NCBI GenBank assembly: GCA_037783545.1
Contig: JBBELK010000809.1
Span: forward strand, 62,001-126,000
From: Henricia sp. BOLD:AAB3569
Lineage: Eukaryota; Echinodermata; Asteroidea; Spinulosida; Echinasteridae
Direction of reading: 5' to 3'
DNA: 64,000 nt
Positions 1 through 64,000 of the stretch are shown here, one piece after another. The notes under the pieces are model-generated. The model was not told where the DNA came from. It saw only the letters and a program-made list of their open reading frames with translations, and made no database searches. Position 1 is the stretch's first letter; every line of letters begins with the position of its first letter. Both the position numbers and the translations under genes were made by a program.

Positions 1-2896
1 CTTTCCAGGTACTATTTATAATTCCTGTTGCAATAGCTGCTTTCTCTGTATTATCAGTTAAGTGGCATATTTGATTATATATTTCACTAGATATGGTGGG
101 TATTATATATAGCCAATAAGGAAAAGGATCATTTTGTGGAAAGATACTTATATTATTTATGTCACTTCGTGCTTCAAAGGGTGTGTGTTCTAATTTGTTA
201 TCCCATTTTTCTTTGAAGTAGTGTTTCTGCCAATTGTCAAGTTGAAGATGGAAATTTGGGTGCGAGTTATGAATGTTTATTTTAATTAAGTAGAGGTTGC
301 TTAAAAGTGATCGTCTCAAATGTAGTGGGGGATCACCACATTCTATTTGTAATTTATTCAGAGCTGTACCGTAAAGAGCTCCTGTACATATTTTCAGAGC
401 CTGGTATTGTATGCTGTCTAATTTTTGCTTGTGACTGACTGCAGCGGAGTTAAAGGCTTCACAAGCATATTCTAATATGGGCTTTATAAGTGCTTTGTAT
501 AATTGTAAAAGAATTTTACAGTCTGCGCCCCAGTCTATTCCACTTATACATCTAAGGATATTGAGTTTATTTTTACAGCGGTTGACAATATAATCAATAT
601 GTTCTTTCCAGGTGAGTTTGTTGTCAAAAATAACCCCAAGAAATTTAGCAGAGGTTTGGAAGTTGATATTGATGTTTTGATTTTTAAGTTCGGTTGCAGC
701 TTTGATTTTTCTTGTGAAAAGTATGGCGACTGTTTTTGTCGGAGATATTTTAAATCCCCATTTACTACACCAGGAATTAATACTATTAAGATTATCTTGA
801 ATTTGTTTAGTTATGTATTTTATGTTTCTATTTGATTTCCATATAGCAATATCATCTGCATATTGTGATATGTTAATGTTTTGTGTACATTTATGGAGAT
901 CATTTACGGCAATGTTGAATAGTGTTGGGCTGATAGCACTTCCTTGAGGTATACCATTATCCATCTTATGAGTGTCTGACAAAGTTCCATTTATTCTGAC
1001 TTGAATCGTCCGATTTGATAGAAAGTTATTAATCCACTTGGTAATTCGTCCATGAATTCCAAGATTGATTAGTTTTATGATAATGCCTTTTGACCAAGTC
1101 ATGTCATAGGCCTTTTCTAGGTCTAAAAATACTGCCAATGTGCTTTCTTTGTTAGCAAAAGCTTTGTTGATACTGTTTTCAAGATGAATTATGTGATCAT
1201 TAGTGCTTCGTCCTTTTCGGAAGCCACTTTGTTGATCACAAAAGAGGTTATGTTTTTCAAAGTACCAAATAAGTCTTTTGTTTATCATTTTCTCCATGAT
1301 TTTACAAATAGTTGAAGTGAGAGCTATAGGTCTGTATGATTTAGGTTCTGTTGAGTTTTTGCCTGGTTTGAGTATTGGGACAAGAATTGCTTCTTTCCAT
1401 TTCCAAGGTATTTGTGAAGTTTGCCAAATTATATTATAAATTATTAGAAGGAATTCTTTAGCTTTTATGGGGATATGTTTTAGTATATTATTTGTTATGC
1501 CATCTTTACCAGGGGAGGTATTTTTTCCCGAGTTTATGGCATCTTCAAGTTCAACAATGTTAAAAGGACTATTAATAATATTAGAGTTATCATCAGGAAT
1601 TTTTAGGTTATTCTCAGTATCTAATTTTATATCTTAAAAGTTATCTGTGTAATTATTGTTACTGCTTACATCAGCAAAATTATTTGCAAGGCAATCTGCC
1701 TTCTCTTTATCTGATATATAGTTTGTATCTTTGTCTTTAATAATAGGTATACTTATTTTAGTTTGAGTTTTATTAATGCAGTTAATTTTATTCCATATTT
1801 TTTTACTTGGAGTTTGTTTATTTATAGTGTCACAAAACTTTCTCCAGTCGTTTCTTTTAGCACTTTTTATTGTTTTCCTAGCTATCGCACATGCACGTTT
1901 ATACTCAATGAGGTCATTTGGGTGCATTGTTTTTTTGAGGTTTTTTAATGTCTCTTTTCTGTATTTTATAACTTGGTCACATTCTTCATTCCACCAGGAT
2001 GTGGGAGCTTTTTTTGCGTTCATAATGTTGCTTTTGGGGATTGAACTTTCTATAGCTTTGTTAAGTTGTTTTATGAAAGTATCATAAACTTCATTAGAAT
2101 TTTTGGTTTGGTCAGGTTCTATAATTAAAGAGTCACAAGCGTCTTCAAATTTTTGCCAGTCAGCTTTTTTTGTTTGCCATTTAAATATGGGTTGAAAAGG
2201 AGTGAATATATAATTCTGATTTAATTTTATTACTATTGGGTGATGGTCGCTACCCCATGTGTTATCAATAAGATGCCAGTTGCATCCTGTTGATTTGTTA
2301 GATGTTGTCATAGTAATATCAATGCAGGAAACTGAGCCATTTGATGGGTTAACTCTTGTCCCTTCTCCATTATTAAGGCAGACTAAATTATGGTCTACAA
2401 TTAATTCTTCTACTTTCTGACCGTTGTTGTCCGTTTTTTTGCTTCCCCATAAGGTATTGTAACTATTGAAGTCACCACATATTATAGTATTTTTTGTTAT
2501 ATATTGTTTAATTTCGTTAAAGTAATTGTCCGAGATTTTTAGACATGGATTATAAATATTGATTAATCTTAATGTGCTTTTGTCTTTAATGTATAAATCA
2601 ATTATTTGATGTTGGATGGAGGTATTTTTATTATGTATGGAGTTTATCGCTAGACCTTTTTTTGCATAAATGGCACATCCTCCCCCTTTATTTTGGGTGT
2701 CCGTTTTCCTATCACATCTATAAGTGTTGTATCCAGGAATTGTAAAATTTCTATGTTCATTTAGCCAGGTTTCTTGTAGACATATAATGTCAGGTTTCTC
2801 TTCCCAGTTGTTTATTGCATGTTTTAGTTCTTGTCCATGAGCTATTATAGATTGGGCGTTCCATTGTAGTATGATGATCATGAGCAGAAAGTTCAT
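1..2896 (-). pseudogene. LINE ORF2: endonuclease + reverse transcriptase, one in-frame stop, truncated by window edge
   Basis: The protein nicks target DNA and copies the LINE RNA. The N-terminal endonuclease motifs are QWNAQS (Asn), CLQETW (Glu), GDFNSYNTLWG (Asp, Asn) and GSDHHPI (His). A linker rich in Lys and Trp follows, then the RT domain. Its signatures on the minus strand are SYRPIALTS, SGFRKGRSTNDH, FLDLEKAYD, GIPQGSAISP, and the catalytic YADD encoded at about 851-862. The frame is continuous from 2896 to 1 except for a single TAA at 1634-1636, between endonuclease and RT. I read through it and RT motifs continue in the same frame, so this is a point lesion and not a frameshift. An RNase H domain, if present, lies outside the window. 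The start ATG (2894-2896) overlaps the ORF1 stop. A second ATG five codons downstream, just before the endonuclease, is an alternative. Confidence 0.88.
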
Positions 2897-4650
2897 GCCT
2901 GTGTAGTGTTTTTTTCCTTAGATGACGTCTTTTGAGTGGACGTACTAGGTTTGTCTTGTTGTGTTTTGCCTTGAATGTTTTCCTTAGATGACGTCTTTTG
3001 AGTGGACGTACTAGGTTTGTCTTGTTGTGTTTTGCCTTGAATGTTTTCCTTAGATGACGTCTTTTGAGTGGACGTACTAGGTTTGTCTTGTTGTGTTTTG
3101 CCTTGAGTGTTTTCCTTAGATGACGTCTTTTGAGTGGACGTACTAGGTTTGTCTTGTTGTGGTTTGTCTTGTTGTGTTTTGCCTTGAGTGTTTTCTTTCT
3201 GTTTTGGCTTTGTTTGGGTCTTTGTTTGTGTGTTTCGTCCACTAGCTCCTTTTGGAGATATGGATCGTTTGGATTTGTCTCTTGTTTGTCGTGTTATTGT
3301 TGAGTGGGTCAAGTGTTCAACAAGTGTTTTAATTTCAGTGATTCTGTGTTCCTGATTTTTGGTATTTTCCCATATTTGTAGTGCACCAACAAGTATCTCT
3401 ATTAGAGATTGTTTGTTTTCGATTAGTTGATGACTTGATGTTTCAGTTTGACATTCAACATTTTCTTCTGTTTGTGTTGATGTGTCTACCTTGTTTGGTG
3501 CATTAACAACTGTCTGTCCTTCACTTCTGATGGTGCGTTGACTTTGTAGTGTGTTTTGTGTTGTCCATGGTTTTGTGGTTTTGGGTATTAAGTGTGTTTG
3601 GTCAGGTGTTCTCTGTGTTCTGTTTGCCTGTATTACTATATCGGTTCGTACAGATTTGGCTGCATCGGCATATGACAGCTTATACGTTACTCTGATTTCT
3701 TGGATTTTTCTTTCTTCTTTGATTGTATTGCACCCTCCATATGCCGATGAATGTTTATTTCCGCATCTGCAACATTTTACTTGGTCCTTGTTTGGGCATT
3801 CTTCAAAGCTATGTTCTTGACCACATCTCACACATCTAGTTTTGCTTCTGCAGTTTGTGGCCGTGTGTCCTAACCGTTGGCAATTAAAACACCTTATGAC
3901 TGGCGGAATATATGGCTTGACCTCGAATCTTTCATACCCAATTTGGATTTTTCCAGGAAGATTAGGATTGTTAAAGGTTAGACATACCGAATAACTTTTG
4001 CCTGTTTCACCATTTCTTTTGTACGTTAGTCTGCGGGCTTCTATTACACCATCTTTTCCACATTCTTCTACAAGTTCTTCGTCTTTTAGCTCTAAAGGTA
4101 TTCCTGAGACGACTCCTTTACATTGCATTTCAGATTTTGTGAATTCTGTTGTTACACTCCACTGACCCAATTGTGTTAGGCCTTTCAGTTTCTGTGCTTG
4201 TGCACTAGTGTAGCATTTTACACTAATGCCACCTTGGCTGTTCTTTGTCACGTCTTTTATTATGTTTTGTCCTATTGAGTTGAGCGCCTTAGCCAGCTTT
4301 ATTGGATTTACTTGTGCTAGTCTTATGTCTGGTGACTTGATGACTACTATTGTAGGGTTGGGTTTTGGGACATATGCCTGAGCGTTTACATTACGACGTT
4401 TTTGTTGTCTGTTGTACTGTGTGGGATTATCCGAGTCTGAATTTGAATTATTATGGTCCTGTGATTTAGTTCTCTTCCTACTTTTGTTTGCGTTGGGTGT
4501 ATTTACATTATCTTCACTTTCGTTTTGGGCCTGGCTAATTAATCTTTCTAAGGACGATCTACGTGTATGTTGCCCATCGTATTTCTGGCTTTTTAGCTGT
4601 TTTGGGGTCAAATTGTCCCATGACATGTCTTCCTCTTCCGAGTCCGACAT
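2893..4650 (-). CDS. LINE ORF1, gag-like nucleic-acid-binding protein with zinc knuckles
   Basis: This 585-aa protein should coat the LINE RNA. The N-terminal third is acidic and Asn/Ser-rich with basic clusters (low complexity). The middle part (about residues 100-240) looks like an RRM/gag-type fold seen in Jockey-group ORF1 proteins, which is inference. Around residues 254-310 there are clustered cysteine knuckles: CFNCQRLGHTATNC, a second beginning CVRCGQEHSFEEC, and a third CCRCGNKHSSAYGGC. The C-terminal 100 residues are a lysine/glutamine/threonine-rich tail made of four 22-residue repeats. The ATG at 4648-4650 is followed by an acidic MSDSEEED start. The stop TGA (2893-2895) shares bases with the ATG of ORF2. 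No lesion is visible. Confidence 0.85.
   Translation of the reverse strand: MSDSEEEDMSWDNLTPKQLKSQKYDGQHTRRSSLERLISQAQNESEDNVNTPNANKSRKRTKSQDHNNSNSDSDNPTQYNRQQKRRNVNAQAYVPKPNPTIVVIKSPDIRLAQVNPIKLAKALNSIGQNIIKDVTKNSQGGISVKCYTSAQAQKLKGLTQLGQWSVTTEFTKSEMQCKGVVSGIPLELKDEELVEECGKDGVIEARRLTYKRNGETGKSYSVCLTFNNPNLPGKIQIGYERFEVKPYIPPVIRCFNCQRLGHTATNCRSKTRCVRCGQEHSFEECPNKDQVKCCRCGNKHSSAYGGCNTIKEERKIQEIRVTYKLSYADAAKSVRTDIVIQANRTQRTPDQTHLIPKTTKPWTTQNTLQSQRTIRSEGQTVVNAPNKVDTSTQTEENVECQTETSSHQLIENKQSLIEILVGALQIWENTKNQEHRITEIKTLVEHLTHSTITRQTRDKSKRSISPKGASGRNTQTKTQTKPKQKENTQGKTQQDKPQQDKPSTSTQKTSSKENTQGKTQQDKPSTSTQKTSSKENIQGKTQQDKPSTSTQKTSSKENIQGKTQQDKPSTSTQKTSSKEKNTTQA
2916..3194 (-). repeat. 66-bp tandem repeat, four copies, inside LINE ORF1
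   Basis: Units start at 2916, 2982, 3048 and 3114. Each is 66 bp (22 codons), so copy-number changes keep the frame. The encoded unit contains GKTQQDKPSTSTQKTSS. The fourth copy (the first in the reading direction) carries an extra QQDKP duplication. Copies are nearly identical, which points to recent expansion. Confidence 0.95.
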
Positions 4651-4868
4651 GAGTTCTAGTTGGTGTGTCCAGGATTGATTTTTTGTTTCTAAGTTGATAC
4701 AGTCAGACAGTGTCAGTAGTCAGTATAAATATAGTAACATGAACAAATATTACAGTGTAGATAGGTTTTGGATTGATCTCACCGGTAATTCGCAATCGCA
4801 TTACGCAAAAGAGCAACAGTCATCGCAGGCACGTCCGCACTCCACCATGGCTCTGCAGCGAATCGTGT

Positions 4869-4992
4869 AGCACTGCGTGTCACTCGTGCTTATTTATACC
4901 ACTCGTGACCACTGAACCGTTTCACTTTACATAACAAGGGTAAAGTAGATTCATTCTAATTCGCTCTGTAGCTCAAACGAATAAATCAACAT
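4869..4992. repeat. 124-bp direct repeat, copy 1
   Basis: The sequence from CACTGCGTGTCACTCGTGC to AATAAATCAACAT is repeated almost exactly at 8809-8932, in the same orientation and 3940 bp apart. It does not start TG or end CA, so it is not an ordinary LTR. It may be the end of a repeat family or a local duplication that brackets the 4.99-8.81 kb block. Confidence 0.9.
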
Positions 4993-5257
4993 TTACCCTT
5001 TAAACACGTTTCACAAGAAACAACACCACAACTACAATGATTTTGGTATACACCGCTTGGCGCTGTGACCTGGATGAATTATAAAGAACGGGTTAGTTTA
5101 GATAACCAAAGACTTAGAAACTGATAAAAGACTTGAAAAACTGTCTCGCACAATGTGTCTTTGGCTGTTTCCGACTGTCGGGAACACCTGCATTGGCAGC
5201 CTCTGATGCTCCTCCTGCTCTCCAACTATGCAGAGCAAACTTTGATACATTTTCCCC

Positions 5258-5416
5258 GGGGCGCGTTCACCAGCCCCGCTCCGCTCAGCTCGCCCGTCTG
5301 TCACGGCGAGCGTGCAGCGGCCCTTTCCCGCTCAGCTCGCCTGTCTCTCACGGCGAGCGTGCGGCAACCCTTGTCCACTCAGCTCGCCCGTCTCTCACGG
5401 GCGTCTTGCTCGCCCC
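5258..5416. repeat. GC-rich ~55-60 bp tandem units, block 1
   Basis: Three degenerate units are built around CAGCTCGCCCGTCTSTCACG and GCGAGCGTGC. They begin after GGCGCGTTCACC and end at GGCGTCTTGCTCGCCCC. The same block recurs at 6198-6356. GC content is far above the surroundings. Open frames through it are composition artefacts and are not annotated as genes. Confidence 0.85.
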
Positions 5417-5764
5417 AGCCTCTCCGTCCCTTCCGAGCCCTCTCCATCCCCGGCCTCCCCTCGGGATGTCTTGGTGCTCGCTATCACCCTTTCTTTCCCC
5501 CGCCTCGCTGGGGATATCCAGTCTTTTGCACCAGTTCAGCGATCATCTCCGGTATAATGGTTCTTTCCTTGACTTTAACAGTGTCCGTTTAAGTCCCTCT
5601 GAGGTCTGAAGCACTATATTTGCCCTGGACCTGTACGCGATTCCTGTCAATGTCTAGCGAGATGATCCAAAGTGTCGTCCAAGTTCGTCGACGCAAAGCG
5701 ACTCTTCCATGTTTGGCTACTGAAGACAAGCTTAATCAAACAAAGAACAAAACGTATGTTATAG

Positions 5765-5990
5765 CTATGAGGTACATGTATACAAAGGTAACCGATCAAG
5801 CATGTCCCGTAGCAGCTTCATCCACTGTGGATGAATGCACACGATTGCTTTGTGTTGCCTGGCAACCAACGCACTGCGTTCTGAACGCATTTCTAGCTTG
5901 GTTAAGCGGTTAAATATCATTGCCAGTACTGTACTGCGACACATGTTTTCCACACACTTTGTGTTTGCTCCTCTGTCTACTCTGAACAAA
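5765..5990. repeat. ~200-bp dispersed repeat, copy 1 of 3
   Basis: The unit contains TACAAAGGTAACCGATCAAG, CAGCTTCATCCACTGTGGAT, TTGCCTGGCAACCAACG (an X-box-like palindrome, GTTGCCTGGCAAC) and CCAGTACTGTACTGCGAC. It recurs at about 6450-6640 and 6645-6870. The three copies and the two GC-rich blocks alternate, so the whole 5.1-6.9 kb stretch looks like an amplified terminal or promoter region of a mobile element. Confidence 0.88.
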
Positions 5991-6197
5991 AGAACGGCAT
6001 TATTGACTCACTGGACTAAAGCTATTGCACACCATCCTCGAAAATACCCTTCCATTGCATAGCAAAGTAGGGCCCACTTTCAGGGAAGATTCAACCGTGA
6101 AATCCAACATAAGCGCGAGACCACAGGTCAAGCATCGCGCCAACACCTGCTTACTCCACAGGCTGGGAGAATTTTGTTGCTCCATCTGCACCCACCT

Positions 6198-6356
6198 GGG
6201 CGCGTTCACCGGCCCCGCCCCGTTCACCTCGCCCGTCTGTCACGGCGAGCGTGCAGCCGCCCTTTCCCGCTCAGCTCGCACGTCTCTCACGGCGAGCGTG
6301 CAGCGGCCCTTGCCCGCTCGGCTCACCCGTCTCTCACGGGGCGTCTTGCTCGCCCC
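6198..6356. repeat. GC-rich tandem units, block 2
   Basis: Second copy of the block at 5258-5416: GGCGCGTTCACCGGCCCC, then three CTCGC/ACGGCGAGCGTGCAG units, then GGCGTCTTGCTCGCCCC. Differences from block 1 are scattered substitutions. Confidence 0.85.
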
Positions 6357-6449
6357 TTTTGCGCATTTACATTGGCCAATATATTTCTTCGATCTAGCCG
6401 CGGGACCTGCAAGCCCCTTTTTCTGCAGACCTGTTGAGGGTCTGTATAC

Positions 6450-6640
6450 AAGGTAAATGAATACAAAGGTAACCGGTCAAGCGTGTCTCATATCAGCTTC
6501 ATCCACTGTGTATGAATGCTCCCGATTGCTTTGGGTTGCCTGGCAACCAACGTACTGCGTTCTGAACGCATTTCTAGCTTGGTTAGAGCCGTTAAATCTC
6601 ACCGCCAGTACTGTACTGCGACGTATGTTTTAGCTACACT
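6450..6640. repeat. ~200-bp dispersed repeat, copy 2 of 3
   Basis: Matches 5765-5990, including TTGCCTGGCAACCAACG and CCAGTACTGTACTGCGAC. It lies in tandem with copy 3, with a 195-bp offset measured at TACAAAGGTAACCG. Confidence 0.88.
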
Positions 6641-6644
6641 GTAA

Positions 6645-6870
6645 AAGGTGCATGTATACAAAGGTAACCGATCAAGCATGCCCCATAAAGCAGCTTCATC
6701 CACTGTGGATGATTGCACACGAGTGCCTTGGGTTGCCTGGCAACTAACGTACTGCGTTCTGAACGCATTTATAGCTTGGTTAGAGCCGTTAAATCTCACT
6801 GCCAGTACTGTACTGCGACACCTGTTTTCCACAAACTTGTGTTTGCTCTTCTGCCTGCTCTGAAAAAGAA
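6645..6870. repeat. ~200-bp dispersed repeat, copy 3 of 3
   Basis: Third copy, closest to copy 1 at its end (CTGTTTTCCACA, GTTTGCTCTTCTG). A region of about 430 bp with nothing recognisable (6871-7299) follows, and then the DIRS relic. Confidence 0.88.
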
Positions 6871-7299
6871 AGAACAGACTGGAAATTCAAAAATGTTGGC
6901 AATTTCTGATCTTGTCGAAAGACCATCGGGAATAGAACGACCCAATATGGCGCCGATTGCAAGGCTGGACATATCAAAGTCCCGAGTTTATGATTGTCTT
7001 TTCATTCTTATTGTCAGTGAACCATCTTACTGTTTTGTTTTCAAGAACTTCTACGTTACTCCTTAGTACTCTGTTCACTGCTTCAGCCTCTCTCCAACTG
7101 GAGCTTCGCTGAGCTTCTTCACGGTTCCATGAACCGATTACCGATTGCTTCTGTACCCTCAGCCAAGGTCTCCCGCACACCGCCAACACCATGCGCGGGT
7201 GCATCACTAAATGCTTCAATCTCGCATTCATCTTTATACTAAATACTTAGTCTCTGGTTGTTTAGGGCTCCGACTTCTTTTTTCCAAAATTGAATTTTA

Positions 7300-8420
7300 T
7301 TATATGCATCTTCATCAACAATTACTGGTGCATTCCAGCAGGCTCTTGTATCTATACAGAGATACAAAGATCTGGTCTGAATGAGTCAGAGAAATTATCT
7401 GGCCAATAACAGAGGCCACGAATCTGGCTGCAGCCAGACAACACTTATCTGCATCGATCCGTTTTGTGAGACTGTCAATAGACATTTCTGATCTTTCTAT
7501 TCTATTGTCAGTTGCATGCAACATGCCCGTGGTCTTATACCACATGTCTAAAAAAATTACATGACGTAAACATAACCGACACCTGTTCAGAGCAAAATTA
7601 TGCAGATCTTGTTTCGTACTACCGTTCGAAATGATTTTCGTCACTGCCTGGTCTGTAACCATTTGATTCTGCAGCTGTGCTGTAAGGCGTGGATTTGCTA
7701 ACTTAACACTTACTCTACGGCCTTTAACTCTCCAGCATGAGCAACGAGATTTTGTTGAAATGACCTCTGCCTGTGAGAGGTTGAGTCTTAAGATTGAAAA
7801 TGTACCGAACAAAACCAGTGTGCACTGGCGTCAGAATATACACTCTTCGAACAACTATATAGATTGTAGTTGATGAGCGTAGTTTTAAGTGACTCGAAAT
7901 GCAGTTCTTCGCCCGCATAAATTGAAAGTTCGCCTTTGGAATTCCAGGAATCTCCGTTCTATTGAACAATGAATGGCTTTTGTTATGATCTTGCTCATTA
8001 ATACGACAACAAGGTATGCCTTAATGCCGGGGCAATTTTCCTGGCCAAAATGGCAAGTTTGCGAACACTGACTTGGTAGTCACTTTTGTTTTGACCTCTT
8101 TACTGTGTTTTATGGCTTTATGAAAACCATTCGCGTAACCCAGTCCATCGTCCAGATATACTACGATACCTTCCTTCACTTCTCCATTTCTGAACCACTT
8201 TTGTGAAAACATCAGGGCCAGGTGGTCGAAAGGCCAAAAGGCAAGACCTCATAACGTTGGGTTCCCGTTGTTAAACCACACAAACCCAAGGTATTTCCGA
8301 TGCTCAAGAAAGATAATAATGTGGTGGTACCCCGCTTTCAGGTCAAACTTAACAGAAAACCATTTTCCCGAGGAAAAGAAGGGCTGTACTTAAGCCTTCA
8401 TTTTTTCTTCGTACTCGAAA
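7300..8420 (-). pseudogene. Decayed DIRS-like reverse transcriptase
   Basis: On the minus strand, pieces in different frames line up with the RT of DIRS-type retroelements. At about 8320-8350 a segment reads KFDLKAGYHH-like (substrate-binding block of RT). At about 8130-8170 it reads IVVYLDDGLG (the YLDD catalytic block). At about 7400-7520 it reads RIERSEMSIDSLTKRID and VASVIGQIISL, the post-RT block shared with the element at 22.2-23.7 kb. Frames are broken by several indels and stops. No recombinase or complete RNase H accompanies it. The GC-rich repeats to its left could be the former terminal region, which is inference. Confidence 0.7.
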
Positions 8421-8808
8421 TAATCATCAATGATATTAAAGTGGGGTTACTGGTATCAAGAACTTAACTTGCTCTTGCGACTCCTTTGCCATCTCGGGAC
8501 CGCGGCCCGTTCCCCCTTCCTCTCGACCTCTCTCTCTCTCTCTACGCGGGGTGGGCCTAGCGGACGCGTTCCCCGCCCGGGAACGCCGGTGTTGCCTTGT
8601 CCAATGGTCCGTTCCGGTGCTGGACGCCGTTCTGTGCCGAAGTGCTTAGCTGTTGCGGTAAATTTGGGCAGGTTCTACTCCAATGGCCTTGGGTACCGCA
8701 GGCGTAACAAATGTCACGGTTTTGTTGACGTTATGTATGCGAGGAATGCTAATTGTTAAAATTTAAAAGTTGTGCAGTGTGCATCCGCAGCATGCAAGCG
8801 TGAAGTGA

Positions 8809-8932
8809 AGCACTGCGTGTCACTCGTGCTTATTTATACCACTCGTGACCACTGAACCGTTTCACTTTACATAACAAGGGTAAAGTAGATTCATTCTAAT
8901 TCGCTCTGTAGCTCAAACGAATAAATCAACAT
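8809..8932. repeat. 124-bp direct repeat, copy 2
   Basis: Copy of 4869-4992, same orientation. Beyond its end the flanks differ (ATTCGCCCC here, TTACCC in copy 1). Confidence 0.9.
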
Positions 8933-8973
8933 ATTCGCCCCACCCCCTGCAAGCGGCGAAAAAGCCCTACGAT

Positions 8974-9000
8974 CTGTTCAATGAACAGACGTAGCTCTAG
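8974..9000 (+). mobile_element. Helitron-like 3' terminus (hairpin + CTAG)
   Basis: The hairpin CTGTTCAATGAACAG (8974-8988) is followed by ACGTAGCT and CTAG at 8997-9000, then T. A short stem-loop 6-12 nt before CTRR, followed by T, is the textbook Helitron 3' end. Its 5' end is not found. Confidence 0.55.
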
Positions 9001-9088
9001 TTTTTTTCTTTCTTTTTCCACTCAAAGTTTCCAGAGCTTTTCTTCAAAACGGTTCAAATTACAAACTAAAAATTACAAACTAAAAATG

Positions 9089-10140
9089 ACCAAAATATGC
9101 ATGTTTTAAAATGCTTCCGTCTGGAAAACCACGTGACCCATGATCTTCGTATTTGGCAGGCTTATAGATCAGATCATGGCCTACAATTTTCTTTGTGTGG
9201 GAAGTTTTATCTGACCCTTCCTTCTGGGGTCAATTTGAAGTCAAAGTTCAACGAAAACGAAAATCTCAATGTTTGCACTTATTGAGCAACAATGCCCATC
9301 AAACCAAGCTGAATCTTTAAGAAACTAAGTACAGCCATCGGTCCTATGGCAGACTTTCACCAGCGTGTATAATATTATGATGGCATCAAGCGTGACGTCA
9401 CCGTGACGTCATCAAGTATCAAATTACACCCCCAAACAAACCAAAATATGCATATTTTAAAATGCTTCCGTCTCGAAAATCACGTGACCCAGGAACTTCG
9501 TATTTGGCAGGTTTAGAGATGACATTTTGTGCTACAATTTTCTTTTTTCAAAATTTTCATCTGACCCTTCCTTCTGGGGTCAATTGGAGGTCAAAGTTCA
9601 ACGAAAACGAAAATCTCAGTTTTTACACTTACCAGCAACAATGCCCATCAAACCAAGCTGAATCGTTAGTAAATTAGATACAGACATATGCCCTCTGACA
9701 GACTTTCACCAGCATGTATAATAGTATCATGATGGCATCAAGCGTGACGTCACCGTGACGTCATCAAGTATCAAATTACACCCCCAAACAAACCAAAATA
9801 TGCATATTTTAAAATGCTTCCGTCTCGAAAATCACGTGACCCAGGAACTTCGTATTTGGCAGGTTTATAGATGACATTTTGTGCTACAATTTTCTTTTTT
9901 CAAAATTTTCATCTGACCCTTCCTTCTGGGGTCAATTGGAGGTCAAAGTTCAACGAAAACGAAAATCTCAGTTTTTACACTTACCAGCAACAATGCCCAT
10001 CAAACCAAGCTGAATCGTTAGTAAATTAGATACAGACATATGCCCTCTGACAGACTTTCACCAGCATGTATAATATTATCATGATGGCATCAAGTGTGAC
10101 GTAATCATGACGTCATCAGGTGTCAAATTACAAAAATTCA
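9089..10140. repeat. ~351-bp tandem repeat, three copies
   Basis: Copies begin at about 9089, 9440 and 9792 (ACCAAAATATGCAT). Each contains TTTTAAAATGCTTCCGTCT, CACGTGACCCA, GGGGTCAATT and a paired TGACGTCACCGTGACGTCA block near its end. Copies 2 and 3 are almost identical and copy 1 is more diverged. Confidence 0.95.
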
Positions 10141-11100
10141 AAGGTTATTATTTTAAAAATTCATATCTCAAGAACCGTAATAGATACTTAAACAATTCTT
10201 TCACAACATGATCAGTCTAAATGAACTGAACAAATCATACGATGTCATGACCCCTGTGTGACGCCTACTTCCGTTGCAAACCGGAAGTTGTTCGAAAATG
10301 TGCAATTTTTTAGCATTTTGAATGCAAATAGATTCAAAGTGGTAGTGAATTTGACCATATTTCTACGGAACGAAATGTTTCCACACATATGGACCTTTTG
10401 ACTATACCATTGGTGACGTCATCACATGGACGGTACTTACGTAATGTGGTGTCAAATTACGCAAATTTTGAGCTAAATTGTTTTAAAATGCTGTATCTTG
10501 AGAACTACAACAGATATTGGTATGATTCCTTCGCCACATTTAAGAGCTTGATGTTAATCAAATTGTTGAACAATTTGTGCACAAAATTGTGACGTCATGA
10601 TGTCGTCACAGGTGTCAAATTACCAACATTCAAAGGTTATTTTTTCCAAAATTCATATCTCAAGAACCATAATAGATACTTGAACAATTCTTCCACAGCA
10701 TTATATAGGTCTAAATGAACTGAACAAATCATACACTGACATGACCCCTGTGTGACCCCTACTTCCGGTCTAAACCGGAAGTTAATCGAGAATGTGCCAT
10801 TTGTTAGCATTGTAAATGCAAATAGAGCCAAAGTGGTAGGGAATTTGACCATAGTTCTACGGAACGAATGTTTCCCACACATGTGGACTTTATGACTATA
10901 CCAATGATGACGTCATCACTGGCACGGTGGTTACGTTATATGATCTCAAATGACAAAATCTTGAGAACTGTGATATATATTCGAAAGATTATTTCACCAC
11001 ATGTAAGAACTTGTTCTTCAGTAGATCATTGAGCAATTTGTGCACACAATAGTGACACCATGGTGAGATTGACTGGGCCAATAATGACGTCATCAGACAC
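10122..11100. repeat. ~490-bp tandem repeat, two diverged copies
   Basis: The segment starting TGTCAAATTACAAAAATTCA and containing TTCATATCTCAAGAACC and CTACTTCCG..ACCGGAAGTT recurs 492 bp later (compare 10136 and 10628). Further TGACGTCATCA blocks punctuate it. Confidence 0.85.
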
Positions 11101-11304
11101 ACACTAAAATGTTTGCGTATAATAATCAAAGAGTCATATGTCTTAAGAATTCCAATACTGGCAATCGATATGTGAATGTTTCTTTTGCAACATCGACCAA
11201 CTCAAGTTTTCAACCAATTTTAAAAGTTTGACGTCATCATAAGATCAATGTTTATGTCACCCGATCACCTTGCGTTTGTAAAAAACACAAACGCGAAGCT
11301 CTAG

Positions 11305-12410
11305 TTTACTTTCAGTTTAGAAAATCACATGCTAAGCTGTTGGTGCCATGTGGTGCACGCCACTGCCTATCGTAACCAAGCCTGTGCTGGCTTTATGCCA
11401 ATATATTATCCGGTTAACAGTTTATTTTGTAATTTACACCAATTGCGTGCACCACATAGCAACAAATAATAGTCTGGTCAAGTGGATATTAAGTGTGCAT
11501 GTAAAAGTAAGCGTGCATGTGAAAGGAATGTTTGTGAGGAAAAAAACTTATCGAGTCCTGAGGAAAACCCAACATGCTTTCCAACATGAAGCTTTTCCAT
11601 GTTATAAAAACATACTCACACTACTTCGCAAAGGCGATATGCTGAAAGTTAATTTCCGAATTTACCAAACCGTTTAAAGAACACAAACTCTTGGTTTTTT
11701 TTCAAACTGTTGTAAACAGGGACATATATCTGAGTGCCCTCTGTTGACAAAACCGTACAACTGATAATGTGATCTGTGATACTGTACAACTGATCTGTGA
11801 TAATGCTCCGCTATAAAAATTAGTTCTCTACATTTGTTGCCGATGAATATGTGCGCTTCTTATGTATACTACAATTTAGGACGGTTATACGTACAGTTGA
11901 GGTAAGAAGTACAAATACAACTGTATGCAACCAAGTGAAAAGCTGGTGTGCTTACATCATTTTTGTAACAGTCTTCCCTAAATTCTTGATTTTGTGGAAT
12001 TGCTCACGTGCATGCAGTACTTAAAACATAGCTTGTACACCTTGCAATGGTTCGGGTAGTTTACCATTCTGGGTGATGATGGTAGTGGTGTGCATGTACA
12101 TGTATAGTTATACTTCTGACTTTAACTGTAACGCTATATTTGGTCACTGATGAATACTTTGCAAACACTACAATCAATGTACATCGATTTCAGTTGCATT
12201 TCACATGCACATAACTGTAACAAACGCAATGTAATCGCAGACTTCTTAAAAATTTTGTAATCCTTTGGTAATAAAGCCATTTTTATATTAAATAGTAATT
12301 GTTGATCGTAATCGTTGAATGTGCACAGTGCAATAAACGCACTGTAGGTGCTATGCATTAAACTCTGTTTCTCTGTGTCAAATTTATTATGAAAATGATA
12401 ATACATGTAG
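11305..12410. other. Flanking DNA, no gene recognised
   Basis: AT-rich single-copy-looking sequence between the Helitron-like terminus and the left LTR of element 1. Short open frames here have no recognisable motif or codon bias. Confidence 0.6.
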
Positions 12411-12414
12411 ATAT

Positions 12415-13327
12415 TGTAGTGAACTGGGTTTTCATAAAGAAATACTCATCTGTTGTTTTGGCACGGCCGACAGCAAAAGTTAGTTGAATGATTCTACCAA
12501 CCAAGAGAGGGCGCACTTCCACTTTAACGGTGGCGCGCGCTAACACATAACTTTAGACTGGTGTTATTTTATTTAGGAAAAAGTTATGATTAAGCCTTAT
12601 CAACATGGAGCAATGAGTTTGTCATTTTTAAATAATCATTGGAAATGTTTTAATGTAATATTTGCTATCCTGTCATCGTTTTAGGTGAGATTAACCATTT
12701 TATTAGGGCAAGGCGGATTGAGAACAGTTGGGTTAATGACCGGAACTATATTCCGTAGCGTTCTCTCTGGACGTAGCCGCCAAAGTTGTTGGTTGTGTCT
12801 CGACAACCATGGCATAATTGTCGCTATTTTCGGGATGTGAGACGGCTTGGGACTCCACTCTCTCACCTAAAATGATGATCAAAGATTAGAGAACAGATCA
12901 GTTGGTGAGTAGATTTGTATTTTAGTTCGTACTTTGGGTAAATTAGGCAAAACAACTGAGAGACAACACTCGAGGTTAAATGTCATTGACATCCGGGTTT
13001 GTGTGTATTTTAATGTATCGTATCACGTGGGTGTATTCCACGAGTGTCGTTTAAGCACACGACAGGGTATTATTTAATGTGCATGAGGCCACATACATGT
13101 AAATTTGATTAGTGAAGTACAGTGTACATACATTATTTTGTTGCTTATTTAGGAATTGGATTGACCAGTAAAGCTTTAAATTAATGGTTAAATGTTATTT
13201 CTAAATATTGGTTTTTCTTCAGGTTTTCTTCTGGATGAGAAAATAAATGGAATAGTCCTGATTTGTCGTGCAACCCAACCAAGGTGTCATGCCTCTTGTC
13301 TTCGGACTCTAAAACCATAACACTACA
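12415..13327 (+). repeat. 5' LTR of element 1
   Basis: 913 bp, starting TGTAGTGAACTGGG and ending CATAACACTACA. Relative to the 3' LTR it lacks a 19-bp segment (TGATAAGGCATAAGTTCTG) after CTTTAGACTG and one base near GGGTTAA. The outer 6 bp form a perfect TGTAGT/ACTACA inverted terminus. Confidence 0.95.
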
Positions 13328-13330
13328 AAT

Positions 13331-13347
13331 TGGTAACACGGATGGGG
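13331..13347 (+). promoter_or_regulatory. Putative tRNA primer-binding site, element 1
   Basis: TGGTAACACGGATGGGG begins three bases after the 5' LTR. The leading TGG complements a tRNA CCA end, but I cannot assign a tRNA. Confidence 0.5.
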
Positions 13348-13852
13348 TTGCTACATTACATGACTGGTTGTCAACGTACTACCAAGGATTCAATTTCCGG
13401 ACGGGGAGTGGGAACCTAGTGAATGACGGCACGGAGATGGAATCCTGGTGCGGGCCTCAAGTTGGAGTTGCAGTCTTTACCGGCCAGTGATCAGCTGCTC
13501 AGCGCAGTGCAAGTGGAGAATACCCCGTGGTGCTGTCACACCCGTTTGGATCTACGGACTTGAGGTGCACACGTATATGTGCATGTGTTTTCAAAGAACA
13601 GTGGTAATTGACCAGCGCTGTAAGGTGGGACCATGTTATTCTTTTATATTGATAGTGAAGCCATCTAGTACTAATAGCACACAATGATGTAGAGCGTGCT
13701 AGTTTTTATTGAAGAAGAAAACCGACTGATCCTGTTGAAGCATTTAATTTTGAAATTGTGAAATGTATATGGGCATAAAGTCTCCATAGGTGTTTATGAT
13801 TTTTGATTGTACATGTAAGGTTACGATTTGAGTCACAGTATTTTGACCCGCA

Positions 13853-15498
13853 ATGGCCACGCCCGAGGCTGACCTAGTGACCCGCTTAGTAGCAGGGCTT
13901 ACTGATGCACTCCGAAAAGATAAGCCAAAATCTGTTGTTCAGAGGCCTTTAAAGTTAAGTAAGTTTTACGGGAGGCCTAGTAAACCTGGAGACCCGACCA
14001 TTATTGAATAGCTTGAAGATGCAGAAGTTTATTTGCAACAGTGCAATATCCCAAAGGCGGATAAGGCTAAAGTGCTTGTTCACCACCTAGCAGGTGTAGC
14101 CCGTGATGAGGTAAAATGCCACAAAGAAAATGTGACGGGTAATTGTGAGGCATTGAAAAAACTTCTTCGGCACCAGTTTGGTGCTGAGGAGTCGGTACAG
14201 TCACTTCAAAAGGCCCTTTTTGAAAGACATCAGAAAGATGACGAATCCCTTATGGATTTTTCGCGCTCACTCATGCGAATGCATGATCGATTTTAGAAGT
14301 TGCCACAGAAGCAGAAAAAAATAACTTAAATGGGTTGCGCGATAGGATGCTAATTGGGCAGTTTGTGGCAGGGGCGAGAAACCAGGGTGTTCGGCTTGAG
14401 CTAAGGCGGTTAGAGTTGGCTAATCAGGGTCAAAGTTTTGCTAACATGAGGGACGCGGCTCGCGAGTTATTCAGGGATCTTGAGGGAAATTCCCGGGGAA
14501 CTCGACGTGGTGCAAGTGTGCACCAATTAGTAACTGAAAATGTTTCCGACAGTGATGAGTCAGTTACGGATAACAGCATAAATGTTAACCAAGTAGTTAA
14601 CCGGTCTCCAGAGGAGACACAGTGGCAAAAAATGTTGCAGCAGCAACAAAAAATTCTTGAATGTGTGCGAAGCCAACAAGAAACTCTATGTAAACAACAG
14701 GAACAAATTACTACGCTTATGCAGGCAGTAGTAAGGGAACGTGGGGTTCTGGGACAACAAAGTATGCATGAAAGTGCAGGAAGGCAGCAGTATGCGGGCA
14801 AGCCGCCTGTGCGCTGCTTTTATTGCAAACGACCTGGTCACATGAAGCATGAATGTAGACTTCGTATTGCGCACGAGAAAGCGAATGGTAGTGCCCCAGA
14901 AGGGCAAGGGCAGGCTAAAGCGGGGCACGCACAACAAAAGGACGGGAAACCAGTAATCTCTGCCACTGTAGGCCAAGTGGCAGAGGAACAATCTGGAAAG
15001 GCCTCACGTGTTGAAGGGGTAACAGAGAAGTATTTTAATGATGTATTAACCAGTTTAGTAAAGGAGAGCCCCAAGGCTCAAATTACTTTAGCTGGGGTAT
15101 CAGTAACATGCGTCCTCGATCACCTGGCAGGGAAGCTAAGTGAAGTGCAGCCTTTAGGTACTTACCTGCGTGTGTATGGGGCAGGGAATAGTGAGGTACC
15201 AATTGAGGGGTACATACGTGCTCCATTGGTAGTACATAACCAGACTGTAGATGCACATTTTCTTGTAGTCAAAGAGTTTCCCAGAAGTGAAGCCAGTAAT
15301 CGCAAAGGTTTTCCAGTTTTGTTAGGGTGCAATGTCCTTCATAAGCTTAAGGGAGTGGTAGTTGATTCAAAGCAACCAGACGCAGATGCGTGGGCCACAG
15401 CCATCCAGTGGTATAGTCTGACTAAAAACCCAGTAGATGAGGAGTCACAAAAGGCAAGTAAGGTTGTACGGGAGAAATACCATACATCTACTGCCTAG
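13853..15498 (+). pseudogene. Element 1 gag and fused protease remnant (stop, frameshift, protease active-site deletion)
   Basis: Gag packages the element RNA and protease would cut the polyprotein. The frame starts with ATG at 13853 (MATPEADLVTRL). It is interrupted by TAG at 14009-14011, where element 2 has Trp (REWLDDLE), so a single G-to-A change is likely. The frame continues to 14296. One base is missing from a T-run near 14291-14294, and gag continues in the next frame from about 14298. A glutamine-rich segment and the zinc knuckle CFYCKRPGHMKHEC (about 14814-14855) follow. The frame then runs directly into the protease. After VTCVLD (15103-15120) the next residues are HLAGKL, so the DTG loop and about 15 residues present in element 2 are missing in frame. 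The protease cannot be active. The frame ends at 15496-15498. Confidence 0.88.
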
Positions 15499-16189
15499 AG
15501 AAGTGCGTAGTGTAACGTGTTATGTCCCAGTTCATGTAAGTGTTCTCGATGGACAGACAGTTCTGGTTGAGAGTCTTTCTAGCTTCGCAGCTAGTGGTTG
15601 TCATTCCCCCATGCAAGTGCAGGCCAGTAACTTAGATGGTAATTGTCGCATTAATGATTCATGTACCGTTGTTAGTGGCAGGACCGTAAGTGTGTTGGTT
15701 GCAAATATGGGAATGCAGACAATAGAACTGTGTCCACATACAAAGTTAGCGTATGTAACTGAGGTGTCTTGTAAGACAGACATTGATCTTGAGACGGCAG
15801 ATGACTGCCTCCACGTTTCAGTGAACCAGATCCTCGCAGAGTCTGTTGGCCATGCCCAGCTAGATTCTTATGTAGAGTCCACTGAGCCAGACATTGAAAT
15901 GGGGGACACTACCGAGTCACAGACAAGGAAGTTGTATGTGTTTGAGGATGAGTCAGAATATCAGCTTCCCCTTGGAATAAACCTGGATTTGTGTACAGAA
16001 TTATGCAAGAAAGACCAGGAAAAGATCGTAAGACTTATCCAAAAGCATGATGAGGTGTTCTCAAAGAACTCTGTGGACTCTGGGGACTTTGTGATAAGGT
16101 ACCCCACAGAATTGACACAACTGATGAAAGACCAGTTAACCGACCATACATGTCAGACGGATCCCTCCACAGCACCTAGGCGAAGTTAG
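15437..16189 (+). pseudogene. Element 1 protease-RT linker region, displaced by frameshifts
   Basis: This frame carries the region between protease and RT (LLPREVRSVTCYVP, LYVFEDESEYQLPLG, QKHDEVFSKNSVD). It aligns with the corresponding minus-strand segment of element 2 (LFVFPDGSTYSLPPG, QKHESAFSMGPFD). It is +1 relative to the protease frame, with the slip near 15465-15480. It is itself left by another +1 slip near 16140-16150, after which the RT frame (from 16149) carries HVRRIPPQHLGEVREL. These are indel lesions, not programmed sites, since element 2 has no frame change at the matching positions. Confidence 0.75.
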
Positions 16190-19109
16190 GGAATTAATTC
16201 AGAAGTTCCTTGATCAAGGTATAGTTAGGAAGAGTAACAGTCCGTATGCGAGCCCTATCGTGTTGGTCCAGAAAAAGGACGGGTCGCTGCGAATATGTGT
16301 GGATTATAGAATGCTTAATGCCAAGACAGTACGAGACTCCTTTCCATTGCCTCGTATTGAGGAATCACTGGAGGCGCTCCGGGGTGCAAAATACTTTTCG
16401 TCGTTAGATTTGGCCCACGGGTATCACCAAGTTGTGATGGACCCAGAATCAGTGAGCAAAACGGCATTCAGAGTTCCTTTTGGGTTGTTCGAATACACCC
16501 GAATGCCATTTGGGCTAGCAAATGCACCCGGAACGTTCCAGAGAGTAATGGAAATGTGTCTCGGGGACATGAACCTGTCTGAGTTACTGATCTACTTAGA
16601 TGATATTCTTATATATTCTGCTACAGTACAGGAACACATTGATAGGCTAGATAAGGTATTGACCACGCTAGCGGATTTTGGACTTAAGATCAAGGGTGAA
16701 AAGTGTCAACTGTTTCGTAGCCAGGTGTTATACTTAGGACATGTGGTGGGGCCGGAAGGTGTGTCGGTGGATGATGATAAAGTCCAGCGCATCAAGGATT
16801 GGCCAGTACCCAAAACAGCTGCAGAGTTGCGCTCGTTTCTTGGCTTGGCGGGTTATTACCGTCGGTTTGTGAACGGGTTTTCAAAAATAGCGGCACCGTT
16901 GCATGCTCTTGTGCCTTCAGTGGCTAAGGGCAATGCAAGATCTAAGCCGCCGCCATTTTGTTGGAGTTCTGATGCGCAACAGGCTTTTGATACTTTAAAG
17001 CATACCCTGACACAAGAACCAGTCCTTGCATACCCGGACTTTGCTAGGCCATTTGTCTTGGAGATAGACGCCTCTTTGCAGGGCTTAGGAGCATGTTTAG
17101 CTCAGGATGACAAAGATGGCAAAAGACATCCAGTTGCATTTGCCAGTCGTGGGCTCCGAGGAGCAGAATCTAGGTACCCTGATCTCAGTTCCTTTAAATT
17201 GGAACTCCTGGCCCTTAAATGGGCTGTAGTAGATAAATTTAGGGACTATCTACTTGGGATGCCATTCACAGTACTAACGGATCATAATCCCTTGTCCCAT
17301 CTCAAGACGGCAAAATTAGGTGCGTGTGAAATGCGCTGGATAGCACAACTCGCTGCTTTCACGTTTGATGTGAAATTTAGAACAGGGGCTAGTAATCGCT
17401 GTGCTGATGCACTGAGTCGGTACCCAGGTCACTCTCCAGCAGAGAAAGTTCAGGATGTATTGCAGTGCAGGGTTCACTCAACAGTGGTCCCATTGCGGGG
17501 TGTTAGTGTTTGCGCGGTGTCAGCGGCTCAAGAGCCAGGGGCTAGATCTCCGGAGGTAAACAGCCAAACAGGAATTTTCCCATCTTGGACACCAGAACAG
17601 TTGTCCGCCCTGCAAAGGGCTGACCCAGTATTAAAGTGTATCTGGGAACGTTTGGAGAAGGGCTGGAAACCAGGTCAAGCTTTTAAGACCGTGCATAAGG
17701 AGCCAGCAGAACTCAAATTGTGGCTGTGGCAGTGGCCAAGGTTCCTCGTAAAGGATGGTGTTTTGCATCGCCGAGTTAGGGACCCGTTACATGGTGATCT
17801 AGATCAGATACTAATGCCCAAGAGCTTACAACAAAGGATGTTAGAGGGTTGTCACAATTCCTGGGGACATCAGGGGGTTTTAAAGACTTGTTCCCTACTG
17901 AGGAGACGTGTGTTTTGGCCCAAGATGGCAGCGGCAGTGCGTCGCCATATCAGTCATTGTGAACAGTGTGTCATTGCTAAGGCATCCGAGCCTCAGGCAA
18001 GAGCGCCCATGCGCCACCTCTTGGCTTTTCGTCCACCAGAAGTGTTAGCCATAGATTTTGTGAAAGTGGATAGGGGGTCTGGGGGCTACGAGGACGTCCT
18101 CGTTATGACCGATGTTTACACAAAATTTGTCCAGGCTTTTCCATGTAGGAATCAACTTGCAGTAACTGTAGCCAAGGTGTTAAGGGATCAGTGGTTCTCG
18201 AAGTTCGGTATACCATGCAGGTTACACAGTGACCAAGGTAGAAATTTCGAAGGAGATGTCGTGCGAGAGTTGTGTGCCCTGTACGGCATGAAAAAGACAA
18301 GAACAACTCCATATCACCCTGAGGGTAACGCTCAGGCAGAGCGTTTTAATCGCACGATGTTCGGTCTAATTAAGTCTATGGATGAGAGAGACAGGCGGAG
18401 GTGGCCTGATCTTTTACAGCACCTTGTGTTTGTGTATAACGCTACCCCGCATTGTACGACGGGAGTAGCTCCCTACGTGCTTATGTTCGGAAGAGAACCT
18501 TCGATCACTCTTGACCAAATGTTAGGAAGGGTAAATAATGATTGGGACCAAGATTTTGTCAGAGAACAGTCTTTCCTTCTCTCTAGAGCTAGTGATTTAG
18601 TGGCAGACAGAGTAGCAAAAACCTGCAACCGCAATAAGGCTTCTCATGATAGTAAAGTAAGACCCAGTAAGCCTATCCAGGTTAGTTCCCATGTTCTACT
18701 CCGGAAACGCGCGTTCAAGGGACGCCACAAACTTTCTGATGCCTTTGAAAGAGACCCCTATGTTGTCGTTTGGGCAAATGAACACAATGATGTATTTCGC
18801 ATCCGTCCATTAAAGGGAGGTACAGAGAAAGTTGTGAACCGGAAACACCTGCGATTAGACCCTTTAGCAGCAAGTGGCTCAGAAAATGAGAGTGAGGGGT
18901 CAGACGAAGATTCTGATTGGGAATTAATGTGTACTGGGCATTCACAAGGTCAGCCTCTGGATCAAAATGCACAGAGGGTAAGCAGTGAAGAAGTAGGGGA
19001 GCCCCCTACAATCATGGGCTCAACGCCACTGTACACAAGAAGGTCTCAAAGAGTTACAAAAGGCCGACACAGCAATCCATTTAGATTGCCGCGTTCGGCT
19101 GTGAAGTGA
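16149..19109 (+). CDS. Element 1 pol: reverse transcriptase - RNase H - integrase
   Basis: The frame is open from 16149 to the stop at 19107-19109, nearly 990 codons. RT motifs: LRICVDYRMLN, FSSLDLAHGYHQV, MPFGLANAPGTFQRVM and the catalytic LIYLDDILIYS. RNase H: EIDASLQGLG (Asp), LELLALKWA (Glu), LTDHNPLSHL (Asp), NRCADALSR (Asp). Integrase: zinc finger HNSWGHQG...HCEQC, then catalytic D (LAIDFVKVD), D (HSDQGRNF), E (AQAERFNR). A C-terminal domain with VSSHVLLRKRAFKGRHKLS and VNRKHLRLDPL follows, with no chromodomain. The tail is acidic (SENESEGSDEDSDWE), then RRSQRVTKGRHSNPF. It must be made by frame change from gag. All catalytic residues I can check are kept, so this is the best-preserved part of the element with ORF3. 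Confidence 0.95.
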   Translation, partial: HVRRIPPQHLGEVRELIQKFLDQGIVRKSNSPYASPIVLVQKKDGSLRICVDYRMLNAKTVRDSFPLPRIEESLEALRGAKYFSSLDLAHGYHQVVMDPESVSKTAFRVPFGLFEYTRMPFGLANAPGTFQRVMEMCLGDMNLSELLIYLDDILIYSATVQEHIDRLDKVLTTLADFGLKIKGEKCQLFRSQVLYLGHVVGPEGVSVDDDKVQRIKDWPVPKTAAELRSFLGLAGYYRRFVNGFSKIAAPLHALVPSVAKGNARSKPPPFCWSSDAQQAFDTLKHTLTQEPVLAYPDFARPFVLEIDASLQGLGACLAQDDKDGKRHPVAFASRGLRGAESRYPDLSSFKLELLALKWAVVDKFRDYLLGMPFTVLTDHNPLSHLKTAKLGACEMRWIAQLAAFTFDVKFRTGASNRCADALSRYPGHSPAEKVQDVLQCRVHSTVVPLRGVSVCAVSAAQEPGARSPEVNSQTGIFPSWTPEQLSALQRADPVLKCIWERLEKGWKPGQAFKTVHKEPAELKLWLWQWPRFLVKDGVLHRRVRDPLHGDLDQILMPKSLQQRMLEGCHNSWGHQGVLKTCSLLRRRVFWPKMAAAVRRHISHCEQCVIAKASEPQARAPMRHLLAFRPPEVLAIDFVKVDRGSGGYEDVLVMTDVYTKFVQAFPCRNQLAVTVAKVLRDQWFSKFGIPCRLHSDQGRNFEGDVVRELCALYGMKKTRTTPYHPEGNAQAERFNRTMFGLIKSMDERDRRRWPDLLQHLVFVYNATPHCTTGVAPYVLMFGREPSITLDQMLGRVNNDWDQDFVREQSFLLSRASDLVADRVAKTCNRNKASHDSKVRPSKPIQVSSHVLLRKRAFKGRHKLSDAFERDPYVVVWANEHNDVFRIRPLKGGTEKVVNRKHLRLDPLAASGSENESEGSDEDSDWELMCTGHSQGQPLDQNAQRVSSEEVGEPPTIMGSTPLYTRRSQRVTKGRHSNPFRLPRSAVK

Positions 19110-19334
19110 TTTGTTTTTTTCCTGGTAGTGGAATTGTCTAGTGGATTGCCGATGGTCAGGAAGCTGCCTTGTTGGAAAGACTTGGGGTATCCAGTTTCCA
19201 CAATGGCACACCTGATCGGAGCGCACCACTAAACACTCCTGCTGCCAGTAAACTGACCTTTATTCGGTCGTTGCGAGTAGAAAATACGGGCTTGTTTGTG
19301 ATTTGTATACTGGTGGGAGAGTGGTTTTTCACAG

Positions 19335-19378
19335 TTTCCTCCCCTAGTGTTAAAGTGTATTTTAAAGAAGAAGAAAAA
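19335..19378 (+). promoter_or_regulatory. Candidate splice acceptor and leader before ORF3, element 1
   Basis: GTGGTTTTTCACAG ends at 19334, 44 bases before the ATG of the hydrolase ORF. It has the polypyrimidine-plus-AG form of a 3' splice site. ORF3 could therefore be expressed from a spliced subgenomic mRNA, as env is in retroviruses. This is inference from sequence only. Confidence 0.35.
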
Positions 19379-19960
19379 ATGAGTTTTGTCCTTTTTGGAC
19401 ACAGTTTTGTTAAGCGCTTGCAGAAGAAGCGAGGTTTTCATTTCCAAATTGAGTTACAGCGTCGCGTAGTACCTGTAACATGTGTTGGTGAGGGTGGTCT
19501 TACTCTCGGTAGAATCCAGACGAGGCCTAGAAAATACTTTCAGTCCTTAGAACAAGCCAACCCGTCGGTTTTGATCTTGGATTTAGGTACTAACGACTTA
19601 TGTTCTAAAGATATGGATTCTGCCCAAGTGTACTCTTTGGTATGCAATTTTGTACATGAGTTACCTAAGAGGGGAATTAATCCAGACGTTGTAGTCTTTC
19701 TGTCTGTTATGCCTCGAACAGGAGGGTTAGGAGGTGACCAGGTGTCACTCGAAGAATTTAACAGTCGGGTGGAACAATTCAATAATTGTATCCGACAAGC
19801 GACCTTTGTGGAAGATCGATGGTGGTTATGGAAGCACCGGGGACTACGGAGTTCCCGTTATAACCTTGACGGGGTTCACCTGAATGCAGCCGGAATGTGG
19901 CAGTACGAAAGAACACTGCGACAAGTTGTTAAGTTCTTTGAGGGGCGCATTTGGGCATAA
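19379..19960 (+). CDS. Element 1 ORF3: SGNH/GDSL-hydrolase-like protein in env position
   Basis: This is a 193-aa protein between integrase and the 3' LTR. It has the four SGNH signature blocks in order: block I GHSF (candidate nucleophile Ser9), block II glycines in VGEGGLTLG (37-44), block III LGTND (Asn72), block V DGVHL (Asp164, His167). Length, block spacing and the alternating hydrophobic strands (SVLILDLGTND, DVVVFLSVMP) fit a flavodoxin-like SGNH fold. Family members are esterases or lipases acting on acyl or acetyl groups. The substrate here is unknown. No signal peptide or membrane span is seen, so it would act inside the cell or particle. The frame is open upstream to 19169, but the ATG at 19379 gives a start and length matching the homologous ORF of element 2. 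It starts 270 nt after the pol stop and ends 230 nt before the LTR. Confidence 0.86.
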   Translation: MSFVLFGHSFVKRLQKKRGFHFQIELQRRVVPVTCVGEGGLTLGRIQTRPRKYFQSLEQANPSVLILDLGTNDLCSKDMDSAQVYSLVCNFVHELPKRGINPDVVVFLSVMPRTGGLGGDQVSLEEFNSRVEQFNNCIRQATFVEDRWWLWKHRGLRSSRYNLDGVHLNAAGMWQYERTLRQVVKFFEGRIWA

Positions 19961-20178
19961 GTGCATTTTGTCTGTTGTCAGACCACATTTTGAACGGTGT
20001 TGTAGGTTATGTATAACTGTTTACTTTTTTATATACTTGTATAAACAAAAGGGTTGCTCGAAATATAATCACAGAACCATGCAGTCTAAAGTGCATAATA
20101 AAGCGTACATGTAAGTAAAATCTGTATAATATGCAGAGGCAAAATCATTCAATCGATCCCCAGGAGTTGATCGAGCCA

Positions 20179-20189
20179 GTAGGGGAGAT
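20179..20189 (+). promoter_or_regulatory. Polypurine tract, element 1
   Basis: AGTAGGGGAGA directly abuts the 3' LTR start at 20190 and would prime plus-strand synthesis. Confidence 0.75.
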
Positions 20190-21122
20190 TGTAGTGAACT
20201 GGGTTTTCATAAAGAAATACTCATCTGTTGTTTTGGCACGGCCGACAGCAAAAGTTAGTTGAATGATTCTACCAACCAAGAGAGGGCGCACTTCCACTTT
20301 AACGGTGGCGCGCGCTAACACATAACTTTAGACTGTGATAAGGCATAAGTTCTGGTGTTATTTTATTTAGGAAAAAGTTATGATTAAGCCTTATCAACAT
20401 GGAGCAATGAGTTTGTCATTTTTAAATAATCATTGGAAATGTTTTAATGTAATATTTGCTATCCTGTCATCGTTTTGGGTGAGATTAACCATTTTATTAG
20501 GGCAAGGCGGATTGAGAACAGTTGGGTTAAGTGACCGGAACTATATTCCGTAGCGTTCTCTCTGGACGTAGCCGCCAAAGTTGTTGGTTGTGTCTCGACA
20601 ACCATGGCATAATTGTCGCTATTTTCGGGATGTGAGACGGCTTGGGACTCCACTCTCTCACCTAAAATGATGATCAAAGATTAGAGAACAGATCAGTTGG
20701 TGAGTAGATTTGTATTTTAGTTCGTACTTTGGGTAAATTAGGCAAAACAACTGAGAGACAACACTCGAGGTTAAATGTCATTGACATCCGGGTTTGTGTG
20801 TATTTTAATGTATCGTATCACGTGGGTGTATTCCACGAGTGTCGTTTAAGCACACGACAGGGTATTATTTAATGTGCATGAGGCCACATACATGTAAATT
20901 TGATTAGTGAAGTACAGTGTACATAAATAATTTTGTTGCTTATTTAGGAATTGGATTGACCAGTAAAGCTTTAAATTAATGGTTAAATGTTATTTCTAAA
21001 TATTGGTTTTTTTTCAGGTTTTCTTCTGGATGAGAAAATAAATGGAATAGTCCTGATTTGTCGTGCAACCCAACCAAGGTGTCATGCCTCTTGTCTTCGG
21101 ACTCTAAAACCATAACACTACA
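20190..21122 (+). repeat. 3' LTR of element 1
   Basis: 933 bp, TGTAGT...ACTACA, followed by the ATAT duplication (21123-21126). It keeps the 19-bp segment missing from the 5' copy. Confidence 0.95.
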
Positions 21123-21267
21123 ATATGAAAACAAAGTATATTGTATGCAAAAATCACAGCGCAGATATTTTCCCAAGTGCAGAACAACATGCACTTTAAC
21201 TGCGCGCGCGTTATCAGCTTTGGACACATGGGCGAGGTATTTTAGATCATGAAGGAAGGTAGCTTTG

Positions 21268-21445
21268 ATCAAGGCGTTGGGCTTGTCTTTAAGTTATAGA
21301 CGGCCCGCTGAAGATAAAACTGAACAAAACGCTTACAAGCTACGGAATCTGTTGCACGTCTTGGCTCACAACGCGCCGCGCTACGACTATGCACACACGC
21401 ATGCACGTACATGTATCGGTACGGTCCTAAACCCAACGCCTTGAT
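21268..21445. repeat. Short TIR element (MITE-like), copy 1
   Basis: Ends are ATCAAGGCGTTGGG and its inverse CCCAACGCCTTGAT, 178 bp apart. The same element is at 61950-62117. It forms the left end of a longer repeat described below. Confidence 0.75.
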
Positions 21446-21905
21446 GGTTCTGCATTTAGCCAGCGAAACTCATTACAGTAATAGGGAAACCACCCCAGCG
21501 TGAGCGGAAATTTCATTGGTCGACGCACGCCAGGCTATGTTTGAAAGACCTATGATGTGCGATCACCAGTTTGTTCATCCGATGTAGTATTAAGAGCTCA
21601 CACAAATTATTCAGGAAAGCTGTCATATTACGATCGTTGTCCCCCAGAAGTGTAATTAAATACGTAAACAGACAAACACAATAAATACTACGAAACCGAG
21701 AATATTTGTTGTTTTCGTCCATCGATCATGCCACGGTTCTCATAACATGGAGGACGCCATTACATGCATAATGCATGCTCGCGTCATTACGTGTTACTCA
21801 TAAAGCTCCTGATTGGCTGAAGACAAATTTTAAATATTCATCCCTGCATTCCCGCATATGCAAAGCCCGCCATTAAACCCGAAAGTGACAGACTCGACAA
21901 ATGGG
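21268..21905 (+). repeat. Interspersed repeat family, left half (copy 1)
   Basis: About 640 bp that matches 61950-62615 with scattered differences, including CACCCCAGCGTGAGC, GGTCGACGCACGCCAGGC, ATGCATAATGCATGC and TTAAACCCGAAAGTGACAG. Here the match stops abruptly near 21905. The right half of the family resumes at about 31870. Confidence 0.85.
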
Positions 21906-22191
21906 GTTTCTCTCTATTGAATAACCGAAAACACGGTATTTCCTTTGTACAACTATACATTCGTATGCAAATTACTTTCCCCACTTCACGCAGTATAAAT
22001 TTCTGCGTGATAGTATAAACGCATTGACCTGTGACTTTCTTGTCGAAGCAGTAATTCTATATACTTCAGTTCAGGCTAGCTCACTGCCGAGTACACACCT
22101 CTTTATTTCCTGCTAACTCCATATTTTCCCTCCCACCCGCCCTCATGAAAGAACACGTTTTGCTGGTTGTACGATATATTGTTTCTCCTAT

Positions 22192-22458
22192 ATAGGCTTG
22201 CCAAATGATTACTGCTATCACTGCAAGACACCAGGACACTGGGCTCGTGAATGTCCCCTCTACAGAACACAGCCTCAGGGCATCAGAAGCAGGTTCAGAG
22301 CACGAGCGTATCCACCCAACTCCACATACTCCAACTTCTACTCAAGCGTGCCATGGAACATCCCTCCCGTCCACCAGTCATATCCATCCACCCCATCAAC
22401 TGGGCCTACCTCAGACCTCACAGCAAAACCAAGTATCAACCCAGCATCGGCAATCTGA
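22192..22458 (+). pseudogene. DIRS gag C-terminal fragment with zinc knuckle
   Basis: The frame reads LPNDYCYHCKTPGHWARECP, a CCHC knuckle, then a Pro/Ser/Tyr-rich tail ending at 22458. The sequence upstream (CCTATATAGGC) has no recognisable remainder of gag. The gag 5' part is missing, decayed, or joined by splicing. It overlaps the start of the RT frame. Confidence 0.65.
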
Positions 22459-23731
22459 ATCGTCGCTAACTAGAATACAGCAGATTCAAGACAAATTTGT
22501 TGACGTGTTGCAGGTAACTTACAGTTGTCATCGTGATAATATCTGCGATCTTTCTTCAGATCAAGTGCGAGTCAAAGGACGAATTAAAGAACATAGACAG
22601 TTCTGGGCAGATATCGGTGCTTCTAATTTCATACTCTCAATAATAGATCAAGGTTACACAATCCCTTTTCAAGAAATCCCTTCGAAAATGTGGCATAATA
22701 ATAACAACAGATCAGCCTTACTAGAGTATGAGTTTGTAACCAAATCAACCTTAGAATTGTTACACTCCGGAAGAATCGCCGAAAAAGTTGAACCTTCACA
22801 TATCGTGAGCCCGTTGTCTGTGTCATATCAAACGTCAAGTAAAAGAAGACTTATTCTAGATCTAAGTAGAATAAATCCATATGTGGAGAAAACCCACTTT
22901 GAGATTGATGATTGGAAAGTAGGCCTGCAATTAATGTCACAGAATGCACACTTGTCTAGCTTCGACTTGAAGTCGGGATATCATCATATTGACATTGCCA
23001 AAGAGTCTCAATCTTACATTGGGTTTTCTTGGAAGATGAACGGTACCTCTAGATATTTTGAGTTTAATGTCCTTCCGTTTGGCCTTTCTAGTGCTCCGTT
23101 GATTTTCACTAAAATGTTGAAACCACTTGTAACACACTGGAGAGCTAATGGTATTCTAATCGCCCTTTATCTTGACGATGGATTTTGGGTTGTTCCAAAC
23201 ACTTCCAGCGATAATTCTACAAATCTAAAACATGCCCAGAACGTATCTCGTCACATTAAATCCGATTTAATCAAAGCTGGCTTAGTGTATAATATACAAA
23301 AAAGCAAATGGGAACCCACCACTACTTGCGAGTGGTTAGGCATGATTTGGGATACCCGAGCTGGCACATTTAAAGTGTTAGACAGGCGTTTAGAAAAGAT
23401 CAACAAAACTATCTCCGAGTTAACCCAACGTCTTCCCGTACGCAAATTACATTCTTTCGTCGGTCAAATTATTTCCCTAAGACCAGTTGTAGGAAACATC
23501 TGTAGACTTATGACACGACACTGCCAAATATCCATTGCGCATGCTGATCATGAGGACGAAATTATTACACTAGATCAGTTTTGTAATTCAGAAATAAGAT
23601 TTTGGAACCTTCATGTATCAAAACTAAACGTACGCCATTTATTCCGGACATCCAGTGTTAACAAAATAATGTGTTGTGACGCAAGCTCTACAGGAGCTGG
23701 GGTCGATTTCACTAAACCCTTCGTAAATTAA
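22205..23731 (+). pseudogene. DIRS reverse transcriptase plus start of RNase H
   Basis: The open frame carries the DIRS RT: SGRIAEKVEPSHIVSPLSV, KRRLILDLSRINPYV, SSFDLKSGYHHIDI, FEFNVLPFGLSSAPLIFTK, the catalytic ALYLDDGFWV, and the post-RT block LHSFVGQIISLRPVVG. RNase H begins with MCCDASSTGAGV (first catalytic Asp) and is cut off. After about 23705 the sequence is unrelated and a stop follows at 23729-23731. The first ~75 codons overlap the zinc-knuckle frame and are probably not used. The RT itself has no internal lesion. Confidence 0.85.
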
Positions 23732-23889
23732 GGTCCATAATAAGTTTACGATGAATCGTACGGCTGCGATGGATCGTGGCTACTAGTCTACAGCACTAAG
23801 GGACCCCATATGCATTTTCGGGTACAATCTTGGCAAATTTGAGGATATGTTAATTTCATATCAAGGAATTCAAATCCGGTTGTTGCCAA

Positions 23890-25240
23890 TTTTTAAGAGG
23901 TCATCTTCAAGGTCAAAGGTCAATTTAAAGGTCATAAAGGGTCAAAACCATAAAATTGCACTTTGGCGGCCCCTCGTTGGTCAATTTCAACAATCGTTGC
24001 ACCCATTCTAGGATTCACAGGATGCTAAGTTCATTTATTATAGTCTCCAAGATTTTTAAGGTCATCTTCAAGGTCAAAAGTCAATTTAAAGGTCACAGAG
24101 GGTCAAAAATCACAAAATTGCACTTTGACGGCCCTTTCCCTGGTCAATTTCAACAGTCGTGGTGTCCATTCTAGGATTTACAGGATGCTGAGTTCATTTA
24201 TTAAAGTCTTCAAGATTTTTGTGGTCATCTTCAAGGTCAAAAGTCAATTTAAAGGTCAATTTAAAGGCCACAACTAGGGTAAACAATCTTAAAATTGCAC
24301 TTTGGCGGCCCGATTGTTGAAATTGGTCAATTTCAACAATCGTGGCGCCCATTCTACGATTTACAGGATGCCGAGTTCATTTATTATAGTCTCCAAGATT
24401 TTAAGGTCATCTTCAAGCTCAAAAGTAAATTTAAAGGTCACAGAGGGTCAACAATCACAAAATTGCACTTTGACGGCCCTTTCCCTGGTCAATTTCAACA
24501 GTCGTGGTGTCCATTCTAGGATTTACAGGATGCTGAGTTCATTTATTAAAGTCTTCAAGATTTTTGTGGTCATCTTCAAGGTCAAAAGTCAATTTAAAGG
24601 TCAATTTAAAGGCCACAACTAGGGTAAACAATCTTAAAATTGCACTTTAATTGGCGGCCCCTGATCGATCGTTGGCCAATTTCAACAATCGTGGCGCCCA
24701 TTCTACGATTTACAGGATGCCGAGTTCATTTATTATAGTCTCCAAGATTTTAAGGTCATCTTCAAGGTCAAAAGTCAATTTAAAGGTCACACTGCAGAGG
24801 GTAAACAATCACAAAATTGCACTTTGGCGGCCCCTCCTTGGTCAATTTCAACAATCGTGGCGCCCATTCTAGGTTTTACAGGATGCTGAGTTTATTTATT
24901 AAAGTCTCCAAGATTTGTATGGTCATCTTCAAGGTCAAAAGTCAATTTAAAGGTAAATTTAAAGGTCACAACTAGGGTCAAAAATCTTAAAATTGCACTT
25001 TGGCGGCCCCTCGTTGGTCAATTTTAAGAATCGTGGTGTCCGTTGTAGGATTTACAGGAGGCTGAGTTTATTTATTAAAGTCTCCAAGATTTTTAAGGAC
25101 ATCCTCAAGGTCAAAGGTTAATTTAAAGGTTACAGGGGGTCACTAATCATAACAAAATGTACTTTGTCGGTCCCCGTTTGGTCAATTTCAACAATCATGT
25201 TGTCTGTCCTACGATTTACAGGATGCTACGTTCATTTAAC
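23890..25240. repeat. 160-185 bp tandem repeat, eight copies, GGTCA-rich
   Basis: The marker TCATCTTCAAGGTCAAA recurs at about 23899, 24060, 24221, 24404, 24567, 24752, 24920 and, diverged, 25098. Each unit also carries AAAATTGCACTTTGGCGGCC, CAATTTCAACAATCGTGG and ATTTACAGGATGC. Open frames here are repeat artefacts. Confidence 0.95.
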
Positions 25241-25839
25241 TAGGGCCAGGGTCAAGGCCACTTTACTAGGACCCCTGGCTCCCCATGGAGTGATGGAAAT
25301 TGTATGTATGAATTTCAGTCTCGGTTGATCCATTTAGATGTTAAGAACGTTTTTTGCAAGGTGTACATGTATGGTGATGTAGAGTTAATTTATGAAGATT
25401 CCAGGACGTTTATATGTCAGGGTCATGTGACTAAGGTCAGTGGTCAAGGTCAATTTGGACATCGGACTTACCTGTTGTGATTTCTTTCTCGGATTTTGAA
25501 AATGCCAAGTGAATATCTAAAGACAAGTCAGGGTCCTGTGAATAAGGTCAAGGTTATCTTAGATCGTACTGGGCTCCATTAGCAGAATGTTTGATGGGAG
25601 GGGAGAGGTTCTTTCAAGGTTTTCAGGATGCCAAGTTGATTAATTTTTGAAAGTCTTAAGATGAATACACCACTGCATGGTGCCTATTCTTCATATTAAA
25701 CTATGCCGGCTAACGCATATAAGGACAACTGTCTAGCAGAACTTGCAATGAGTTTTTCAATTAACTCGTAATGAAGATATTTAAAATTAAAGCCCGCCAA
25801 AGTGAGCGACTGAGTAGGCCTACATCAAGATCCTGGAGA

Positions 25840-26115
25840 AAAACATCAAGCAGTCCGCAGAGAAGCTCTGGGAGCATTTTGACATCAGCAGGACAACGAT
25901 CCAAAACACACTGCCAAGTCAGTCACGAAATGATGGTTCCGGGATAATGCTGCAGGCGTAGAGTGGCCAGGCCAAAGTCCGGACCTCAACTCAATCGACT
26001 CTGGGGGAGAGCCTTCCAACCTCAAAGACCTCGGGACTTTAGCGGAGTGGGCCAAATTCCACGCAGATACGTTGTGAGCCAGTACCAGAAGACATTTTCC
26101 ATTGACTGTCAAAAT
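25840..26115 (+). pseudogene. Tc1/mariner-type transposase relic (DDE region)
   Basis: Plus-strand segments in one frame read QDNDPKHTAKSV (second catalytic Asp block), a stop, then WFRDN, and WPGQSPDLNSID (third catalytic block, where the usual Glu of PIE is Asp), then LAEWAKF. Order and spacing fit the C-terminal half of a Tc1-like transposase. The N-terminal half is absent or unrecognisable, and the fragment has at least one stop and a small indel near 26000. Confidence 0.7.
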
Positions 26116-26508
26116 GACTTTGAACTGATCTAAGGAGGCTAGACATATTTTCTGCAAATCTGTCAATAAAATACCCCCGAAATGATTTACATGTATTTCT
26201 TGAAATGTCTGTTTGCAGTGATTCTTTCAGCTGCCTGTCACACTCTTGTAACTTAAGCCAAAAGACTCCCATTCCTAAAAATTTTCACGATTCAAAATAT
26301 GGTAAGGGTATCAATAATTTCAGGCTTGTTAGAGTTGTTTTTTTGTAATAAATTAGTGTTTTATAGACGAATTTTATGAAAACAAAACTAACAAAACTTA
26401 ATCTCTGGGAGGGGTGGTTATTTCTCTGTAGGGCTTGCTAAGCTCACGTAATAGCCAATCCCAATCAGTGAGGAACAACTGCACTACCGTGATTCGAGAC
26501 CACCAGTT

Positions 26509-26581
26509 GGCTTCATAGCTCAAATGGTAGGGCGTCTGCACGTTAAGCAGAAGGAATGCGGTTCGAATCCCGGTTGAGCCA
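26509..26581 (+). tRNA. tRNA-like sequence, anticodon GTT (Asn by anticodon), probably pseudogene or SINE head
   Basis: 73 nt folding into acceptor GGCTTCA/TTGAGCC, D-stem GCTC/GGGC and anticodon stem TCTGC/GCAGA, with loop ACGTTAA placing GTT at 26542-26544. The A box (TAGCTCAAATGG) and B box (GGTTCGAATCC) are good pol III promoters. The T-stem TGCGG/CCCGG has two mismatches and the acceptor has one, so a functional tRNA is doubtful. It lies inside the composite insertion. Confidence 0.5.
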
Positions 26582-29040
26582 AGTTGCTTTTCACTGCATC
26601 ATTTCCCAAACTCATATGGATTTGTCCACATTTGTATCGAATTCATTCACCCCGGCGGTCCCTGGGTAATAATCCCTATAAAAATAATCACTTAATCATA
26701 CTAAAACAGCATATGCTCCCCTAATACTAATAGAGACTGGAGTCGCTTGTGCATGATTTGTGTACCAGCAAAATTCAGAACGGTATTTTGTTCGGGCTTA
26801 GGCCTGTTTTTTATTTTGCCATAATATCATCTACTAGTCCAAATATTTAGAAAAGAAAGTGATAAGTGCAGTCGACGTTACTCAAACTATGTGAACTTTA
26901 ATAATCTGAAAATATGGTCCTTTTCAATGTGCGATGACATATACGAAATTTTGACCGGATTAGAAAACTAAACAACACTGGGTTTTAAAGGCAGAACAGA
27001 TGATTGGTAAACTGTTAAAAGGGGGTTAGGCCTATTTCCACTAGAAGCCCATTGATACAACTGTCCTGGACAAATTTTGTAACTGTAACGATTGAAAAAA
27101 AACCCATTATGAACCAGAAACGAACGTAAAAACCAAAGTGCTATAAAAATGAATGACAAAAGACGAAATCGCTTTTTCAATACAATGCCGATAACCACAC
27201 GAAACGAATTTTTTTCATTTTTTCATAATGGTTTATTACACATACTGACAATATCAAATAGCAGCTCAAAAGCTGAATTACATGATAAATATACATAGTG
27301 AAAAAAAAAAAAAAAAAAAAACACCTAATAATAATTTTAAAAAGAATTTACAAATTTTAGGGAAATATAAGTCGGACGTCGTCACATAGCCCTTCTGCAC
27401 GAAACCTAGATGAGGCAACTTGGGAGAATTATAATTTTGTTCCTCGTAAAATCTTCGTATTTGCCCCTCCAATTTGTTTCATTAGATTTAGGCCTACACT
27501 TATTCATGTTTAAAAGATCGTTTGAAGGAAAATTATTGACAGTGTTGAGAGTTCGTTCCGGTTTTTCTTGTAAACTCAGAAAAAAATGGGGTCACTGTAA
27601 ATGATACCCTCATCAGGTACTTATTCGCTTTAATTAAGCGAAGGGTACAACGACAAATTCGCCACGAATGATCAGCGAAATATAAACATATACTGTAGGC
27701 CTATAGCTACATTAAGACAGCTCGACTTGTACAACTTGTCCAAAACATCTCGTCCCTCCAGACAACTTTATTCCCATGTATGAAAACCACCCACCTCCCC
27801 CAAAGTAACCCCAGCTTTATCCTGTTTCCGTATAGACCGTATCGAATAGCCGCCATTTCGTGAGACACCTTTTGTTACTTAAACCGTTTAACAATGCATG
27901 GAAGCGCGATATGTGCAAAGCGCAACCATGCATGTCCTCAAGGAACAAACTGAAGAAACTGCCCCACGAAATGGACAGTCGATGGTTGTCGCAATGTTGT
28001 TAAGTGGGGGAAACATTGAGCATAAAACGATATCAAAATCCGATTATTGCAAACGTTCTTTCACATAAAATGACTCAACTCGATGTCAAACTCTAGGGCC
28101 TACATTATACAAGCATAAACAAACCTGATATACTAGTCACACTGACAACTTCGCATATGGCGATACGGCACGGCCAAAATTAACACGTATTTTGTGACTG
28201 CATAAACTGTTAGTAGAAGCTAGCCTTGTCTGTAGTGTGCGATACCATCACCTGATCACTTTGCGAATTGAACCCAAATTCGAACGCAGTGTGTACAGTT
28301 ATTAATACAGAAGGGTTCCTAGTTGGGCATCTTCGTGATTGGGTAATATTTTTCGTGCGCTAAATTCCACGTCGCGTCGTCTGCATTTTTATTTCCAAAA
28401 AACCTTGAAAAAGCACCTTTTCGGGGTCAGCAAAATTAGCAAGTGCTGGTGAAAAGTTACCAAGTTTTACTCGTCATCTTTGTGCTATTAATCTAGTGCC
28501 TTTTTGTTCTACTTTGTACTTGTGCGCTGGAAAGAACTACATCATGTTGTAGATACTGTCAACGAACTTGTTGCAAGTGTTTTTGTGTATTTTATTCTTC
28601 CGTTGGGAAAGTCACCCACGGAATTTGAACAGCAGAATTGGACTGCCACGATCGCATGTACATGTATCGTGTATGTACACCCAGTTCGGCGCCGGCCGTG
28701 CTAGCACAACCGTGTACATGTAACGGTAACGCGAACTAAGCATTCCTGTGAATTGACGAACCGGACCCAAGCAGCGTCCCCGTAGGATCGAATAGATAAA
28801 GCATCTTCTTCATTGGTGAGTTGCCTTTACTTCAAATCAGTACTTGATTACTGCTGAACTTAATATCATCAACTATAAGACATAAAATCCTACAGCCTCA
28901 TCGTAGCTTACGGTGCGTTGCCATGGCAGATATGCATCGTTAAACACATCGCAAGTTTCTTGAAATTGTTCTTAAGACGAAACACGAGTTACGGAGCATT
29001 AACCCATCGCATCTCGAGTTACGAAGAATCGTAAACGTTA
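26582..29040. other. Rest of the insertion, no gene recognised
   Basis: AT-rich DNA with a poly(A) run of about 20 bases at 27300-27321, possibly the tail of a retroposed sequence. Open frames here show no known motif. Confidence 0.5.
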
Positions 29041-29045
29041 GTGAA

Positions 29046-29430
29046 ATCGACCACAGGTTCCATAATTTGTAACGATGTACACGTAGCCCATAAACACTGG
29101 ACTGAAACAGAATCCCTCCACTTGGCGTGAACTAAGTACAATTTCATTTGCCATAAAATCATTCCTGCCTTTCATATCCAACTCCAAAGTAAAATGTTTT
29201 ACAGATAGTCAATCAGCGGCTCATATTGTCGAAGTCGGCAGCATGAACAATGAATTACATAAACTTTCTTTGGATATTTTTACTATTTGTATTCAGAATA
29301 ACATCAGAATAGAGGTTCAATGGATTCCCAAAACTGCTAATGAACAAGCGGATTTCATCAGTAGGTTGGTCGACTTAGATGACTGCAGTGGTCAATCTCA
29401 GACCAGTTCTTTTCATTGGTAATTAATACA
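29046..29430 (+). pseudogene. DIRS RNase H, C-terminal part
   Basis: Fragments read HKHWTETES, then in the next frame STWRELSTISFAIKSFLPF, KCFTDSQSAAHIVEVGSM (catalytic Asp) and WIPKTANEQADFISRLVDLDD (last catalytic Asp). This completes the domain begun at 23690. At least one 1-bp frame slip lies near 29115. The stretch following it (VDCFAT, GVDAFSQNW) is the linker to the recombinase. Confidence 0.75.
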
Positions 29431-30873
29431 TGGGGTCCTTTGACGGTGGATTGCTTCGCGACATATTATAATTCAAAATTACCTCGCTTTTTTTCAAGAT
29501 TTTGAAATCCCGGAACTGCAGGCGTTGATGCATTCTCTCAAAATTGGATCAAAGAAAACTGTCTTTTAGTTCCTCCAGTAACTCTTATCCCCAGTGTTCT
29601 TCATCATATTTTCATTTGTAAAGCAAAAGGAGTCCTAATCTTCCCATGGTGGCCCTCTTCACCATTTTGGCCGTTACTATGGTCAAGTTACAAGTCGGGG
29701 GTCAAAGCTTACATTTCTGTTTCCGGGCCTGAAAACATAAAGTCTGGACGAAACAAGAATTCCCGGTTAGGTTCTCACTTATTCAAAAGCAATATAGGCG
29801 CCGCTTATATCAATTTCACTAATGAACCGTCAGTACGTTTAATGAATTGATTTACCAATTTCTTTTTCCTCCTTTTCTTAATAGATCATCTTAAGTCATA
29901 ACTTTTGGTCGGAATTTCCACATTAAATTCAAGCTTTCAAGACACGCACCTTTCACGACATGTTGACGGCCAAAGCAGATGGCACCATCACCGCTTACCT
30001 TTATAAATGAAGAGAATTTTTCTCTTGGCTCCAACAGTTCAAACTTCCAATAAAGATCCCGGTAAGAGAATAAATCATCGCTGCTTTTATAGTTGATAGA
30101 GCGTCTAGGTCCACATCAGACAGTACCATTGTAACCATTGTCTCGGCTATTAAATGGCTTCATTCTCTAGTCAACTGTAGTCCCAACCCGGCTGATTCAT
30201 ATATAGTCCATCATATCGTGGACTCTCATAAACGTCGTCTCCACAAGCCTCCAGCTCAAAAAGATCCCATTTCGATTGAGTTAATCCAAAATATCGCTCA
30301 CAAATTCGCTAGTCCCAATTGTAATTTGATGCAACTCAGAACTGCATGTTATGTTACTCTAAAATTTACTCTTCTTTTTCGACATGACGAAATGGCACAA
30401 ATTAAGGCAAGTCACATACAACAGTTAAACAATGATGCTGGTTTCAGCATATTCATTCCTCGTTCTAAAACGGATGTTTTTAGGGAAGGAAACATTGCTT
30501 ACGTTGCAGACACTAAGGAATTTTATTCTTCAGCTCAGATTTTCACATCGGACAGGATGTTTATATTTTGGTTCCACTGTCTTTTCATTATAAATCCAAC
30601 TCCTACACTCCTCAAGCAAACAGACCCCTAAGTTACTCAAGATGCAGAGAAATTTTCCGAGATGCGTTAAAACAAATTGGAATTTCCGATCCTAATAGAT
30701 TCGGTCTTCACAGTATGCGTTCCGGGGGAGCTTCTCATTTAGCTAATCATGGTGTTCCTGATGAGTTAATTCAGCAACACGGAAGGTGGAAAACCGCAGA
30801 AGCCAAGAATAGGTACATACATAGAAACATCGAACACCGTCTACAAATCTCACAGGTTCTGCAGAACCAATAA
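29431..30873 (+). pseudogene. DIRS tyrosine recombinase
   Basis: The protein would join DNA circles to target sites. After a linker containing WGPFTVDCFAT and FPWWPSSPFWP, the recombinase frame carries LTAKADGTITAYLYK, a TGA (30008-30010), a TAA (30071-30073), then an open stretch with LFRHDEMAQIK (first catalytic Arg). A -1 slip lies near 30555-30568. The last 100 codons then hold GLHSMRSGGASHLANHG (His-x-x-Arg), QQHGRWKTAEAKNRYIH (His/Trp and the Tyr nucleophile). Catalytic residues are present but the frame is broken at least three times. Confidence 0.85.
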
Positions 30874-31870
30874 ATAACCACTTACCATCGGGCATTTAAC
30901 CGTATACAAAAATCTACATATTTATAATTATTAAAAATCATTTGTTAAATAAACCATATCGACTCTTTAATAATGCAGATATTGATACCAAGAAAATTTC
31001 GGTGCCAGCTTAAAACTTCAGTAAAAACGAAAAAAAACCAAGTGTTCGATTATGCAATCTTAATAACAAATTGACATGACATGGAATATTTCATTTCGAT
31101 TTTTTGTTGATAATAAACTGTCTATAGCTAGTTACTGAAAATACTTGATTGGAAATTACAATGCTCTTTTAAAAACTTCAAATCTCTAAATTACCCAAAC
31201 ACAATTTTGTATTTTTTTTTGTTTTTTTTTCTGTTTTTGGTTTTTTTTCAGGAATAATGAATGTATAGAGTAAAATACAATTTTCCACATGAAACCTAGT
31301 ACTTAAAAGAACAATCGTATTTAAACCTAAAATCAATCCGAGTGTTTAATCCCAACAGAATCCAAAGGCAAAGGGCCAAGAAGGTCAAAAGTCCCATGAT
31401 GGAACGTATTGAAGCTTTGGAATGTAAAATTAGACCTAATTATCATTTTGCATAAATTTGTGTACACGTTTTTTTCCGGACAGAGTCCGATAAGCCAATA
31501 GGGCAGAGGTTCTAAGTTAGAACAAGTTGAAAATAAACTTTAAGGTAACAACTTGCAAAAAATGTGTACAAAGTATGCTTATCCGGACAGAGTCCGAAGG
31601 GCCGAGAGGGCCGAGGTTCCAAGGTGGAAAGAGTTGTTATCCTAGTTTACTTGAAAATAGCTAATTATTTTGTTTTGTACAAGGTGGATAAAGCTAATGT
31701 GGTTTAATCAAGGGTGTACTCAGCATAATGAGACTAGCCCCAATCCCATGCTAACCGTAATAAATTTATTAATTAATTATTCTGAATTGATATCTTGCTT
31801 CCGTTTCTGTTATTTATTAGTGTGAAACTGTTTTTCATGCGGTTGAGCGCAGCGAATTAGCATGAAAGGC
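30874..31870. other. DIRS 3' region, no gene
   Basis: AT-rich. It contains two copies of TCCGGACAGAGTCCGA (about 31475 and 31583), each followed by a GGGCMGAGGTTC motif, and a related third block near 31350. These may belong to the internal or terminal repeat system of the DIRS element. Confidence 0.4.
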
Positions 31871-32065
31871 CGTATTTCGAGCTAGGCCAGGCCGTACGCA
31901 GTTATGTACGCAACCAGTGTGTTGCCGTACGGATTTACTATGGAAGTCGTTATCGAACAGTGTGGCTCGTTTTGATGCCGTGTGCAGTATAGTTTGCATG
32001 CGCGCGCAAGACCCAATATTCTCTTGTACAGCAAAACACCTGGAGACGGCCTTGGACAAGGCTAG
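31870..32065 (+). repeat. Interspersed repeat family, right half (copy 1)
   Basis: TCGAGCTAGGCCAGGCCGTA to GACGGCCTTGGACAAGG matches 62628-62815, which there directly follows the left half. Confidence 0.85.
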
Positions 32066-32376
32066 AAGGAAGGAAATTAGTTTAAAAATAGGATTGTAGA
32101 TTCTGAGAAATTTCAGCAACATGGATGCAGTAATACTTCGACAAAGGTTAAAAATCGATGCATGGTTGTTGTGTTGAATACAACTTAAACATCATTTGCA
32201 AATTATTTAAAAAAAAAAACTTTCAGTTGTCAATTCTTCCCACAAAGGTTCCATTTTACACGGGAATAAATCATGTGGTGTTTGTTACCATCCCTATCAA
32301 CACTTCTAGTCGTTTTATTATTGTTAACTCGTAGGTGCATATGGTGTAATTATTTGGCTTTAAAAAAGCGTGTTAA

Positions 32377-33547
32377 TGTTGTGGTGCAGTCCGTGGTGTC
32401 ACAGTTTGACAGGTGGGGTGCATCTCAAAGTTAATTGGGATAGGTGTGTGCATGTGTTGACGTTGCTGCTAATTGTCTCAGACACAAGAACAGGAATGTA
32501 ATGGATGAGGCAATTAAGTCCACAAGTAGATTGCACAACTTCAAAGTCAACAGTAGAATTTATTCAATCAGATGAAAATCACAAATCACAATCAATGTCC
32601 TCGAAGATAATTATTCTGTTCACAATGTTGGAGTTGGACTTGGAGCTTTAAATGTTTTACACTCGGCAAGCTGCAGATGAATCCAATAAATCAGTTACAG
32701 CCCTAATCAGATATCACAGTAGCTAAATAGTGATGTTAATCTCACGAGAAGTAATCCCCAGATGCATGAAGTCCCCGATGTATCTTAGTATCCGTACATA
32801 TATTGCCTACAAAGAAAACAACATGAAAAGGCATAGTCAAAATATTGTGGTTGTGCGCATACAATGTTATGTGGTCAAAGGTCACACAATGTACATGTAC
32901 GTACAGACACAGTATGTCGTACATGTACGTGGTGGAATGTATACACTGTCACTGCGGTGTCTATGACAACCCGACATACGCTACAAACTTTCGAAACGTT
33001 TGAGCGGCAATCGACAAGTTTTTTAACAAATAATGCAACAAAACTCACCACAAGTTTTGGAGTAGGAACCCCCCTCACAGTTACCAAGTGGGTACCATCT
33101 CTAGCATGGCTCACGGCTACCCAAAAGGGGAAGAATTGCCCGTTTTCAGGGCAGGTTGTCGCACAAAACGAGAGGCGATCAGCGTGTCTCCGCTCCAAGA
33201 ACCCACCGCGCATACACTGTCGCGCACACCCACACGGTACACAATATTAATGAGCCTTTCCAAAAAAGTGTCATAAAACTTACTTGTACAGTATCACAAA
33301 ATGGTGCTTACATAAGAAACCTTCAAAATTAGTCATCGCACATTAATTAAATAAATACAAGGTGGATATACCTTAACCCTTGAGAAAATGGAGCTTCTCA
33401 ATAAGGACCTACTTGTTACACGGTGTAAGGAGTTTGACGGTAACTACTTTAGTTATGCATAAAGGTCAAACATAATGAGGCAAGGTCAGGCTAAATATAT
33501 CCTTATCACTATGGGATTTGGAATTAAAGGGGCAGCGTCTCTCCACA
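32377..33547 (-). repeat. 3' LTR of element 2
   Basis: 1171 bp. On the minus strand it begins TGTGGAGAGACGC and ends CACCACAACA. On the plus strand TTAA precedes it. Open frames inside it are not taken as genes. Confidence 0.95.
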
Positions 33548-33841
33548 ATTTCCCTGCTTAAAGACCACGCGACCCGAGTGGTCCCAACAACAAATTACAT
33601 ACATATATCCAACCCTGGTTAATTTGTTTCATCATAGTACAAATCTGGTACAATGTAAATCAACAACATTTATACAAAGGTTAACATTTGGTTTCAGCAT
33701 CAAAAACACTAACAATAAAAGTCACTGTCGCACCCATACAGTCACTAAGTACTAAAATTACCTCACTTCGGTAGGGCATCAACTTACATACATAATACAC
33801 CGTGACTGTTATGGCTGAATTTAATTACGTGTTCAATGTTG

Positions 33842-34438
33842 TTATGGAATACACCTGAAAATAATCTCTTTCAACCCTCGACAATATTTGGTTATCCCTT
33901 CTTTGGTCAAATGACAGCCATCATCAGAAATATATTGTGGGTAATTTATTCTCCTCTGTGCATATTGACAAACTTTCGGGTTTCCACGGAGCTCCCTGGC
34001 AAGAATCACATTAAACCGTTTAACCCTGTGGTTAAACGTGGCAACATCTACTTGGTTTTGTCTTGAGATGTTAGTGCGCTGAATGACGGAGAGCAACACA
34101 ATACGTTTAGGGTTAATCCCCCGAACTTGAAGTAATTCAAGAAACTGCAGTGTGCATTGCAATAGGACTGCTGGAGTCTTTTCTAGGCTGCAAATATCAT
34201 TTGTGCCCATATCAACAAGCAACACATCAATTGGTCTCCTCGTCATTTCATGCAGATAATGATCTATATTAGAAAATATTCTTGCATAGCTTAACCCCGG
34301 ATGGCCTTCAGCAAAAATAGTGCAAGAGCCCTCAACCGAAATATACTCGCTAACCGTCTGATGATTTATCCGTGCTTCACGCGCAAGTCGGGCAACGAAA
34401 GAATGACCGAACAAGAAAACATATGGCTTCTCTGCCAT
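33842..34438 (-). CDS. Element 2 ORF3: SGNH/GDSL-hydrolase-like protein in env position
   Basis: This intact 198-aa protein lies between integrase and the 3' LTR. SGNH blocks: FGHSFV (Ser13), glycines in AEGHPGLS (44-50), MGTND (Asn80), DGCHL (Asp173, His176). It also shares RGINP, a long hydrophobic strand ending LLSVIQRT, and FNHRVKRFN with the element 1 protein (RGINP, FLSVMPRT, FNSRVEQFN), so the two are homologous. Block I has His where classic GDSL enzymes have Asp. No signal peptide is visible. The ATG follows the pol stop by 222 nt, the stop is 294 nt from the LTR, and a TTTTTTGGATTAG acceptor-like site lies about 22 nt upstream. Likely activity is esterase; the biological substrate is unknown. 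Confidence 0.86.
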   Translation of the reverse strand: MAEKPYVFLFGHSFVARLAREARINHQTVSEYISVEGSCTIFAEGHPGLSYARIFSNIDHYLHEMTRRPIDVLLVDMGTNDICSLEKTPAVLLQCTLQFLELLQVRGINPKRIVLLSVIQRTNISRQNQVDVATFNHRVKRFNVILARELRGNPKVCQYAQRRINYPQYISDDGCHLTKEGITKYCRGLKEIIFRCIP

Positions 34439-34660
34439 GTTATTTTATGCAGAAAAGGTCTAATCCAAAAAATGTGGCAATATATTTTTCATAAAAAGAA
34501 ATATCTTCTCCTAGCCTACTTGGCCGGATTTTCTCAAAACAAATGCTATATAATACACCAATGACTCCTGGAAAGTGACGAAGCAAAGAGGTGGTGAGAA
34601 CCATGTCCCGCAACGCAACTGTGAAGCAGGCAGCCCCCCACTTCAATCACTACCAGCGAA

Positions 34661-36064
34661 TCAAGTTATCGCATTAGGCCACAGGTGGCTCTTTTTCTTG
34701 AGCCGCTTAGAACGTCGTACACCTGGTACGGACGCAGCTTGGTCCAACAAAGGACCGTCGCAGTCGCCAGTGACCTTTTCAGGTCTAATTGCTGACTTTG
34801 GCAGTGGTGGTGGTGCAACCAACACCTCATCAGAACTATCTGATTCTGACCCACTCTCAGAATCTGATGAGTCGTCAAACCCAGGCAGATTCTGTAGTGG
34901 TTTTGTGGCTACAGGCATGTGTAACTCACCTCTAGGATCTCTTATGAGCATCTTTCGGTTTACCCACTTTTGTGGACCACCTGTAATTGGTCTAATTGCA
35001 TATACATCCCCATCTGTGTTGCGGTTTACCACAACGTACTGTTCACTATGGAAATGGTCGGTTAACTTGTGGCGATCAGTAAAGTGAAACTGCTTAAGGA
35101 GGACTCTCGTGCCCACTGCAAGTGGCTTTGCATGTGCTTTCTGATCGTATTGTCTCTTTGCAACAGCATGCGCTTTCTGAAGAAACTGAGCTTGCTCCTG
35201 GATTACGCTCTCGTTCCAGTTCCCACGCGCATTATTAATCAAGTGATCAAGGGGGATGGATGGTTCCCTACCAAACATGAGACAATAAGGGGTATAGCCA
35301 GTGACGCTATGCGGGGTGCTATTGTACACAAACACTAGATGTGAGAGTAGCTTTGGCCAGTTTCTGCGGTTTTGTAGTTCAACGGATTTAATAAGACAAC
35401 AGAGTGTTCTGTTAAATCGTTCTGTTTGGCCATTGCCCTGTGCGTGACCAGGGGTCGTTCTCGTTTTGCGAATCCCGTAAAGGTCACATAGTTCTTGCAC
35501 CAACTGGCTTTCAAAGTTTCTGCCCTGATCCGAATGGATTTGGGAGGGGATGCCATAATGCACGAACCAGTGGTCATGTAGAACCTGAGCTACCACTTTT
35601 GCAGTCTGATCCCTACAAGGGACGGCAAGCGCAAATTTAGTAAAGGCGTCAGTCATTACTAGAACGTCCTCGACATTGTTACAACCTTTATCCAACTTAA
35701 GGAAATCTATTGCTAGGCGCTCGAGAGGTCTGAAAGCCAAAAGGTGGCGCATTGGGGGCCTAACTACAGGTGTAGGTGCTTTAGCCACAGTGCATTGAAA
35801 GCATTTTTGGATGTAGCCCCTCACTTGGGCATTCATACCGGGCCAAAAACAACGACTCTTAATCAACCCTAAGGTTCTTCCTACTCCCTGGTGTCCCCAG
35901 CAATCATGTGCAGCCTTGATAATTTCATTTTGCAGTTGTTTTGGGACAAGCAGTTGAAACACTTGGCCGGGACCAGGTTCACCAACTGCTCGGTACAATA
36001 CACCATGTCGTTCGACTAACTGAGACCACTCTTTTAGCCAGCCTTTGACATTGCTGGTACTTTG
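34661..36064 (-). pseudogene. Element 2 pol: integrase
   Basis: Open for 467 codons after the in-frame stop at 36065-36067. The linker (WLKEWSQLVERHGVLYRAV) is followed by the zinc finger HDCWGHQG...CFQC. Catalytic residues are D in LAIDFLKLD, D in HSDQGRNFES and E in GQTERFNR. The C-terminal domain has VGTRVLLKQFHFTDRHKLTD and VNRKMLIRDPRG. An acidic SDSESGSESDSSDE tract follows, then RRSKRLKKKSHLWP. It integrates element cDNA. The domain itself is intact but is cut off from RT by the stop. Confidence 0.93.
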
Positions 36065-37501
36065 TTACAAACTCAATCCGCCTATTCCTGGGTCCCAATG
36101 GCGCTCCCACAAACTCCACACTTCACTTAGGGCATCATCCCCTTTCTGTATCGCAGCCAAGTCGGAATGAGAATATGAAGGCAGTACAGATGACGAAACA
36201 ACTACAGGTTCCTCGACCACTGTTTCCTGCACCTGGGCAAGCATATGCACTCTCACAGAGCGCAACTGGTTAGGCAAGGGTGTACACTGCATTACAGATT
36301 GTAACTGTTCAGCTACCTCAACCACTGTTTGGTCAGGGGGGTTGCGGCTAAGAGCATCCGCGCATTTATTAGAGCGCCCCGATCGATATCTAATTTCAAG
36401 ATCGAATGCAGCCAATTGAGCAACCCAACGCTGCTCGGTGGCTCCCAGTTTCGCGGTTTGAAGATGGGCGAGAGGATTATTATCTGTCCATACAACAGTA
36501 TGTCTGCCCAACAGGTATTCTCTGAACTTGTCTGTAATAGCCCACTTAAGGGCAAGCAACTCTAATTTGAAACTTGACATGTCAGAATATCCCCTCTCGG
36601 CCCCTCTCAACCCGCGACTGGCGTATGCCACCGGGTGCAATTGCCCATTGTCATTATACTGCGACAAGCACGCTCCGAGCCCCTTAAATGACGCATCTAC
36701 CTCCACTACAAAGTCACGATCAAATCGTGGGTATGCCAAGACAGGTGTGGTACACAGTGCCTGTTTATGGTGAATTAAAGGCTTCATCAGCCTCTGCTGA
36801 CCATTGCAGGAACGCCTTGGAGTTCCCTGCTTTTGACGCTGTTTTGCCCACTAGCGCATGCAACGGCGCCGCCATCTTGGCAAAATCTTTCACATAGCGC
36901 CTATAGTAGGACGCGAGTCCCAGAAATGATCTTAATCGCCCAACGCTTGTAGGAACTGGCCAATCCCTTATGTGTTGTATTTTCCCAGGGTCAACCGACA
37001 CTCCGTTTTCACTCACAATATGTCCCAAATGAATTACCGAATCCATGAACAACTGACACTTTGCACCATTCAGTTTCAGACCGTTACGGGACAACCGACC
37101 GAACACCTTATCGAGTCGTTCCAAGTGTTCATCCATGGTTGATGAAAAAACTAGTAAGTCGTCCAGATACAAGATGAGTTCCGTCAAATTCATGTCCGCG
37201 AATATTAATTCCATCACACGTTGGAATGTGCTCGGACTGTTTGTCAGCCCCTGAGGCATTCTAAGGAACTCGTAGAGTCCCCATGGGACACGAAAAGCAC
37301 TTTTCGATATGGAGTTTGGGTGTAGGGCCACTTGGAAATAACCGTGGGCAAGATCTAGGGAGGAAAACAATCGTGAACCCCCCACGGACTCTAATGTCTC
37401 CTCTATTCTGGGGAGTGGGAATGCATCCTTCACGGTTTTTACATTAAGGCACCGGTAATCTATGCATAAACGTAACTGCCCATTTTTCTTCCTGACCAAG
37501 A
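36065..37501 (-). pseudogene. Element 2 pol: reverse transcriptase and RNase H, frameshifted
   Basis: RT motifs run from VRKKNGQLRLCIDYR (37499) through FSSLDLAHGYFQV, MPQGLTNSPSTFQRVM and LILYLDDLLVFSS. RNase H has EVDASFKGLG, LELLALKWA, WTDNNPLAHL and NKCADALSR. Three lesions: a 5-bp tandem duplication (ACTGG twice on the plus strand, about 37505-37515) at the start of RT that shifts the frame from the upstream segment; an indel near 36768-36778 (after EADEAFNS) that shifts frame again; and TAA at 36065-36067. Catalytic residues remain. Confidence 0.9.
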
Positions 37502-38829
37502 CTACTGGACTGGCATACTAGCTGACCTCCGAATAATATTCCTATCTAGAAGGTCCTGCAATAGTTGTTTCACTTCAGAGATCTGACTTGGAACTATTCT
37601 ACGATATGGCAAATTTACAGCCCGGTTATCCGTCACCTTTATTTCATGTGGGATTAGGTCACAGTACCCAACATCAAATGGTCCCATCGAAAATGCACTC
37701 TCATGCTTCTGAATTAATTTTGCTGCTGGCACAGCATCAGTGGCGTTCAAATTTTTCAGACTGAGCCCTGGAGGCAATGAATAAGTTGACCCATCCGGGA
37801 ACACAAATAATTCTCGGTGATCGCTACCTAAACTAGCTTGCGAAGCCTCGGCCTGAGACTCTACACTTGGTTCATTTTCAAGTCCCGGATCAACAACTAT
37901 ACTTGGTGAAGAGATACTTCTAGAGTGTCGTTTTTGGGGCCAACCCAAACTTCATCTCTCACTTGTACTTCAAATGCCACTGCTACTTGAGTAAGTGCAG
38001 GAATGGTAAATGGCTCAGCACTATCATTTGCTACATAAATAGAGATGTGACTGGTGTCAGTGCAATGGACACCATCCACGACTCTAATCGTGTCGGGCGC
38101 AGAATGCCCGTCAAGATAAGAGGGACAGGCCTGCACCAATAATGGCTGGGCTTCTGAACTGGTCAGAGGTCCACCCAAACAACAATCTACAACTTGCACA
38201 GTGGATGGGGGTATAGTCACAGGCTCCTGTGCAAAAACCTCATACGTGGCCGTCTCTGTTTCGGAAAATTGCAGCCGATGCGCCTCTAAGTCCAAGGAGT
38301 TGAAAAATGTCAATGCTAAATCCCATTCTTTGTTCACAGCAGGGTTATGGGAGTCTTTCAGCTTTGAAGACAAAACACGCAACACATTACAGCCAAGCAA
38401 AACGGGACACTTGCGTCTACTGGCAGCCGCCTCATCACTTAGTACTAGAAAGCTAGCCTTAAATTGCTGACCACAGACTTCAATTGGGGCCTCTAAATAC
38501 CTATCTACAGGGACCGCTAAGCCGTTCACACCAACAAGCTTTACGAATGTGCCCACTTCTTGTAATTCTCCCACCTTTTTGGCTAAATGGTTACGATAAA
38601 ATTCGGCAGACACTAACGATGTGACTGCTCCTGTGTCAAGAACACAATCTGCTAAAACTCCAGCGATTGAAATAGTCGCTGTGGGACTGCTTGCAATAAG
38701 TTTATTCTTTTCCGAAACGGAGATCGCCCGATTTAAACTAAATGACTCATTACTGACAATTGTTTCATTAGTGGGCTTTAGGCTGCCCTCCGGCATGGCG
38801 CCCTCTATGACGGAGGCACCTCTTTTCCC
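37502..38829 (-). pseudogene. Element 2 protease and protease-RT linker
   Basis: The frame lies -1 relative to gag and is open from the slip site (38823-38829) to 37897. A retropepsin is present: ITIAGVLADCVLDTGAVTSL with the DTGA active site near 38625-38650, and VLLGCNVL near its end. A linker with LDTGAV-less beta-rich sequence follows. The last part (37948-37502, LFVFPDGSTYSLPPG, NLPYRRIVPSQISEVKQLL) is in another frame, overlapping by about 50 nt, so a further small indel lies near 37900-37945. It ends at the ACTGG duplication. Confidence 0.8.
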
Positions 38830-39866
38830 TCATCAGATCTAGATTCAGGACTGGCCTTGCTTTTGTCTTTCTCAAGTGCGTTCTTTCTTTTAAAGCAGTT
38901 TCCCACAGCATGGCCAAGCTTCTTACAAAATGAACACCTTTGGGGAGACCTATTGGAAAAGCCCCGTTCCCCATCCTTGGGAGAGACTAACCGTTCAAGT
39001 CGTTCATTTGTAACGGTCTGCTGCTGCAGCATTGCAGCTTGTTGCTGAATTAGCTTTTCAATTGTGGAGGTAAGGCTCTTCTGTGTGGTAACTAAATCCT
39101 GCAATGCCTTACTACTAGCCAGATCTCCACAAGCAGCCCGATCAATACTGTGTTCGCTATGTTCCACTGCAAAAACTGGTTTATCAACATCTTGACGCAC
39201 TGACGGCGAAACTGTTTTGTCATCATCACAAAACAGCTTGAGAGCGAGGTTACGAATTTCAAAGAATGGAAGCTTTGGGTGGTCAGTCACGAGCCGCCGC
39301 AATTCTCGGCGAATCGCAGGGTCCGTGGTGCCCCGAATGAACTGCTCCTTAAGGGCCCCCTCTTTTAGTTGGCTTAAAGCCGCCTTTTCCTTAGGGTCCA
39401 CCGCTGCTATTTCCAGTCGATCATACAGCCGTATGATCGACCTGCTGAAATCGGTAAGGCTTTCACCTTCCCCTTGCTTCTTCGAGTGAAAGGCATGGTT
39501 TAGGGATTGGACTGTTTCGGGTGATCCAAAACGAGCCTTTAATACCTTATACAGTTTGACAAAATCCGCCCTTTCTTTTGGTGGACAACAAAGAATCTCT
39601 TCTCGGGCATTGCCCGTAAGATGATCCATCGCGGTAGCAACCTTTTGTTCATCATTAAGACTGAGTTGTCTAGCATATGTCTCTAAATCATCAAGCCATT
39701 CTCTAAGGGACGGGTCGCCCGACTTCCGCGGAAAGCCACTAAACTTGGATAGTTTAATTGTCGGTGCTCTCTGATACCTCAAATTAGAAAATGCATTGGC
39801 CAAAGTCTCAGCCAAAGCTTTATTTGATTCAGAGATGGCCTCAGCCATCACTTCTGGCATCGACAT
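38805..39866 (-). CDS. Element 2 gag
   Basis: This is a 353-aa capsid/nucleocapsid protein, intact. The ATG at 39864-39866 (MSMPEVMAEAISESNKALAE) is the first in frame; the frame is open a little further upstream but only with non-ATG codons. The capsid-like part contains KLSKFSGFPRKSGDPSLREW and FHSKKQGEGESLTDFSRSI. Element 1 shares these (KLSKFYGRPSKPGDP, DESLMDFSRSL). A predicted coiled, Gln-rich stretch precedes the zinc knuckle CSFCKKLGHAVGNC. The stop is at 38805-38807. Eight codons before it is a -1 slippery heptamer that leads into protease. Confidence 0.92.
   Translation of the reverse strand: MSMPEVMAEAISESNKALAETLANAFSNLRYQRAPTIKLSKFSGFPRKSGDPSLREWLDDLETYARQLSLNDEQKVATAMDHLTGNAREEILCCPPKERADFVKLYKVLKARFGSPETVQSLNHAFHSKKQGEGESLTDFSRSIIRLYDRLEIAAVDPKEKAALSQLKEGALKEQFIRGTTDPAIRRELRRLVTDHPKLPFFEIRNLALKLFCDDDKTVSPSVRQDVDKPVFAVEHSEHSIDRAACGDLASSKALQDLVTTQKSLTSTIEKLIQQQAAMLQQQTVTNERLERLVSPKDGERGFSNRSPQRCSFCKKLGHAVGNCFKRKNALEKDKSKASPESRSDEGKEVPPS
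38823..38829 (-). promoter_or_regulatory. -1 ribosomal frameshift heptamer GGGAAAA (gag/pro), element 2
   Basis: On the minus strand the gag frame reads GAG GGA AAA GAG, giving G GGA AAA, an X XXY YYZ heptamer in the correct phase. Slipping -1 enters the protease frame, which is open from there. Four bases downstream, TGCCTCCG can pair with CGGAGGGCA (one bulge) to form a stem with a ~19-nt loop. Confidence 0.8.
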
Positions 39867-40452
39867 GGTTGCTGCCCAAGTTGTGATGTTGCCACTCTTA
39901 ACCACTTGTCTACTACAGTATCACATGTAAACACTAAATACACAATACACAATCATACCAGTGATACACATGTCATGTACATGCAACTAATTGAGCTAGA
40001 TCGTGTCACACTCTGAATATGGTCGGGCAATTGAAATTCTGAAAATCACCAAAATCAATGATGAATTGGGTTACATGTACATGTACATGTGGATAATAAC
40101 TGCATTAAACCATGCCACAATGGAATTTACGCCAATGGGAAAGTATTATCAACAAATGTGGTTATTCGTTCTTAAGAAATTTGGACCAGGCGTAAAACCA
40201 ACAAGCGTTATCAATACTATAATAATTACATCATTGACACAATAATGCAACAATTATTAACAGGAAAGGATACTAAGCACTTAGACTTTAGTGAATGGAA
40301 GCAACATGTATGCACTGATGCCTGATGCCGATGCAAAGTAGACACGTGGCCGCCTTCACTTCATTGGTCGGACTTGAAAAGATGCACCTGGGGATTCTGA
40401 AACGCTGACGTGATGATTGTTCGAGAAGATCGAATAATTGGAACACACCCTA

Positions 40453-40469
40453 TCCCATCCTCGTCGCCA
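40453..40469 (-). promoter_or_regulatory. Primer-binding site for tRNA-Ser(GCT), element 2
   Basis: On the minus strand TGGCGACGAGGATGGGA lies two bases after the 5' LTR. It is complementary to the 3' end of metazoan tRNA-Ser(GCT) as I know it (acceptor GACGAGG, 3' end ...CCTCGTCGCCA). Confidence 0.8.
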
Positions 40470-41149
40470 TTTGTTGTGGTGCAGTCCGTGGTGTCACAGT
40501 TTGACAGGTGGGGTGCATCTCAAAGTTAATTGGGATAGGTGTGTGCATGTGTTGACGTTGCTGCTAATTGTCTCAGACACAAGAACAGGAATGTAATGGA
40601 TGAGGCAATTAAGTCCACAAGTAGATTGCACAACTTCAAAGTCAACAGTAGAATTTATTCAATCAGATGAAAATCACAAATCACAATCAATGTCCTCGAA
40701 GATAATTATTCTGTTCACAATGTTGGAGTTGGACTTGGAGCTTTAAATGTTTTACACTCGGCAAGCTGCAGATGAATCCAATAAATCAGTTACAGCCCCA
40801 ATCAGATATCACAGTAGCTAAATAGTGATGTTAATCTCACGAGAAGTAATCCCCAGATGCATGAAGTCCCCGATGTATCTTAGTATCCGTACATATATTG
40901 CCTACAAAGAAAACAACATGAAAAGGCATAGTCAAAATATTGTGGTTGTGCGCATACAATGTTATGTGGTCAAAGGTCACACAATGTACATGTACGTACA
41001 GACACCCCAGCCAGCACAAGACCACCGGCCCAGGCCTGGCCCAGAGCTGGCAAGAACTGGCGCAGAGAGCTGGCCCAGGCCTGGCATGCCAGCTCTGGAC
41101 CAACCTTGTTAATGCTCACGTGGGCCAGGGTTGGGCCAAGGATGGCTAG

Positions 41150-41475
41150 CCAAGTCGCTGCCAGGGCTGGCCCAGAGCTGGCCCATGGCTGGCTGCCAGG
41201 GCTGGCTGCCAGGGCTGGCCCAAGGCTGGCTGCCAGGGCTGGCCCAGAGGTTGCCCCTAGGTGGCCCAAGGCTGGCTGCCAGGGCTGGCCCAGAGCTGGC
41301 ACTTAGGTGGCCCAAGGATGGCTGCCAGGGCTGGCCCAGAGGTTGCCCCTAGGTGGCCCAAGGCTGGCTGCCAGGGCTGGCCCAGAGCTGGCACTTAGGT
41401 GGCCCAAGGATGGCTGCCAGGGCTGGCCCAAAGCTGGCACATAGGTGGCCCAAGGCTGGTTGCCGGTTGGCCCGG
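41150..41475. repeat. 46-bp subterminal tandem array (left)
   Basis: Units AGGCTGGCTGCCAGGGCTGG... begin at 41223, 41269, 41315, 41361, 41407 and 41453 (exact 46-bp period). Two alternating variants (CAGAGGTTGCCCCTAGG and CAGAGCTGGCACTTAGG) suggest a 92-bp higher-order unit. GC is very high. Frames across it are artefacts. Confidence 0.95.
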
Positions 41476-41493
41476 CACTGGCAGGCCGGTTAA

Positions 41494-41627
41494 AGGCAGA
41501 GGCTCGTCAATGCGCGTGCGAGGCCAAATTCGTGCCACGAAATATGCAGCTCCATAGCAAAGGCATGGGAGCTGCATATTTCGTAGCACAAATTTGGCCG
41601 CACGCGCAAGTTGACGAGCCTCTGCCT
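41494..41627. repeat. Palindromic MITE, TTAA target duplication, copy 1
   Basis: AGGCAGAGGCTCGTCAA and its inverse form the ends of a 134-bp near-palindrome, flanked by TTAA at 41490-41493 and 41628-41631. TTAA duplication fits piggyBac or Kolobok-type MITEs. Confidence 0.9.
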
Positions 41628-42343
41628 TTAATCGTTTGTCTTGTGTACACTATTTGAAGCTTGTTTTTATTTCTTCCTATCTAACCAGACATGTGTTATT
41701 TAAAATTAATGTCACCAAACGGCAAGATAATTATAGACAATGCAACCAGAAAATGTATTTCTAGAAATAAACTTTAATACAACATGTCATTACCGTACAT
41801 ACATACATGTGTGTGTACATACATATAAATGACTATCTCGAAAGTGCACGTTTATTTCATTCATAACCAAGTTTACTATACATGTAATATAATGGGTTCA
41901 AGCCATATTATTGACTAAAATAACTTTTTATATTTTTTGGTCAAAAGGCATCAAAGGGATAACAAATGTAAAACATACAAAATTAGACTGAATGCATTAA
42001 AAATGCTTTGTGTAAATGTGCAGACAAATCTTGTTAATATAGGTACGTGTACTCAGGGCAAAATACCTCGTTATAACAAAAACAATAAAAGAACAGCAAG
42101 GACCTTAAAGATGTACATGTATTGTCCATGCGTTTTGGGTTTGTCACCTTAAAAAAGATACGTTTTTGAATTTATAATTGTAGAAACAAGTTATTCGCTT
42201 TCAAATGAGACATCGAGGAAGAAAAAAAACCCAACAATTAGTTAATTGAACAATTACTGTAAATTTTTCACATTATTGGTGGTCCACCAATAATAACTTG
42301 GGCAAGTCTAGGCCAGGCACAAATCGGCCGCATTGTCAACTTA

Positions 42344-42707
42344 GGTATTTTTTCCTTATACATTGAACACAGATTTAAATGAAGTTACATCTTGGAATCA
42401 ACAGATCTAATTTTAAGATATACCTCCCATCCACTTCTGTCGGAAAAGGCCGAAAATATTGCATTTCTGAGATAAATAAATGTTAAAATTAATTAAGTAC
42501 AGACTAATTACGGCGCGACAACAGAGGGCACTGCATGTGTGTGTGAATGGTTATCTTGTGCACTAACTGAATGCAATTTCTGAAAGAGAAAATTGCGACA
42601 AGAGTGGAAGTGAGAAGTATATCGTAAGATTAGATTATCCAGAAGGTAGTTAATTCCAGAAGGTAATTTCCTTCAAATCTTTGTTCAATGTATATGGAAA
42701 ATGTACC
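42344..42707. repeat. Foldback MITE, GGTATTTTTTCC family, copy 1
   Basis: The left end GGTATTTTTTCCTTATACAT and right end ATGTATATGGAAAATGTACC are inverted, with inner arms also inverted. It is diverged, with no clear target duplication. Confidence 0.7.
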
Positions 42708-42797
42708 ATAAAATTTGCCGAAAACCGCGAAAACAGCGCTCTTATTATCAAGACTAGTACTATTCATTCCATATGCATATAGTGCTGTAAAAATTAA

Positions 42798-42932
42798 AGG
42801 CAGAGGCTCGTCAATGCGCGCATAAGGCCAAATTCGTGCTACAGAATACGCACCTCCATAGCAAAGGCATAGAGCTGCGTATTGCGTGGCACGAATTTGG
42901 TCTCTTAACGCGCGCATTGACGAACCTTTGCT
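42798..42932. repeat. Palindromic MITE, TTAA target duplication, copy 2
   Basis: 135 bp, the same family as 41494-41627 (AGGCAGAGGCTCGTCAA start). The left flank is TTAA (42794-42797) and the right flank is mutated to TTAT. Confidence 0.85.
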
Positions 42933-43237
42933 TTATTTTAAGTTTCTAAATAGTTGGTAAATGGCACAGACTATCAATCAATATAAAATCTATAAGAGAT
43001 TGAATTTTCATTTGTTTTCAAATATATGTACAGTAGGGCCCATGTACATGTACAGTCAAACCTCACTAAAACATCGTTAATACACAATTCTGCTTATAAA
43101 AAAAGGTTAGTCTTTTATTGTTCCCTAATAGAAAGTTGTATCATCAGGAAGTAGAACAATGAACCAGGGTTTAAATCTGCTTGGTTACAAGCAAACTGAT
43201 GAATTAACAGCAGTGCTCTTCTCAAGGTTCAACTGTA

Positions 43238-43641
43238 GGTATTTTTTCCTTATAAATCGAACAAAGATTTGAAGGAATCCTCCTGGAATCAACAGATAAT
43301 CTAATTTTAAGATATACTTCTGACTTGCACTTTTGTCACAAATGTTGCTTTTATGTAGAAAAATCACATGTTCCCCTTCAAAAACTGCATTCAGTTAGTG
43401 CACAAGATAAGCATTCTCGCGCGCGCGCAGCGCCCTCCGTTGTCGCGCTTACGCACGGACCACTCGCGCCGTAATTTTGTGCATTACTTCATGCAGTAAA
43501 TTTATCATTTATCTCATAAATTTGTATGCAACATTTCCGACAGACGTGCAAGTATGATATCTCTTAAAATTGGATGATCTGTTGATTCCAGGAGGTTATT
43601 TCATTCAAATCTTTGTTCTATGTATATACGGAAAAAATACC
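43238..43641. repeat. Foldback MITE, GGTATTTTTTCC family, copy 2, 8-bp target duplication
   Basis: 404 bp with ends GGTATTTTTTCC/GGAAAAAATACC and long inverted arms. It is flanked by the 8-bp duplication CAACTGTA (43230-43237 and 43642-43649). An 8-bp duplication fits the hAT group. Confidence 0.9.
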
Positions 43642-44649
43642 CAACTGTAATTCTACTAAACGTTGATTTTGCAGCATGCATGAAGTTTTAATTTCACAAT
43701 ACAATGAGCGTTTAAACCTTATTTTGCCTTGCCTGGCCTCCTTTTTGCGGATTTCCGTCTGTCGATCCCCAGCACCAAGACAATCACTGGTGATCTTGTT
43801 CGATGAGATTTGGATATCTCTTGAAGAAGACACCTGAAAAGAGAAAGTATCAGTAAACATGGTAAATTTCAAATACCAAGGTGGAAAAAACCAGCAGAAA
43901 TATACATGTACAATGTATGTACGTCTAGATACAGTGTACGTCTATGCACGACATGTGGCTTGACAATCAAAAATTTAGACAGGTTTTTTTTCCCGTCCTT
44001 TTTATCAAATATTCAAGAAATAGGTTACTTACTGCTCTGGATGAATAGTGGTTGACATTGCCGAAAAAAATGTAAATCTTCTGCAAAAAATGGAGGATGA
44101 CTGAAGTTTAAGGCGATTTCTTAGCACTAGAGTTAACAGCAAATCCAGCAAACCAGCATTGGTAGGAATAGTCTGGTACAAAATATAAGGCAGTGCACTG
44201 TGTATGTGTAATTCACTGTATGTGCAGAGAGTACCAGACTTACACAGCATGCTGCGGCGTAGGAATACAGATATTAGAAAAAGAAAAACAAAACGGATTT
44301 TGACGGATTTTGTTTTCTTAAAAATACATTAATCATAGAATTAATAAAGGAAAAAATATAATTAGTTATTTACATGAATTAGATTTGAAATGTTGATTCT
44401 AGTTTGGCTGTGCACTGGCAAACTACCCTGGCAAATTACTCATGTATATGTACACATACACTATAAAATGTAGGTCCTATATTTGTACATGTAGTTTACA
44501 TGTTTAATTTAAATTATTTTGATTTTCTTATTTTTTTGTAGATTTATTAGACTTAGACTAGGCCTGAAATTCATTATTGAGTAGAACAAAAATTAAAAAT
44601 AGCACCCAAAATAATACCAAAGATGCCAGGGCCGGGCCAGCACTGGTCC

Positions 44650-44990
44650 AGTGCTGGCAGTTTTAAGACATGATGCCAACTGTGGGCCAGGTCTGGGCCA
44701 GAGCTGGCAAGGCTGGGAAGTTTTAAGACATGGTGCCAACTGTGGGCCAGGTCTGGGCCAGAGCTGGCAAGGCTGGGAAGTTTTAAGACATGGTGCCAAC
44801 TGTGGGCCAGGCCTGGGCCAGAGGTGGCAAGGCTGGGCAGTTTTAAGACATGGTGCCAACTGTGGGCCAGGTCTGGGCCAGAGGTGGCAAGGCTAGGCAG
44901 TTTTAATTGACATGGTGCCAACTGTGGGCCAGGTCTGGGCCAGAGCTGGCAAGGCTGGGCCAACCCTTGCCAGTTCTCGCCACCTCTGGG
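44650..44990. repeat. 60-bp subterminal tandem array (right)
   Basis: Five units containing GCCAACTGTGGGCCAGGTCT and GGCAAGGCTGG..AGTTTTAAGACAT start at about 44670, 44731, 44791, 44851 and 44913. Confidence 0.95.
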
Positions 44991-45667
44991 CCAGGCCTGG
45001 GCCGGTGGTCTTGTGCTGGCTGGGACAGTATGTCGTACATGTACGTGGTGGAATGTATACACTGTCACTGCGGTGTCTATGACAACCCGACATACGCTAC
45101 AAACTTTCGAAACGTTTGAGCGGCAATCGACAAGTTTTTTAACAAATAATGCAACAAAACTCACCACAAGTTTTGGAGTAGGAACCCCCCTCACAGTTAC
45201 CAAGTGGGTACCATCTCTAGCATGGCTCACGGCTACCCAAAAGGGGAAGAATTGCCCGTTTTCAGGGCAGGTTGTCGCACAAAACGAGAGGCGATCAGCG
45301 TGTCTCCGCTCCAAGAACCCACCGCGCATACACTGTCGCGCACACCCACACGGTACACAATATTAATGAGCCTTTCCAAAAAAGTGTCATAAAACTTACT
45401 TGTACAGTATCACAAAATGGTGCTTACATAAGAAACCTTCAAAATTAGTCATCGCACATTAATTAAATAAATACAAGGTGGATATACCTTAACCCTTGAG
45501 AAAATGGAGCTTCTCAATAAGGACCTACTTGTTACACGGTGTAAGGAGTTTGACGGTAACTACTTTAGTTATGCATAAAGGTCAAACATAATGAGGCAAG
45601 GTCAGGCTAAATATATCCTTATCACTATGGGATTTGGAATTAAAGGGGCAGCGTCTCTCCACATTAA

Positions 45668-48200
45668 TATTTTTCCAGAAAATGCATTCCGTTCGAACCA
45701 GGAAGAGTTCATTTAAAATACATCCCCAAAATACTACCCATGGGAAGAAAACGGGAAATGTGCAATCCCTAAGTTGGATATGAAAGCAAAAAACGTTGAT
45801 GTCACCACTCCACTGCTTTAGCGGAAAAATTACTTTACTTAACTTTAGTGGGGTTTTGACGATCTCCTGAAATTTACGGATTGAGAAATTCGAAATTTCA
45901 GATTTGTAATGAGAAAACTATTACACATGATATGCTACCAAATCTCAACACCCATGGAAAAATGGGCCAGCTCAAAAATGTGAAATGGTTACGCTCCTTT
46001 AAGTAATAAACTTATTAATATTATTGGGTCGATTAAGTATTAGTACAATAACTGCCAATAAAACCAGGTTGTATTATTTAAATAGCTGGTAGATACTTTG
46101 CACCGCCTTTGTTTTAGAAACTTAAGCAAATATATAACAGATGGTCGCAAGCCAATTCAGTTGGCCTCGTTCCAGTATTTCGTTTTCCAGTACATTTATT
46201 TAATTTACACCAACAAATAAAATAGCTCTGCGTTCTGATTGGCTCTTGACATATGGTTCGACTAGTTATACTATCGAAGTGAATGCTTCACCATATTGTT
46301 AGTTGCCTAGGCAATGGCTCTAAACTGTTTCCCTGTGCTTTTTAAATGGTGTTTTATGTGGCAGCCATGATATTACCATCATATGGCAAACCACGTCACA
46401 CTTCGGCACTCCATAGATGCGTACCGGAATACGATCCAACGTGTTTTACATGGGGCACATTTTATGGAGCCGCACAGCACTGAAGTACAGTGTGCTCAGC
46501 ACAAATACACAAATGGGTTACCCACCAAACTCATGTGCGATGTGTATTACGATTAACTGCATGGTATTCTCATGGGCGTATAGGGGAGATCCGTCTTGCC
46601 CAAACAAATATTCTAAACAAATGCATTTCGTTCACAAAATCTCCACTGGTGTTCAGCCCCAATTGCAAACCGATCAGCTTTAGGGGGTGCTGGCTTTACG
46701 CGCACGCTCCCTTGCAAAAAAATGCAGTTCCGCTTTCAGTATAACTTAAACAGGCTCAACCAGCGTACGTCCATGTACATGTATGCCTATCTGTTATTGT
46801 TGCTAAGAACGCAGGTTTACTTACAATTTTGGACGGCAAGCCATTTTTGCAAAGCACAAATAAATGTTATGCCAAGCAAATTAAAATTAGCCAACACGCA
46901 TCTGGCCTGCAGCCTGCGTGGTCCTTTGTGGGAACTATTTTATCGTGTTCTGATTGGTCTGTAGAACAGGGCATGCGCTGTTAAATTTCAGTTCGAAAAA
47001 AAATTCGAGAAAGGGGCTTTTGCAAACAAGAACATTTTTTCCTATGGATAAAGAAAAATGCATAATACAAAACACACCTTTGAAAAAAAATTCCACTGGA
47101 GTTACATAACACTATTAATTAATCAATAATCGGAAAATATTGCATTTGTGAGATAGTTCGGTGGTCTTGTATCTCAGAGGCTGCAGTACAAAGTGCGGAA
47201 TATCACCGTGCAGAGATGGAGCACCAGAATGCTGCACGGTTCCTACAATTTAACGCACATCAAATATTTCTTGGCCTTGTTTTCGTAACCATAACCAGAA
47301 ACATGTTTGTGACGTAATTACTCTTTTAACCAATGAATAGCTTCGGTTTTCAGCAACTAGAACTAAAGACGGTCATTGGTTGAACTAGTGCTGATTGCGC
47401 CAGATATGTAAATGTACAATAGAAGGACTGTAGAAAATCTCAACTGACATGCACCACAAACCTGTAGCCATGCACTCCCATCGATCACTGGATGAAGCAA
47501 CGACGTCTAAAATTGAGGACAGCGTCCGCCATTGTACCCCACAAAATGCAATGCCTTGCCTAGACTGGTCATACTGTCTTCACTAGTCTAAGTGTGTTAA
47601 GTGGAATAAAAGCGATCGCATAGAACGGGGAGCAATCCAGGCCAAGCATTGTTCGTGGGGTACAATGGCGGCCGGCGCATAGCTTCAATTCTTGTCATAT
47701 GGAAACGTTTTACGGGATTTGTCTCATTAAAGAATTTGACCCAGCAAACACTCTGTGGTTTCCACAGGAGCGAGGTATGTACAAGGCCACGCGCCACTGA
47801 CCTTTTAGTGCACGGTTGGTCCATTGCGGGAATGGGTAAGTAAACCTTGGCACAGCCTCAGTTTTACGCAGCTGACCAATAAAGAAAAATACTACACTTA
47901 CCTCATTTTTGACAATGTTTGTAAAATATAATAAAATAATTTCTTAGAATCACTGCTGGCATAGATGTCCGAAGCAGTACCTGGTTGTAATGTATAAATT
48001 TTGGCGCGCCAATTTACAAACCCCCAGAATGTTTAATGGTACGATCCAGTAAACCCTACAGAAAAAATTGTTTTATTTGTAAAATAATGTTTAATGGACC
48101 AAAAACTTAAAAGATAACTTAACAAATAGTAATACATTATAATTAATAATTAAAATGTACACCATATATCGTGTATTTGTAGTATTTCTATATAATAAAG
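45668..48200. other. Intergenic DNA, no gene recognised
   Basis: AT-rich. Several TTGGTC/ATTGGC CCAAT-like motifs and ACATGTAC runs are present. A short frame near 47649-47843 ends at ATGGGTAAGT, a splice-donor-like site, but has no recognisable content. Confidence 0.5.
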
Positions 48201-48204
48201 TAAG

Positions 48205-48440
48205 ACTTCTGTCACGTGACCCTGACGAATTCGTACCCTGTGCCGGCGCCGCCGCGTGGGCGACCCCGCGGTTGTCCAGTGCTTTTCTGTGCCGCGGCCG
48301 ATCTTGATTTGAGAGCGGGGTTGCGAGTAAGAGTTCTGTCACGTGACGCGCCCATGGGCGCCGCCATCTTTGCTCTCGACGAGGGCGCCGCCGTGAGAGC
48401 TGCAGCGTGAGTAGCCGAAAGCTGTCACGTGTGCGGCTGG
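48205..48440 (+). promoter_or_regulatory. CpG-rich island with three CACGTG E-boxes, candidate promoter
   Basis: GC-rich, CpG-dense DNA in AT-rich surroundings contains GTCACGTGACC (about 48210), GTCACGTGACG (about 48339) and GTCACGTGTGC (about 48424). It also contains GCCGCCATCTTTG (48361-48373), the reverse of the YY1-type AAGATGGCGGC. On the plus strand an ATG at 48354 in good context (GCGCCCATGG) opens 17 codons (MGAAIFALDEGAAVRAA) before a GTGAGT donor at 48407. On the minus strand the YY1 site also has an in-frame ATG. A gene in either direction is possible, and no second exon was found. Confidence 0.4.
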
Positions 48441-48689
48441 CGTTACGAGACGCGTTTTAGCGCCGTTTGTGCACTTTGATTTTCACCCCAAAATTTACAG
48501 CTGCGACTGATTGTCCACGCCGGTAGATTTCGGCTTATGTTTGGTGTCGATATTGTACGTGAGGTAGTATTTTGGTGGCTTTTCGGTTGTCCAATCGACG
48601 ACGTTGTTACAACGCAACATACCCTTCCAAGCCGTGTCAGGTATGATGTGAATAGTAACCTTGAGGGCTTTCGGGCTCACCCAGACCCA

Positions 48690-48780
48690 GATATTTCGGG
48701 GTCATAAATAACCAACTGTCAAGCCATGGCAAACTGTACAGCGAATCGGGAGGGAAGAAATACCACGCGTGATAAGAGCT
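48690..48780. repeat. ~90-bp direct repeat, copy 1
   Basis: GGGGTCATAAATAA...CTGTCAAGCC...AAACTGTACAGCGAATCGGG recurs at 50300-50390. The two copies bracket a LINE relic. Confidence 0.8.
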
Positions 48781-48989
48781 TCCACCCGATTGGCTGGCGT
48801 ATTTCGACGCGTAGTTGGTGTCAGTTCACATGAACTTCTTTCTCAACAAAATCGCACCTTCAACTAAATTGTGCACACCTCTACTTTTCGTCTCCTGATT
48901 GGTATCCATTCCGTAATTAACAGTACAATTTTGTCTTTCGGAAACGTTTCTTGATATGTCGCTTCATTGGATTGACCAATCAAAAAAGA

Positions 48990-49600
48990 GCTTTGGGCAA
49001 GTCGCGTGCACGCATCATACACGTGTCATTTCAGAACGCCACCTGTTTATCATACATCCGACACCAAGCCAGTACGGTTTGTTTTGAATGGGTACCGGCC
49101 CAATGTGGGATTTCCGGTAATGAAAAGATAGACGCTATAGCCAAACTTGCCATCCAAAAGCCCAACATCGATCACTGTATCCCCTATACAGATACCGAGA
49201 TCAAACATTTTCTCAAAAAACAACTTATTGATGAATGGTCCAATACTATCCCGAGACTTGACACCTCCAAACATTGTGAACTCGGACCTTCTTTTACTTT
49301 CACCAGTTGGGGGAAAAAACGCCCTCAAGAAATTGTTCTCCACAGACTCCGCCTTGGCGTCTGCAAAGGCCTCAACAAATTTATCTTCTATACTGGAAAA
49401 CATATTGACGGCAACTGCGAAACATGTGGGGTCAGTGACGATGTTGGTCATTGTCCTTGATTGTGCTAAATTTAATAGACAGAGACGAGTCCTCCGAAAT
49501 GCTTTAAATCAATTAATCTTCTACTCAAATGACATTAACCCATATCCTTGGTCAAAGACACAACTGCCATCATATTCTTAAATTTATACAGGACTGTAAT
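48990..49600 (+). pseudogene. LINE RNase H domain relic (3' part of an I/Jockey-like ORF2)
   Basis: The frame to 49460 contains CFEWVPAQCGISGNEKIDAIAKLA, matching the last RNase H motif of I-type LINEs (normally WVPxHxGI.GNExAD..A). The His is Gln here, and the Asp of KIDAIAK is kept. About 70 codons later a C-x2-C...H motif (CETCGVSDDVGHC) appears, as at LINE ORF2 C-termini, followed by a +1 frame slip and DCAKFNRQRRVLRNAL. RT is absent. It may be the missing 3' portion of a family like the one at 1-4.8 kb, which cannot be tested here. Confidence 0.75.
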
Positions 49601-51800
49601 GTTAGAATTTAGTATTATTGAAACGGCCTTTTTGTTTTCTTAATGTTGCGCATGGACAAGGGATCATGGGAGGACAGTTGCGCTGGTGATTGGACGGGCA
49701 CAGTGCCGCCCTTTCATCACCCGGAGGTATGCGGACCTGCGAAAAGGGCCGGGTGGGAGCCTTGTGCTCTCACTTGGGAAACGGCCGGCCTTGCGGGACC
49801 CCTTGTGGCACTGTTGTCTGGACAATTACTGGCGCTCCTCCCTCCTTAACCCCATGCATTTTCTTGTAAATTCCTCCTTTTTTTTTCAGCACTCGCAGTC
49901 TCTCATCGCTCTTCTTTGCAACCATATTCACTCTTTGAAATACTGGGTCCAATAAGTTCTATGACAATCGATAAGATAGTATCGATTCTGACAAGCTGAG
50001 CTGAGCATGCGCATATGGCACAAAGGGCACACGGATTGCCATAAGTGCCATTAACTTACAACAACAACAACAACATACAGACAAGAAGCCCATTCAGAAC
50101 TAGACACTATATTTGAGGTTGAAAGGTCGACCTATAACCAGCTTGCTCAAACCACATTCCATCTGTCAAGCTTGGCAGGTGAGTGCCATATATCAACTTG
50201 GTAGTGACTGCTTTCTGACTGTAAAGTTCATTCATAACTAGACACGATTTGAGGTTAAAAGGCATATGTCGTTTCATTGGACGTATCTCTTCGCGTGGTT
50301 GAACCCACATGTTGCGGGGTCATAAATAAGCATCTGTCAAGCCCTGGCCTCGGCCAAACTGTACAGCGAATCGGGAGCGAAGAAAATGTCATTTACATAT
50401 ACACAAACATTACAAATGCTTTGTACCGTTGGACTGATTGTGATTTTGTCATTATTCAAGTTTTTGTAATCATAATGATATTTATGGTGTTTATTATGGT
50501 TGTTTAATTTGTATACTGGTACAAAACAAGTCCCTGAGTTTGTTTATTTTTCGGCAGGTGGCAAAAAAATCTGTTCATTTTGATTCAGCGTTTGAATACA
50601 GACCATAAACGCTATGTTGTACTTCTCTGACTAGACCACCTTTATCGAATCTGATACAACAACTTCCAAAGGACTACATTGCACAATGGTAGTCTGGAGG
50701 GATACTCGGTCAAGTCTTCTACTGCTGAAAACCGAGTGGTTCAGTCGAGACTGGTCGCCTGCTGCATGCTCTTAACGGAGTAGTCCAGTTGAGGCCGGTT
50801 TCCTGCGCTGCTCGCTTTTGAGTGGTTCAGTTGAGGCTAACTCCAGGACTTATGCAAATACATGTATATCATGCAACTGGTCTGTTGCATAATGTATATG
50901 TTTAAGGAGAGTGACCATGCACATCACATTTTGTCCCACCCCTTTTCCTATGGGTTTTGAGATTGTTTTCACAATATCAATTCATTACCATTCTAAAATC
51001 TCGAGTTCTCAATTCGTATCACAGCCTTTTGCGTGTTTGACTTGAATGATATAATAAGGGTATACTGCCGTAGTGCCTGGACTAAATGTTGTTTAAAATA
51101 TAATGCTATTGGGTGGCTTGCACGCAGCAGGTAATAAGTGCAAAATCAAAACCGATAAAAGAGAATGACATAAAGCAACTGTACTGTTAGTTGATGGGCA
51201 TGCACTCGCGGGCATCACGTAGCAACAACAACATTTGAAGGCAACAGTCATGGTGCAAAGATTACGTGAACATTAAATTATTTCAGCACTTGGTCAATGT
51301 TGTTTTTCTTTTCATGTCTCATTTCAAAGTGAATACTTTGACGTTTCTAGAAAATTATCAGTTCAATTTATTTTTGAGGTGCCACACCCAAAACGCACGG
51401 ACTGTATAAAATCAACTTTAAAAATACATGTAGGCCTACGTGTCTAAAAATCTTCTTTACAGGGCAAAATGAAGTAGGCCTCCCCCTCTAAACTGGTGGT
51501 CCCCCTCCCTCCCTGCCCCATCCTGGGATCTCAATTTCCGCTCTGCTAAGCAGCGTTACAATCCCCTGAGGAAATACGCAAATCTGTAAAAGTAGGCGGG
51601 TGTTACGCGTACCGAACGCACAAGTTAGTCATCTTGATAGAATTTAATCAATTGTGCCATGTTTTGCTAAAGAGAAAAACAATGATATGCTTTCCAAAAA
51701 ATGGAATTGCTGTTTGTTCTTCATTGACTATCCCTTCCTACCGACATTTCCGGCAACGTTGCAGAATTACGTGCATATACATGGATTTTCTCGCAAGTTC
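49601..51800. other. Intergenic DNA
   Basis: Contains the second 90-bp repeat (50300-50390) and a diverged duplication of AACTAGACAC..TTTGAGGTT (about 50098 and 50234). No gene recognised. Confidence 0.5.
50300..50390. repeat. ~90-bp direct repeat, copy 2
   Basis: See 48690-48780. It contains GGGGTCATAAATAAGC and AAACTGTACAGCGAATCGGG. Confidence 0.8.
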
Positions 51801-51806
51801 ATATAT

Positions 51807-51879
51807 GTGCCTTACAGCTCAGCTGGTAGAGCATCTTCCCGGTGAGTCAAAGGTTTCGGGTTCGAATGATGATGAGGCC
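51807..51879 (+). repeat. tRNA-derived sequence (SINE head or tRNA pseudogene)
   Basis: The A box CAGCTCAGCTGGTAGAGC and B box GGGTTCGAATGATG are at tRNA spacing, preceded by GTGCCTTA and followed by GAGGCC, an imperfect acceptor partner. The T-arm 3' strand is degraded. An A-rich stretch and a foldback follow. Confidence 0.55.
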
Positions 51880-51935
51880 CTTACGATTTTTCCCTCATCC
51901 CAACTTGAAGTTTGGTCGTTTAAAAAGAAAAAAAA

Positions 51936-52085
51936 TCTGCAGTTACCGCGCTCATTAAAATACCAAAACACAATAGAAATTCTAGGCGCACTACAGACAT
52001 TCCATAGGCGGTATCTGGGCACCGCCAGGAATTTCCATTGTTTTGGGATCTTAATGAGCGTGGATCTGCCGCAGATTTCTTACTA
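51936..52085. repeat. ~150-bp foldback
   Basis: AAATCTGC..CGCGCTCATTAAAAT is inverted against ATCTTAATGAGCGTGG..GCAGATTT, and CACAATAGAAATTC against GAATTTCCATTGTTTTG. Confidence 0.75.
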
Positions 52086-52626
52086 TGGTCGCGACAACTC
52101 GACCTATCCTGTACGACTTATGTTACCTTTTCTCAGATCGGGTCACAAATAAACATTTGCAGATTTTCCAGCAAAAACACATTTTCAGTCCATCTCCAAG
52201 ACCTAACTTGCCACCACATATACAAGCATTCTTTAAAGCGTAAACTACGCTTTTTAACACTTTCGCTATGCATCTTTATTCGCATCGCCACGACTGCCAG
52301 TGATAAGACTGATAAAGTCATTGATCGCTACATTATGTATTGGGAATCTCGAACAATCATAAATGTTCACAGACCCTAAAACAATTATTGTCCGTGTCAT
52401 GAGACGAACCATTGGCGGTCCGCCAATTATTCAACTCGCGGTTAGGCGTAGACTTGCCCAAGTTGACTCCCGTGTTTGGTCCGCAACGCGCAGCGCACAG
52501 TGCGGCCTGCGGACCGGCGGCCTGTCTAATCTCATATCTTCTGTTTATTCTGCTGTCTCAGAAAGTCTTCCGAGGCATGATAATTATGTGGAATATGTGT
52601 AATATGTTGGTCGAAAACCAGTCGCC

Positions 52627-52663
52627 CTAGCAGATGGCCGCGCGAAGCGCGGCCATCTGCTAG
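52627..52663. repeat. Perfect 16-bp-arm hairpin
   Basis: CTAGCAGATGGCCGCG, a CGAAG loop, and the exact inverse CGCGGCCATCTGCTAG. Confidence 0.95.
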
Positions 52664-53311
52664 TCACGATAAAAGACAATGGAAAGTAAGTTGATGACGT
52701 CACAAAGCCGTTTTGCGTGCTTGAGCATCCGGGACCTTTGCGTGAAAGGTCATTTGAGACGCTAGCTGTCAATGGTCAACCTTTTTAATACCTTTTTTTC
52801 CGACGAAAGTGTGTAACCAATCAAAAAAGGTTTTGCATCACAAGAAAGCTAATAATCAACATATTCATAAGCCGCTTGGCCCAAATCAACCTGGTCAAAA
52901 TGAAACGAGTGAGGGCTTGTCAAAGTCGGCAGTGTGCACAAAAACTCGCCGTTTTGCCAACTTTCCCACGCAAAAACGACGACATTGTGCAGGTTTATAA
53001 GGTTTTTTTCCGACGAAACCGAGGAACGTACTGCTATTATTTGTATGTTTTGGGTTTGACGAATAGTTATTCAAATGAATTCCGGGCAGCCCAATGCTTG
53101 AAATGAACGTACTTTTTGTATAATATCACTTTTTCGTGAAAAAAAATGACAATTTTCTCTATGCAAGCATGTCGGAGTGAGCAGATGAGACAACGTTTCC
53201 ATATGATAGTCAACTGCTATTGCATACTTAATCCAGTGATTGTATATCGATGTGCACTCCCAAAAGACGTTTGATATAGACTATACTAAAGTGAAAACGT
53301 GCCATGGTTTT

Positions 53312-53415
53312 TGGGTCTACACCAAAACCAGTGAACTGTTTCCCTGCGCTATACCTGTGGACGTTTCAGATTACCAGCGAATGTTTAGACCAAATTACTA
53401 TGGAAACTGACGTCA
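53312..53415 (-). repeat. Copy (inverted) of a repeat also at 63208-63311
   Basis: GGGTCTACACCAAAACCAGT through GTTTCCCTGCGCT to GGAAACTGACGTCAC matches the reverse complement of 63208-63311 and of its tandem partner near 63840-63940. Confidence 0.85.
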
Positions 53416-54402
53416 CACTTAAGTAGTCTATTACGGCTGACCATAAACGTAGTATGCCGCCCTCAACGCGCTCAATATAATACATCTGCAGAGAAAGATT
53501 TTAATTTTTTGTTGAGATCATTCGCTTGTACCCACCACCCTGCAGGGCACTTGGATGGGCTAAAATGTGCTTCAGAAATGTTTGTGAAGGAAATACGTCA
53601 CCCACGGTCACAGTTACAGATGCGCGGAGCATTGTGGGTTGCTATAATTAAAAAATAGTATGCTGATACTTAAAAACCCAGCGCCAAAAACAATTTTACG
53701 AGAAAAAAAAGAGTAGGCCTATACTGTGAGGAAAAACCTGCCTTGCCTGCTGGGAAAAAAAAAACGTTTTTATGATCATTTGAAAGAAAGAGAGCTGACC
53801 TCGTAGACACGTGTCGCGTAAAATTTTGCCAAAGAGGACGCAAAAAGATCAGCTAATCCCAGCGCCCAGTTCTGTAAGGGCGCCGGTGGGTACGCGCGAA
53901 TGGAGATCAGTGGAACGAACGTGCCCTGGGGACATGGTTGGTTAGGGGTAAACCGCCCCCAAGAGTCGAGTTGAGACTTATAACATCGTTAGTAACCGCG
54001 TGGCAGTGAATATACACAGTTGCCAAGATCTCTGAAGATTTGAAGAGGCAAGTTTCATGGGAACCGCCTCCGCCCAATCTTCGGTAAGTTAAATATTGAT
54101 AACTTAGTAAGTAATATTGGACAAATAAACAAAGCAATCTAACTGAAAGTTGACTTTATTAACCATTGTGCCACTTACTGCAAATATTACACCAGATGGT
54201 TATTTACTCAAATAGTTACTGGGGCATCATTATATCTCATGCAAATTTGTTTCAGGTGTGAATTTACAAAGAAAACTTGAAAATCGAAAGAATGGTAGGC
54301 TAAAAACAACACCTGTATAGTGCCCTATATACATATCGCGTAGATTGTAAACACATTGCAGCTGTAAACCCCACATCAGAGGAAATTTTTTGGACGAAAA
54401 CC

Positions 54403-54410
54403 TTTAAAAG
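54403..54410 (+). promoter_or_regulatory. TATA-like box of the secreted-protein gene
   Basis: TTTAAAAG lies about 30 bp upstream of CATACAGT (54433-54440, a possible initiator) and 55 bp upstream of the exon 1 ATG. Confidence 0.5.
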
Positions 54411-54464
54411 CCGAGCATTTAGAGGGTTTTGGCATACAGTATCGCCAGAGACAAGACCATCACG

Positions 54465-54501
54465 ATGTGGGCTAGATTTTCTCTTCTCATCGCGGCCGTT
54501 G
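54465..54501 (+). CDS. Secreted-protein gene, coding exon 1 (start of signal peptide)
   Basis: ATG at 54465 opens MWARFSLLIAAV and one further base, ending at a consensus donor G|GTAAGT (54502). The intron is in phase 1. A basic residue followed by a hydrophobic run is the start of a signal peptide. A TATA-like box lies 55 bp upstream. Exons at 60497 and 61829 continue the same frame with matching phases. The gene continues past the right edge and its product is unknown. The evidence is the agreement of donor/acceptor consensus, phase and signal-peptide chemistry across three small exons, since each alone would be unconvincing. Confidence 0.68.
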
Positions 54502-54589
54502 GTAAGTCGTTGGCTTGGGCCAATATGCCACACTGCTTCAATGTTTCCGTACAAGTGGCAAGTTAGAGTGTCGACTAAATTTCGACTAT

Positions 54590-54678
54590 AGTCCGTCGAA
54601 CAACGAATATACACGTATATGTAGTTCGAGGGACTCTATTCACTCGAACAACGAACATTACACGTTGTTCGACGGACT
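54590..54678. repeat. 89-bp inverted repeat in intron 1
   Basis: AGTCCGTCGAACAACG and CGTTGTTCGACGGACT form the ends. Inner CACTCGAACAACG repeats the motif. Confidence 0.85.
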
Positions 54679-55229
54679 CTAGTCCAACCATAACTCAGTT
54701 CCCCTAAATTACATTAACCTAATGTCCGTTTCCCAATTGAATGAACTTCGCGGTCAGTTGTATTGTATAATGTGGAAGTCTAGGTATACCTAACATTGAC
54801 TACAGCGACAGACTTTCAGCTTCACCACTATATCAACTGTGAACAAAAAATTATTCAGGGTCGGAAAGGAAATATTTCTGTTTTCTTTCCTAAAAGATTT
54901 TTGCGGAGTTTTCGCCCTTTCAGTAGTAAGCGCAAAATTTTAGTGTCACGTATATTAGTTTTTATCTTCAAGCAAACTTGAATTGTATTTTTTGATTGGT
55001 GGATCCATGGCAACCAACAGTTTAATAATGTTTCATAATACTCTTCCGATTTTCATATTGCACTCTGCGTAATGTGCCATGGTATTCCAAGATAACTACG
55101 CATATGCGCGGAGTAGTGCTTTAATCTTGCGCAGAGTGCGCGCATTATCAGTGCGTCAAGTTTGCCTCGTGGGATATGGGACGCAGACGCACTACATAAT
55201 GCCATATTCCACCTGCACTCGTGGGATAA

Positions 55230-55771
55230 CTAATATTGTTATACCCCGTCTTGGAATACTGCAGTATCATTGGTCCAAAACGGTAACATGTCTATGCGTT
55301 AAAAACTCATATCACCCTGCCGTATGCGAATTTAACTTCATATCACCCGGCCGTACTGTGCGTGTTCTTGCCCCTGTCCATAGCGCGCGTAACGCGTAGT
55401 AACATTAGTAAAAGAAACCGCGTGTTACGCCCGCTAGAGGCGCACAACGCGCCGCACATCGCATTATTCCACACGCTTGGGCGTGCTACTTTCGCAATGT
55501 TACACACGCACGTAGTTGTCAGAAGACAAGCGAAAGTGCAGCAGAGACGAATTGTTTTACAATTTCAACATGCCGAATAATAGAAACAATATTATTATGC
55601 TGTACGGAGACCAAAAGACGGGATATAACAAAACAATTGTTGACTGGTGTGGTGTGGGATATGGGTTTTAACACCCTCGGGAGCTCATAGCACCCTCGGC
55701 GTTGCCTCGGGTGCTATGAGCTTTCTCGGGTGTTAAAACTCCATATCCCACACCACACCAGTCAACAATTA
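55230..55771. repeat. Composite repeat, copy A
   Basis: Blocks TTATACCCCGTCTTGGAATA, AACTCATATCACCC, CGTGTTACGCCC..CTAGAG, CTTTCGCAATGTTACACAC and the palindrome 55635-55770 recur in the same order at about 56770-57742. There, a 423-bp foldback element is inserted. Confidence 0.8.
55635..55770. repeat. 136-bp palindromic MITE, copy 1
   Basis: AATTGTTGACTGGTGTGGTG and its exact inverse are the ends, and GTGCTATGAGCT and AACACCCTCGG are also inverted within. Nearly perfect stem-loop. Confidence 0.95.
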
Positions 55772-56082
55772 CTATCAATGCTAGAATAGGGCGACAAATC
55801 GTGTGTAAAAAAACTATATTAGGGCGACCTGCTCAATAGGGCGACATTTTGGTTTCGCCCTAATATTTTTGAGTTTAAAATTAATTTTTTTAGGTCAAAA
55901 ACCATTTTTTTTTAGGTCGAGAACCATTTTTATTGGGACTGGAGTCGTTTCTCTTCGGTCTGAAAAAATAAGGTGTCATTTTGAGTGACTCTTGCCGAAA
56001 TTTCGGTGGTCCCCGTCGAGAGTCTTGCCGAAATGTCGCCCTATTGCGGCATTCAGAGTAGTTACAATTTATATTATTATAT

Positions 56083-56590
56083 AAAATGAAGCTTTTACGG
56101 ACACCGTGCGTTTCTGTTACTGTGCAGCACAGAGCCCAGATTTGATGTGCGTGCACCACGAACACACGCGTACGCGCGCGTCATGGATCGAGGGAATGGA
56201 TTGCGTGCGTGTGCAACGCGCGTCAGAGTACAGTAACAACAAATACTGTACAACAGTAACAAAAGCGCATGCATTTGTAAACTGACGTTTTCAACAACAA
56301 ACATACAACAATCTCGCGGAAATCTTTTAAAACATAAAATGAAGCTATGTGCATTTCTGTTACTGTGCAGCACAGAGCCCATATTCGATTTGCGTGCACG
56401 CTGGGCGCATCACGAACACACGCGTACGCGCGCGTCATGGATCGAGGGAATGGATTGCGTGAGCGTGCAACGCGCGCCAGAGTACAGAAACAAAAAATAC
56501 CGTACAACAGTAACAAAAGCGCATGCATTTGTAAACCATGAGAAGAACAGAAGTTTTTAACACAAAACAGACAAAAATCTTGCGGAAATC
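56083..56590. repeat. 253-bp tandem duplication
   Basis: Two units begin AAAATGAAGCT (56083, 56336). Both carry TTCTGTTACTGTGCAGCACA, CACGCGTACGCGCGCGTCAT and AAAGCGCATGCATTTGTAAA. Confidence 0.95.
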
Positions 56591-56652
56591 TGACAAAAAA
56601 AGAAGAGAGAAGCTTCATTTTATATAACAATAATAATTTTTGATGTATTTTC

Positions 56653-56749
56653 GGGTGATATGAGAATGTACCGCACTCGTCATGAAAATACCGAACTCGC
56701 CTTCGGCTCGTTCGGTATTTTCATGACTCGTGCGGTATATATATCACCC
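56653..56749. repeat. 97-bp hairpin
   Basis: GGGTGATAT, GTACCGCACTCGTCATGAAA and TACCGAACTCGCC are inverted about CTTCGG, ending ATATCACCC. Confidence 0.92.
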
Positions 56750-56907
56750 TCAAAGCCATCCAATATTATATAATTGTTATACCCGTCTTGGAATACCGCA
56801 GTTTCATTGGTCCAGAACGGTCACATGTCCATGCAATAAAAACTCATATCACCCGCTGCCGTACGCAAATTTGAGTTCATATCGCCTATACACGAATCCG
56901 GTTTTTA

Positions 56908-57330
56908 AGGACTCCTTTCCTGCAAGTCCGTCATTACTGGGGGCCATCCACTGCCATGGACTGGGCGCTTTGTCTTGTTGCTAAATCGAACAGCGCACAA
57001 CGCGTACGCGTACACAGGCTTCACAAGCAAATAAACGCGCAAAATTGTTCGAAGTGACAACATAATGTATACACCAATCCGAGCTGCAAAGTCATGGTCC
57101 GTGTACGTCCGCAATAGCTGGGGGCCATCCAGTGCCATGAACTGTGGGTTTTGTGTTGATGATATGCTGTTACATCACTTCGAACAATTTTGCGCGATTA
57201 TTTGCTTGCGAAGCCTGTGTACGCGTACGCGTACGCTTTGTGCGCTGTTCGATTTAACAACAAGACAAAGCGCCCAGTCCATGGTAGTAGATGGCTCCCA
57301 GTAATGGCCGACTTGCAGGGAAGGAGTCCT
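56908..57330. mobile_element. 423-bp foldback element with TA target duplication
   Basis: Arms of about 165 bp start AGGACTCCTTTCCTGCAAGTC-like on the left and are inverted on the right, ending GGAGTCCT. TA flanks both ends (56906-56907, 57331-57332), as for Tc1/mariner MITEs. Each arm holds alternating CGCGTACGCGTAC. Confidence 0.85.
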
Positions 57331-57607
57331 TAGGTACCGGTGTATATCGCCCTACCATTAAGCGATCTGCGTGCACGTTTTGCGCGTCCATAGCACGCGT
57401 GACGCGCTGTTCCATAGGTAAAATAAACTACGTGTTACGCCCACTAGAGACACGCACATTCCAGTATTCCACACGCTGTGCGCCGAAACAACAAACTCGT
57501 AAGCACGCCACTTTCGCAATATTACACACACACCCACACGTGCAATTTTTGTACAATTTAAAATAATAGAAACAATATTCTGAGAGCAAGACGGGATATA
57601 ACAAAAC

Positions 57608-57741
57608 AATTGTTGACTGGTGTGGTGTGGGTTATGAGTTTAACACCCTCGAGAGATCATAGCACCTTCGGCTTTGCCTCGGGTGCTATAGCTCCCTCGG
57701 GTGTTAAAACTCCATATCCCACACCACACCAGTCAACAATT
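57608..57741. repeat. 134-bp palindromic MITE, copy 2
   Basis: Same family as 55635-55770 (AATTGTTGACTGGTGTGGTG ends), with more differences in the inner arms. Confidence 0.92.
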
Positions 57742-58172
57742 GTTTATTGTTGTGCTTGTGTTTTTCTTGAAACTTTGTATTTTCAAACTTTCGCCTTTTT
57801 AGACCATGGGACGAAGGAGCAAATTCCCTCTAGAAAATCATTTTCGTGCTCTTATCCGAGGTAGTTGATAAAACTTTCACAAGTTGATCGTGAGGACATA
57901 CTAAACAACATTTTCGATGTTCACCTTTGCAAAAGTGGCACTCTTTCGAGTAAATTGTAAAACCTTTCTCGATTTCCTCGTGGCGTAAAGGCAAGGGCGA
58001 GTTGGTTGTTCTCGCCTAAATTTAATAAAAAAATCGCCCCCTTTTTAACCTATTAATTAGACTGGTTCCCGATCCACATATTACATACAACGACTGAATA
58101 CGAGGACCGGCTACCATCGTGTTTAAAATACGTCATTCATTTTAGTGTTGTCTATGTAAAATATTAATTAGA

Positions 58173-58223
58173 GGAACATGGGGCTAGTTGGAACATGGGG
58201 TATGTTGGAACATGGGGTATGTT
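58173..58223. repeat. 17-bp minisatellite, three copies
   Basis: GGAACATGGGGTATGTT repeated three times with one variant (GCTAGTT). Confidence 0.9.
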
Positions 58224-58554
58224 CAAACAGTGATATTTTCATTCATGGCTGTAGTTATTTTTATGAGATCCTGCCACTCATATGTTGCTATAACAGCCAT
58301 CCAACAAATTTTCCCACAACACATGTTAAAATGAGAAAGGAATGTTTTTTTTTTTAACCTTCCGAGTAATATTTTCCACCATTCAGAAATGTTGCATTAT
58401 GATAGTGATGTTCATAGATTCACTCTACTACTTTGACTGAGTATGTTAAGGTATAGTACATGTACATACAAAGCTACAAACTGAGATACTAAACTTGAAA
58501 AAGTCAAATGAGGGGGTTAGTTGGAGCATTTTTAAGCTAACCCCAACATTTTAT

Positions 58555-58865
58555 AGGTGAAGGTACATGTAGTGCCTTTTACATGATTGGAACCAAAGAA
58601 GATATTTTTTCATCCAGATTGAACACGGATTTTGGTGATATTATATATTGAGATCGATAGCTATTCAATTTTAAGATAGATATACTAACTACTTGCACAA
58701 ATGTTCTCCTTTATGCAGTAATTTTTATCATAATATCTCAGAAGTGCAACTGGGAAGTTGAATAGGCCTATTTACAGCTATCGATTTCAATATTACCAAA
58801 AATCGAAAAAATACCTTCTTTGCTTCCAATCATGTGAAAATGTGACACCTACCGGTTTCAACGAT
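58555..58865. repeat. ~310-bp inverted-repeat element
   Basis: ACATGATTGGAACCAAAGAAG..GATCGATAGCT on the left is inverted against AGCTATCGATTTCAATATTA..CTTTGCTTCCAATCATGTG on the right. Confidence 0.8.
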
Positions 58866-59812
58866 TTCACTTTTTCAAACATATTTTTGTCCGTAAATCG
58901 GGCATAGCAAGACCGATGATATCCCGCGTGTTGCGGTGGTCCACCCGACATAACACTGCCGCTCTCTGCCACTGAACCGAGTCGTCATGTTTTGCCAGAA
59001 AGTCTGTCGCTAATCTGCCTGTCTTTCCTTCAGATTCTTCCACTTACTAGCAACCTCGAGGAAGCGAGACCAGCTTTGTACGGAAAATGATGAAATGTTC
59101 TGCCTTTCGCTCCCAGATCACAGTGCAAAATGCTGGTATACAGGAGGCAACGTTTCGTGAACGTCGCGCGTCGTCGCGTGCGTATGTAACGAGCGCGCCG
59201 ATTGGGCCCCGACAGAGCTCTTCGTTAGAGAACAACTTTGATTGGTCGGACATTAGGCTTCGTCAATTATTCTAAAAACGTCAATCGTCGTCCATATTTC
59301 TATAAAATTTCCCCATAAAGTGCCACTTTTGCAACGGTGAACATTCACTTTTTGGTTAACAAGAATATTTGCTACATACTTATCTGCCTATTATTACCTC
59401 CCTTTGACCAGACCACGAACGAACACGATAATCGACCTCGGCCCATGGTCTATTTTGCAAATGTTGATATTCCGTGCATTTGTGTTTCTTTAATTACACT
59501 CAAAGCGGCGCCGTCTGCAATTTTAACTTTCCTCAAGTTGATATTTTCACCAAGATGCCTACTCTGAAAGGAACACACCAGCTTTGTTAGGCTCTTTTGG
59601 GCTCGAAATAGACCCATACGTGATTCTGAAGGTCTTTCAGAATCATGTATATTTATGTAAATAGACTGAAGATAACCTGGAAAGAAACCACAACATTTTG
59701 CCGTTTTTGGAGCATTTTTCCAAAATTAAAGGTCACGTGATTTATCCGAACCAGATTTCTGGTTCGAAAAAATCACGTGCTCGTGGAGTTAGTTTTGTTA
59801 AGTTAAACATAA

Positions 59813-60130
59813 CTATGAAAAATCGAACATGAGGGAGTCCGACTCCAAGTAGCGTGTTCCACTGTGTGGACTGTTGCAGCTAGCGTAGCATGCATTGGAC
59901 ATGTGAAATGGGCAGGGAGCCAGATCGCCGGGTGCGTTATTTTCGTCATTAGGTGTTATAGTCTGTACACCTACTCTTAGCTCCATGCACGCAGAACTAC
60001 AATCAGAGCCGGTTGTTGCAGTTGTACGTTCTTGAAGAAAACCATAAACATCAGCTCCTCTAAAGCAAACGGAAAAACGTATTCGGTGGTCCAAGCTGTC
60101 CAGTGAAACCGTCAGCAGAAAATGAGATAT
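59813..60130 (-). CDS. Possible coding exon of an unknown cysteine-containing protein
   Basis: On the minus strand a 105-codon frame runs from just after an acceptor-like site (TTGCTTTAG, 60131-60139) to TAG at 59813-59815. The product contains FSVCFRGADVYGFLQERT, then DCSSACMELRVGVQTI, GDLAPCPFHMSNACYASC and ends SDSLMFDFS. Paired cysteines and mixed hydrophilic composition look like an extracellular domain and not like chance translation, but I do not recognise the family. There is no ATG near the start, so it would be an internal or last exon. It sits inside intron 1 of the plus-strand gene. It could also be a decayed duplicate. Confidence 0.42.
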   Translation of the reverse strand: MSHFLLTVSLDSLDHRIRFSVCFRGADVYGFLQERTTATTGSDCSSACMELRVGVQTITPNDENNAPGDLAPCPFHMSNACYASCNSPHSGTRYLESDSLMFDFS

Positions 60131-60496
60131 CTAAAGCAAACGTTGCTAAGAGAAGAGCAAATCGTTTGCGACAAAGTCGCCGTGAGGCTCGCACGATATA
60201 ACGAACGGCTGGTAAAGCGTATAACCTGACTGTTGACAATTGTTTTGTAAATTTTGAGCTTTTAAAGTTAATTACGGGACATTTTGATGATCTTTTTTTT
60301 TCACAAAGAATTGCAAACAATCACTATTTACAAACACATTTACAAACACATTACAAACTCGGAAGAACAACAACTTATACTATTTTAAGTGAATGTTCCA
60401 TCACATAAAAAGCGCTTCTGCATTTCTACCAAAGCTGTATATCAAAGGAAATTCAAAATGTCATTATCGTCTCCTTTTACTGTTTCTTTTTTGCAG

Positions 60497-60517
60497 TCGT
60501 GGTCGCAAAGACAGTTG
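60497..60517 (+). CDS. Secreted-protein gene, coding exon 2 (21-bp micro-exon)
   Basis: The acceptor TTTCTTTTTTGCAG ends at 60496 and the donor GTGAGT starts at 60518. In phase 1 (with the G carried from exon 1) it encodes VVVAKTV plus one base, finishing the hydrophobic core of the signal peptide. Intron 1 would be about 6.0 kb. Confidence 0.65.
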
Positions 60518-61828
60518 GTGAGTAGATCATAATCATTTATCGACAAGAAACTGTCAATTTTTTTTTTTTTTAATATGTTGACGGTAGATCGGGACTGAAC
60601 ACTATTTTCCCGTAAAGTCCTCAGTACTTTGCTACATTAAATGCACATTTTAAAACTTCTTTTTATTCAAATGCATCACCAGTTAACTTTAATTTAGCCT
60701 CGAAAGTTCCCGACTTTGCATTTTCCACGTTAAATTTCGTATTTGGTCACTCGTGTTCGTATTTGTCCAAACCATTTCGTACGTTTGCACACTTTAAAAA
60801 AAAAAGGATATTTTGATTCCGGCGTCAGAAGTTGCCAAACTTAAGACGAATAAAGAAATTTGAATTCGTCATTTGGAAAACAATTGACTTCCTCACTTGA
60901 TTATATACTGAACCGCAAAAGAAACGTCGTTTGATTCTGGATAACGGAAGCTTCATTTTAAAAATAGCATTATTCAGCTGGGCATTTGGGTGAACTTTTA
61001 GTGTAAATGGTACAACATGTTGTCAAATTAAGTACACCCAAAATGACAGAGAAAGGGCATAATTGTTCAGGTGTTATCAACATTTCAAATAGCGACGTTT
61101 CTTTTTCGGTTCAGAACAGTGCTGAGATTGAGCCTCGCGAGTGTAGTCTGGTTTCTAGACCCAGATATTCCGGTAACCAGCCTATTCGTTGGCTTCAGTT
61201 GTCCGCGTGGGGTCGCTGCGTGCAAGCGCGCTGGGATTTCTTCATACGGGCCTAGCCTTTGCCGCCAACCATCGTAAGACAAGCTCTTGTACGCCACAGA
61301 CTTGGACGAGGCTATGTGTGTGTAAACTGTACGGGACAGCATCATATGCTGATCCCATGGGAGTTGGGAAGGATTATATAATATTGTTGGATTTAATTCC
61401 TCGTTATTTATATTTACCACATCCGCACTTACCGTCCTACTCCGATCCATGTAAATGTTATTCCCCGATAGCCTCTTATACTTTCTTTGCTTAATTATTT
61501 CATTGTACCGAAGTTTTGTGTGAACATGTTTAGACGTAAAAGTTTTAGATTTTTTAACAGTACATTTTTGTACTTTCTAGATTTTCTTTTCGCTAAATTT
61601 TCGTGTTTTTATAGCGTTTATAACAACGGTTTTTATCAGGCAAATGTATAGAGTTTCAATGGTTTTGCATACCTATCAAACGAACTTTGTTTAAAAACCC
61701 TTTTTTTCAAAGAAGCCTATATCTGAACAATATTTTGTCCAGGAGAATAAATGATTTGAAGCTCATAAAATTGCCTCAAATTTATTATTATTTTATTGTT
61801 CACTGATTTGTCTTTTTCCTCTCTATAG

Positions 61829-61870
61829 CACTGCCTAATACCGGCAGCATACCTTCTTCTGGTTCCAGTT
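61829..61870 (+). CDS. Secreted-protein gene, coding exon 3 (42 bp)
   Basis: The acceptor TTTTTCCTCTCTATAG ends at 61828 and the donor GTAAGT starts at 61871. In phase 1 it encodes ALPNTGSIPSSGSS plus one base. The signal peptidase site would fall around VAKTVA|LPNT, after which a Ser/Gly/Pro linker begins. All three introns are phase 1, as in genes assembled from extracellular modules. Later exons are not found in the window. Confidence 0.62.
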
Positions 61871-61949
61871 GTAAGTCATGTTTTTATCTATATTCTGGAG
61901 TATATTAGCGATTGAATTGGATTAAAAGTTGGTACATACAATAGCCTTG

Positions 61950-62815
61950 ACCAAGGCGTTGGGCTTGTCTTCTAGACGGCCGCTGAAGATAAAACTGAAC
62001 AAAGCGCTTACGAGCTACGGAATCTGTTGCACGTATTGGCTCACAACGCGACGCGCTACGACTATGCACACATGCACGTACATGTATCGGTACGGTCCTA
62101 AACCCAACAGCCTTGATGGTTCTGCATTCAGCCAGCGAAACTCATTACAGTAATAGGGAAACCACCCCAGCGTGAGCTGAGATTTCATTGGTCGACGCAC
62201 GCCAGGCTATGTTTGAAAAACGCTATGATCTGCGATCCCCAGTTTGTTCATCCATGGAGCTAACCGAGGCAGTGCTCCTACAAATCATTCAGGAAAGCTG
62301 TTATATTACGACCGTTGTCCCCCACAAGTGTAATCAAATACGTAAACAGACAAGCACAATAAATGCTACGAACCCGAGAATATTTGTTGTTTTCGTCCAT
62401 CGATCATGCCACGGTTCTCGTAACATGAGGACGCCATTACATGCATAATGCATGCTTCGCGGCATTACGTGCTACTCATGAAGCTCTTGATTGGCTGAAG
62501 ACAAATGTTAAATATTCATACCTTGCATACCCGCATATCCAAAGCCCGCCCATTTTCGGCCAAAACCGGCCGAAAATATAAGGAAACACATTAAACCCGG
62601 AAGTGACAGACTCTACAAGGCTGTCTATCGAGCTAGGCCAGGCCGTACGCAGCTAGTACGCAGTATGTATTGCTGTACGGGTTTACTACGGAAGTCGTTA
62701 TCTCAAAGTGGCTCGTTTTGATGCCGTGTGCATGCAGTTTGCATGCGCTAGACTAAACATTCCCTTGTACAGCAAAAATACCTGCAGACGGCATCGGACA
62801 TTGCAAGGCTATACA
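61950..62815 (+). repeat. Interspersed repeat family, uninterrupted copy
   Basis: Left part (61950-62615) matches 21268-21905 and right part (62628-62815) matches 31870-32065. Here they are contiguous. The left end holds the CCAAGGCGTTGGG TIR element (61950-62117). It would lie in intron 3 of the secreted-protein gene. Confidence 0.88.
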
Positions 62816-62852
62816 TACAAGTGCTCTACTCACGCTCGGTGTACAATCGCCA

Positions 62853-64000
62853 GTTTTTGGTGGTCTTTCATTGCTGCTGCAACGAAAAATTCCCACGCCT
62901 TCCCCTTCTCCGCCATTGATTGTGTGAATATTTCAGTGTTGTGTTTGAAATTAAATTTGAATGCTAATGCGTGGCAGAGGTTTGCAGGAAAGCGACGGAC
63001 AGTGCTTAAACCCTTCGCGCAGTAGAATACTAAGCATGATTTGTGCATGTTAAACGTGAAACAAATGTTAACCAGTTATATGAAGACCACAAAGTTCCTA
63101 TCATATGTTCCTTCGCTTGAAACCCAGACTACTGTTGTTAAAAGCTTGACTGAAGTATATGAGGCACGCGGCACATGTAAAGTATATAATCAATAGACCA
63201 GTAAATTGTGACATCAGTTGCCATGGTAATTAGGTCTAAACATGCGCTGGTAAATTGAAACGTCCATTGGTAAAGCGCAGGGAAACAGTTCACTGGTTTT
63301 AGTGTAGACCCAGTAACCTTGACACACAAACGGTGACGTTTTCACTGAACGTGTTCACCGTAGGAGAGGATGACATAAAGCAACCAAACTATTGGTTGAT
63401 AGGCAATAGCGTGCACCACGTAGCAACAACAGCATATAATGTGATTTTCTAAACTGCAAGTCCATTGGAATCGCTAGTTTTTGATGGTCTTTCATTGCTT
63501 CTGCAACCAAAATTTCTTACGCCTTCCCCTTCTCCGCCTTTGATTGTGTCAATATTTCAGTGTTGTGTTTGAAATTAAATTTAAATGCTAATGCGTGGCA
63601 GAGGTTTGCAGGAAAGCGACGGACAAGTGCATAAACCCTTTGTGCGGTAGAATACTAAGTCTGATTTGTACATATGAAACGTGAAACAAATGTTAACCAG
63701 TTCAAGATCTCTATGAAGACCACAACGTTCCTACCGTATGTTCCTTGAGTGGAAACCCAGACTACTGTTGATAAAAGCTTGACTGAAGTATATGAGGCAC
63801 GCGGCACATTTAAAGTATAGAATCAATAGACGAGTAAATTGTGACATCAGTTGCCATGGTAATTTGGTCTAAACATTCGCTTGGAAATTGAAACGCCCAT
63901 TGGTAAAGCGCAGGGAAACAGTTCACTGGTTTTAGTGTAGACCCAGTAACCTTGACACACAAACGGTGACGTTTTCATTGAACGTGTTCACCGTAGGAGA
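62853..64000. repeat. 624-bp direct tandem repeat, second copy runs off the window
   Basis: GGTCTTTCATTGCT at 62862 recurs at 63486. Both copies carry TCAATATTTCAGTGTTGTG-like sequence, GCTAATGCGTGGCAGAGG, ACTACTGTTG and the 63208-63311 block. Open frames here are repeat-borne. Confidence 0.92.

What the first reader, a model, noticed from the sequence alone, without database searches (positions are those of the whole stretch)
19379..19960. SGNH/GDSL-like hydrolase encoded in the env position of a Ty3/gypsy element
A third ORF after integrase and before the 3' LTR encodes a 193-aa protein with GHS, GTND and DGVH blocks. Retroelements that carry a gene here usually carry env. An esterase-fold ORF1 is known in some CR1/L2 LINEs, but I know of no standard description of one in this position of LTR elements. 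An intracellular esterase might act on membranes during particle release or on acylated proteins; that is speculation.
Basis: partly seen in the sequence, partly recalled or inferred. Interest (0 to 1): 0.86.

Follow-up and report, generated by a model that had tools for sequence, protein, structure and literature searches.

The report
Retrotransposon carrying a third, esterase-type gene
A family of virus-like jumping genes in this genome carries, where viruses keep their envelope gene, a compact enzyme gene of the lipase/esterase type that appears to have been inherited along with the element and kept in working shape; one similar case was already known from rotifers, so it is an unusual variant rather than something wholly new.

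The parts
12415..13327 (+). element A, 5' LTR (TGTAGTG...CACTACA); target duplication ATAT at 12411-12414
   Evidence: the BLAST end 13328 includes one A that matches by chance
13331..13347 (+). element A, primer-binding-site-like stretch (begins TGG) just inside the 5' LTR; tRNA not assigned
   Evidence: read by eye
13853..15498 (+). element A, gag with a CCHC knuckle (zf-CCHC E 5e-4, just under its cut-off) and protease region, interrupted in this copy; start is an inferred ATG
15437..16189 (+). element A, protease-to-RT spacer, separate frame
16140..19109 (+). element A, pol: RT, RNase H, integrase
   Evidence: RVT_1 4e-35, RT_RNaseH 2e-27, Integrase_H2C2 1e-15, rve 4e-12
19167..19201 (+). 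block in the pol-ORF3 gap, conserved in most of the A clade and kept in an ORF3-less relative
19379..19960 (+). element A, ORF3: SGNH/GDSL hydrolase, 193 aa (the finding)
20178..20189 (+). element A, polypurine-tract-like stretch before the 3' LTR
   Evidence: read by eye
20190..21122 (+). element A, 3' LTR; target duplication ATAT at 21123-21126
45025..45663 (-). element B, 5' LTR, first part; target duplication TTAA at 45664-45667
41006..45024 (.). insertion with terminal inverted repeats inside the 5' LTR of element B (not part of the element)
   Evidence: inverted ends read by eye
40472..41005 (-). element B, 5' LTR, second part
38805..39920 (-). element B, gag open frame (Retrotrans_gag 3e-6)
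37897..38829 (-). element B, protease (RVP 6e-4, just under its cut-off) and a weak dUTPase-like stretch
34661..37517 (-). element B, RT, RNase H and integrase in three separate open frames
33842..34438 (-). element B, ORF3: SGNH/GDSL hydrolase, 198 aa
32377..33547 (-). element B, 3' LTR (1171 bp); target duplication TTAA at 32373-32376

Best explanation
ORF3 is a stable third gene of a Ty3/gypsy lineage. It encodes an SGNH acyl-ester hydrolase of about 193 aa and has its own ATG 213-420 nt after the pol stop (shown by sequence; translation is not shown). It has the catalytic residues, no room for a leader, no transmembrane segment and a net charge near +9, so it should stay in the cytosol and meet negatively charged surfaces (inferred from sequence). 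I propose that it acts at host membranes where Gag particles assemble or move: it docks by its basic surface and cleaves an acyl ester (a phospholipid or an S-acylated protein), which helps particles load on, leave or cross membranes. That step is inference, by analogy with the ZfL2-1 esterase. The gene probably entered the lineage before its two main clades split, was passed on with pol since, and was lost at least once (inferred from matching trees and a deletion). The confidence is for the whole chain; for identity, position and family-wide conservation alone I would put 0.95.
Against: No activity, substrate, expression or localisation is shown. A basic charge fits RNA binding as well. Within the 0.01-0.10 bin ORF3 dN/dS ranges 0.15-1.70, and at dS under 0.01 reaches 4.0, so recent copies drift; 672 of 820 ORF3 pairs are saturated. 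The bin 0.1-0.3 holds 1 ORF3 pair (0.52) and 3 integrase pairs (about 0.75). A relative with an open 1405-codon pol frame lacks ORF3, so ORF3 is not essential. No consistent splice acceptor precedes ORF3 (2 of 15 representatives beat 95% of shuffles). No longer protein with an ORF3-like part was found.
Confidence: 0.5

Rival explanations
1. Host countermeasure: ORF3 removes acyl or acetyl groups from host proteins or lipid messengers (a de-palmitoylase or PAF-hydrolase-like activity) and blunts a host response, rather than acting on the particle's own membrane steps.
For: PAF acetylhydrolases are among the high-scoring folds; the ZfL2-1 authors list reversal of palmitoylation and lipid messengers as options (PMC3905857, passages). 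Loss in one relative fits an accessory factor.
Against: No substrate evidence of any kind. Median dN/dS of 0.34 between subfamilies gives no sign of an arms race, though pairwise values cannot exclude one at single sites.
Confidence: 0.2
2. Fold used without catalysis: ORF3 is a lipid- or RNA-binding scaffold in which the enzyme activity no longer matters.
For: Basic charge. Liposome binding by the ZfL2-1 esterase was not prevented by active-site mutations (PMC3905857, passages).
Against: All five catalytic positions are intact in 79 of 86 rows; each of the seven others departs at one of the five (two by a missing N-terminus, one by a one-residue gap, four by substitution).
Confidence: 0.15
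3. True envelope substitute: ORF3 is exported and does the entry and exit work of env.
For: It occupies the env position, and no other open frame of 120 codons or more lies between pol and the 3' LTR of copy A. In copy A the frame upstream of the ATG is open and holds a hydrophobic stretch (window mean 1.68).
Against: No membrane span in the protein itself and no room for a leader (hydropathy only, no dedicated signal-peptide predictor). The open frame upstream of the ATG is only 1-4 codons in 6 of 15 representatives (L010, L018, L020, L031, L045, L058).
Confidence: 0.07
4. Passenger: ORF3 is a captured host gene that does nothing for the element.
For: It can be lost.
Against: 15 subfamilies at 27-60% ORF3 identity keep it in the same place with dN/dS below 1 between subfamilies (range 0.15-0.75 in the 87 pairs with dS 1.2-2.5).
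Confidence: 0.05

Closest known systems
GDSL esterase/lipase ORF3 of Vesta LTR retrotransposons, bdelloid rotifers (PMC5408684)
   Same: SGNH/GDSL gene downstream of integrase in retrovirus-like LTR elements, catalytic residues intact, no TM domain; a dUTPase lies between PR and RT there, and a weak dUTPase-like stretch lies there in element B.
   Different: The sequenced Vesta GDSL clones are 1.3 kb; this ORF is 0.58 kb and single-domain. That paper links Vesta1 GDSL to Athena-I GDSL and a host ORF; the present family could not be placed against it, as no Vesta sequence was available. Coiled coils were not tested here.
SGNH esterase in ORF1 of CR1/L2/RTEX LINEs, ZfL2-1 (PMC3905857)
   Same: Same fold class, retroelement-borne, Ser/Asp/His plus oxyanion Gly/Asn.
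   Different: Those sit in ORF1 before pol beside a coiled coil, and share a transposon-specific His four residues before the Asn (H191, N195 there); here that position is Asp in 81 of 86 rows.
SGNH ORF of amphibian Ngaro-like YR retroelements (PMC9210276, passages)
   Same: Extra ORF with an SGNH domain after the integrating enzyme of a retroelement.
   Different: Tyrosine-recombinase elements with split direct repeats, not LTR/integrase elements.
PAF acetylhydrolase Ib catalytic subunit and bacterial GDSL acylhydrolases (solved structures)
   Different: 17% and 14% identity over the aligned residues; cellular or bacterial enzymes, not mobile.

Membership tests
SGNH/GDSL hydrolase superfamily | curated profile match | tested here: met
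   PF13472 40.2 bits over a cut-off of 32.9 for ORF A; ORF B 24.3 bits, under the cut-off, E 5e-5; 24 of 24 rows of A1 at E below 1e-3
SGNH/GDSL hydrolase superfamily | Ser, Gly, Asn, Asp/His in four blocks | tested here: met
   79 of 86 rows with all five; both window ORFs intact
SGNH/GDSL hydrolase superfamily | SGNH fold | tested here: met
SGNH/GDSL hydrolase superfamily | ester hydrolysis | not testable with these tools
   needs purified protein
Ty3/gypsy LTR retrotransposon (Metaviridae) | PR, RT, RNase H, integrase in that order between LTRs | tested here: met
   in A the protease is inferred from similarity to B, not from Pfam
Ty3/gypsy LTR retrotransposon (Metaviridae) | TG...CA ends and 4-6 bp target duplication | tested here: met
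   ATAT for A, TTAA for B
Ty3/gypsy LTR retrotransposon (Metaviridae) | RT tree position among named clades | not tested
   no named reference elements were available
Troyka LTR superfamily | CG...CG ends and 3 bp duplication (PMC12440569, abstract) | tested here: not met
retroviral-type env | signal peptide and transmembrane anchor | tested here: not met
   hydropathy only: best 19-residue mean A 0.9, B 1.2; 81 of 86 rows below 1.6; no dedicated signal-peptide predictor was run
Vesta GDSL ORF3 | GDSL gene after integrase | tested here: met
Vesta GDSL ORF3 | dUTPase between PR and RT | tested here: inconclusive
   PF00692 E 0.005, under its cut-off, in B only; no dUTPase among the solved structures matched
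Vesta GDSL ORF3 | sequence kinship | not tested
   no Vesta sequence held by the tools
LINE ORF1 esterase | ORF1 position before pol, with coiled coil | tested here: not met
   ORF3 after integrase; compact single-domain model; coiled coils not searched for
LINE ORF1 esterase | His four residues before the oxyanion Asn | tested here: not met
   Asp in 81 of 86 rows; H191/N195 numbering from PMC3905857, matched by me by position

The most novel reading that the evidence does not exclude
A large, old branch of Ty3/gypsy elements has, in place of env, a lipid-acting enzyme as its standard third gene, acquired once before its two main clades split and separate from the LINE and Vesta esterases. 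It would mean that acyl-ester hydrolysis is a recurrent, convergent solution to a membrane step in the life of intracellular retroelements.
Probability: 0.35. Interest if true: 0.72.

Novelty: new variant of a known kind. Interest (0 to 1): 0.52.

Why it matters
LINEs, YR elements and LTR elements are all on record with SGNH hydrolases, and none of the passages that I read reports a demonstrated role for the enzyme in transposition. This family is a clean case: a single-domain, leaderless gene, separate from Gag and Pol, kept in 15 subfamilies of one genome and lost in at least one relative. A natural with/without comparison inside one genome makes the question 'what does an esterase give a retroelement?' testable. 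It also warns that an ORF in the env position need not be env.

Tried and rejected
Rejected: a chance ORF or a single captured fragment; an env gene; membership of the LINE ORF1 esterases; a general splice acceptor just before ORF3 (good in copy A, where 4 of 200 shuffles do as well, but only 2 of 15 representatives reach that level); a firm dUTPase. Searches of solved structures by sequence list designed pentatricopeptide proteins first; these are weak, repeated matches of short stretches and were discarded.

Led nowhere: scans of viral contigs with ORF3, integrase and RT and of prokaryote genomes with ORF3 and integrase, no relatives confirmed; a search for proteins of about 450-1430 aa with an ORF3-like part, 453 candidates, none at E 0.001. 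The ZfL2-1 esterase structure was not among the 50 rows shown; this does not exclude kinship. Foldseek against PDB and the viral library was not done. The model's atoms were not available to me.

Literature: all 10 searches used. Eleven papers were opened: PMC5408684 (abstract, opening text, part 1 of Results, passages), PMC12440569 (abstract, one section, a term search without hits), and by passages only PMC3905857, PMC4021074, PMC5718144, PMC8556966, PMC9025612, PMC9210276, PMC6431247, PMC11939994, PMC4120745. Among these a GDSL ORF3 in LTR elements appears in PMC5408684 and in two reviews that mention the rotifer case (PMC5718144; PMC6431247). Other listed papers were judged by their listing only. 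The library lacks most subscription journals, and I had no Repbase.

Dropped rows and limits: the 60 loci are the 30 best of 118 and the 30 best of 132 matches; they include the two window copies, two pieces of one copy (L019, L027) and probable second-haplotype copies. L017 and L059 show no integrase or RT of this kind in the next 5-6 kb. L040 has a weak integrase C-terminal remnant on the right strand, not counted in the 57. The 92 integrase rows come from 91 scored of 1862 first-look candidates and include several pieces of one copy (C928, C1015). One search uses 51 ORF3 rows (41 distinct) and 46 integrase rows (42 distinct); one search uses 34 distinct rows that have both. Of 153 homologues, 120 were listed and 84 of 175-240 aa were used. 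The integrase tree with the ORF3-less rows has weak support at most forks. Only one copy each of the three kinds of ORF3-less rows was examined (L064-L069). The host species was not identified.

Full report
WHAT IS THERE. The ORF at 19379-19960 is real, 193 codons, and starts 269 nt after the pol stop. Pfam gives Lipase_GDSL_2 at E 6.4e-10 and, upstream, RT, RNase H and integrase in 16140-19109. The element runs from a 5' LTR at 12415-13327 to a 3' LTR at 20190-21122, with ends TGTAGTG...CACTACA and ATAT on both sides. The LTRs differ by 4 substitutions and 2 gaps, so the insertion looks young, although gag and the start of pol are interrupted in this copy.

A SECOND ELEMENT IN THE WINDOW. A tblastn against the window itself found a second element on the minus strand. 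Its RT is 61% and its integrase 49% identical to the first, and it too has an SGNH ORF after integrase (34438-33842, 32% identical). Its 1171-bp LTRs differ by one base, its target duplication is TTAA, and its 5' LTR is split by a 4-kb insertion with inverted ends.

FAMILY. The first protein search gave 30 relatives, a profile search 153, of which 120 were listed. In 84 listed rows of 175-240 aa plus the two window proteins, Ser9, Gly40, Asn72, Asp164 and His167 are all intact in 79 of 86; Asn72 and His167 in all 86. All 24 rows of alignment A1 match PF13472 at E below 1e-3. The window's A protein falls in a 20-row clade with SH-aLRT 100; B falls elsewhere.

LINKAGE IN THE HOST GENOME. The window is 64 kb of a 740.7-Mb assembly. 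The A protein has 118 matches there and the B protein 132; the lists overlap. Of the 60 loci cut out (the best 30 of each list), 57 have integrase directly upstream on the same strand, 53 of these with 173-438 nt between the end of the integrase match and ORF3; two have none and one has a neighbour's integrase on the other strand (a closer look at that one finds a weak remnant on the right strand). From the other side, 75 of 92 integrase rows have an ORF3 match within 2.5 kb downstream on the same strand: 25 of 30 rows at 57% identity or more, 50 of 58 at 45-56%, and 0 of 4 at 40%. ORF3 is thus a standard part of this lineage. Whether free-standing copies exist among the matches that were not cut out is not tested.

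CO-INHERITANCE AND SELECTION. Thirty-four distinct loci form 15 subfamilies at 85% ORF3 identity; between them ORF3 is 27-60% and integrase 43-68% identical. The two identity matrices correlate (Pearson 0.84 over 15 representatives; 0.94 over 34 rows; 0 of 2000 permutations each), and both trees split the 15 into the same 6 and 9. Median dN/dS of ORF3 is 0.55 for close pairs and 0.34 for pairs with dS 1.2-2.5; integrase gives 0.31 and 0.30. Pairs are not independent, most are saturated (672 of 820 for ORF3), and very close A-family pairs reach values above 1, as expected of copies that decay after insertion.

LOSS. Three integrase rows at 67-68% identity with an open 1405-codon frame (C162, C195, C2027) have no ORF3 match nearby. 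In the one examined (L064), the gap block and the stretch just before the 3' LTR that flank ORF3 in A are still there, but about 630 nt closer together, roughly the size of the gene. Its integrase groups with L014 and L016, two ORF3-bearing subfamilies of the A clade (83/93 support; the wider A clade is not resolved in that tree). So this is most likely a secondary loss, and the element can live without ORF3. The four rows at 40% identity also have no ORF3 match (one examined, L065) and may stem from before the gain; that branch is too long to be sure.

HOW IT PROBABLY WORKS. Shown: an ATG of its own in 15 of 15 representatives, 213-420 nt after the pol stop, in all three relative frames, with 1-11 upstream ATGs in the gap. 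So it is not part of the Pol reading frame; how it is translated is open, and a splice acceptor is not supported in general. Shown by sequence: almost no room for a leader before the nucleophile (Ser within residue 16 in 70 of 82 rows), no membrane span by hydropathy in 81 of 86, median net charge +9. Inferred: a soluble intracellular enzyme that meets anionic membranes or RNA. [quoted passage not shown] The bdelloid authors likewise suggest that a GDSL esterase/lipase might help penetration of host membranes, and note that their GDSL ORFs lack coiled-coil and TM domains (PMC5408684, passages); a later review repeats the membrane idea (PMC6431247, passages).

COMPARISON AND NOVELTY. A GDSL ORF3 in LTR elements is known from Vesta (PMC5408684). 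SGNH ORFs are also known from CR1/L2/RTEX LINEs (PMC3905857) and amphibian Ngaro elements (PMC9210276). This family differs from the LINE esterases at their diagnostic His (Asp here in 81 of 86) and in position. Kinship with Vesta's larger GDSL ORF could not be tested. My ten literature searches showed no description of this family, but the library is partial, most listed papers were not opened, and I did not have Repbase. I therefore call it a new variant of a known kind.

Noticed in passing
window 45667-32373 (-): Second, diverged element of the same lineage with its own SGNH ORF3; LTRs differ by one base in 1171, yet its pol is broken into several frames, which may be assembly error or recent damage.
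   Followed up: yes
window 41006-45024: About 4-kb insertion inside the 5' LTR of element B with inverted ends (CCCAGCCAGCAC...GTGCTGGCTGGG, read by eye), a GT duplication and internal repeats; looks like a DNA transposon of unassigned kind.
   Followed up: partly
window 22196-30873 (+): Tyrosine-recombinase (DIRS/Ngaro-like) retroelement: RVT_1 at E 5e-19 and Phage_integrase at E 7e-11, with a tandem array of 160-190-bp units at about 23886-25238 between them. The A-element ORF3 protein has no match in it at E 1e-3.
   Followed up: partly
window 19167-19201 and L010, L014, L016, L020, L064: Conserved block (core CTTGGGGTATCCAGTTTCC) between pol and ORF3, above shuffles in 4 of the 5 other A-clade representatives (not L018); also present in the ORF3-less relative (L064, no shuffles run), and above shuffles in 0 of 9 B-clade representatives; function unknown.
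   Followed up: partly
L064, L067 (C162) and C195, C2027: Relatives with an open pol frame and no ORF3 match; in the one examined ORF3 is missing by a deletion of about its size: a natural comparison for ORF3 function.
   Followed up: partly
window 37930-38337 (-): Weak dUTPase-like stretch between protease and RT of element B (PF00692 E 0.005, under its cut-off); bdelloid Vesta, Juno and TelKA elements have a dUTPase at this place (PMC5408684).
   Followed up: partly
G000 contigs C684 and C809: Both window elements also occur on C684 in the same order and orientation but nearer together, probably the other haplotype.
   Followed up: no
G000 contigs C763 and C412: Two near-identical ORF3 copies 7.7 and 8.1 kb apart on one strand, which suggests tandem elements sharing LTRs.
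   Followed up: no
window 9070-10132: Tandem array of units of about 352 bp.
   Followed up: no
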